A stretch of 36,107 bases of DNA from Alphaproteobacteria bacterium (GCA_018063145.1 JAGOQV010000005.1:1-36107), one strand, 5' to 3'. Shown: positions 1 through 36,107, counted from the stretch's first letter. Notes: a model not told the origin generated them from the letters alone. Translations and numbers: made by a program.

Positions 1-45
1 GCACGACAGCCTGAAGGCTCTCTTGCTTTGCAGCAAAGGAAGCGA

Positions 46-75
46 TTGACTTTTATTTGGAATCAAACGGATAAT
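46..75 (+). promoter_or_regulatory. Sigma70-like promoter for the 26-codon micro-ORF
   Basis: A -35 element TTGACT (46-51) and a -10 element GATAAT (70-75) are separated by 18 bases. Transcription would start about 30 bases before the ribosome binding site AGGAG (101-105). Both hexamers are one or two bases from consensus. It could drive the micro-ORF and the glucokinase operon behind it. Confidence 0.5.
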
Positions 76-113
76 GCAGCGTAACTGAAGACTTTTATGA
101 AGGAGACTCTGCA

Positions 114-194
114 ATGCCTCGTGAAGTAAAGTCCATCCTGACGGTTTTTGCCCTTGTTGCTGTATGGGCAGGCGTCCTCATCTACACTGTGTAG
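114..194 (+). CDS. 26-residue single-pass membrane micro-protein, unknown function
   Basis: This ORF starts at ATG 114 with a clear AGGAG Shine-Dalgarno at 101-105 (8-base spacing) and stops at TAG 192-194. The product begins MPREVKS and then has one hydrophobic segment of about 18 residues (roughly residues 8-25), so it should be an inner-membrane micro-protein with a short charged cytoplasmic head. A promoter-like sequence lies directly upstream. I do not recognise the family; small subunits of respiratory oxidases look similar in size and layout, but no diagnostic residue supports that. It lies 72 bases before the proposed glucokinase start. The good RBS and promoter argue that it is real; its shortness keeps confidence moderate. 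Confidence 0.55.
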   Translation: MPREVKSILTVFALVAVWAGVLIYTV

Positions 195-266
195 TTTTTC
201 CTAACTGATTTTGAGTTTTGCCCAAAAAGGGTTGTTCTTCCGTTGTCAAAACGAGGGCGGGCGGCT

Positions 267-1241
267 ATGGTCTTGACCATGACGTTGTTGTTGTGTGATG
301 TCGGGGGAACTTTTGTCCGCTTTGCTTTGAAAAGGCAAGGGACCCCTATGACCGTCCCTCAAAAATTTCGGGCGGCGGATTACCCTGTCTTTGAAGAGGC
401 CGCCCGCCATTTTCTCGCATCTTCTGGAATGCCGCCGGACGGTATTTCAGCCTTGGGCTTGGCCTTTGCCGGTCGCAATACATGGCAAGTTACACAAGAA
501 AGCGTGGCGGGCCTGCTTCCGCGAGCGATGTTTTATAAAATCAATGATTTTGAAGCCAATGCTTACGGCGTTTTGGATATTTCGGAAGAGAGTTTTCTTC
601 CTCTGAACGCGGTCTCTCTACCGAAGGATCAAAGCTCCAGCAAAACCAAATGCGTGGTAGGCCCCGGAACGGGACTGGGTTTGGCCTATGTCCTTGAAGG
701 GCCGCAGGGAAAAATGGTCCAAAAAACACATGGAGGGCATATGCTTCCCGCAGGTCTTGGAGAAGACAGCATATTGCTTTTTCGAAGTTTGGCCGCTCTG
801 CGATCAGATGGAACGATCCCTATCTACGAAGACGTGGTGAGTGGCCCGGGGCTTTACAATCTTTATCGGGTGTTTGCTTCTCAGAACCATTTGGGAGTTG
901 AGTATCGAGATACCCATGAAATGCTGGCCAAAGGTCGGAATGACCCTCTGGTTATTCAAAGCCTTAAAGTCTTTCATGAATGGTTGGGGATTTTTGTTCA
1001 TCAGGCCGTGGCGTTTGGAAACAGTTATGGGGGTGTTTATTTGACGGGCGGCATCATGGACAAGCTGGTTTCGTTGGACTTGTTCGACTCACCAACATTC
1101 TTTGAAGCGTTTTATCAGAAGAACGTTCCAATTGTGATGGAGGATGTTCTGGCGACACCTGTTTACTGGATTCGGGACGAATATATTAGTTTGCGAGGTT
1201 TGTGCACACGCCTTGAAACAATCACAAAGAGGGCTTCATGA
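267..1241 (+). CDS. glk: Glucokinase (Glk family)
   Basis: This is a bacterial glucokinase of the Glk (PF02685) type, which phosphorylates glucose with ATP to glucose 6-phosphate in the cytoplasm. The N-terminal phosphate-binding motif LLCDVGGTFVRFAL is clear, followed by KINDFEANAYGV (catalytic Asp region), GPGTGLGLAYV (adenosine/phosphate loop) and the GGHM segment typical of Glk. The C-terminal VYLTGGIMDKL matches the second ATP-binding motif. At about 324 residues it is the usual length. An in-frame TTG at 243 would add eight residues; ATG 267 is preferred because it sits just before the conserved DVGGT motif and follows a GAGGGCGG stretch. Its stop overlaps the next start (ATGA at 1238-1241), indicating translational coupling with the deacetylase. 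Confidence 0.92.
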   Translation: MVLTMTLLLCDVGGTFVRFALKRQGTPMTVPQKFRAADYPVFEEAARHFLASSGMPPDGISALGLAFAGRNTWQVTQESVAGLLPRAMFYKINDFEANAYGVLDISEESFLPLNAVSLPKDQSSSKTKCVVGPGTGLGLAYVLEGPQGKMVQKTHGGHMLPAGLGEDSILLFRSLAALRSDGTIPIYEDVVSGPGLYNLYRVFASQNHLGVEYRDTHEMLAKGRNDPLVIQSLKVFHEWLGIFVHQAVAFGNSYGGVYLTGGIMDKLVSLDLFDSPTFFEAFYQKNVPIVMEDVLATPVYWIRDEYISLRGLCTRLETITKRAS

Positions 1242-2029
1242 AATTTGCGTATTTAACAATTGACGACTCCCCATCTCCCCATACGGACAGTTTAACCGAT
1301 TTCTTAGTCGAGCGCGGCGTTCCTGCGGTTCTCTTTTGTGTGGGCGAAAGAATAGAGGCAAATCCATCACCGATCATTCGTGCCATTGAAAAAGGCATGG
1401 TCATTGGAAACCACTCTTTTAACCATCAAAGATTTAGCCAACTGACGTTTGAAGAATGTACTGTGCAAATCACACGGACCGAGGCTTTGATTGACTCAGC
1501 TTACGCGAGCGCGGGCGTAGAACGCCCCGTGAAATATTTTCGCTTTCCTCATATGGATCGTGGAACTGGGGGCTGGATTATTGATTACGACCGCATTGCC
1601 CCAGAATATCGAGAGGACGTTATTCGCTTTTTTGCCGATGGACTTAACATTTCACTGGTTCCCCCATCTCCTGACTTAGTGAAGAAAAAAGAGAAGTTGC
1701 AAGAGTTTCTAAAAAACGAAGGGTTTTCTCGGCTTCCGATTGGTCAGGTGATACACCCGTGGTTTGTTGAAACGGAAATGGCTGCTGCAATAGATGCCAT
1801 GTACACATTTTCAACCAGCGACTGGATGCTGCTTGAACGGCACAAAGGAAAATGGCCTTACAAAAATTTAGAGGATCTCAAACGCAAAATTGATGAAGAC
1901 AAATGGTTACAAGTGCCGGAGTCTACGCATATTATTTTGGCCCATGACAAAGAAGAAATTGATTTTGTAACAAGAGATTTGATAGACCATTTCTTAGAGA
2001 GAGAATTTGAGTTTCTTCCCTTCAACTAA
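1238..2029 (+). CDS. Polysaccharide deacetylase (NodB homology domain)
   Basis: This is a carbohydrate esterase family 4 / NodB-like protein of 263 residues, expected to remove acetyl groups from an N-acetylated glycan. Motif 1 reads LTIDDSPSP (residues 6-14; TFDDGP in most members) with the catalytic base and metal Asp both present. Motif 2 is GNHSFNH, giving the two metal-binding His. Motif 3 is RFPHMDRG, and a C-terminal ILAHDKEE matches the LxHD motif. No signal peptide is visible, so it may act in the cytoplasm or be exported another way. It overlaps glk by four bases and precedes the SAM-hydrolase-like gene by 20 bases, so the three form one operon. The exact substrate is not apparent. 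Confidence 0.85.
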   Translation: MKFAYLTIDDSPSPHTDSLTDFLVERGVPAVLFCVGERIEANPSPIIRAIEKGMVIGNHSFNHQRFSQLTFEECTVQITRTEALIDSAYASAGVERPVKYFRFPHMDRGTGGWIIDYDRIAPEYREDVIRFFADGLNISLVPPSPDLVKKKEKLQEFLKNEGFSRLPIGQVIHPWFVETEMAAAIDAMYTFSTSDWMLLERHKGKWPYKNLEDLKRKIDEDKWLQVPESTHIILAHDKEEIDFVTRDLIDHFLEREFEFLPFN

Positions 2030-2049
2030 GCCAACAAAAAGGACGAATC

Positions 2050-2865
2050 ATGGCGAATCAAGTACTTGTCTATGTCATAGCGGATTACGGAGATTTGCAC
2101 GATTTGGCTTTTGCCGAAGTCACTCAGCGTCTTTACAGCGAGCTTGATGGTGTTGACGCGGGAATTGATACCTTTGCAGTTCCAGCGTTTGACACATACG
2201 CAACAGGTTTTGCGTTGGCGCAGACCGCGATAAATTCTCGTTTGGGGAGCCGTCAGAAATTTTTCGTGAACACCGCTCCGCGTAAAGATGATTTAACCCC
2301 ACGCGTCAAAAACTCTGGCGAGGGATTTGTTTACGTGAAGCTGCTCAATGGGGTTGAAATTTGCGCAGTGAACAGTGGATATTCTCTAGCTTTTGTCAAA
2401 GAAGCTGCTGCTGAAATCCGCGAAATAAAATGTGATAAGGCCGGATCTCAATTCCGTTCTCGGGATATTTTTCCGGCGGCATTTGCGAAAATTGTTAAGG
2501 GAGATTATTCAATTTTGGGGGCAGACGTGCGCAGTGCCGTTCCCGATTTCCCTGAAAACGTTGTTTGCTACACAGACGGGTATGGAAACTTGAAATGTTC
2601 TATTGACCCCTCCAAAGTGGAGGCTGTCAAAGGGAGACACTTAATTTTGGATATCAATGGCCGTTTACAGGTGGCGCGGGCAGCCGAGGGAATCTTTGGT
2701 GTGGCTGATGGAGAATACTGTATTTCGGGCGGAAGCTCTGGTTGGACTTATCCTAGCGGAAAAACTGTAAAATTTACCGAAGTTGTCAAGCGTGGTGGCA
2801 ATGCGGCCAAAACCTTTGGCAAGCCTCCTGGGGGGTTGCCAGTTAAATGGCGGCTTGTTGAATAA
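2050..2865 (+). CDS. Divergent SAM hydroxide adenosyltransferase (DUF62 / SAM_HAT) family protein
   Basis: The 271-residue product follows the layout of SAM hydrolases (PF01887), which split S-adenosylmethionine into adenosine and methionine. An N-terminal IADYGDLHD corresponds to the TDFG motif; SQFRSRDIFPAA (about 134-145) aligns with the usual STFHGRDIFAPAA; CYTDGYGNLKCSI corresponds to the DRFGNLITNI motif of the C-terminal beta domain; GGSSGW and NAAKTFG match the closing motifs. The usual VDPGVG and PDNG loops are replaced (NTAPRKDD and VNSGY), and the catalytic His of the FHGRD motif is Arg here. The reaction may therefore differ or be lost. An AAGGAC ribosome site precedes ATG 2050. 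It is the last gene of the glk operon. Confidence 0.65.
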   Translation: MANQVLVYVIADYGDLHDLAFAEVTQRLYSELDGVDAGIDTFAVPAFDTYATGFALAQTAINSRLGSRQKFFVNTAPRKDDLTPRVKNSGEGFVYVKLLNGVEICAVNSGYSLAFVKEAAAEIREIKCDKAGSQFRSRDIFPAAFAKIVKGDYSILGADVRSAVPDFPENVVCYTDGYGNLKCSIDPSKVEAVKGRHLILDINGRLQVARAAEGIFGVADGEYCISGGSSGWTYPSGKTVKFTEVVKRGGNAAKTFGKPPGGLPVKWRLVE

Positions 2866-2874
2866 TTTGCCCTC

Positions 2875-2902
2875 TTGCAAAGCCGTGATAACTGAGTATT
2901 AT
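2875..2902 (+). promoter_or_regulatory. Promoter of tRNA-Gly
   Basis: TTGCAA (2875-2880) and TATTAT (2897-2902) are separated by 16 bases. They lie just before the mature tRNA start at 2921, which gives a plausible start point near 2909. Confidence 0.5.
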
Positions 2903-2920
2903 CCCCGTGTTCTTGAGCGG

Positions 2921-2994
<74 letters not shown>

Positions 2995-3098
2995 TTATTT
3001 TTCATAAAAACAAAAAGAATAACGTATCTCTTTTTCCAAGACGTGAATTGGATGGTGACAGGCGGATTAAGACAAGTTATTCTACGTCAGTTTTTATA

Positions 3099-3126
3099 TT
3101 CAGAATCTCGAAAAATTGGGTATAAC
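3099..3126 (+). promoter_or_regulatory. Candidate promoter of the dotHGF operon
   Basis: TTCAGA (3099-3104) and TATAAC (3121-3126) are spaced by 16 bases and lie about 40 bases before the dotH start. The spacer region 2995-3168 is AT-rich and holds no convincing gene. The match is moderate. Confidence 0.35.
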
Positions 3127-3168
3127 CCTAATATATCGGGCCACTTTTAAGATTTGCACGGGGTGTGC

Positions 3169-4311
3169 ATGAAAACCGCGAAAATACTGCTTCTTACGAT
3201 CCTCCTACCCCTTGTTTGGGGGGGTGAGGTTTATGCGCAATCAAGTGGACAAAGACAAGGTTCTCCTGATTCGCCGCCATCCAATAGTTTAGCCGAGATA
3301 TTGCCAGAGGCTGTCTCCCCTTCTGCGGGAGAGGGGGCTCCTCCGCCAGCACTTTCTTCGATTCTTGAGCAATCGGGGGTCGAATCACCTCCTGTTGATG
3401 CTGCTGGGTCAGGGGAGCTGGCGCAACAGCCGACCGTGCCGGGGATGGAATTGCCTCTAGATGGATCAGATCCGGCCACGGCAACTAAAAAACTAACTCC
3501 TGAAGAAGATGAAGCCTTGATGCGTAAAGAAGCATTTAAGGGCGCAATCACTGGAATTATGCCTCTCAAACCAGGGGAAATCAGGACATTGCTTGAAAAA
3601 TTTGACGAAACGGCTCAAGCGTCTGAGACGCCTGTTTTTCCTGATCCGAGTCCAGAGTCTGGGTTCCAGATGGTTTCTTTGGATCCCGGGCAAAAGCCGC
3701 TGGTTGTTAAAACGGCGATTGGCAACGTGACCACGCTTAGCCTCGTTGATATAACGGGTCAGCCATGGCCAATTCAGGATCTGAGTTGGGCTGGAAATTT
3801 TGAAGTTTTACAACCAGAAAGCGGAAGCAATATGCTCCGCATCACGCCGATGGCTCAATTTGCCAAGGGGAACGTGTCTATGAAACTGGTTGGACTGAAT
3901 CCTCCTGTTATTTTGACTCTGGTGGCCGATCGCAAATCGGTTCACGTTCGAATGGATGTGCAGATTCCTGAGATTGGTCCCAATGGAGTTCCTCCGCTGG
4001 TTGAGGGGCAAGAATCAATAAAAGCAGGCGATTCGACGGTCGCGGGCATTTTGGAGGGGGTTCCTCCTTCGTCTGCAAAACCTATGAAGGTTTCTGGTGT
4101 TGATGGCCGGACCACGGCCTATGACACAGGGGGAGCAATGTTTGTTCGCACCCCCTACAATTTACTTTCTCCCGGCTGGAACAATTCTGCGCAGTCGGCA
4201 GACGGGATGCATGTTTACGCTCTTCCCTATACTCCCGTCTTGATTCTTTCTGATAAAGGAAAGATGTTGAGGGCTTATCTAACTCGCGAGGAACAATCTG
4301 ATGTCCAATAA
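3169..4311 (+). CDS. dotH: DotH/IcmK-like (TraN-type) outer-membrane core component of type IVB secretion
   Basis: DotH with DotC/DotD forms the outer-membrane ring of the Dot/Icm complex. ATG 3169 is chosen over the upstream TTG at 3154 because it gives a proper signal peptide (MKTAKILLLTILLPLVWG, cleavage near VYA-Q). A Pro/Ser-rich low-complexity stretch follows to about residue 115. The conserved core starts at LMRKEAFKGAITGIMPLKPGEI and carries the family hallmark DITGQPWPI in the periplasmic beta domain (about residues 195-203). It ends around residue 380, close to Legionella DotH in length. No lipobox is seen. Its end overlaps dotG by 11 bases, so the two are co-translated. Assignment rests on the PWPI motif and on gene order. 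Confidence 0.85.
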   Translation: MKTAKILLLTILLPLVWGGEVYAQSSGQRQGSPDSPPSNSLAEILPEAVSPSAGEGAPPPALSSILEQSGVESPPVDAAGSGELAQQPTVPGMELPLDGSDPATATKKLTPEEDEALMRKEAFKGAITGIMPLKPGEIRTLLEKFDETAQASETPVFPDPSPESGFQMVSLDPGQKPLVVKTAIGNVTTLSLVDITGQPWPIQDLSWAGNFEVLQPESGSNMLRITPMAQFAKGNVSMKLVGLNPPVILTLVADRKSVHVRMDVQIPEIGPNGVPPLVEGQESIKAGDSTVAGILEGVPPSSAKPMKVSGVDGRTTAYDTGGAMFVRTPYNLLSPGWNNSAQSADGMHVYALPYTPVLILSDKGKMLRAYLTREEQSDVQ

Positions 4312-5800
4312 CACGTTCGACAATTCGGATAATGCGCCGGATCTTGAGCCAGATGTGGATTTCGGCGAATTTGAGGATCAAAAAGAGTCTCAAAGTCTTG
4401 GAGACGCTTGGAAAAACAATCCACGTGTTAAACTTGCCATTATTGTTGCGGGGGTGATTGCTCTCGTTGGGGCGGTGGTTTTGTTTGGTAGCAAAGAAGA
4501 AAGAGCTCCTAGCTCTCTCATGAACACAGGGAGTGATATCAATCAAATCCCAGGCACAGAACAAGTCTCACCTGCGATGCAAGAGGCCATTGAAGAAAGC
4601 GATGCACAGAATCTTCAAGAGGCTGTAAAACAGGGAACGAGCGCGATGCCAACGCCGATTGAGCCGCCTAAACCTTTGCTAGATGTTCCTGCCGAGGAAA
4701 CAGGCAATGAGGATCCATTGGTTCGCTGGCGTCAACTTCAAGAGGAAAGACTTCGTGTTCAACGTGAACAGGAAAGAGCTCAAAAGCAACCGGCTGAACA
4801 ACCAGATCCAGCACGGGCGTCAATGCTGCAAGCTTTGATGCAGGCAATGTCTCAACAAATGCAAAGAATTCTTGAGACGCAGAAAGCTCAAAACCAGAAA
4901 TATATGAAAGTAACAGATCTTGCCAAGCTACAACAAGAAGGGCAGGAGGGCGCTCAGAATGCTGACTACTCTCCAAATCAGTCCGTGGCAAATATTGAAC
5001 TCAAGGAGCAGCTTAAGGTTATCATCCCTGCTGGAGATATTGCCTATGCCCAGTTGTTGATTGAGGCAAACTCGGACATCAAGGGTCCGATTGTGGCTTT
5101 GGTTGTCTCGGGACCGTTTAGTGGAGCAAAAGCCTTAGGGACCTTCACGCGAGAAGATGAGTATCTTGTCATGCAATTTACATCCATAACGGGTAAAGAA
5201 GGTCACAGCATTCCCATCACAGCTTTTGCTGTTGATCCCGCAACGACTTTGACAGGTCTGGCAACAGAGGTTGACCATCGGTACTGGACTAGGATTATCC
5301 TTCCGGCCGCCGCTAAATTTGTCGAAGGGGTTGGATCGGCGATTGCAGAAAAAGGAACAACAACAGTCACTGTATCTTCAGGTGGAGATTCAACGTCTAC
5401 TCAGGACAGCTCAAACATAGATGTTGAGCAAGAGCTTTATAAAGGGGTTGAAGAGGCCTCTAAAACCGTCGGAGAGATTTTGAAAGAAGACGGCAAAGAC
5501 GTTGAGCCTCTGGTTCGCGTTAAGGCTGGGACCCCGATAGGTCTTCTCTTCACCGTTCCGGTAACAGATAAAGCCCTAAAAGATTCAAGGTATGCTCCTG
5601 ATCCTAAAAAAGAAGAAGAGAAAGGGTTCTTCCCAGGTTTTGGGGGGAATAACCCGATGACTCTTCAAGGCTTACAACAAGGATTTCAAGGGCAGCAATT
5701 CCTTCAACAGGGGTACCCAGTTGGTTATCAGAACCAACAGGGCCAACCTGATCAAACCGGACAGACTCAACTTAATTTTCTCAATAATACCCAACGATAA
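4301..5800 (+). CDS. dotG: DotG/IcmE-like (TraO, VirB10-type) channel protein of type IVB secretion
   Basis: DotG spans both membranes and forms the central channel. The 499-residue protein has an acidic cytoplasmic head (1-42), one membrane segment at 43-63, a Pro/Gln-rich periplasmic linker with a Gln-rich helical stretch (about 140-205), and a C-terminal VirB10/TrbI-like beta domain (about 235-430). That domain starts with VIIPAGDIAYAQLLIEANSD and contains GPIVALVVSGPFSGAKALGTF. Legionella DotG is about twice as long because of a pentapeptide-like repeat region, which is absent here; the length resembles plasmid TraO. A Gln/Gly-rich tail of about 50 residues follows the domain. It overlaps dotH and is followed 65 bases later by dotF. 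Confidence 0.88.
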   Translation: MSNNTFDNSDNAPDLEPDVDFGEFEDQKESQSLGDAWKNNPRVKLAIIVAGVIALVGAVVLFGSKEERAPSSLMNTGSDINQIPGTEQVSPAMQEAIEESDAQNLQEAVKQGTSAMPTPIEPPKPLLDVPAEETGNEDPLVRWRQLQEERLRVQREQERAQKQPAEQPDPARASMLQALMQAMSQQMQRILETQKAQNQKYMKVTDLAKLQQEGQEGAQNADYSPNQSVANIELKEQLKVIIPAGDIAYAQLLIEANSDIKGPIVALVVSGPFSGAKALGTFTREDEYLVMQFTSITGKEGHSIPITAFAVDPATTLTGLATEVDHRYWTRIILPAAAKFVEGVGSAIAEKGTTTVTVSSGGDSTSTQDSSNIDVEQELYKGVEEASKTVGEILKEDGKDVEPLVRVKAGTPIGLLFTVPVTDKALKDSRYAPDPKKEEEKGFFPGFGGNNPMTLQGLQQGFQGQQFLQQGYPVGYQNQQGQPDQTGQTQLNFLNNTQR

Positions 5801-5865
5801 AAACGGACGAACTTAAGTTTTTTTTCAAAGAAAGCTTTTGTGTCTGAACTAATAAGGAGCGCATC

Positions 5866-7203
5866 ATGGCTAACAATAAAGATCAGGACGATCTACAAGA
5901 TGGCAGTGTCGATCAAGGCGATGAAGAATTTTACGATGATCAGGATGATGCTGGCCACGAAGGTGATTTGGGCGAAGACTCTGGCGATGAAAATTGGGAA
6001 GAAGATGAATCTCCTGCCTCGTCGGCAAAAGGGGAGGGAAAGAAAAAATCCTCTCTCTCGACAATGGCCATCATTGCTGGCGGAGTTGTGGTTGGTCTCG
6101 TGATTTTGTACCTCCAGTTTGGAGGAAGTGGGGGCCAGACACCACCACCTGAAGGGATGGGCGGGGAACCGATAGCGGCGACAGACCCAGTTGGTATTGA
6201 ATCTCCCCCTCAACCTGCCGCACCACAACAAGCGGATGTTCAAGGACAAGAACCTGCTCCCGTTGCGCCATCTTCCCCAGACCAAGGATCTCCTAATTCT
6301 TTGGAAGCGCTTCGTGATACAAATGGAGCAGCAGGAATCGAAACGGTTGATCCAGCTGTTAAAGCGGCGTCCATGGAAAAAGATCCAAGGAAGCAAACAC
6401 CTCAAGGTGGGTTTATGAACGACCCCTCTTTGCTCCCTTCCGAAGTTCAAGGGGTTGCTCCACCAGTGGTTGATCGCCCTGTTGAGCCAACAATGACAGC
6501 TCCGAGTAAGAGACCTCCGGCTGTAGCTGAAGTTGAAAATCCAGTGACACCAGTGTCTGATTTTCCAACCGTGGATGCGATCAAGAAACCTGATGCAGGA
6601 GGCGTTGTTGAACAACCTGTTAAGCCGCTTGAAGAGCCGGTGGGAACCGAGGCCCCTGTCGTTGCAACTCCAACGCCCGCTCCTGTGCAATCAACAATGG
6701 TGGAAACTTCCTCTGAAGAAGTTAAAGTCCTTAAAACACAGCTTGAAACGGCTTTGAAACGCATTGAAGATCTCGAAAAGAAATCGGATCAACCTGTTGT
6801 CGCGGCACCAGCTACGCCTTCTGAAGATGTCAAAGCTTTGCGGGCTGCTTTGGAGAGCTTGCAAAATAAGGTAGAGACTTTGTCTGCTGAAAAAGAGGCC
6901 CTACAGAAAAAGGAACCAGAGATGGTTTCTGAATCTCCACGAACAGAAGAAAAAAGACCAACCAAGGTTTCTTCGCCTAGCAAGAAGGCCGAGCCTCGAG
7001 AAGTGCCCAAAACCAAAAAATCTGTCGTTTGGGATCTGAAGGGAGCTATGCCTGGGCAAGCGATGATTGCAGTTCACGGAGAGAGAGACCTGAAGATGAT
7101 TCGTATTGGCGATGAAGTTGCTGGAATCGGTCGGGTAACAGCAATTGAAAACTCTGGTAAGGGCTGGGTTGTCCAAGGAACAACTGGGCAAATTAGGCAG
7201 TAA
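5866..7203 (+). CDS. dotF: DotF/IcmG-like (TraP-type) bitopic component of type IVB secretion
   Basis: DotF is an inner-membrane protein of the Dot/Icm core associated with DotG and effector binding. This 445-residue protein has a very acidic cytoplasmic N-terminus (1-60), a membrane segment at about 66-84, a long Pro/Val/Glu-rich periplasmic linker, a predicted coiled coil at about 278-352, and a compact C-terminal domain (about 385-445). That domain has VVWDLKGAMPGQAMI, RIGDEVAGIGRV and GWVVQGTTGQI, the pattern seen in TraP-like proteins. ATG 5866 follows a strong AAGGAG site. The C-terminal domain and position between dotG and dotE give the assignment; the linker is low complexity and uninformative. 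Confidence 0.75.
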   Translation: MANNKDQDDLQDGSVDQGDEEFYDDQDDAGHEGDLGEDSGDENWEEDESPASSAKGEGKKKSSLSTMAIIAGGVVVGLVILYLQFGGSGGQTPPPEGMGGEPIAATDPVGIESPPQPAAPQQADVQGQEPAPVAPSSPDQGSPNSLEALRDTNGAAGIETVDPAVKAASMEKDPRKQTPQGGFMNDPSLLPSEVQGVAPPVVDRPVEPTMTAPSKRPPAVAEVENPVTPVSDFPTVDAIKKPDAGGVVEQPVKPLEEPVGTEAPVVATPTPAPVQSTMVETSSEEVKVLKTQLETALKRIEDLEKKSDQPVVAAPATPSEDVKALRAALESLQNKVETLSAEKEALQKKEPEMVSESPRTEEKRPTKVSSPSKKAEPREVPKTKKSVVWDLKGAMPGQAMIAVHGERDLKMIRIGDEVAGIGRVTAIENSGKGWVVQGTTGQIRQ

Positions 7204-7311
7204 CTTTCATCATCCTTTTTTAGATTTGGAAAGTTTCCTAGGTTGGGTTAACTTTTTAGAAAGATACTTATGCCTATCTTAAAGAGAGACGGCAAAAAGA
7301 TATTTCTATAA

Positions 7312-7344
7312 ATTGTGACAAAAGTTTGCAAAATTTGTCACAAT
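7312..7344. promoter_or_regulatory. 33-bp dyad / paired operator-like sites before dotE
   Basis: ATTGTGACAAA (7312-7322) and its exact reverse complement TTTGTCACAAT (7334-7344) flank an 11-base centre containing the palindrome TTTGCAAA. Each arm also holds a short palindrome of form TTGT-N-ACAA, with centres at 7317 and 7339, two helical turns apart. The gap 7204-7393 between dotF and dotE is the longest inside the dotH-dotO run. This suggests a separate, regulated promoter for dotE onward; a TAATAA at 7351-7356 could be its -10. No U-run follows, so it is not a terminator. Confidence 0.5.
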
Positions 7345-7393
7345 CTGTTCTAATAAGAGATATGGAGAGCCGCTTAAGTGGCCGGGTGTGGAA

Positions 7394-8527
7394 ATGACAT
7401 ATAAAAATTGGAAATCTCTGAGATTTTCTCTCCTCCTGTTGGGAGGGACCGCTTTGGCGGTGTTTGCTGTTCCAGCAAAAGCTTATGCTGCGGGATTTTT
7501 CGCAGGTTTTCTGGGTGCGCTTGGCGGCGGTGGCGGCGGTGGTGGTGGCTTCGCTGCCTTTTTCGCAGGCTTTCTGGGTGCGCTTGGCGGCGGCGGCGGC
7601 GGTGGCTTTTTCGCAGGTTTTCTGGGTGCACTTGGAGGTGGTGGAGTTGGTACCACTAACCTTTGCGACGGGGCGGTGACCGACACAGTTGGGGCGGCGA
7701 TTTGTAACGTTGTCGCTAACAGTAGTGATCTTCCTGGTTTGATTACTGCCTTTGCTTACATGATGGGTTTGATGTTCGCTGTGGCGGCACTGTTCAAACT
7801 CAAGGACCACGTTTTGAACCCAAACCAGACACCCTTGTCTGACTCTGTTAAGCGTTTTGTGGCTGGTGGGGCCATGTTCTCCCTTCCTATTGTGACTGAG
7901 GCGGCCACGAATCTTTTAACCAACGGCACTTTGGTTTCTTTCGATCAGACTGGTGTTGCTGGCTCTACAGCAGGCGGGTATGGTCTTGATGCCATGCTTG
8001 TCGCGCTTATGGCGGATTTATTGGGCCCTGTTCAGCTTCTACTGCAAGGGTTTGGCTACTTAGCGGGTTTGCTCTTTATCGTCATCGGTATTTCTCGCCT
8101 CGTTAAAACGGCGCAAGAAGGTCCCCGTGGTCCCTCTGGGCTCGGGACGATCATGACTTTTGTCATTGCTGGGGTTTTATTTTCTCTCGACTCGATCATG
8201 GGGGCGTTCTCCGAGTCTATCTTCCAAGACACGACAGTCTATACCTTTGCAAGCTTGTCGGGAGGCGGAACAGGGGACGCAGTTATAGACGACCATATCT
8301 TGGCGGTGATCAGCTCTATTATTGGGTTTATGACCTTGATTGGCTGGATCAGTTTTATTCGTGGATTTTTCATCCTTCGTGCTGTGGCCGAAGGAGGTGG
8401 ACAAGCTTCGCTCATGGCGGCAGTGACCCATATTTTTGGGGGAGCTCTCGCCGTGAACCTAGGACCGCTTATGAACGCGGTACAAAGTACTTTTGGTCTA
8501 TCGTCTTTTGGTATAACATTCTCGTAA
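7394..8527 (+). CDS. dotE: DotE/IcmC-like (TraQ-type) membrane protein with Gly-rich tandem repeats and triplicated domain
   Basis: DotE/IcmC is a small inner-membrane part of the Dot/Icm machine; this version is about twice the usual size. After a signal-like segment (to about AYA-A, residue 34 counted from GTG 7388) come three copies of FFAGFLGALGGGG (37-49, 58-70, 74-86). A DotE/DotP-type unit follows (114-177: LPGLITAFAYMMG, KLKDHVLNPNQTPL, then a second membrane helix). Two further related two-helix units lie at about 209-280 and 302-370. The first unit is clearly similar to the next gene, dotP. GTG 7388 and ATG 7394 are both possible; ATG 7394 overlaps the stop of an 11-codon upstream ORF as ATGA and is preferred. 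Confidence 0.75.
   Translation: MTYKNWKSLRFSLLLLGGTALAVFAVPAKAYAAGFFAGFLGALGGGGGGGGGFAAFFAGFLGALGGGGGGGFFAGFLGALGGGGVGTTNLCDGAVTDTVGAAICNVVANSSDLPGLITAFAYMMGLMFAVAALFKLKDHVLNPNQTPLSDSVKRFVAGGAMFSLPIVTEAATNLLTNGTLVSFDQTGVAGSTAGGYGLDAMLVALMADLLGPVQLLLQGFGYLAGLLFIVIGISRLVKTAQEGPRGPSGLGTIMTFVIAGVLFSLDSIMGAFSESIFQDTTVYTFASLSGGGTGDAVIDDHILAVISSIIGFMTLIGWISFIRGFFILRAVAEGGGQASLMAAVTHIFGGALAVNLGPLMNAVQSTFGLSSFGITFS
7496..7645 (+). repeat. Three tandem glycine-rich coding repeats in dotE
   Basis: Three copies of a 39-base unit coding FFAGFLGALGGGG lie at 7496-7534, 7559-7597 and 7607-7645, separated by Gly/Phe/Ala-rich spacers. The DNA copies are nearly identical, including synonymous positions, which points to recent expansion by slippage or unequal recombination. 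Confidence 0.9.
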
Positions 8528-8549
8528 CAAAGCATTGAGGAGGAAAATC

Positions 8550-8942
8550 ATGCTGAAACTTATTAATAACAAACTAGCTCGTATGAGTGCTGTAAGTGGT
8601 GCTGCTTTCACGATGGGTCTTTTGTCTTCGACAGACGCTCACGCGAACAGTTTTAATACCATTTCTAGAAACATCAACACTGGTATTCAAGAACTTCCAG
8701 GTCTTTTGACGGCTATTTCCTATATGATGGGGATGGTTTTCTCGGTTCTCGGGATCTTGAAAATCAAAGACCACGTTGAAAACCCAAGCCAGACTCCTTT
8801 GAAAGATGGGGCGATCCGTTTGGCAGTTGGGGGCGGTCTCTTCACCATTCCAATTATCACCGAAGCAATGACCAATTTGCTGGGTGCAGGTAAGGCTGCC
8901 GAATCTGCAATGCTTAACAAAATGCAGTTCAACGTTCAGTAA
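8550..8942 (+). CDS. dotP: DotP/IcmD-like (TraR-type) membrane protein of type IVB secretion
   Basis: This 130-residue protein is the usual size for IcmD/DotP. It has a signal-like N-terminus (ending near DAHA-N), then the paired-helix unit ELPGLLTAISYMMGMVFS, KIKDHVENPSQTPLKDG and GGGLFTIPIITEAMTNLLG. That unit is closely similar to residues 114-177 of the preceding DotE. The start is ATG 8550, preceded by a strong GAGGAGG at 8537-8543; the in-frame TTG at 8535 overlaps that site and is rejected. The order dotE-dotP-dotN-dotO supports the call. It is predicted to sit in the inner membrane. Confidence 0.82.
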   Translation: MLKLINNKLARMSAVSGAAFTMGLLSSTDAHANSFNTISRNINTGIQELPGLLTAISYMMGMVFSVLGILKIKDHVENPSQTPLKDGAIRLAVGGGLFTIPIITEAMTNLLGAGKAAESAMLNKMQFNVQ

Positions 8943-8955
8943 CAAGAAGGGCGTG

Positions 8956-9666
8956 ATGCCTGTATTACCTCTACATCTGGGGATTGCCCGTCCAAATCCG
9001 GGCAGTCCCCAACCTCTTTCCGGCAAGTCTCGTGTGGCATTGCCGCAAGTTTTGACGCCAGAAATCAAGAAGGCGGTTCTCGACCGTGATGGGAATGCCT
9101 GCCAGTGCTGCGGGTTTCAGTCTGCAAGATACCAAGAAGTCCATTTTATTGACCAGAATCGCCAAAACCTAAGAATGGATAATTTGGCGACTGTTTGTGT
9201 TTTTTGCCACCAATGTTTCAACCTTGATCTTGCGGCGACCATGAGGTCGGGTGTTTTGATCTGGCTTCCTGAGATTTCTCAAGTTGATTTGCACCATATC
9301 GCTAGGGCTGTATACGTTGCAAGGATATCCCAAGGGGCGATGGCTGAATCGGCTCGTGTGGCTCTTGATGCGTTTATGGGACGTCGTGAAGAAGCGCGTC
9401 GCCGAATTTTCACCGATGACCCGTTTGTTTTGGCAACTGTCATGCGTGATTTTCTGACAGCACGGCACTATGCAGATCGTGTATCACGGTTGGAGGGAAT
9501 TCGTCTTTTTCCTCTTGATCGTCGGCTTATTCGCGAAGCGGATCTTGAATTTAACCAGTTTCCACAGATTTTGGCCTATTGGCGATCAAAAGAAGGTCCA
9601 TTTGGAAACTTTGCCCCATCGCAGTGGACTTCACTTTATAAAAAAACATTGCGCCAAGCCGCTTAA
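8956..9666 (+). CDS. dotN: DotN/IcmJ-like (TraT-type) zinc-binding coupling-complex protein
   Basis: In Legionella, DotN/IcmJ is part of the DotL-DotM coupling complex that recruits substrates, and it has an HNH-endonuclease-like fold with a structural zinc. The motif here is ACQCCGFQSARYQEVHFID (C49, C51, C52) followed by CVFCHQCFNLD (C81, C84, C87), with NLRMDNLATVCVFC matching the HNH-like zinc site. Length is 236 residues, slightly longer than Legionella IcmJ. ATG 8956 follows AGAAGGGCG and is preferred over in-frame starts back to 8884, which overlap the end of dotP. Gene order between dotP and dotO fits. Its presence implies that DotL/DotM homologues are encoded elsewhere. Confidence 0.85.
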   Translation: MPVLPLHLGIARPNPGSPQPLSGKSRVALPQVLTPEIKKAVLDRDGNACQCCGFQSARYQEVHFIDQNRQNLRMDNLATVCVFCHQCFNLDLAATMRSGVLIWLPEISQVDLHHIARAVYVARISQGAMAESARVALDAFMGRREEARRRIFTDDPFVLATVMRDFLTARHYADRVSRLEGIRLFPLDRRLIREADLEFNQFPQILAYWRSKEGPFGNFAPSQWTSLYKKTLRQAA

Positions 9667-9757
9667 AAAAAAGAAAAAACCCCCTTTGCCTGTTTTCTAA
9701 TTCGCTGTTTCCGGTATAGTATTGGGAAATTCTATTCCAACCGCTTTACCGGATTCC

Positions 9758-12757
9758 ATGGGCTTCATCGAAAAAATCTTAGCTCCCTTTCAAACAGCTC
9801 TCCGCCACTCGGTTGAGAGCTTTATCCGTATTGAAACCGCCGACAGTGATACCGTCTTAGCGGCAGAGGATGGATCTTTGGTTTCTTACCTCAGGGTTGA
9901 TGGGTCACGTCAGGTTATCGGGGAAGAGGAGTATAAATTTCTAGTCGAGGCTTCAACGGTTAAGATTGGCTCTAAATTTGACCGTCCGGGGCATGCTTTG
10001 CAAGTTTACTTTGCACGTGATCCGGGCCGGATTCGTCCACACCTAGAAAAATTGCTCAAAGGGTCACGGATCACAGCTCAAAACACCGGACTTGAAGTGA
10101 ATGATGTGATGGAAGAGCGCATTCGCAACCTCAGTACCATTTTGTGTTACGAGGAGTGTTACTTTGTTCTGTGGACCCGTCCATCTTCAATGACCAAGAG
10201 CGAAACAGAGCGTTCTGCCAAAGAAAAACAGGATCAGGGGAAAAAATGGGTCAACGCGCCCTATGGACAGAATCCTCTGGCGGGGCTCGAACAACTTCGG
10301 ACGCGCCACAAAAGTTTTGTGATTGCTGTACAAACTGGACTTGATGAGCTCGGAATTCGCGGTGAGATTATGAGCTCGCACGAGGCAGTTCTCGCGATTA
10401 AGAATAATATGTTCCCCAATCGGGCCAATGAGGAATGGCGTGCGTGTCTTCCTGGTGATCCGATTGCACCGCGTGCGCCGATGGATACTGCCGATTTGTC
10501 GGATATTATCTGGCCATCCCTCAGAAGCCAATTATCTTTGGGGGATGCCAAGATGATTGACGGTCCAGTTGTTCGTATTGGTGACCAATTATGGGCTGGA
10601 GCGGATATGGTCTTAGGCCCGCAGGAACCAACACCTTTTCCGATGTTGCTGAACCGCCTCTACGATGCAAAAGTTCCTTTCCGAATATCTTTTATGATTG
10701 AAGGAGGCGGAGCGCACGCAACGGCTTTTCGGGCCAATATTGCAACCTTGATGAGTGTGACAAACGCCCTCAACAAACAGATTAAATATTCTCTGGAAGG
10801 GCTGCAGGTCATGGCCCGTAGTGAACCAGTGGTTAAACTGCGCGTATCGTTTGCAACATGGGCCCCTAAAAACGAATACAACCTCATTCGTGATCGACTC
10901 TCTGTGTTGATGCAGGCCGTGGAAAGCTGGGGTTACGCAGGGGTGAGTGATGTTTCGGGAGATCCGCTGGATTGCGTGATGTCTTCGGCGATGGGGATTC
11001 ATTGTGCGGGGACTGCGCCTCTGGCCGTTGCTCCTATGAAAGAGGTTATGAAGCTTTTGCCGTGGCAACGACCTTCAAGCCCCTTTAATGCTGGGGCTAT
11101 TTTGCTAAGGACTCCCGATGGGAAGGTTTGGCCATATCAAACAGGAACCAACTTAACAACAACATGGTTTGACCTGATTTTTGCCCAACCCGGGGCAGGG
11201 AAATCCGTTCTTATGAACGCTCTGAACTTTGGAACAATCTTATCCCCGGGGCTTAGCAAACTCCCTTTTATTGCGGTTATTGACATTGGTCCGTCTTCTT
11301 CAGGGCTTATTTCGATGATTAAAGAAGCCCTTCCTGAGGACCGGCAACATGAAGCCGCAGGCTATCGTTTGCAGATGTCGCGTCAGTTTGCCATCAATCC
11401 TTTTGATACCCAGTTAGGATGCCGTTATCCACTTATGGATGAGCGGAGCTACTTGGTTGAACTTATCATTCTTTTGTGTACGCCCCCCGGGTTTGAGAAA
11501 CCTTATGATGGGATGTCTCAATTGGCAGGGATGGTTGTTGACGAAATGTATCGTTGGCGGGATGACCGGATGGCGAATGCGGAACCGAGGCCCTATCTTC
11601 CCCGCCTTGATCCGGTCATTGATGAAGCCATTCAGAAACATAATATTTATCTTCCAGCCGATCCCTATTGGTGGGATGTTGTCGATCGCCTGTTCGAGTT
11701 AGGGGAATATCACGAAGCCGCCTTGGCTCAAAGGCACGCGGTCCCGACACTAAGCGATTCGATTACAGCCTCTCGTCGTCCGCAAATCAGGACGTTGTTG
11801 GAAGAGACTTCGGTTGGCTTTAGTGCAGAGTCGGTTATCAATGCTTTTGAACGGATGATTACCTCGGCAGTTCGCGAGTATCCCATTTTGTCGTCCGTGA
11901 CCCAGTTTGATATTTCAACCACACGCATATGCTCACTGGATTTGATGGACGTTGCGCCTCAAGGGGATGATACAGCAGACCGCCAAACCTCGATCATGTA
12001 TATGTTGGCACGGTATGCTTTGGTGCGGGCATGGTGGGTTGGAGTTGATTCTTTGCGGAGCATTCCAGAGAAGTATCGTTCCTATCACGAACTTCGTTTG
12101 CAAGATTTGGCAGAAACTCCCAAACGGCTTTGCTACGACGAATTTCACCGGACCAGTAGTTCGGCCTCGGTACGGGGTCAGATTGTCCGTGATGTTCGCG
12201 AAGGCCGGAAACGTGGTGTTCAAATTGTTTTGGCGTCCCAATTGTTGGGAGACTTTGACAAGGACATGGTTGATCTTGCCACGGGGGTCTGGGTTTTGGG
12301 GACCGCGGTTTCTGATAAAGCTGTTGACGAAATCGTTGAGAGGTTTGGCCTGTCTCCAACAGCGCGGAGTGTTATCCGCTACCGATTGACAGGCCCACGG
12401 GCGGGTGGGGCTCCGGCCTTGTTCATTTTGGGAACGAACGAAGGTCGGTACGAGCAACACTTGATTAACACGCTGGGTCCGATTGAGCTTTGGGCTTTTG
12501 CGACAACCGCAGAGGATGTGGTGATTCGGTCTCGCCTTTATTCTAAATTGGGTGCGGGCCGTGCCCGTCAGATTCTGGCAGCCGCTTTTCCGGGGGGAAG
12601 TTCCCGCAGTGAGCTCAAAAGGAGAATTATGATTCGCGCTGATTCAGGTGAAGCCCGCAGCGCGGCGATGAGTATCGTTGTCGATGAGCTGGTTGACGAG
12701 CTGATTACAGCGAGTGAGAAAAAAGCAGCCTTATTTGCTAGTGAGACAAAGGGCTAG
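9758..12757 (+). CDS. dotO: DotO/IcmB-like (TraU, VirB4-type) ATPase of type IVB secretion
   Basis: DotO is the VirB4-like hexameric ATPase at the cytoplasmic base of the Dot/Icm system. The protein is about 1000 residues, as in Legionella. The N-terminal region reads SFIRIETADSDTVLAAEDGSLVS in segments characteristic of IcmB. The Walker A motif AQPGAGKSVLMN lies near residue 476 and the Walker B-like LCYDEFHRTSS near residue 790, followed by EGRKRGVQIVLASQLLGDF, the arginine-finger/sensor segment of the family. ATG 9758 aligns best with known IcmB starts (MGFIEKIL); a TTG at 9722 would add 12 residues. Neither has a good ribosome site, so the start is uncertain. It follows dotN by 91 bases. 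Confidence 0.92.
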   Translation: MGFIEKILAPFQTALRHSVESFIRIETADSDTVLAAEDGSLVSYLRVDGSRQVIGEEEYKFLVEASTVKIGSKFDRPGHALQVYFARDPGRIRPHLEKLLKGSRITAQNTGLEVNDVMEERIRNLSTILCYEECYFVLWTRPSSMTKSETERSAKEKQDQGKKWVNAPYGQNPLAGLEQLRTRHKSFVIAVQTGLDELGIRGEIMSSHEAVLAIKNNMFPNRANEEWRACLPGDPIAPRAPMDTADLSDIIWPSLRSQLSLGDAKMIDGPVVRIGDQLWAGADMVLGPQEPTPFPMLLNRLYDAKVPFRISFMIEGGGAHATAFRANIATLMSVTNALNKQIKYSLEGLQVMARSEPVVKLRVSFATWAPKNEYNLIRDRLSVLMQAVESWGYAGVSDVSGDPLDCVMSSAMGIHCAGTAPLAVAPMKEVMKLLPWQRPSSPFNAGAILLRTPDGKVWPYQTGTNLTTTWFDLIFAQPGAGKSVLMNALNFGTILSPGLSKLPFIAVIDIGPSSSGLISMIKEALPEDRQHEAAGYRLQMSRQFAINPFDTQLGCRYPLMDERSYLVELIILLCTPPGFEKPYDGMSQLAGMVVDEMYRWRDDRMANAEPRPYLPRLDPVIDEAIQKHNIYLPADPYWWDVVDRLFELGEYHEAALAQRHAVPTLSDSITASRRPQIRTLLEETSVGFSAESVINAFERMITSAVREYPILSSVTQFDISTTRICSLDLMDVAPQGDDTADRQTSIMYMLARYALVRAWWVGVDSLRSIPEKYRSYHELRLQDLAETPKRLCYDEFHRTSSSASVRGQIVRDVREGRKRGVQIVLASQLLGDFDKDMVDLATGVWVLGTAVSDKAVDEIVERFGLSPTARSVIRYRLTGPRAGGAPALFILGTNEGRYEQHLINTLGPIELWAFATTAEDVVIRSRLYSKLGAGRARQILAAAFPGGSSRSELKRRIMIRADSGEARSAAMSIVVDELVDELITASEKKAALFASETKG

Positions 12758-12760
12758 GCT

Positions 12761-13273
12761 ATGGCCAAAAAATCTCCGCCTCCCAGCGATGAAAATCCAC
12801 CTTCTAAGAAGAAGATGTCAAGGAAGAAAAAGATTCTCTTAGGGGTCGGAGGATTTATTGTTCTTCTGGTTCTTATAGGTCTGGTTCCTTATATGGGGAC
12901 GATTAACTACGGGATTTGCAAAGTTTTCGTGGAACGAATGCAGCCATATCCCCAGTCCATTAAATATACCAAAGTGGAAGAACAGGGGACGGAAGAAACC
13001 GGCTTCTTTGTGACAATGTACTACAAGCGAACCGATGCATTTGGTGATGAATCGATGAACTCAATTGTTTGTAAAATTAAAAAGTCCGAGGAAGGGAAGC
13101 TGTATTTGGATGCCGTTGACATGAACGGAAAGAACCGGAAATACCCGCAAGAATCTCCCGACTATATTAAACGATTTAACGTGGGAATTGATGCCATCAT
13201 CCAAAACCCTCCGGACTTGGTTCTGCCTTATGTTCCATCCGAAGAAATCAAAGACTATAAGGATATCCCTTAG
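12761..13273 (+). CDS. Small bitopic membrane protein of the T4BSS locus, unknown function
   Basis: The 170-residue product has a very basic, Pro/Lys-rich cytoplasmic head (1-25), one membrane segment at about 25-45 (LLGVGGFIVLLVLIGLVPYM) and a 125-residue periplasmic domain with no motif I recognise (contains YGICKVFVERMQPYPQS and CKIKKSEEGKLYLDAVDMNG). Two Cys (C53 and C103) could form a disulfide. It starts three bases after the dotO stop and so is probably co-translated with it. In plasmid Tra regions other genes (traV and beyond) occupy this place, but I see no sequence reason to equate them. A T4BSS-specific accessory role is inferred only from position. Confidence 0.75.
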   Translation: MAKKSPPPSDENPPSKKKMSRKKKILLGVGGFIVLLVLIGLVPYMGTINYGICKVFVERMQPYPQSIKYTKVEEQGTEETGFFVTMYYKRTDAFGDESMNSIVCKIKKSEEGKLYLDAVDMNGKNRKYPQESPDYIKRFNVGIDAIIQNPPDLVLPYVPSEEIKDYKDIP

Positions 13274-13297
13274 TGTCCATCCATAGGTGGAAACTTT

Positions 13298-14077
13298 CTA
13301 GTTAGGAGAGGCAATCCACTGCTCAATCCCTACCCCGTTGGGGCTTTCGAGTTTTGGCACTCTAACAATTGTCAGCGAGACGAGCAGGTGGTCCGAACGA
13401 GTGGCCGATCCAGCCTGATAAGTTATAACCATCGGAACTTGAATTTGCCATTGGTAACGCCCGTTAACGAGCCCCTCTTCAACGAGGACCGGAGCACTGG
13501 TTGGGGAGGCTGAAACCACTTGTTTGTTAGCCTCAACCATTTCTATAATTCTTGATTTCTCAAGGGCTGTGGTGAAGCTTGCCCAACCAACGCGAGTAAA
13601 ATTGCGTGAAGCTTCCTGCAGACGGCGTTTGTAATCGTTGAACCCGAAGGTCAAAACTTCTGTAGCGGCTTGGGCACTCCATGACATAAGGGCTGGAATA
13701 CTGAGGTTAGGTTCATTAAGAGAAACCATGGGGACCAGACGCCCGTCTTCCGTGGTCGCAAAGTACCTGTTTTCGGGCTGGTGGACTTCAATAACAAAAA
13801 ACATCGCGGCAATGAGCCCGAGAATAACAATGGCCTCAAGAATGGCAATTCGTAGGAGACTCCGGTATCCATCTCTATAAAATTCATTACGAATAACCAC
13901 AGAACCAATTCCGCGCAGAGCTTTGATTTCCTCGGCATCCGTTACTTGGTTGGGAATTTTGACAGCAGAATTCAGAGCTTCTTGGGCGGAGGCTATTGGC
14001 TTTCTAACCGCCCCCGCTGCTCCAGAGGGGCGGGCCGGACGAGGATTCGGACGTGAGGAATTTTGTGGGTCTGACAT
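13298..14077 (-). CDS. dotI: DotI/IcmL-like (TraM, VirB8-type) inner-membrane component of type IVB secretion
   Basis: DotI is a bitopic inner-membrane protein whose periplasmic domain has a VirB8-like (NTF2-type) fold. The 259-residue protein has a Pro-rich cytoplasmic head, the family signature VVIRNEFYRDGYRSLLR (about 60-76), a membrane helix at about 74-97, and a periplasmic domain with FNDYKRRLQEASRNFT, VGWASFTTALE and WQIQVPMVITYQ. ATG 14077 is chosen over TTG 14104 because it follows an AGAG site and gives the usual length. It is convergent with the preceding dotO cluster, unlike Legionella and R64, where dotI lies before dotH on the same strand. It faces the paralog cluster across a shared promoter region. 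Confidence 0.88.
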   Translation of the reverse strand: MSDPQNSSRPNPRPARPSGAAGAVRKPIASAQEALNSAVKIPNQVTDAEEIKALRGIGSVVIRNEFYRDGYRSLLRIAILEAIVILGLIAAMFFVIEVHQPENRYFATTEDGRLVPMVSLNEPNLSIPALMSWSAQAATEVLTFGFNDYKRRLQEASRNFTRVGWASFTTALEKSRIIEMVEANKQVVSASPTSAPVLVEEGLVNGRYQWQIQVPMVITYQAGSATRSDHLLVSLTIVRVPKLESPNGVGIEQWIASPN

Positions 14078-14302
14078 TATCTCTGGTCTAGTCTTGAAGT
14101 ACAAAAAAGGGAAGATACCCCTCCCCTAGCCTATACGACCAAGGTACATGGACATTTGTTAATATAAGGTTAGCAAACTTATAGAGGGGATAAAAGACTT
14201 AAAAACCTTTGAAGGTAAAATTTGGCTTTTATGTTGGTAAATCTTTTGGTTTTCTCTCGGCTGTGCTACTATTTATAGTAAGTCGGCTGACAAAATGGTT
14301 TT
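14078..14302. promoter_or_regulatory. Divergent promoter region between dotI and the paralog cluster
   Basis: This AT-rich spacer holds no gene. It contains a perfect 14-base palindrome TACTATTTATAGTA at 14267-14280 that overlaps a possible -10 (TACTAT) for the paralog operon, with TTGGTT at 14246-14251 as a weak -35 at 15-base spacing. The same palindrome could be an operator. Promoter hexamers are poor matches. Confidence 0.35.
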
Positions 14303-14308
14303 GAGGAG
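14303..14308 (+). promoter_or_regulatory. Ribosome binding site fixing the GTG start at 14317
   Basis: GAGGAG at 14303-14308 stands 8 bases before GTG 14317 but 14 bases before the alternative ATG 14323, so GTG is the better start of the first paralog. Confidence 0.7.
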
Positions 14309-14316
14309 CTTGTCCT

Positions 14317-15654
14317 GTGATTATGCGGGGGTTTGAGGGTGTCTGGGGTCGGATCTTGCTTTCGAAGAAGGTGAGGCTTGGGCTTTTGCTCCTGATGGGT
14401 GGAGCGTCACTGCTGCCAACTCCTGTTCGGGCGGCGGGGGCCGTTTACGATATTCCCCCTTATAACAATCCGATTTGCAATTGTTGCGTTCTTCCTGGAG
14501 AAGTGATGCGCGAGATGCTCACGGGAACTGTTCTGTGGACAGGGCAGCCGGATCTTCATCACTGGTATATTGAAACGCTTTACCAAAAGAAAATTGAGCC
14601 AGCTTTCATGAGAATGGCAGATCAGATGGTTAAAAACGTGACCAATCAGGCCAGAGCTATCGGAACTTTCTATGATGCTCAGAACCAACTGACGGCGCAG
14701 CGTTCTTTGCAAAGGACCAATGCTGAATCGCAAAGCCACTACTCAACCAGCGAAGCCTTGTGTAAATACGCCAGTCTTTCTACGAGCCTTGCTGCGTCTG
14801 AAGCGAAGCAAAATGCGGTTCGTCTTGGAATTTTGGAACGTTCGCAAAATCGCCAATTGATGAGCTCGAACATGAACCCGGCCAGTAGTGCAGAAGCAGG
14901 GCGGACCCTTGGTCAATCTGCGGATAAGGCAGGGCGGATGAGTCAGTTTTTAGCCAAGTTTTGCGATCCGAATGATAGTGATGCGGCGTTTGCTGGAATG
15001 TGTGCATCTAGCCAAGATACTCAAATCAACAGAGATATTGATCTAACACGCACAATTGATGCTCCTTTGACGCTGGATGTTAACTTTACCAGTGGGGGAG
15101 GGGCTCCAACAGTTGACGAAGAAAATGTAATGGCCCTTGCCAATAACCTTTATGCCCATGATCTCGCGTTGAATGTCGGAAACTCGGACTTCAAGTCTAT
15201 GGCCTCGGCGAGTAATGCGAATGAGGGGATCAAGGATTTGCAGGATTTCCGCTCTGCCGTTGCCAAGCGGAGTGTAGCTGAAAATAGTTTTGCAGCGATT
15301 GCAGCTATGAAGGCGGCTGGAACAGGGGGGTCAACACCCTATCTAAAGTCAGTTTTGGCAGAGCTGGGAATTTCCGCTGCGGATGCGGATAAGTTGATTG
15401 GAACCAATCCGAGTTATTACGCTCAAATGGATATTCTTGGACGGAAACTTTATCAAACACCCGCCTTCTATGCGAACCTGATGGATTCTCCGGACAACGT
15501 GGCTCGCCAAAGTGCGGCTCTCAAGTCCATCTCTCTCATGCAGCAGAGAGATATTTATGAAAGTATGCAGCGATCTGAGATGTTGCTCTCTACTTTGCTT
15601 GAAATGTATATTGTGCAAGAACAAGATAAGATGACCAATGAGGGGGTTAAGTAG
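14317..15654 (+). CDS. Secreted T4BSS-linked family protein, paralog 1 of 4
   Basis: I do not recognise this family. The 445-residue protein starts at GTG 14317 and has a signal peptide (helix about 21-33, cleavage near VRA-A). A Cys cluster (NPICNCC, residues 52-57) follows. The shared domain (about 92-432) begins MRMADQMVKNVTNQARAIG and YDAQNQL, then has LCKYASLSTSLAASEAK (C149), KFCDPND with a second Cys 13 residues later (C216, C229), NRDIDLTRTID, VMALANNLYAH, KRSVAENSF, ELGISAADADKLIG, NPSYYAQMDIL and LMDSPDNVARQ, ending QQRDIYESMQRSEMLLSTLLEM. It looks mostly helical and periplasmic or extracellular. It is the first gene of a four-member tandem array beginning just past dotI, with a five-base gap to the next start. 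Confidence 0.9.
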   Translation: MIMRGFEGVWGRILLSKKVRLGLLLLMGGASLLPTPVRAAGAVYDIPPYNNPICNCCVLPGEVMREMLTGTVLWTGQPDLHHWYIETLYQKKIEPAFMRMADQMVKNVTNQARAIGTFYDAQNQLTAQRSLQRTNAESQSHYSTSEALCKYASLSTSLAASEAKQNAVRLGILERSQNRQLMSSNMNPASSAEAGRTLGQSADKAGRMSQFLAKFCDPNDSDAAFAGMCASSQDTQINRDIDLTRTIDAPLTLDVNFTSGGGAPTVDEENVMALANNLYAHDLALNVGNSDFKSMASASNANEGIKDLQDFRSAVAKRSVAENSFAAIAAMKAAGTGGSTPYLKSVLAELGISAADADKLIGTNPSYYAQMDILGRKLYQTPAFYANLMDSPDNVARQSAALKSISLMQQRDIYESMQRSEMLLSTLLEMYIVQEQDKMTNEGVK

Positions 15655-15658
15655 AGCC

Positions 15659-16942
15659 ATGAAGCAGCTATCCCTCTCTCACCTAATCCGCACGTTTTTT
15701 CTACCCTTGTGGGGATGTGTCCTCCTCTCTTTTTTAGTATTTTTTCCTAGTCCGGCTAAAGCCGGGTGCTCTTGTTGTAAGTGCGTATGCCCTTTTATTT
15801 GCTGCGATTCTGGCTCGACATTCAGCTATATATTTCAGGCTTTTGTTGACTATCGTACGGATTTTATCATGGACACGTTCTATACTGATACAGCGGAACC
15901 TTCCTATATGAAGTTCTCAGATCAGTTGATTAAAGATTGGTCCGCACAGGCCGCCACAATTGGTAAGTTAATGGATGCCTCAAACACGATGCAGGCAATG
16001 CGCGATATACAAGTGCAGAATGCCCAATCAACGCGGAAATATATGACTTCTGAACAAGTCTGTCGCTTCGGATCTATGACGACCAGTCTTGCTGTGACGG
16101 ATGTCAAGGTGCGGGCTAACCAGATGGCCTTGAGTGAAATTGCTTTGGCACGGCATCTTGGGTCTGTTTATTCGGTGGCAGCCGGCGGACGGGGGCAAGA
16201 CAACGAGAACCGTTTGGCTCAGTTCGGCGAGCAGTTCTGTGACAAGAATGACAATGATAGCGGTCTCGATCAGCTTTGCAATGTAGCGGCCCCCCCTCCA
16301 GATCGTCGTCATAACCGCGACATTGATTTTGCCAGAACCATTGATGACACACTGACCATCAACAATCTTGATTTCGGGAATGCCACGAAAACAGAATCCG
16401 AAGGGAACGTGATTGCTCTTGGGCATTACTTGTACGGGCATAACCAGTTTGTAAAACGGATTAGCCCCGCCGAAATTGGGGAAGGCCAAGGGGCGCAGGC
16501 TCTCCTACAAGATGTCCGCTCTGTGGTTGCGGCGCGTTCGATGGCGCAAAACAGTTATAATGTTATTGCAGCGATGAAGGCGGGGAGCGAATCCGGATCA
16601 GCGGTAAAACCTATGATGGATCAATACCTCTCCAAGCTCGGAATTTCCGCAGCAGATGCAAAAAAACTGATTGGTGACAGCCCGAGTTATTTTGCTCAGA
16701 TGTCTGTTTTGACCAAGAAAATCTACCAATCACCAGATTTCTATGCGGGGTTGATGGATAGTCCTGAAAATGTTTCCCGCAGTACGGCTTCGATGGAAAG
16801 CTTCGAATTGATGCAAGACCGTGATGTTTTTGCGTCAACATCGCGGTCTGAGGTTCTTTTAGCCGTGTTACTAGAGCTGGAAGCTAGGAAGTTTGACGAG
16901 TCTGTCAAGGATCGTGGAGCCGGAAATGACAGCAAACCTTGA
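15659..16942 (+). CDS. Secreted T4BSS-linked family protein, paralog 2 of 4 (Cys-rich head)
   Basis: This 427-residue paralog of the preceding gene has a signal peptide ending near PAKAG, directly followed by seven Cys within 13 residues (C37-C49, pattern C-S-CC-K-C-V-C-PFI-CC). The shared domain shows MKFSDQLIKDW, IGKLMDASNTM, VCRFGSMTTSLAV, QFCDKNDNDSGLDQLC, NRDIDFARTID, RSMAQNSYNVIAAMK, LGISAADAKKLIG, SPSYFAQMSVLTKKIYQ, LMDSPENVSR and a C-terminal SRSEVLLAVLLELE. ATG 15659 is preferred to 15638, which would overlap paralog 1, because it gives a clean signal peptide. The Cys cluster could bind metal or form disulfides; it does not fit a lipobox (Lys at -3). Its end is 13 bases before the third paralog. 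Confidence 0.9.
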   Translation: MKQLSLSHLIRTFFLPLWGCVLLSFLVFFPSPAKAGCSCCKCVCPFICCDSGSTFSYIFQAFVDYRTDFIMDTFYTDTAEPSYMKFSDQLIKDWSAQAATIGKLMDASNTMQAMRDIQVQNAQSTRKYMTSEQVCRFGSMTTSLAVTDVKVRANQMALSEIALARHLGSVYSVAAGGRGQDNENRLAQFGEQFCDKNDNDSGLDQLCNVAAPPPDRRHNRDIDFARTIDDTLTINNLDFGNATKTESEGNVIALGHYLYGHNQFVKRISPAEIGEGQGAQALLQDVRSVVAARSMAQNSYNVIAAMKAGSESGSAVKPMMDQYLSKLGISAADAKKLIGDSPSYFAQMSVLTKKIYQSPDFYAGLMDSPENVSRSTASMESFELMQDRDVFASTSRSEVLLAVLLELEARKFDESVKDRGAGNDSKP

Positions 16943-16955
16943 GGAGTGTAAGATT

Positions 16956-18182
16956 ATGAATCATAAAAAACGGTCAGCTTTTTCCTCTCTACTTCTCGTG
17001 TGTTTTGGCGCGGCTGTTTTGGTTCCCTTTCCTGCGAAAGAAGCCTCGGCTTGTGGAGGATGCACGCCATGTTCAGTATGGTCAGATCAGGTGACTACCG
17101 AAATGGATCGTCACAAGGACTGGATGGTTGATGAATGGTGGGAAGGGTACGTTGAGCCCGGGTTAATGAAGCTTTCGGACCAAACCATCAAAGCCATGTC
17201 GTGGGAATCCTCAACGATTGGTAGATTCATGGACGCTCAAAACCAGTTGGGGAGTATGCAAGCTCTTCAGGAAATGAATGCCAAATCGACCAATTCCTAC
17301 GCGACAAGCACGTCTTTGTGCCAATTTGGTTCTTTAACCAAAAGCTTGGCTGCTTCGGAAGCAAAAGCAAAAGCAAACCAAATTGTACTTGCTGAGCGGT
17401 CGCAGAACCGTCAGTTGGGCCACAATAATATGGCTTCGCAAACGGGATCTCAAGGAGACCGTATGGCTCGTTTGGCTCAGTTTCAAGCCAAATTCTGTGA
17501 TAAGTCAGACTTTAATGGGGGAATGAAGGACTTATGCTCTGGTGCTCCGCCGGATACAATGCTCAACCTTGATATTGATTTTGCGCGGGCGGTGGATGCA
17601 AAGAAGACCCTCAATGTTGACTTTACCAATGCTGCAAAAACGAACGATGAAGAAGCGGTGATCGCTCTTGCGAGCAATCTTTACGCGCATGAAACATTTG
17701 ATCGGATGGGAGCGGGCGGACTTAAGGACTCAAACGCCAAAGATAACCGAACCACTTACCTCGACCAGCGTTCTATTGTGGCCAAACGTAGCGTAGCGGA
17801 AAACTCTTTTAACGCATGGGTTGGAAAAAAAGCCGAAGGGGAAGCTGGATCAAAAACTTATATCGAAGCCGTTCTCAAAAGTCTTGGGGTTCCAGCGGCG
17901 GACCTTCCCAAGTACCTTGGAGACAAGCCGAGCTATGATGCACAGATGGAAGTTCTCACTAAAAAAGTTTTCCAAGATCCTGCCTATTACGCCAACTTAA
18001 TGGATAATCCAGCCAACGTTCAACGCCAATATGCCTCGTTACAGGCATTTGGTTTGATGCAGCAGCGGGATATTTTTGAAACGATTCTGCGGTCCGAGAT
18101 GCTGCTTTCTTTGATTGTTGAGATGGAAGTTTCAAAATTCCAAGATGATGTGCAAAACCGTCTGAACTCAGGAAAGAAATAG
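16956..18182 (+). CDS. Secreted T4BSS-linked family protein, paralog 3 of 4
   Basis: This 408-residue paralog has a signal peptide (cleavage near ASA-C) followed by ACGGCTPCSVW, a short Cys cluster. The shared domain shows MKLSDQTIKAMS, IGRFMDAQNQL, LCQFGSLTKSLAASEAKAKANQ, KFCDKSDFNGGMKDLC, LDIDFARAVD, VIALASNLYAHE, KRSVAENSF, LGVPAADLPKYLG, KPSYDAQMEVLTKKVFQ, LMDNPANVQRQ and LRSEMLLSLIVEME. GAGGAG at 16941-16946 lies 9 bases before ATG 16956 and rules out starts back to 16893, which would overlap paralog 2. It follows paralog 2 by 13 bases and precedes paralog 4 by 18, so all four are one operon. Confidence 0.9.
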   Translation: MNHKKRSAFSSLLLVCFGAAVLVPFPAKEASACGGCTPCSVWSDQVTTEMDRHKDWMVDEWWEGYVEPGLMKLSDQTIKAMSWESSTIGRFMDAQNQLGSMQALQEMNAKSTNSYATSTSLCQFGSLTKSLAASEAKAKANQIVLAERSQNRQLGHNNMASQTGSQGDRMARLAQFQAKFCDKSDFNGGMKDLCSGAPPDTMLNLDIDFARAVDAKKTLNVDFTNAAKTNDEEAVIALASNLYAHETFDRMGAGGLKDSNAKDNRTTYLDQRSIVAKRSVAENSFNAWVGKKAEGEAGSKTYIEAVLKSLGVPAADLPKYLGDKPSYDAQMEVLTKKVFQDPAYYANLMDNPANVQRQYASLQAFGLMQQRDIFETILRSEMLLSLIVEMEVSKFQDDVQNRLNSGKK

Positions 18183-18200
18183 GGAAGACAGGGGTTAATT

Positions 18201-20069
18201 ATGGCGGTGCAGAATTGTTTTTCTCCTCGAAATGTTCTGGCGTTAGCCGGATTGGTGGCTTTATGCTTGGGAGTTTTGTTTCCGCTTGATGCTTTCTCCA
18301 GTCCAGAAAGACCGAAAGGGGCGGCTTTGAATTTGACGGGAGCGGGGGCTGCGCCTTCGGCCCAAATTTCTCTTTCGACAGGAAAAACTCAGACACTAAC
18401 AACTCAAGCAGATAAAAATGGGAACTTTTCTTTCACGGGTCTTGGTTATGCCCCTGGTTACCCTTTAACATTTAAGCTTCAGATTTCGCCGCAGAAAATA
18501 CGTGGGAGAAGCTTTTCTGGTAACAAATTATCTTTCAAAATTGACCCTATAGGGGCCTATGCTGAGGTGCAAGGTTCAGTGACTAAGGCCGCCAGCGTTG
18601 TCGTCAACTTAGGCGGAGAGCAATCTGGTTCGGCGGTGGCCAATGAAAAAGGTTACTTTGAAGTCATGGCAACATCCAATAAGAAGCTATCTAAAGGAGA
18701 TGGTTTCTTGATTGCAAGTATTGTAAACGTTCAAGAAATGTGTTGCCCACGGACAATAGTTCCGGAGTCACCCCTTATGATTTCTATTTCAAGTGTCCCG
18801 TTACCAGAGGCTGCTCCTGCGGCTAAGACTGAAAAGATCAAAAAGTCTCGGAAATCTCAAACGCCGTTGCCTCCTATCTTCATTCCTGAGCAGTCCAAAC
18901 CCCCTGCCAAGAAAGAAGGGGCACCAGATACGAATAAGCCTTATGTTCCTTATATTATCCAAGGGTCAGTAACGCATGAAACCACCATAGTTTCTGAGCC
19001 TTTGCGGATGGCCGTTTCCTTCCCGGGGGCTATGTATGACGCGACATGGACGGGTGGAACCATGAAAATGTCGGATCAGATTATCAAGAATGTCACGAAC
19101 CACGCCAAACAACTTGGCTCAATGATGGATGCCCAAAATACATTGAAAGCCTTAAGGGCAATTCAAAAGGCGAATTTGGAATCCACTCGGAAATATCAGC
19201 CAAGCACGGGTGTTTGTGTTTTTGGTAGTGCGAGCACATCTTTGGCCGCCTCGGAAGCTCGTGCTATCGCCAACAAAATGGCTTTCAACGAAATTCTAAT
19301 TGATACAGAAAAACAAGTTAAAAACACGGCTTTTTCTAAAACGGAAAGCGAGGGTCGAGCGGCGGCTCTTGCTGATTTTCAAAGAAAGTATTGTCGCCGG
19401 ATTGATAACAACAACGGGTTGGAATCTTTTTGTAAAGGGCTTGGGGCAAGTGATACGCGGTTTAATCGAGATGTTGATTATGCCCGTGTGTTCGATGCCC
19501 CTTTGACGGTTAAAACCAATTTTACCGACGCTGCAAAGACACCTGTTGAGGAAGACGTTATCGCTCTGTTCCGCAATTTATCGGTTGCGCAGGTTCTTCC
19601 GGCGGTCTCGAAAACTGTGTTCCAAACCGATACGAAATCAGCAGCAGCTCAAGATTTACGGGCCGCGATTGCAGCGCATAGTGTTGCCCAGAATACCTTT
19701 GCCGATATTGTTGGACAGAAATCTGAAGGAAGCGGGGCCTCTTCCGCAAGTATCAAAGCGGTGATCCAACATCTGGGGCTTTCAGCGGCAGATGCCGAGG
19801 CTCATGTTGGAAGCAAACCCAGCTATTACGCGCAGATGGAAATTCTGACCAAAAAAATGTACCAAGACCCTGCGTTTATTGCCAATCTTTATGAATCGCC
19901 AGAAAACGTAACGCGGCAGCGAGCCGCGATAAAGGCAACCAGTTTGCAACAAGGTTCTGATCTTTACCAAAGTCTGAAACGGCGGGAAATGCTCTTGTCT
20001 GCGTTATTGGAGCTTAAACTGAGGCAGCGGGCGGCACAGGAGAACCAAAGCGGATCAACAGCAGACTAG
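18201..20069 (+). CDS. Secreted T4BSS-linked family protein, paralog 4 of 4, with N-terminal beta domains
   Basis: At 622 residues this is the largest of the four. A signal peptide (about 1-32) is followed by two beta-sandwich-like segments (about 41-118 and 120-200). The first contains QADKNGNFSFTGLGYAPG and the second ANEKGYFEVMATSN, both typical of CarboxypepD_reg-like or Ig-like folds. A CCPR pair (181-182) and a Pro/Lys-rich linker (about 200-250) follow. The shared domain (about 280-605) has MKMSDQIIKNVTNHAKQLG, MDAQNTL, VCVFGSASTSLAASEA, KYCRRIDNNNGLESFC, NRDVDYARVFD, LGLSAADAEAHVG, KPSYYAQMEILTKKMYQ, LYESPENVTRQ and KRREMLLSALLELKL. It ends the array; a function in surface contact or as a T4BSS tip component is inferred only. 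Confidence 0.9.
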   Translation: MAVQNCFSPRNVLALAGLVALCLGVLFPLDAFSSPERPKGAALNLTGAGAAPSAQISLSTGKTQTLTTQADKNGNFSFTGLGYAPGYPLTFKLQISPQKIRGRSFSGNKLSFKIDPIGAYAEVQGSVTKAASVVVNLGGEQSGSAVANEKGYFEVMATSNKKLSKGDGFLIASIVNVQEMCCPRTIVPESPLMISISSVPLPEAAPAAKTEKIKKSRKSQTPLPPIFIPEQSKPPAKKEGAPDTNKPYVPYIIQGSVTHETTIVSEPLRMAVSFPGAMYDATWTGGTMKMSDQIIKNVTNHAKQLGSMMDAQNTLKALRAIQKANLESTRKYQPSTGVCVFGSASTSLAASEARAIANKMAFNEILIDTEKQVKNTAFSKTESEGRAAALADFQRKYCRRIDNNNGLESFCKGLGASDTRFNRDVDYARVFDAPLTVKTNFTDAAKTPVEEDVIALFRNLSVAQVLPAVSKTVFQTDTKSAAAQDLRAAIAAHSVAQNTFADIVGQKSEGSGASSASIKAVIQHLGLSAADAEAHVGSKPSYYAQMEILTKKMYQDPAFIANLYESPENVTRQRAAIKATSLQQGSDLYQSLKRREMLLSALLELKLRQRAAQENQSGSTAD

Positions 20070-20083
20070 AAGTTCGGTTTTCC

Positions 20084-20111
20084 TTGTCTTTTGCAAAATT
20101 AACACTATATT
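20084..20111 (+). promoter_or_regulatory. Promoter of the BI-1/YccA gene
   Basis: TTGTCT (20084-20089) and TATATT (20106-20111) are separated by 16 bases and lie 55 bases before the ATG at 20166. This separates the BI-1 gene from the upstream paralog operon. Confidence 0.45.
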
Positions 20112-20165
20112 TTTGCCATGCAGTGATTGCATTTGATTGAACATATTGCTCTTTGGAGAAGAAAA

Positions 20166-20870
20166 ATGCTCGAAAATCAATTTGGCGAAACCGTCCGTAC
20201 AGGAAGTGCCAGTTACGATGTAGGTCTGCGTGACCATATGCAGCGTATTTATAACCGCATGACGCTGGGGGTTCTGGTGACGGCGGTTGTTGCCTATGTG
20301 GTGGGTGGCTCACCGGAACTGTTGAATTTGTTTCTGAACGGTCCACAGAAATGGTTGGTCATGCTGGCTCCCTTGGGGATTGTCATGTTTGGATTCAATC
20401 CGGCGAGGATGTCCTCGTCCGCTCTGCGAATTTCCTTCTTGGCTCTTTCCGTTTTGTACGGGATCAGCTTTTCCGCTATCTTCCAAGTCTTCACTGGGGA
20501 AAGCATTGCTAATGCCTTCTTTGTTGCGACTGGTATGTTCGCGGGGCTCAGCATCTTCGGCTATACAACCAGAAAAGATCTGACTGGCCTTGGGAACTTT
20601 GCGATCATGGGCGTTTGGGGAGCCTTAATTCTTGGGATCATCAATATATTCACCCAGTCTTCGGGCCTCGGAAACCTGATTTCAGTGGTCAGTATTATTG
20701 CCTTTGCTGGGATAACAGCTTGGGAAACCCAAAGAATGAAAGAAATGTATTCGGACCGGACCGATCCTGAAATGGCTAGCCGGATGTCGTGGCTATCTGC
20801 TCTTAATTTGTATATCAGCTTTATTGCAATGTTTCAGAGCATTCTCAGTCTGATGGGAAATCGGCAGTAA
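20166..20870 (+). CDS. BI-1 / YccA family inner-membrane protein
   Basis: This 234-residue protein has seven hydrophobic helices and the Bax inhibitor-1 family pattern. Helix 1 starts RIYNRMTLGVLVTAVVAY, the middle has FGFNPARMSSSALR (the family proline motif region) and SIFGYTTRKDLTGLG, and the C-terminus reads ITAWETQRMKEMYSD then SWLSALNLYISFIAMFQSIL, the acidic/Trp segment typical of YccA/YbhL proteins. The family includes FtsH-associated YccA and pH-sensitive calcium-leak channels; which role applies here is unclear. ATG 20166 has GGAGAAG 6 bases upstream and replaces an in-frame TTG at 20127. A strong terminator follows. Confidence 0.9.
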   Translation: MLENQFGETVRTGSASYDVGLRDHMQRIYNRMTLGVLVTAVVAYVVGGSPELLNLFLNGPQKWLVMLAPLGIVMFGFNPARMSSSALRISFLALSVLYGISFSAIFQVFTGESIANAFFVATGMFAGLSIFGYTTRKDLTGLGNFAIMGVWGALILGIINIFTQSSGLGNLISVVSIIAFAGITAWETQRMKEMYSDRTDPEMASRMSWLSALNLYISFIAMFQSILSLMGNRQ

Positions 20871-20893
20871 CAGCTAATCACTACGTTTTTTAG

Positions 20894-20922
20894 AAAACCG
20901 CCCGTTACTGGGCGGTTTTTTT
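20894..20922 (+). terminator. Rho-independent terminator after BI-1 gene
   Basis: The stem ACCGCCC (20897-20903) pairs with GGGCGGT (20910-20916), loop GTTACT, and is followed by a run of T to 20922. Upstream A bases extend the stem. It ends the BI-1 transcript 26 bases after its stop. Confidence 0.92.
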
Positions 20923-20929
20923 GTTCAAA

Positions 20930-20958
20930 TTGACAAGGAAAGGAGGCTCCGCTAGTCT
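20930..20958 (+). promoter_or_regulatory. Promoter of mscL
   Basis: A perfect TTGACA (20930-20935) is followed after 17 bases by TAGTCT (20953-20958). It sits just past the terminator and 37 bases before the mscL start. Confidence 0.5.
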
Positions 20959-20994
20959 GACCACCTCTCAATTTTTCCAAGGAAAGGGTTTCCT

Positions 20995-21411
20995 ATGCTT
21001 AAGGAATTCAAGGATTTTATCGCACGCGGAAATGTCATTGATATGGCTGTCGGGATTGTTATGGGGGCAGCGTTCACAGCCATTGTTAACTCAGCAGTGG
21101 GTGACATTATTATGCCGATTGTTGGCTGGGCGATGTCTGGTGTTGATTTTTCGAACTACTTTATCCAACTCGGTGGAGACCAAGCCTACCCCTCTCTTAA
21201 ATCTGCAAAGGATGCCGGTGTTCCTGTCCTTAGCTATGGGGTTTTGATAAACGCGACCATCAATTTTCTGGCTGTTTCGTTCTTCGTGTTTTGGGTGGTT
21301 AAGGTCACCAATAAATTAAAAAAATCAACAGAATCTGCTCCGCTGGAACTCACCACTCCGTCTGAGGAAGTTGTTTTGCTGCGAGAAATTCGAGATTCTC
21401 TTAAAAAATAA
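20995..21411 (+). CDS. mscL: Large-conductance mechanosensitive channel MscL
   Basis: MscL is a homopentameric inner-membrane channel that opens under membrane tension to release solutes during osmotic downshock. The 138-residue protein has the amphipathic N-terminus MLKEFKDFIARGNVIDMAVGI, pore helix TM1 with AFTAIVNSAVGDIIMPIVG (the Gly/Ala gate segment), a periplasmic loop, TM2 (NATINFLAVSFFVFWVV) and the C-terminal helix with LREIRDSL. Length and motifs are canonical. A good GGAAAGGG ribosome site precedes ATG 20995. It is a single-gene unit between a terminator and tRNA-Ala. Confidence 0.97.
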   Translation: MLKEFKDFIARGNVIDMAVGIVMGAAFTAIVNSAVGDIIMPIVGWAMSGVDFSNYFIQLGGDQAYPSLKSAKDAGVPVLSYGVLINATINFLAVSFFVFWVVKVTNKLKKSTESAPLELTTPSEEVVLLREIRDSLKK

Positions 21412-21452
21412 TCATTTTCCCTCACAAGGGCCAAAGAAGAGAAAATTTTCGC

Positions 21453-21481
21453 TTGATTACAAGGGAAAGGGGCTTTATTAG
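21453..21481 (+). promoter_or_regulatory. Promoter of tRNA-Ala
   Basis: TTGATT (21453-21458) and TATTAG (21476-21481) are 17 bases apart, ending 18 bases before the mature tRNA. Confidence 0.5.
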
Positions 21482-21499
21482 TGTTCCCACCTTGTGAGA

Positions 21500-21575
<76 letters not shown>

Positions 21576-21641
21576 TCTTTTCTCAAATGCACATAGTTGC
21601 CACGCTGACTTTGCTTTGCAGGACTTGGTAATCACAAGACT

Positions 21642-22538
21642 TTATACCGGAGTCTCTCCTGCCTCAGAGGAAACTTTCTTTTTTGCCTTGAACCTGTTTT
21701 GAACCGACCATTGGTATAGGAAGGACAGGAGAGTCACGTTAAGAGCAACAAGAATTGCCTGAAAATAAAGGCCAGGGACCAACAGGAGAGCACTAGCGAT
21801 CAATCCCAACTGCTCCTCAGAAGTTTTTAGAATAAACTGCACTAGAGCGGTAACGAGAATCGTCAAAACAATAACAAGGACCAACAGCAAGCCTTGACGC
21901 CAAGTGGCACGAATGCTTGCGACTATGAAAGTCCAGAGAAGGCCTTTGGAGACTTTTTTTGCCCCAGCACGAGTGAGATTAACCCCAACAGAGCGGGCAG
22001 GCAAAAGAAAGGAAAACTGAAGAGCTTTGTACACCCCGAGAACGATCAAGCTCAAGCCGATCAAACCTCCTATCGCGGTCAAAGCTGTCACCTGGAAGTA
22101 GGAAAAAATACCAAAGACAATTCCCCCTGTCATCCCCAGAAGGAAGGGAAGAAGAGCAATCAAATAAAAAGCCAAAAAGAACCCGCGAGTGTTAGGGGGA
22201 AGAGATAATGGGGAGACCAAATTTTCCCTTCGCGCTCCCAAAAGGACAATGCGGTGCCAAGACATGGCAAAACAGGCCCAGAAATAAGACAAGGTAAAGG
22301 AAGTAAAAACAGAGGCCCCTCCCCCAATCAGCAAATAGCTCTTGCTGTAATTTTTTAGTTCATGTTTGTCTATTGGGAAGTAAACCTCAGCAGCAAGACC
22401 AGCAAGACTAAGAACGATGATGTAAGGAAGCATGGGCTTCATTGCTTCCCACACCCAACCGAGGTTGGAACGAACGAACATACGGGCATCAAGAGCCACT
22501 TCGCGAGATGTCAAGGCGACACTGCCAGATTCGTACAT
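21642..22538 (-). CDS. Polytopic membrane protein of unknown function
   Basis: The 298-residue protein has a cytoplasmic N-terminus and about six hydrophobic helices (roughly 35-52, 70-93, 118-143, 148-172, 211-236, 246-275) and a basic C-terminal tail. An AAAGGAAC site precedes ATG 22538. The layout resembles uncharacterised alphaproteobacterial membrane proteins with a six-helix core. No catalytic or transport motif is visible. It is transcribed away from clpA's end, with a 63-base gap, on the same strand; co-transcription with clpA is possible. Confidence 0.8.
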   Translation of the reverse strand: MYESGSVALTSREVALDARMFVRSNLGWVWEAMKPMLPYIIVLSLAGLAAEVYFPIDKHELKNYSKSYLLIGGGASVFTSFTLSYFWACFAMSWHRIVLLGARRENLVSPLSLPPNTRGFFLAFYLIALLPFLLGMTGGIVFGIFSYFQVTALTAIGGLIGLSLIVLGVYKALQFSFLLPARSVGVNLTRAGAKKVSKGLLWTFIVASIRATWRQGLLLVLVIVLTILVTALVQFILKTSEEQLGLIASALLLVPGLYFQAILVALNVTLLSFLYQWSVQNRFKAKKKVSSEAGETPV

Positions 22539-22601
22539 TTTTCTGTTCCTTTCTTGTTGGGTCTACACCAAGGAACATTAGCTAAAATTGGTTAACTAAC
22601 C

Positions 22602-24914
22602 TTAAACTCTCTCAGGTTCGGTTTCGTTTTCTGCTTTATTTGACTTCGGTTTGTCGGGAACAAAAACGAAGTTCAGAGAGTCATGGTCACAATCAATAAC
22701 AACGGATCCACCATTCACCAAACGCCCGAATAATAGTTCTTCGGCCAACGGTTTTTTGACTTTTTCTTGAATAGCGCGGGCAAGTGGTCTGGCTCCCATG
22801 ACTGAATCGTAACCGATTTTAGCGAGGTATTCCCGCGCCTTGTCTGAGAGGGAGATAACCACATTTCGCTCAGCCAATTGCGCTTCAAGCTGCATAATGA
22901 ATTTATCAACGACGCGCAGAACGGTTTGAGGTTTGAGAGCCGCAAAGGGAACAATTGCATCAAGACGGTTGCGGAATTCAGGGGTGAAAAGGCGTTTGAT
23001 TTCTTCTTCGTCCCCATCGGCGCGATGACTTGCTTCGAAGCCCAGAGGTGCTTTGGCCATTTGTGCCGCCCCTGCATTGGTCGTCATGATGAGAATGACG
23101 CTGCGAAAATCAACAGCCTTCCCATTATTGTCGGTTAGTTTGCCGTAGTCCATCACCTGCAAAAGAAGGTTAAAAAGGTCAGGGTGAGCCTTCTCGATTT
23201 CATCCAGAAGAAGAACGCAGTGCGGCTGTTGGTCAATCTTATCAGTCAAGAGCCCGCCTTGTTCGTAACCGACATAACCCGGGGGAGCTCCGATAAGGCG
23301 CGAGACAGCGTGCCTTTCCATGTATTCCGACATATCAAAGCGAACCAGATCAACTCCCAGAGTTTTGGCCAGTTGTTTGGCCACTTCGGTTTTTCCAACA
23401 CCTGTTGGGCCAGAAAAAAGGTAACATCCAATAGGCTTTTCGGGATCACGCAGACCTGCCCGTGCCATTTTAATTGAATCAGACAATACACCAATGGCTT
23501 CATCTTGATCGAAGACCATCGTTTTCAAATCGCGGTCCAGATGTGCGAGAACAGCGCGATCATCCTTGGATACTGATTTAGCCGGAATACGAGCAATGGT
23601 TGCAACAACGGCCTCAATATCCTTGACCCCAATTGTCTTTTTGCGTTTTGCGGCAGGCAGCAACATCTGGGCTGCTCCGACCTCATCAATGATATCAATT
23701 GCCTTGTCAGGGAGTTTTCGATCTCCGATATAACGGGCTGACAATTCTACCGCTGCTTTAATAGCTTCGGCTGTGTATTTCACGTTGTGGTGTTGCTCAT
23801 AGTAGGGCTTGAGGCCTTTAATAATTTTAATACTGTCCTCAATGGTGGGTTCAGCCACATCTATTTTCTGAAAGCGGCGCGCCAGAGCGCGGTCTTTTTC
23901 AAAGTGAGAGCGGTATTCCTTATAGGTGGTAGATCCCACACAGCGCAGCCCACCGTTTGCCAAAGCGGGTTTGAGCAAATTAGAGGCATCCATTGCACCT
24001 CCGCTGGTTGCTCCCGCTCCAATAATGGTATGAATTTCATCAATAAACAAAACCACATTGTTCATGGATTGCAATTCGGAAAGAACAGCCTTGAGGCGTT
24101 CTTCAAAATCTCCACGATACCGCGTTCCGGCGAGCAAGGCTCCCATATCAAGAGAGAAAATGGTGCAGCCCAGTAACACTTCCGGCACATCCCCATCTTC
24201 AATTTTGCGTGCAAGACCTTCGGCAATCGCTGTCTTTCCAACACCCGGGTCCCCGACATAAAGCGGATTGTTTTTACTCCGCCGGCAGAGAATCTGGATG
24301 GTTCGGTCCACTTCTTTTTCGCGGCCAATCAGAGGGTCAATTTTTCCCTTATTGGCTTTGTCATTCAAGTTGATACAATAGGCATCTAATGCTTCTTTTC
24401 CTACGCGAACCGGCTTGTCGTCAGGGAGTTCTTCGCTCCCGCGTGGGACTTTGGGAGAGTCCTCCGTTCCCATAGCCCCGGGGACTTTGGCAATTCCATG
24501 AGAAATATAATTGACCGCATCAAAGCGGGTCATATCCTGCGATTGCAGGAAGAAAACCGCATGACTTTCTCGTTCAGAAAAAAGAGCAACCAGAACATTG
24601 GCTCCGGTAACTTCTTCCCGTCCTGAAGATTGAACGTGAATGGCAGCGCGTTGCAAAACACGCTGAAAAGCTGTCGTAGGCTTTGCTTCCGCAATATGGG
24701 GGTTAATAAGGTAGGAGAGTTCGTTGTCTAGGTATAAACTGATTTGTTCGCGTAGAGTTCCAAGTGAAACGCCGCAAGAGCGTAAAACCGCCATCGCATC
24801 TTGATCTTCGAGCAGAGCCCACAACAAATGTTCCAGCGTTGCATACTCATGCTGGCGGCTGTTGGCCGAAGCCAATGCTTTATGAAGGGTCAGTTCGAGA
24901 TTGCGCGAAAGCAC
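22602..24914 (-). CDS. clpA: ClpA, AAA+ unfoldase of the ClpAP protease
   Basis: ClpA unfolds substrates and feeds them to ClpP in the cytoplasm. The 770-residue protein has the Clp N-domain repeats (about 1-145), a first AAA module with Walker A GDPGVGKTA (221-229) and Walker B VVLFIDEIHTIIGAG (287-301), and a second with Walker A SGPTGVGKT (501-509), Walker B VLLLDEIEKAHP (567-578) and RNRLDAIVPF. No ClpB-type middle coiled coil is present, which separates it from ClpB. The ClpP-binding loop reads PLGF rather than the enteric IGL, a plausible family variant. It lies 6 bases after clpS on the same strand. Confidence 0.97.
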   Translation of the reverse strand: MLSRNLELTLHKALASANSRQHEYATLEHLLWALLEDQDAMAVLRSCGVSLGTLREQISLYLDNELSYLINPHIAEAKPTTAFQRVLQRAAIHVQSSGREEVTGANVLVALFSERESHAVFFLQSQDMTRFDAVNYISHGIAKVPGAMGTEDSPKVPRGSEELPDDKPVRVGKEALDAYCINLNDKANKGKIDPLIGREKEVDRTIQILCRRSKNNPLYVGDPGVGKTAIAEGLARKIEDGDVPEVLLGCTIFSLDMGALLAGTRYRGDFEERLKAVLSELQSMNNVVLFIDEIHTIIGAGATSGGAMDASNLLKPALANGGLRCVGSTTYKEYRSHFEKDRALARRFQKIDVAEPTIEDSIKIIKGLKPYYEQHHNVKYTAEAIKAAVELSARYIGDRKLPDKAIDIIDEVGAAQMLLPAAKRKKTIGVKDIEAVVATIARIPAKSVSKDDRAVLAHLDRDLKTMVFDQDEAIGVLSDSIKMARAGLRDPEKPIGCYLFSGPTGVGKTEVAKQLAKTLGVDLVRFDMSEYMERHAVSRLIGAPPGYVGYEQGGLLTDKIDQQPHCVLLLDEIEKAHPDLFNLLLQVMDYGKLTDNNGKAVDFRSVILIMTTNAGAAQMAKAPLGFEASHRADGDEEEIKRLFTPEFRNRLDAIVPFAALKPQTVLRVVDKFIMQLEAQLAERNVVISLSDKAREYLAKIGYDSVMGARPLARAIQEKVKKPLAEELLFGRLVNGGSVVIDCDHDSLNFVFVPDKPKSNKAENETEPERV

Positions 24915-24920
24915 GGGTTG

Positions 24921-25349
24921 CTACTCTTTTTCCATGGTACACTGCAAAGGCTGTTCGTTCGAACGTGCGAAATCCATAACCTGATTGACCTTCATTTCGG
25001 CAATCTCATAGGTAAAAATTCCGCACAGCCCGACACCGCGACGATGGACGTGCAGCATAATATCCGTCGCCTCTTCCCTAGTTTTACTGAAAAACCTTTC
25101 TAAAACGTGAACAACAAACTCCATCGGGGTATAGTCGTCATTCAGCAAAAGAACTTTATAGAGGGAGGGTTTGCGCGTTTTGGGTTTAGGTTTAAGCAGA
25201 ACGCCTGGTTGCAGACGTTCCTCTCTATCGGGATTTTCTCCTGCAAAAGGACCTTCCCCTACTGGGTCCAGCAAGGGGTTAAAAGAAATTTCTGTGAACG
25301 AACGGGTATGCGCGACTATCATTGCTTTGAAACCTGAGGCCAAGATCAT
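24921..25349 (-). CDS. clpS: ClpS, N-degron adaptor of ClpAP
   Basis: ClpS delivers proteins with destabilising N-terminal residues to ClpA. The core begins at about residue 62 with [24 protein letters not shown], which carries the Asp pair and Met gatekeeper of the N-degron pocket, and continues with the conserved HVHRRGVG (His of the pocket), [18 protein letters not shown] and the C-terminal [16 protein letters not shown]. The 60-residue N-terminal extension is longer than in enteric ClpS, and ATG 25322 is an alternative start. An AGGCTCG site precedes ATG 25349. It is directly upstream of clpA, the usual order. Confidence 0.95.
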
Positions 25350-25393
25350 TTCGAGCCTATCTATTAATTAGGCAATCAAGAGGCGTGGATCAA

Positions 25394-25427
25394 GAAAAAA
25401 CCTCCAGAAGCTGGGCATCCGGAGGTT
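25394..25427 (-). terminator. Rho-independent terminator after the phasin gene
   Basis: AACCTCC (25399-25405) pairs with GGAGGTT (25421-25427). On the minus strand the stem is followed by a T-run (complement of AAAAAA at 25395-25400). It lies about 45 bases past the phasin stop, between it and clpS. Confidence 0.82.
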
Positions 25428-25472
25428 TCTTTGTTTGTCATGCCCTTTAACAAGGGAATTGCAACATTTTGA

Positions 25473-26003
25473 TTAGGCGGAAAATCCTTCAGAGGCTTTT
25501 TTAACGGTTTTTGTAACTTGATCGTTAATCGGCTCCAGAGCTTCGGTGCAGAGCTTGATGGTCATTTCCGAAATTTTGGTAGCTGCGGCCATAGCGTCTT
25601 CGAAACCCTGTTGAGCCAATTTGCTTTGAGCTTCTGACATTTCACTGACTGTTTTGGCAGCCATCAAGGACTTCCAAGCAGATGAACTGCGTTCGGTGTT
25701 CTCTTGCGCCATGGACATCATAGTTTTCATGATGCTTTCGGCCCCTTTAGCAAAGCAGGACGCGCTTTTTGTCCATGCTTCAACGCCTTGACGACTGACC
25801 GTTCCGGCATCGCCAGATATTTTTTCGTATTGTGATTTCGCACTACCCATTATTTTCTCCACAGATTCAAAATTGTTGGAACTAGAAGGATTACACATAG
25901 AAGCTGCCATTGGGCTGAATGGAACGACCGACATCGGAGATTCCTTTTTTACAGGAGTGGCTTTTGCTTTCGGAGCTGGTTTTTTTGTTGGTTTGCTTGG
26001 CAT
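25473..26003 (-). CDS. Phasin family protein (PHA granule-associated)
   Basis: Phasins coat polyhydroxyalkanoate granules. The 176-residue protein has a Lys/Pro/Ala-rich head (1-25) and a helical Phasin_2-type region (about 44-170) with YEKISGDAGTVSRQGVEAW, MKTMMSMAQENTERSSSAWKSLM and EMSEAQSKLAQQGFEDAM, followed by ISEMTIKLCTEALEPIND. This pattern of amphipathic helices is typical of alphaproteobacterial phasins. A GAGGTC site precedes ATG 26003. It is a single-gene unit with its own terminator and a TGC-rich regulatory region upstream. No PHA synthase gene is in the window. Confidence 0.88.
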   Translation of the reverse strand: MPSKPTKKPAPKAKATPVKKESPMSVVPFSPMAASMCNPSSSNNFESVEKIMGSAKSQYEKISGDAGTVSRQGVEAWTKSASCFAKGAESIMKTMMSMAQENTERSSSAWKSLMAAKTVSEMSEAQSKLAQQGFEDAMAAATKISEMTIKLCTEALEPINDQVTKTVKKASEGFSA

Positions 26004-26076
26004 GGTTTAAGACCTCAATCTTTAGAACACTATAAATTGTTGCTTTGTTATCCTGAACTTAAAATATACGCAATTT

Positions 26077-26191
26077 TGCAGTGCCGCAAAGACTAAAGGA
26101 GAAATATCTTAACTCCACCCACAATTTTGCAATGCACCATTTGAGTGATAACCCAAGCCATGTAAAAAATCAATAGAGATTTGTGCGGTGC
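26077..26191. promoter_or_regulatory. Three TGCRRTGC motifs, candidate PhaR-type sites
   Basis: The 374-base gap between the phasin gene and the carboxypeptidase gene holds no convincing gene. It contains TGCAGTGC (26077-26084), TGCAATGC (26128-26135) and TGCGGTGC (26184-26191), about 50-56 bases apart. The first lies within TTTGC-N6-GCAAA. PhaR repressors of phasin genes are reported to bind TGC-rich sequences in alphaproteobacteria, so autoregulated phasin control is plausible. Confidence 0.45.
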
Positions 26192-26299
26192 ATTATTTTC
26201 AGCTTTTATAGACACTCTTTCCTTTATTGGCTAAAGTTTCGGCGCAGGGAGATTCGCAAATCTAAGGGGTTCATTGAGTGAATCCTAAGTCCGGTTTTT

Positions 26300-26323
26300 C
26301 TAGCAATGAGACTAGCAATAAGA
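26300..26323 (+). repeat. 12-base tandem repeat before the carboxypeptidase gene
   Basis: CTAGCAATGAGA (26300-26311) is followed directly by CTAGCAATAAGA (26312-26323), 11 of 12 identical. A TATAGT -10-like hexamer follows at 26329-26334, so the repeat overlaps the probable -35 position. Confidence 0.6.
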
Positions 26324-26362
26324 AATGTTATAGTATAGCACTTTGTGACTATTGGGCGTTTC

Positions 26363-26369
26363 AAGGGAG
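26363..26369 (+). promoter_or_regulatory. Ribosome binding site fixing the GTG start at 26378
   Basis: AAGGGAG at 26363-26369 stands 8 bases before GTG 26378, against 14 before ATG 26384; it lies inside any longer reading from GTG 26345. Confidence 0.6.
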
Positions 26370-26377
26370 TGGTAAAA

Positions 26378-27667
26378 GTGATAATGCGGAGCCGTTCCGT
26401 CAACCTTTTGGTGTTGCTATGTGTAGCTTTGGTGGCTTGTTGGCCATCATTAGCTGACGCAAGAGGCAAAGGTAAAAAACCTAGCCGCAACATTTATGCT
26501 GCAATTGTTATTGATGCGGATAGTGGGGAAGTTATCCATCAAGATGAAGCTGATAAAGTTCTTCATCCGGCCTCTTTGACTAAAATTATGACGCTGCTTT
26601 TGGTGTTTGAAGCTCTTAGTAAGAAAGAGCTATCTTCCCGCTCTTCTGTAACTGTTTCCCGTTATGCCGCTTCGATGAGTCCCAGCAAAGTCGGGTTAAA
26701 GCCCGGACAAAGTATGTCTGTGCAAGATGCTGTTTACAGCCTTGTGACCAAATCGGCCAACGACATTTCTGTAGCCCTTGCCGAGAAAATTGGCGGCAGC
26801 GAAGCCCAGTTTGCGAGAATGATGACTGCAAAAGCTCGCGAGATTGGCATGAACAAGACACGGTTTGTCAACGCTTCAGGTTTGCATGATCCCCGCCAAC
26901 AATCGACAGCGCGAGACATGGCAACTCTGGGGAGGTATATTCTTAAAACGTACCCGCAGTATTATCATGTTTTTGGTCAAAAGGCTTTTCGCTACAATGG
27001 AAGACTTTTTCGCAACCATAACCATTTGATGGAAAGCTATCAGGGCATGGATGGGATAAAAACAGGATATGTCGCCGCTTCTGGGTTTAACCTTGTTGCC
27101 TCGGCCAAGCGAGGCAATCATCGTCTGATTGGTGTTGTTTTTGGCGGACAGAGTACCAGTTCCAGAAATTCGCGTATGGCGGACTTGCTTGACGATGGAT
27201 TCGAGAAAGTTAAAATGCGGCGGAGTGTTCCTAAAAATATATCGCCAACTCTTCCTGTGGAAACCAAGCGGGTTGATCCTGTTGTGCCGCCTGTCCTGAC
27301 CTCACCCGCTGCTTCAACTCCACCTCCTGCTGTTCCAGAGGTTCCCCAGTTTGCCCAGCCTATTCAATCTGCTGCTGCCGACCCTTCGTCTTCTCAGGCC
27401 TTCTCGGCCAGTCCTTTGAGTAATGGAACATGGTCGGTGCAAATTGGCGCGTACCAATCGCGCCTTGCGACCGATCAAGCCTTATATCAAGCAATGCGAA
27501 AACTTCCCTCCCACTTGGCACGTGCGAATCCCTTGGTTGTTCCTTTGCGGACCACCGAAGCAACATGGGTGTTTCGAGCGCGGCTTAGCGGATTCAGCAA
27601 AGATCAAGCGATTGAAGCGTGTAAGTATCTTTCGGAGTGCCTTCCCATTTCACCCCAAGCCAATTAG
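26378..27667 (+). CDS. D-alanyl-D-alanine carboxypeptidase (PBP5/S11 type) with SPOR domain
   Basis: This periplasmic penicillin-binding protein trims D-Ala from peptidoglycan stem peptides. It has a signal peptide (cleavage near ADA-R), then the S11 catalytic motifs SLTK (Ser nucleophile in HPASLTKIM), SAN (KSANDIS) and KTG (GIKTGYVAASG). A Pro-rich linker leads to a C-terminal SPOR domain (GTWSVQIGAYQSRLATDQAL to FSKDQAIEACKYLS), which binds denuded septal peptidoglycan. S11 enzymes with a SPOR tail are common in alphaproteobacteria. About 429 residues from GTG 26378. It is followed 12 bases later by a pilin-like gene, suggesting one transcript. Confidence 0.93.
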   Translation: MIMRSRSVNLLVLLCVALVACWPSLADARGKGKKPSRNIYAAIVIDADSGEVIHQDEADKVLHPASLTKIMTLLLVFEALSKKELSSRSSVTVSRYAASMSPSKVGLKPGQSMSVQDAVYSLVTKSANDISVALAEKIGGSEAQFARMMTAKAREIGMNKTRFVNASGLHDPRQQSTARDMATLGRYILKTYPQYYHVFGQKAFRYNGRLFRNHNHLMESYQGMDGIKTGYVAASGFNLVASAKRGNHRLIGVVFGGQSTSSRNSRMADLLDDGFEKVKMRRSVPKNISPTLPVETKRVDPVVPPVLTSPAASTPPPAVPEVPQFAQPIQSAAADPSSSQAFSASPLSNGTWSVQIGAYQSRLATDQALYQAMRKLPSHLARANPLVVPLRTTEATWVFRARLSGFSKDQAIEACKYLSECLPISPQAN

Positions 27668-27679
27668 GAAAGGGACAAA

Positions 27680-28357
27680 ATGTCTCATCAACGCGGGAAT
27701 ATTCTTTTCTATGTTTTAATCGGCATTGTTCTGGTCGGCCTTCTAACTGTTGCCCTGCGCAATACAGGGAACATGAAAGACAATATAGACTCGGAGAATT
27801 TAGTTATCCGCGCCGGAGAAGTACAAAGGCACGCCGGCGAAGTCGAAAAAGCCGTTGGAATCCTCATTGGCAACCGTGTCAGTGAAAGCGATATTCGCTT
27901 CGCCCACCCCGATGCTCCAGCTGAATACGGAACCATCACCACCAACCCAACATTTCAGATTTTTTCAGAAACTGGTGGAATGGCAACTTACAGGCTTCCA
28001 CCAAGTGGGGTAAATGACGGGAGTAAATGGGAGTTCTATGGCACCAGCGATATTCCCGAAGTCGGGTCTGACCAATCAGAGTTGATTGCTGTTCTGCCTA
28101 ACGTTACGCAAGAATTTTGCAAAGTAATAAACGCTCAATTAGGCTTCACCGCTGGAACGCAACCTCTTGACGACTCAAGTGGAGCTTCACCTGATTGTGT
28201 CCAAGGAGCTGCCGTCAACCGCTTTACCGGAACTTTTGATACAACGCCCAATATGCTCGACAAAACGACCTTCAGTGTCTTGCCCTCTTACCAAGGCTGT
28301 GTGACATGCGCGAGCGATAACTCCTATCACTACTTCCATGTACTACTATCCCGATAG
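27680..28357 (+). CDS. Pilin-like single-pass secreted protein, paralog A
   Basis: The 225-residue protein begins MSHQRGNILFYVLIGIVLVG, one N-terminal hydrophobic helix after a short basic head, as in type IV pilin-like proteins, but the usual Glu5 of prepilins is missing. The extracytoplasmic part has DIRFAHPDAPAEYG, YRLPPSGVNDGSKWEFYG and ELIAVLPNVTQEFCKVIN. It is homologous to the protein at 31618-32295, sharing FAHP, GVNDGS-W-F-G and the LP-x-x-x-x-x-x-C block. Cys residues in the C-terminal half may pair. Such pairs occur in alphaproteobacterial genomes as uncharacterised proteins; I cannot assign a function. It has a GGAAAGGGAC site before ATG 27680. Confidence 0.8.
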   Translation: MSHQRGNILFYVLIGIVLVGLLTVALRNTGNMKDNIDSENLVIRAGEVQRHAGEVEKAVGILIGNRVSESDIRFAHPDAPAEYGTITTNPTFQIFSETGGMATYRLPPSGVNDGSKWEFYGTSDIPEVGSDQSELIAVLPNVTQEFCKVINAQLGFTAGTQPLDDSSGASPDCVQGAAVNRFTGTFDTTPNMLDKTTFSVLPSYQGCVTCASDNSYHYFHVLLSR

Positions 28358-28359
28358 TT

Positions 28360-28899
28360 CTACAGTATAGGCTTTGTGTGAAGGGCGCCCCTCATCCGGT
28401 TAATTCCCTTCACGAGATTATAGGGATCTTTGACCGTTGGCAGATGAACATCTCCCACAAAGCGCATATCCAGAAAGATAGTTCCATAGCTCAAAAAACT
28501 TCCTAAAAAGCCATGATTGACGGTTTCGGAAGATATTTCATCAAGGGAAATTTCTTCCACCTCAACAAAAATAAGGCCGCGTTTATAGACAACCCGTTTG
28601 TTGGTTAAAACAATCTCGGTGGACAAAAGCTTGATAACATAGACCCAAAGAACCAGAATCCCTGTGACCAAAAACAAGACAAGGACGGCATTAAATTGAA
28701 TCCAGAAAGGAATGTAAGGAAATAAAACAATGGGCCCACTCCCTTCGCTGAGAAAATGGATTCCCCAGTCAGCGGCGAAGCCAAATCCTGCCAAGAACAA
28801 AAACCACATCAGGCCCTTAACTGCGTAGATCCAGTGCAAGCGCGTGATCGTTACCACTCGTTCATCGGAACCAACAATATGTTTGGCAATAAAACTCAT
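28360..28899 (-). CDS. Bacterial PH-domain membrane protein (YdbT/YdbS-like)
   Basis: The 179-residue protein has two hydrophobic segments (about 25-47 and 62-88) followed by a bPH_2-type domain with LSTEIVLTNKRVVYKRGLIFVEVEEISLDEISSETVNHGFLGSFLSYGTI in parts, the signature T-N-x-R-x-x-x-x-x-G and the GxxxxYGxI segment. Function of this family is not known; it is thought to act at the membrane. AGGAGG precedes ATG 28899, which is preferred to 28920. It is convergent with the pilin-like gene, whose stop lies two bases away. Confidence 0.85.
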   Translation of the reverse strand: MSFIAKHIVGSDERVVTITRLHWIYAVKGLMWFLFLAGFGFAADWGIHFLSEGSGPIVLFPYIPFWIQFNAVLVLFLVTGILVLWVYVIKLLSTEIVLTNKRVVYKRGLIFVEVEEISLDEISSETVNHGFLGSFLSYGTIFLDMRFVGDVHLPTVKDPYNLVKGINRMRGALHTKPIL

Positions 28900-28977
28900 C
28901 TTTTCCTCCTGTCCCCTCATCTTATACGCCGCCTTCCTGCAAAACCAGAAGGGATTTAAGGACGGGGGGAGGAAAAA

Positions 28978-29301
28978 TTAGCTAGGGGAGGGGAGGGGTG
29001 CGCGCTCGTGATTTTCGCCAATGATCCGGTAAAGTTGAAGTGTCAAAGAATCGCTTCCTTCTTGGCAAAGGTTCAACAGACTGCTCACAAGGGAAGCGCG
29101 AGTTTCTGAATCGGGAATCACTTTTGCCAAAGTCCCTGCAAAATCCTTGCAAAGCTCGGGGTAATTACTTCCACCGCTTTTGACAGCTTCTTCCACAAAA
29201 GAAGTAGCGAGAGGGGCAACCTCTTCGGGCTTTGCGTTGTCCAATGCCTCTAATATGCCTTGCGCACGTTGGTTAAAGTCACCAGCCTTTTGATGTGCCA
29301 T
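28978..29301 (-). CDS. Small helical protein of unknown function
   Basis: The 107-residue product is predicted mainly alpha-helical and cytoplasmic, without signal peptide or membrane segment. It contains KAGDFNQRAQGILEALDNAK, PLATSFVEEAVKSGG and SLTLQLYRIIGENHE, and two Cys (in ELCKDF and NLCQEG). AGAGGAG sits 7 bases before ATG 29301; GTG at 29304 is less well placed. It lies 80 bases after nrdA on the same strand and could share its transcript. I do not recognise the family. Confidence 0.7.
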   Translation of the reverse strand: MAHQKAGDFNQRAQGILEALDNAKPEEVAPLATSFVEEAVKSGGSNYPELCKDFAGTLAKVIPDSETRASLVSSLLNLCQEGSDSLTLQLYRIIGENHERAPLPSPS

Positions 29302-29381
29302 CACAATTCTCCTCTTTTAAGTTATGAATAATAAACTTAAAGAAATCTCAATTGCAAGTTATTTTTTGCCGTGGTTTTGGT

Positions 29382-31217
29382 TTATTGACAGGCAAGGCAC
29401 TCTTCGTACTTCTTCGGCTCAGTCGCCGCGCCGAGTTCCAGCTGTTCATTCGCAGCTTTAAGATCCTTGGCACGCTGCCAGCTGGCAGCGCTTTCCGCAC
29501 GTTGAATAGATTTAGACCGACAGTAGTACAGGGATTTGACCCCCTTAGCCCATGCTTCCCAGTGAACTTGGTGCAGATCCCGTTTGTGAACATTGGCCGG
29601 CAGAAAGACATTGAGAGATTGGGCCTGACAGACAAAAGGCGTGCGGTCGGCGGCGTGTTCAATTAACCATCTTTGATCGATTTCAAAGGCTGTTTTGAAC
29701 ACGTCTTTTTCGTCTGCGTTCAGGAAGTCAAGGTGCTGAACAGATCCTTCATTGGTAAAGATCGAGGACCAAACGTCATCTGTATTAAGTCCCTTTTCCG
29801 CTAGAATTTTTTCAAGATACGGGTTTTTAACCGCAAAAGACCCCGACAAGGTTTTATGCGTGTAAGCATTGGCAGCGTTTGGCTCAATCCCGGGAGAGGC
29901 TCCTCCGCAGATAATAGAAATCGAAGCCGTAGGCGCAATGGCCATTTTATTCGAAAATCTTTCCATGACCCCGTAATCCGCTGCATCAGGGCAAGGACCG
30001 AGTTCATGGGCCAGCTTAACCGAGGCATCATCTGCCTGACGCTTGATGTGCTGGAACATTTTGCGGTTCCAGACCTTGGCCATCACGGATTCCATAGGAA
30101 TCATTTTCATCTGTAGGAAAGAGTGGAAACCCATGACCCCTAATCCAACCGATCGTTCGCGCATCGCAGCGTACTTGGCGCGCTTCATAGAATCCGGAGC
30201 CTTCGCGATAAAGTCCGAAAGGACATTGTCCAGAAAACGCATCACATCTTCGATAAAAGTCGGGTGATCCTGCCATTCCTCGAATGTTTCAAGGTTGAGA
30301 GACGACAAACAGCAAACCGCTGTGCGGTCATTTCCCAGATGGTCGCGTCCGGTTGGTAAGGTGATTTCAGAACATAGATTGGACATTTTGACGTTCAATC
30401 CCGCCATTTTGTGATGTTCTGGAATCCGGTCATTGACGTGGTCGATATAAACCAAATAAGGCTCGCCTGTTTCGATCCGAGCGGTCAGCAAGCGAATCCA
30501 AAGGTCGCGGGCTTTAACCCTGCTGATGACAGCTTTATCTTTGGGAGAGCGTAGTGCCCATTCTTCATCCCGCTCTACAGCGTGCATAAAGGCATCGGAC
30601 ACCAAAACTCCGTGGTGCAGATTGAGGGCTTTCCGGTTTGGATCCCCCCCTGTCGGACGACGAATTTCAATGAATTCTTCAATTTCCGGATGATCGATTG
30701 GTAGGTAAATTGCAGCGGATCCTCGGCGCAGTGAGCCTTGAGAAATGGCCAGAGTGAGGGAATCCATGACCCGAATAAACGGAACAATTCCCGAAGTCTT
30801 ACCATTGCGCCCAACTTTTTCGCCAATTGAACGCACATTGCCCCAATAAGACCCAATCCCGCCGCCCAAAGAGGCCAACCAAACGTTTTCGTTCCATAAA
30901 GAAACAATGTCTTCAAGTGAATCTCCCGATTCATTCAGGAAGCAGGAGATAGGAAGACCGCGGCTGGTCCCCCCATTTGAGAGAATCGGCGTAGCAGGCA
31001 TAAACCACAGCTTGGAAATATACTCGTAAATCCGCTGAGCGTGGGCATTGTCGTTGCCGTAATACATAGCTACCCGCGCAAAAAGGTCTTGGGGGCTTTC
31101 CTCGGGGAGCAAGTAACGATCCACCAGCGTTGCAATGCCGAACGGAGTGAGTTTCGAATCGCGAGATCGGTCAATTGTGACCCGATTTCCCCGTTCCATT
31201 TGTGCAACATCAAACAT
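29382..31217 (-). CDS. nrdA: Ribonucleoside-diphosphate reductase large subunit (class I)
   Basis: This enzyme reduces ribonucleotides to deoxyribonucleotides. The 611-residue protein is shorter than E. coli NrdA because the N-terminal ATP-cone is absent, so overall activity control by dATP is not expected. Key residues are visible: PISCFLNESGDS (redox Cys, about 92), MSNLCSEIT (N280-C282-E284 active site), VCCLSSLNLE (second redox Cys), PTASISIICG and PGIEPNAANAY, and SLYYCRS (Tyr pair of the radical pathway). The C-terminus ends ECLACQ, the shuttle Cys pair. No nrdB lies next to it in this window; the radical-generating subunit must be elsewhere. AAGGCG precedes ATG 31217. Confidence 0.93.
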   Translation of the reverse strand: MFDVAQMERGNRVTIDRSRDSKLTPFGIATLVDRYLLPEESPQDLFARVAMYYGNDNAHAQRIYEYISKLWFMPATPILSNGGTSRGLPISCFLNESGDSLEDIVSLWNENVWLASLGGGIGSYWGNVRSIGEKVGRNGKTSGIVPFIRVMDSLTLAISQGSLRRGSAAIYLPIDHPEIEEFIEIRRPTGGDPNRKALNLHHGVLVSDAFMHAVERDEEWALRSPKDKAVISRVKARDLWIRLLTARIETGEPYLVYIDHVNDRIPEHHKMAGLNVKMSNLCSEITLPTGRDHLGNDRTAVCCLSSLNLETFEEWQDHPTFIEDVMRFLDNVLSDFIAKAPDSMKRAKYAAMRERSVGLGVMGFHSFLQMKMIPMESVMAKVWNRKMFQHIKRQADDASVKLAHELGPCPDAADYGVMERFSNKMAIAPTASISIICGGASPGIEPNAANAYTHKTLSGSFAVKNPYLEKILAEKGLNTDDVWSSIFTNEGSVQHLDFLNADEKDVFKTAFEIDQRWLIEHAADRTPFVCQAQSLNVFLPANVHKRDLHQVHWEAWAKGVKSLYYCRSKSIQRAESAASWQRAKDLKAANEQLELGAATEPKKYEECLACQ

Positions 31218-31313
31218 GGTTTCGCCTTCTTAACAATCTCGCTCTAACAAGCACAGCGAGGCTGGGTTTCAAAAAATCTGGTTCTTCGTGAAAGTTAGGA
31301 AATGGGGAACCCA

Positions 31314-31356
31314 CAACCTATTGTGATACATACACTTGGTAACCTACTACATATTG
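31314..31356 (-). promoter_or_regulatory. Candidate pair of NrdR boxes upstream of nrdA
   Basis: The 400-base gap 31218-31617 contains CTACATATTG (31347-31356; one mismatch to CWATATATWG) and CAACCTATTG (31314-31323; two mismatches), with 33 bases between starts, the helical-phase spacing usual for NrdR box pairs. They lie about 97-140 bases before nrdA. No gene is convincing in the rest of the gap. Confidence 0.4.
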
Positions 31357-31593
31357 TTCTTACGAACAAAATAATTGTCACCAAAAAAACCGCTCTGGCA
31401 AGAGCCACAAGACCAGACCCCTCCGTGGAAGTCAAAGTGATTCAACAAGTTATCGAGAGCTGTGGGAATCGGGGACAACTCAAAAAAGCAAGCATATTTC
31501 AAAATTACTGGAATTTGAGACTGAATTTACTTTTCGGGAATCTTGTAAATAAATTTCACGATTCGAGAATATCGCAGAAAACCAAGAGATAAG

Positions 31594-31617
31594 GTGATTC
31601 GCGGAATACCGAATCAC
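31594..31617 (-). terminator. Hairpin after pilin-like paralog B
   Basis: GTGATTCG (31594-31601) pairs exactly with CGAATCAC (31610-31617), loop of 8 bases, immediately after the stop codon of the gene on the minus strand. There is no strong T-run, so it may terminate weakly or protect the 3' end. Confidence 0.45.
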
Positions 31618-32295
31618 TTACCGTTCAATCAGCACTTCGTAGTAAACATATTTATTGAGGGTTGTTGATCGGTAACAAAAAGCCGCTTTTCCGTTCAAAG
31701 CCGGATCAGAAATAGTAGCGGCGTAACTGAAAGCTCCGGTAAAAACCGTTGTTTCTCCAGCAACTGTGACGTTGACGGGTGTGGCCAAACTTCCCGAGAA
31801 CCCTTTATTAACATAGCGACAAGTGTCTAAACTAATTCCAGGCAAAAAGGCGACAAGATCAGACCCTGCTCCTGTTCCATCTGTGCTGCCTATACCATCA
31901 ATTTCGAGTGATCCGTTAAAAATCCAATCTGATCCGTCATTTACCCCTGCTGGAACAGCCTGATAGGGGATGCCCCCCCCTTGTGGATGGAAAACTTCCT
32001 TTGCGGGGTCCGTACCAAAAACTCCATAAGCGACCGTTCCCGGGTGAGCAAAACTAATATCAGTATTGGTGAGCTCATGAGAGAGCTTGACTCGGACAAT
32101 GGCCTGACGAACAGATGTTGGAAATTGGTGGATATAGACGCTTTCGACTCTACTCTTTTCCTCGGAAACTCCCCCACTTCCTTGGCGCATGGTCTGTGAA
32201 ATCGCGTAGGAAAGGGCCGCGAACAATGCTACGGCAATCAAAATAAGAAATAAGACGTTCCCCTTTTGAGAGGAAAAAGAGTCATGACCCATCAT
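31618..32295 (-). CDS. Pilin-like single-pass secreted protein, paralog B
   Basis: The 225-residue protein starts MMGHDSFSSQKGNVLFLILI, giving a short head and one N-terminal helix (to about ALSYAIS). The extracytoplasmic part has DISFAHPGTVAYGVFG, YQAVPAGVNDGSDWIFNG and DLVAFLPGISLDTCRYVN, matching paralog A at 27680. No Glu5 of classical prepilins is present. It has no clear ribosome site; a perfect TATAAT on the minus strand (32306-32311) would place the transcript start within about five bases of ATG 32295, so the message may be leaderless. It is divergent from pyruvate kinase. Function unknown. Confidence 0.78.
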   Translation of the reverse strand: MMGHDSFSSQKGNVLFLILIAVALFAALSYAISQTMRQGSGGVSEEKSRVESVYIHQFPTSVRQAIVRVKLSHELTNTDISFAHPGTVAYGVFGTDPAKEVFHPQGGGIPYQAVPAGVNDGSDWIFNGSLEIDGIGSTDGTGAGSDLVAFLPGISLDTCRYVNKGFSGSLATPVNVTVAGETTVFTGAFSYAATISDPALNGKAAFCYRSTTLNKYVYYEVLIER

Positions 32296-32342
32296 AGTGG
32301 CCAAGATTATAAGGGTTCTTCCTGTGAAACAACTGTTTTTAT

Positions 32343-32371
32343 TTGCACTTTACAAGGTGACCAAGTAGAAA
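32343..32371 (+). promoter_or_regulatory. Weak candidate promoter of pyk
   Basis: TTGCAC (32343-32348) and TAGAAA (32366-32371) are 17 bases apart and end 56 bases before the pyk start. The match is poor; other hexamers in the gap fit about as well. Confidence 0.25.
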
Positions 32372-32427
32372 TCGCGTGATAAAAGGGCTCAATAAATCCA
32401 GAGACAGAATCGGAAGTGTAAAATCAA

Positions 32428-33855
32428 ATGACAAAAATTATTCGTTCCCGCCAAACAAAAATTGTTGCGACCCTCGGCCCCGCTTCGGCCTCCGAAGAGA
32501 TGATTCGGAAACTTTTTTTGGCAGGAGTTGATGTTTTTCGCCTGAATTTTAGCCACGGAGAACATAGTGACCACCAGTCGCGTGTAGATATTATTCGCAA
32601 AGTCGAACAAGAAACAGGCCGACCAATTGGTATTATTGGTGATTTACAGGGGCCGAAGCTAAGAGTTGGAAAATTTAAGGACGGAAAAATATCTTTAACG
32701 GCGGGACAAAAGATTCGCCTAGACTTGAGTTCCGAACTCGGCGATGAAACCCGAGTAAACCTTCCCCATCCCGAGGTGATTGCGGCCATGAAACCCGGGT
32801 CATTTATCTTGCTTGATGATGGGAAAGTTCGCATGGAGATCGTAGAACAAGGTCCTGACTATTTGGTTGGACAAATTATTTCCGGACGGGCCTTATCTAA
32901 TAACAAAGGATTTAATGTCCCGGGTGTTGTTTTGCCTATTTCTCCGCTGACTCCCAAAGATCGCATTGATCTGGAAGCCGCCATTGGTATGGGGGTTGAC
33001 TGGATTGCCCAGTCTTTTGTCCAACGTCCCGAAGATGTTGCTGAAGCCAAACAGCTTATTGCTGGCCGTGCAGCCCTTCTCATTAAAATTGAAAAACCTT
33101 CTGCCCTTAATTACCTCGATGAAATGGTTGCTCTTGCGGATGGCGTGATGTTGGCGCGGGGAGATCTGGGTGTTGAAATTCCGCCCGAAGAAGTTCCTAT
33201 TGTGCAGAAAAAAGTAGTGCGTGCTGTTCGCTTTGCTGGGAAACCGATTGTGGTTGCAACCCAAATGCTTGAGTCCATGATCGAGAATCCCTCCCCCACA
33301 CGCGCAGAAGCTAACGATGTGGCTACAGCGGTTTTTGATGGAACAGATGCTGTTATGCTTTCTGCTGAAACAGCCGCTGGTCAGTATCCTCTTGAGGCCG
33401 TTCAAATTATGGACCGCATTTGCCGCCGCGTTGAACAAGATGAATTATATCGCAGTTTAATTGATGCCGATCATCCCAATGCACGTCAAAACGATGCTTC
33501 AGACGCGATTACCATTGCGGCAGATCAGGTGGCCCACGACTTGAAGGCTTCTTGTATTGTTACCTATACAACATCGGGTTCAACGGCTCTGCGGGCTGTC
33601 CGGCAACGCCCCGCGATGAAAGTTGTGGTCATGACACAAAACATCGCGACTGCCAGACGTTTAGCTGTTTCCTATGGAGTTCATGCCATTGAAGTTCATG
33701 AAGCCAAGAGTTTTTCAGATGCGGTTCTCATTGCTCAACATCGCGTTGGGGAAGAAGAAGTTGCCAAGAAAGGGGATCGTTTCGTCATGACTGCGGGGGT
33801 TCCTTTCGGAACCCCCGGGTCAACGAATATTTTGCGTGTAGCGTGGGTGGAATAA
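32428..33855 (+). CDS. pyk: Pyruvate kinase
   Basis: Pyruvate kinase converts phosphoenolpyruvate and ADP to pyruvate and ATP, the last step of glycolysis. The 475-residue protein begins RQTKIVATLGPAS and has RLNFSHGEHSDH, GDLQGPKLRVG, the signature IKIEKPSALNYLDEM with the catalytic Lys, MLARGDLGVEIP, VATQMLESMIENPSPTRAE and TDAVMLSAETAAGQYPLEAV. The C-terminal domain ends GVPFGTPGSTNILRVAWVE. Length is standard. A strong hairpin (GGGGGTTCC/GGAACCCCC, about 33796-33820) lies inside the coding region near the 3' end but has no T-run. It is convergent with the protease gene nine bases away. Confidence 0.97.
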   Translation: MTKIIRSRQTKIVATLGPASASEEMIRKLFLAGVDVFRLNFSHGEHSDHQSRVDIIRKVEQETGRPIGIIGDLQGPKLRVGKFKDGKISLTAGQKIRLDLSSELGDETRVNLPHPEVIAAMKPGSFILLDDGKVRMEIVEQGPDYLVGQIISGRALSNNKGFNVPGVVLPISPLTPKDRIDLEAAIGMGVDWIAQSFVQRPEDVAEAKQLIAGRAALLIKIEKPSALNYLDEMVALADGVMLARGDLGVEIPPEEVPIVQKKVVRAVRFAGKPIVVATQMLESMIENPSPTRAEANDVATAVFDGTDAVMLSAETAAGQYPLEAVQIMDRICRRVEQDELYRSLIDADHPNARQNDASDAITIAADQVAHDLKASCIVTYTTSGSTALRAVRQRPAMKVVVMTQNIATARRLAVSYGVHAIEVHEAKSFSDAVLIAQHRVGEEEVAKKGDRFVMTAGVPFGTPGSTNILRVAWVE

Positions 33856-33864
33856 CCCGACCTT

Positions 33865-34818
33865 CTACCTAGCTGAAGCGATCTGGGTTGAGCTGCCCCG
33901 ACTTGTATGAAGCCACCACGCGCTCCGATTGATTGAAAAGATCGGTTTATAATGCGCGATGGAGTCTGCTCGCCTCATTTGCTTGATCTGGTTGTCTAAA
34001 ACCATCGGACCCGATTCGGTATACACAATCAAAATCGCATGAGGGATACCCTTTTGGGTGTCTTTCACCACCGCCAACCTCATATGGCTATCTGGCACTC
34101 CAAGTGCTCGCAAGGATGCGTATTTGGTAATGGCAAAATCCTCGCAGTCCCCTCCTCTGGAGAAGAACTCGGTTGGAGTCTCCCAGTAATCTGACTTACC
34201 CCAGTTCCGGCTATCGCTGATATAGCGGACGCGGTTCACCATATCGTTGACGTTGGAAGCCATCTGTTCAATCGGCTGGTTTTTGAACTGCCGAAGATTA
34301 TCTTTCCATTCGACTAGGACGGCATTGCTCGAAGCAGACCGAGCTTCATAGCTAAATCGGTCAAAGACGGATTTCCACTTTGAAAAGGCACTCAGGTCGG
34401 TTGATCTCCGCTCTCCTGTCCCAAACAGAGCGTAGTCTGTAACATCGGGACTATAGGAAACCTGAACCATCGTGTTCTGTCCCTCTTTCAGCGAAGACCC
34501 CGCCCATGCGGGCCGTGTGTGTAAGGACGAAGCCGATACGAGAAGGGTGACCACAGCCGCCCCGCAGCGCAAGGCAGCTTGAGTTGCGAGCGTCCAGCGA
34601 ATCTGACCTTGCGTAACCCAACCTTCCTCAACCAGAATCTGACCGAGAGGCCGCCGTTCTAATTGTTGACGCGACAAAGCCTCCTTGAGTTGCCACGGAG
34701 AGAGCCTCTCGCGCAGAACCAGCAACTCTCCCATCCGGTTGCGGTCGAGATAGGCCTTGATGTTCCTCAGAATTCCCTTGTTTTTTGGCAGATACACGCC
34801 ATCATTGTTTTTATCCAT
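33865..34818 (-). CDS. Transglutaminase-like cysteine peptidase (LapG-type BTLCP) with N-terminal MshEN-like domain
   Basis: The C-terminal part (about 125-305) is a bacterial transglutaminase-like cysteine peptidase with catalytic Cys225 in RGGDCEDFAITKYA, His260 in IPHAIL and Asp275 in MVLDNQ; in LapG this fold cleaves surface adhesins in the periplasm. A hydrophobic segment (about 84-98) and a possible cleavage at AWA-G separate it from an N-terminal part (28-80) that has two 24-residue units, RMGELLVLRERLSPWQLKEAL and PLGQILVEEGWVTQGQIRWTL (cut here to the core), five residues apart. This is the layout of MshEN, a c-di-GMP-binding domain of GspE-like ATPases. The fusion would place a sensor in the cytoplasm and a protease outside; binding is unproven. 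Confidence 0.85.
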   Translation of the reverse strand: MDKNNDGVYLPKNKGILRNIKAYLDRNRMGELLVLRERLSPWQLKEALSRQQLERRPLGQILVEEGWVTQGQIRWTLATQAALRCGAAVVTLLVSASSLHTRPAWAGSSLKEGQNTMVQVSYSPDVTDYALFGTGERRSTDLSAFSKWKSVFDRFSYEARSASSNAVLVEWKDNLRQFKNQPIEQMASNVNDMVNRVRYISDSRNWGKSDYWETPTEFFSRGGDCEDFAITKYASLRALGVPDSHMRLAVVKDTQKGIPHAILIVYTESGPMVLDNQIKQMRRADSIAHYKPIFSINRSAWWLHTSRGSSTQIASAR

Positions 34819-34943
34819 GATGTCCCCTTTTGGTCCCTATATTTTACCATTCTGTTATTTTTTATGTGCTTTAATTTCGCACTTTTTCTTACCCTCTCAT
34901 TAAACACTGGAAAGATTGACAAACCATAAATATTCTGTCAAAA

Positions 34944-34957
34944 GAAACCTAGGTTTC
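34944..34957. promoter_or_regulatory. 14-base perfect palindrome before hldE
   Basis: GAAACCTAGGTTTC is a perfect palindrome centred between 34950 and 34951 in the divergent gap between the protease gene and hldE. Just before it TTGACA (34916-34921) and TGTCAA (34936-34941) form an inverted pair that supplies a -35-like TTGACA on each strand. This could be a shared operator/promoter region; no regulator is known. Confidence 0.35.
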
Positions 34958-35001
34958 CCTGTTTTTTATGTTTTGGCGATACCTCTATCCGGAGTCCCTT
35001 A

Positions 35002-36107
35002 ATGACCTCTTCCGAAAATATGACAGAATTGGTTTCCCGCATGGGAAATGTCCGTGTTTTGGTGATTGGCGACTTGATGCTGGACCGATTTGTCTATGGT
35101 GATGTTGAACGAATTTCACCAGAAAGCCCCGTTCCTGTCTTGGTTGTCCGTCGTGAAAGTCGGATGTTGGGAGGAAGTGGGAATGTTTTGGCCAATTTGC
35201 ATGGTCTTGGTGTGCGAGCCGAACTTCTCTCGGTTATTGGAGAGGATTACGAGGGAGACCTTTTAAGGGGATTGGTTGAAGCCGCTGGAGCTAGCGGAGA
35301 CCACCTCATTCCTCTGCCAGAAATTCCCACAACCATAAAAACCCGCTTTCTGGCTGGACACCAACAATTACTTCGTGTCGATCAAGAACGGGGTACGCCT
35401 TTCCCCAAAGAGTTAGAAACGAAGATTATTGAATCCCTCACAAATTTGCTTGTATCTCAAGACGCGCTCATTCTCTCTGACTACGGAAAGGGAGTTCTGA
35501 CCCCCACTGTCCTTGATCTGGCAATATCTCTGGCACAGGAAAAAGGAATCCCTATCCTTGTTGATCCAAAAGGCAATGACTACAAAAAGTATAAGGGAGC
35601 CAGTGTGGTTACGCCAAACCGCAAGGAGCTCTCGGAAGCCGCAGGAGGTCTTGCCACGTCTGAAGATGACGATGTTGTGATAGCTGCTGAAACGGTCATA
35701 CGCGCTTCTGGAATTGCAAGTGTTGTGGCAACACGTTCTCAAGATGGGATGACGATTCTTCAGCAAAACACAGAAACAGGAACCTTCGAGAGACCTGTTC
35801 ATCTGCGGACGCGGGCGCAGGAAGTTTATGATGTTTCAGGTGCAGGAGATACGGTGATTGCTACGATTGCGGCGGCGCTGGCGGCAGGAGCCAATCTCGT
35901 CGAGGCAGCAAGTCTTGCGAATATTGCTGCTGGCATTGTTGTTGCCAAAATCGGAACTGCCTCCATTCGCAGCCGTGAACTGCAAGAAGCTATCAAACAG
36001 CAAGATTCACCTAGGGAAGCACTCAGAACAGGGGATGCTGGAACAATGGCGCGGTCTTGTCAGGCCCCTGTTTGCGACTGGGAGGAAGCAAAGGAAGAAA
36101 TTGATCG
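35002..36107 (+). CDS. hldE: HldE (RfaE) kinase domain, cut by the window edge
   Basis: HldE makes ADP-heptose for lipopolysaccharide core: its N-terminal kinase phosphorylates heptose 7-phosphate at C1, its C-terminal domain adds AMP. The visible 368 residues are the ribokinase-like half: VLVIGDLMLDRFVYGDVERIS, GGSGNVLANLHGLG, LLRVDQE, LSDYGKGVLT, LVDPKGNDYKKY and the DVSGAGDTVIAT anion-hole/catalytic-base motif. The frame stays open to the last base at CDWEEAKEEID, right where the nucleotidyltransferase domain usually begins, so whether the adenylyltransferase half is fused cannot be seen. GGAG at 34991-34994 is 7 bases before ATG 35002. Confidence 0.93.
   Translation, partial: MTSSENMTELVSRMGNVRVLVIGDLMLDRFVYGDVERISPESPVPVLVVRRESRMLGGSGNVLANLHGLGVRAELLSVIGEDYEGDLLRGLVEAAGASGDHLIPLPEIPTTIKTRFLAGHQQLLRVDQERGTPFPKELETKIIESLTNLLVSQDALILSDYGKGVLTPTVLDLAISLAQEKGIPILVDPKGNDYKKYKGASVVTPNRKELSEAAGGLATSEDDDVVIAAETVIRASGIASVVATRSQDGMTILQQNTETGTFERPVHLRTRAQEVYDVSGAGDTVIATIAAALAAGANLVEAASLANIAAGIVVAKIGTASIRSRELQEAIKQQDSPREALRTGDAGTMARSCQAPVCDWEEAKEEID

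Follow-up and report, generated by a model that had tools for sequence, protein, structure and literature searches.

In type IV machines, contact with the target cell is believed to be made by a part formed of IcmX and VirB5. Published work describes DotA and IcmX as assembling into a pentameric protochannel at the centre of the machine, which lengthens upon activation (PMC12981334, PMC12857230), and PDB entry 9NGY is the DotA-IcmX protochannel of Legionella. A published table equates IcmX, TraW of plasmid R64 and VirB5 (PMC12624023). Several copies of VirB5- or VirB6-position genes are known from Bartonella, whose Trw system has tandem trwJ (VirB5) with trwI and trwH (PMC2883598), and from Rickettsia, with five VirB6 copies, rvhB6a-e (PMC2653234). 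The gene traW occurs at 3442 places in 3420 plasmid records, suggesting about one per plasmid.

We analysed a stretch of 36,107 nucleotides (the window; GCA_018063145.1, JAGOQV010000005.1:1-36107) from an alphaproteobacterial metagenome-assembled genome. Known type IVB secretion systems (T4BSS) have one IcmX; the window carries an array of four genes that very probably belong to the IcmX family.

Four paralogous genes beside dotI

Four adjacent ORFs of the plus strand span positions 14317-20069, are co-oriented, and have one domain of about 340 residues in common, present in all four products (Table 1). All-against-all BLASTP gave pairwise identities of 37-44% over 327-441 aa (E 1e-65 to 1e-111), far above the shuffled control, in which the best match among 200 shuffled copies reached E 0.11. 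The motifs listed by an earlier, sequence-only reading of the window do occur, in somewhat varied form: (S/A)DQx(I/V)K, C-x-(F/Y)-(G/A)-S, N(R/L)D(I/V)D, A(E/Q)N(S/T)(F/Y), G(I/V/L)(S/P)AAD, PSY(Y/F/D)AQM and (S/R)E(M/V)LL(S/A). The C-x(12-14)-C pair is kept in 98 of the 99 relatives that make up the family alignment. That reading was thus right about four tandem paralogues sharing one domain, and also about the neighbouring dotI, which is genuine.

All four proteins start with a hydrophobic stretch that resembles a signal peptide when judged by eye. In paralogues 1-3 a Cys-rich stretch directly follows the apparent signal peptide. Paralogue 4 has no Cys-rich N-terminus and carries some 200 additional residues ahead of the common domain. 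The listed ORF of paralogue 3 runs from a TTG at 16893 to 18182 (429 aa); its start is likely the ATG at 16956, judging by the GAGGAG ribosome site. Elsewhere in the window, opposite strands encode two small proteins that are related to each other and have a hydrophobic, pilin-like N-terminus (RGNILFYVLIGI, KGNVLFLILIAV), at 27680-28357 and 31618-32304; a Pfam scan of the first gave no match.

Table 1. Features of the window, with the type IVB loci of Micavibrio aeruginosavorus in the last row; assignments of array genes to the IcmX/TraW type are probable.
Feature	Coordinates	Strand	Basis and remarks
DotH/IcmK	3154..4311	+	PF12293, E 1.2e-75
DotG/IcmE, TrbI/VirB10-like C-terminus	4301..5800	+	PF03743 above cut-off; NF033900 E 3e-54, below cut-off
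DotF/IcmG-like	5866..7203	+	NF038218 E 8e-11, below cut-off
Two small-membrane-protein genes, TraQ/TraR (DotE/DotP-like) position	7388..8942	+	Weak DUF6750 match; R64 position
IcmJ/DotN-like	8884..9666	+	NF038221 E 1.9e-24, below cut-off
DotO/IcmB (TraU-position) ATPase	9722..12757	+	Weak TraC match; size and order of R64 traU
170-aa membrane-anchored protein, TraV position	12761..13273	+	Adjoins DotO; also beside DotO in locus L193
DotI/IcmL	13298..14104	-	PF11393 E 1.3e-65; NF038072 above cut-off; divergent to array
Paralogue 1, IcmX/TraW-type	14317..15654	+	445 aa; fourth counted from array 3' end; ORF, paralogy, alignment and family profile, position orthologues within genus
Cys-rich mature N-terminus, paralogue 1	about 14434-14490		NPICNCC
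Paralogue 2, IcmX/TraW-type	15638..16942	+	434 aa; ORF, paralogy, family profile, position orthologues
Cys-rich mature N-terminus, paralogue 2	about 15764-15810		GCSCCKCVCPFICC
Paralogue 3, IcmX/TraW-type	16956..18182	+	ORF, paralogy, AlphaFold model of mature protein
Cys-rich mature N-terminus, paralogue 3	about 17049-17075		CGGCTPC
IcmX fold, all-helical, paralogue 3	17070..18176	+	AlphaFold model and PDB match
Three-conserved-cysteine stretch, paralogue 3	17319..17537	+	C91, C150, C163 of mature chain, spacing 59 and 13
Paralogue 4, IcmX/TraW-type	18201..20069	+	622 aa; final gene of array, N-terminal extension
Two tandem Ig-like beta domains, paralogue 4	18318..18806	+	Model residues 8-170, pLDDT about 90 mostly
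IcmX fold, paralogue 4	19035..20063	+	Model matched to 9ngy_AP1
T4BSS loci of G039, taken as M. aeruginosavorus ARL-13	C1:2432226 and C1:201470-209358

The common domain has the fold of IcmX

The AlphaFold model of the mature paralogue 3, built on the 99-sequence alignment, has a pLDDT of 90.9 and consists of a 77-residue helix, a hairpin, small helices and a closing 56-residue helix. Compared by Foldseek with 350,542 PDB chains, it has a sole significant match, 9ngy_AP1 (E 7.9e-4, prob 1.00), the runner-up standing at E 0.66. With VIA-align, the same chain gives Z 13.7 over 272 aligned residues and the next entry Z 6.1. The TraC/TrwJ fold, that of the type IVA VirB5, is absent among the structural matches listed for this model. 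9NGY contains two proteins; a DotA query matches 9ngy_FP1, which has 1048 residues and bears the name DotA, and the matched chain AP1, with 417 modelled residues, is therefore IcmX. Helical folds can produce chance matches with high Z-scores, and a second model therefore matters. The model of paralogue 4, made from a different alignment, again has 9ngy_AP1 on top (Z 11.8, rmsd 4.0 Å, 230 residues).

Sequence searches, cysteines and gene order

Sequence search alone does not recognise the array family as IcmX/TraW. Scans of the four proteins and their 99 relatives against Pfam, NCBIfam and PHROGs gave chance-level matches only, TraW excepted, and neither a PDB sequence search with the family alignment nor a plasmid search returned a match. 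None of the 99 members matches the curated Pfam family of VirB5 at E 0.1 or better. The NCBIfam model of TraW (NF033888, conj_TraW) matches two of the 99, tied for the most of any family; on the arrays of two single-contig genomes it gives E 1.5e-6 and 1.5e-5 over model positions 11-155, below its cut-off. As the top score in 104 genomes is 27.5 bits and the cut-off of 100 bits is unreached, we did not file the array family as conj_TraW proper. The alignment of the family with eight TraW sequences by hhalign is not significant and equals that of column shuffles. These profile links are weak, and the identity of the family hence rests on fold, cysteines and position.

Three cysteines are conserved in 99/99, 99/99 and 98/99 members, with spacings of 59 (79 of 99) and 13 (82 of 99). 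Plasmid TraW has three cysteines spaced 57-59 and 14 in seven of eight sequences, in surroundings similar to those of the array family. The gene order of R64 is a DotI-family gene (traM position), traN-O-P-Q-R-S-T-U-V-W-X, and then the DotA/TraY gene. That of the window is DotH, DotG, DotF, two small membrane proteins, DotN, DotO (conserved in the cluster across loci), the 170-aa protein, an inverted DotI and the array. In many relatives DotI, DotH, DotG, DotF and the following genes run in one direction and the array runs from DotI in the opposite one. The divergent DotI/IcmX pair recurs in other loci, and one genome (G502) has a single copy there. We found no further IcmX candidate in the window besides the array. 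Fold, cysteine signature and gene position taken together make it highly probable that the four genes belong to the IcmX/TraW family, in the VirB5 position.

Copy number and distribution

The search placed 104 genomes in the same family as the window, which we take to be the Micavibrionaceae, and 142 in the same order. A contig search with the family alignment as query identified 74 loci and one with a single protein as query none; the relatives matched are Micavibrio and alphaproteobacterial metagenome-assembled genomes. The 75 same-family genomes that are at least 90% complete and have the array carry two (3 genomes), three (17), four (22), five (23) or six (10) IcmX-type copies. Two sister families (f174, f178) mostly have 4-6 copies and two others (f177, f179) 0-2. 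A class-wide draw of 385 genomes gave one marginal match outside the family (G187, E 0.009, with an internal stop). Two to six tandem, mostly position-orthologous copies thus occur in nearly all Micavibrionaceae and also in sister families, and the array is not present in the other sampled alphaproteobacteria. It was never seen away from a T4BSS. In each of the 61 arrays that are complete within the fetched loci, all genes have one orientation; of 205 neighbouring array ORFs, 194 lie at most 100 bases apart or overlap.

Three near-complete genomes of the family (G056, G095, G098) miss the array and dotH and have weak DotI matches, and they keep DotA and fliF. Loss of the system is doubtful there, dotH and flgK being missing together with the array. 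In locus L062 flgK follows the array, and a search for it in the three genomes found no match; because this flanking gene too is gone and fliF and DotA are still there, we consider a missing contig more probable than a loss, and the same segment is probably missing from the three assemblies. Two further genomes (G058 and G500, loci L192 and L191) have clusters with DotH, DotG and DotF in which the IcmX profile is marginal (E 0.006 and 4e-5); these clusters may have just one IcmX, of divergent sequence.

The copies are distinct by position

A tree of 302 domains shows 41 changes of array position, and none of 200 label shuffles gave fewer than 166. The window's four genes are each closest to the same-position gene in close relatives. 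The tree includes a pure clade of 59 last-position genes (support 99), outside which paralogue 4 of the window falls. The N-terminus with clustered cysteines occurs in none of 72 last-position genes, compared with 134 of 231 genes at other positions. From the tree, the copies are old, anciently diverged and distinct by position. Same-position orthologues are on average 47-50% identical; the values are 46% for DotG, 55% for DotH, 74% for DotI and 32% for DotF. Fast diversification of the array is not seen, because this identity is similar to that of DotG and DotH and above that of DotF.

The model of paralogue 4 shows, in order, two beta-sandwich domains (mature residues 8-170), a low-confidence linker and the IcmX fold. 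The beta part matches Bap, SiiE, ice-adhesin repeats and Ig designs in Foldseek, and there are weak matches to NCBIfam Ca_tandemer and Pfam Big_6/CarboxypepD_reg. The length of the N-terminal extension varies in the family, and a Pfam scan of ten family proteins with long N-terminal extensions gave no match. The Ig-like part of paralogue 4 may bind a target.

DotA is also multiplied

The TraY/DotA profile is above its cut-off in 100 of the 104 family genomes. DotA is encoded by three, sometimes four, tandem genes in 40 fetched loci (e.g., G000:C60, locus L170), in a cluster separate from that of dotH, dotI and icmX. In the window's own genome a single short contig carries three DotA genes, of which one is truncated where the contig stops. 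A strict co-multiplication of DotA and IcmX is rejected by several sister-family genomes with five or six IcmX and one or two DotA. Because DotA is often single and IcmX multiple in the sister families, the two were not multiplied in step.

The genome paper on M. aeruginosavorus ARL-13 reported finding no sign of a type IV secretion system (PMC3189940). In the genome that we take to be that of ARL-13, we found two IcmX-type genes, DotI (E 1.7e-74) and DotA in three tandem copies. Our literature search, which mostly covered papers outside subscription, found none linking Micavibrio with a T4BSS or DotA. These findings suggest that a Dot/Icm-type machine is conserved among the relatives of an obligate bacterial predator.

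Possible roles of the IcmX-type copies

We propose that the products of the four genes are IcmX/TraW-type proteins in the periplasm, belonging to a type IVB secretion system encoded on the chromosome. If they are like the homologous protein of the protochannel, each paralogue would be exported and would take its place in a five-fold stalk atop DotA, inside the DotG/DotH cage, and activation would make it a part of the outer conduit or the tip. In this lineage, several position-conserved copies that diverged long ago would have taken over from a single IcmX. These are presumably not redundant, and each could have its own location within the stalk or tip, perhaps in mixed rings, with the Ig-bearing last copy as the outermost, target-facing subunit. 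We give an even chance to the copies being dedicated subunits of one machine, its DotA-IcmX stalk. A strictly mixed ring is not required, and a fixed ring of five parts is disfavoured, because copies vary from two to six and M. aeruginosavorus has two. The more specific proposal of one mixed or layered stalk and tip, with several IcmX and up to three DotA, used on bacterial prey, is tentative. If it is true, a Dot/Icm-type injector exists in a lineage of predators for which the first genome paper described no type IV secretion system.

The copies might instead be interchangeable tips, each machine using a single IcmX type according to the prey, target or growth phase, as has been proposed for the variant TrwJ and TrwL copies of Bartonella. 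Copy number varies from two to six between genera, the N-terminal extensions are of unequal length (the longest ORFs reach about 1000 aa), and the Bartonella Trw system is a precedent (PMC2883598). However, the copies are old positional orthologues (41 changes, at least 166 in shuffles), they are no more divergent than the structural parts (47-50% identity versus 46% for DotG, 55% for DotH and 32% for DotF), and their compact co-oriented arrays suggest co-expression. Because of this positional orthology, compactness and ordinary divergence, we favour dedicated subunits, and regard interchangeable tips as possible but doubtful.

A set of secreted substrates or free adhesins, exported by the T4BSS and acting outside the machine, is quite improbable, even if processed Legionella IcmX was reported in culture supernatant (PMC12981334) and paralogue 4 has Ig-like domains of adhesin type: the models show the very fold of the IcmX stalk subunit, and the array occupies the position of IcmX in a window where no other candidate was found. 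Slightly less probable still is a new T4BSS component family having the helical arrangement alone in common with IcmX, as would fit the absence of a profile-profile link to TraW and of PDB, Pfam or NCBIfam sequence matches above cut-off, since the same IcmX chain comes first for two independent models and cysteine spacing and gene position are common with TraW/IcmX.

The sequence-only reading had not recognised the domain among Dot/Icm or Tra components and had proposed a new component family; the single-chain models, which match the IcmX chain first, together with cysteine signature and position, point instead to the known IcmX/TraW family. No match to an unrelated family was found. Its suggestion of a lineage-specific tip, adhesin or substrate set survives in part: the proteins have the look of exported ones, are linked to the T4BSS and form a lineage-specific subfamily, most plausibly of the stalk or tip, and the novelty of the family is not supported. 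Several fixed, non-interchangeable versions of IcmX, one of them adhesin-like, together with a tripled DotA would amount to a natural dissection of the stalk and tip.

Comparison with known systems

Legionella IcmX (9NGY) resembles the array proteins in fold (Z 13.7 and 11.8), in size, in export, which is putative for the array proteins, and in its T4BSS context, but identity over the structural alignment is about 10-14%. The Legionella protochannel is described as a pentamer of one IcmX, whereas the array lineage encodes two to six paralogues, with Ig-like domains on the last. TraW of IncI plasmids (R64; NF033888) has three cysteines at near-equal spacing, a place after traU-traV and weak profile matches in common with the array; the array differs in staying below the NCBIfam cut-off and in its N-termini, and R64 has one traW.

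The Trw system of Bartonella is alike in the tandem multiplication of the VirB5-position gene and in the multiplication of VirB6. It is a type IVA system, which also has trwL (VirB2) in variant copies, and its copies vary between species and diversify faster than its other parts, whereas the array lineage has stable positional orthologues and its DotA genes in a separate cluster. Rickettsia rvhB6a-e likewise represent a stalk protein that one lineage maintains in several copies, conserved but highly divergent from one another; they belong to a type IVA system and concern the VirB6 position only, with no VirB5, whereas the array lineage multiplies both DotA and IcmX in a type IVB system. Tandem copies of VirB5 and VirB6 are already known from type IVA systems, and several IcmX copies per type IVB genome are unusual.
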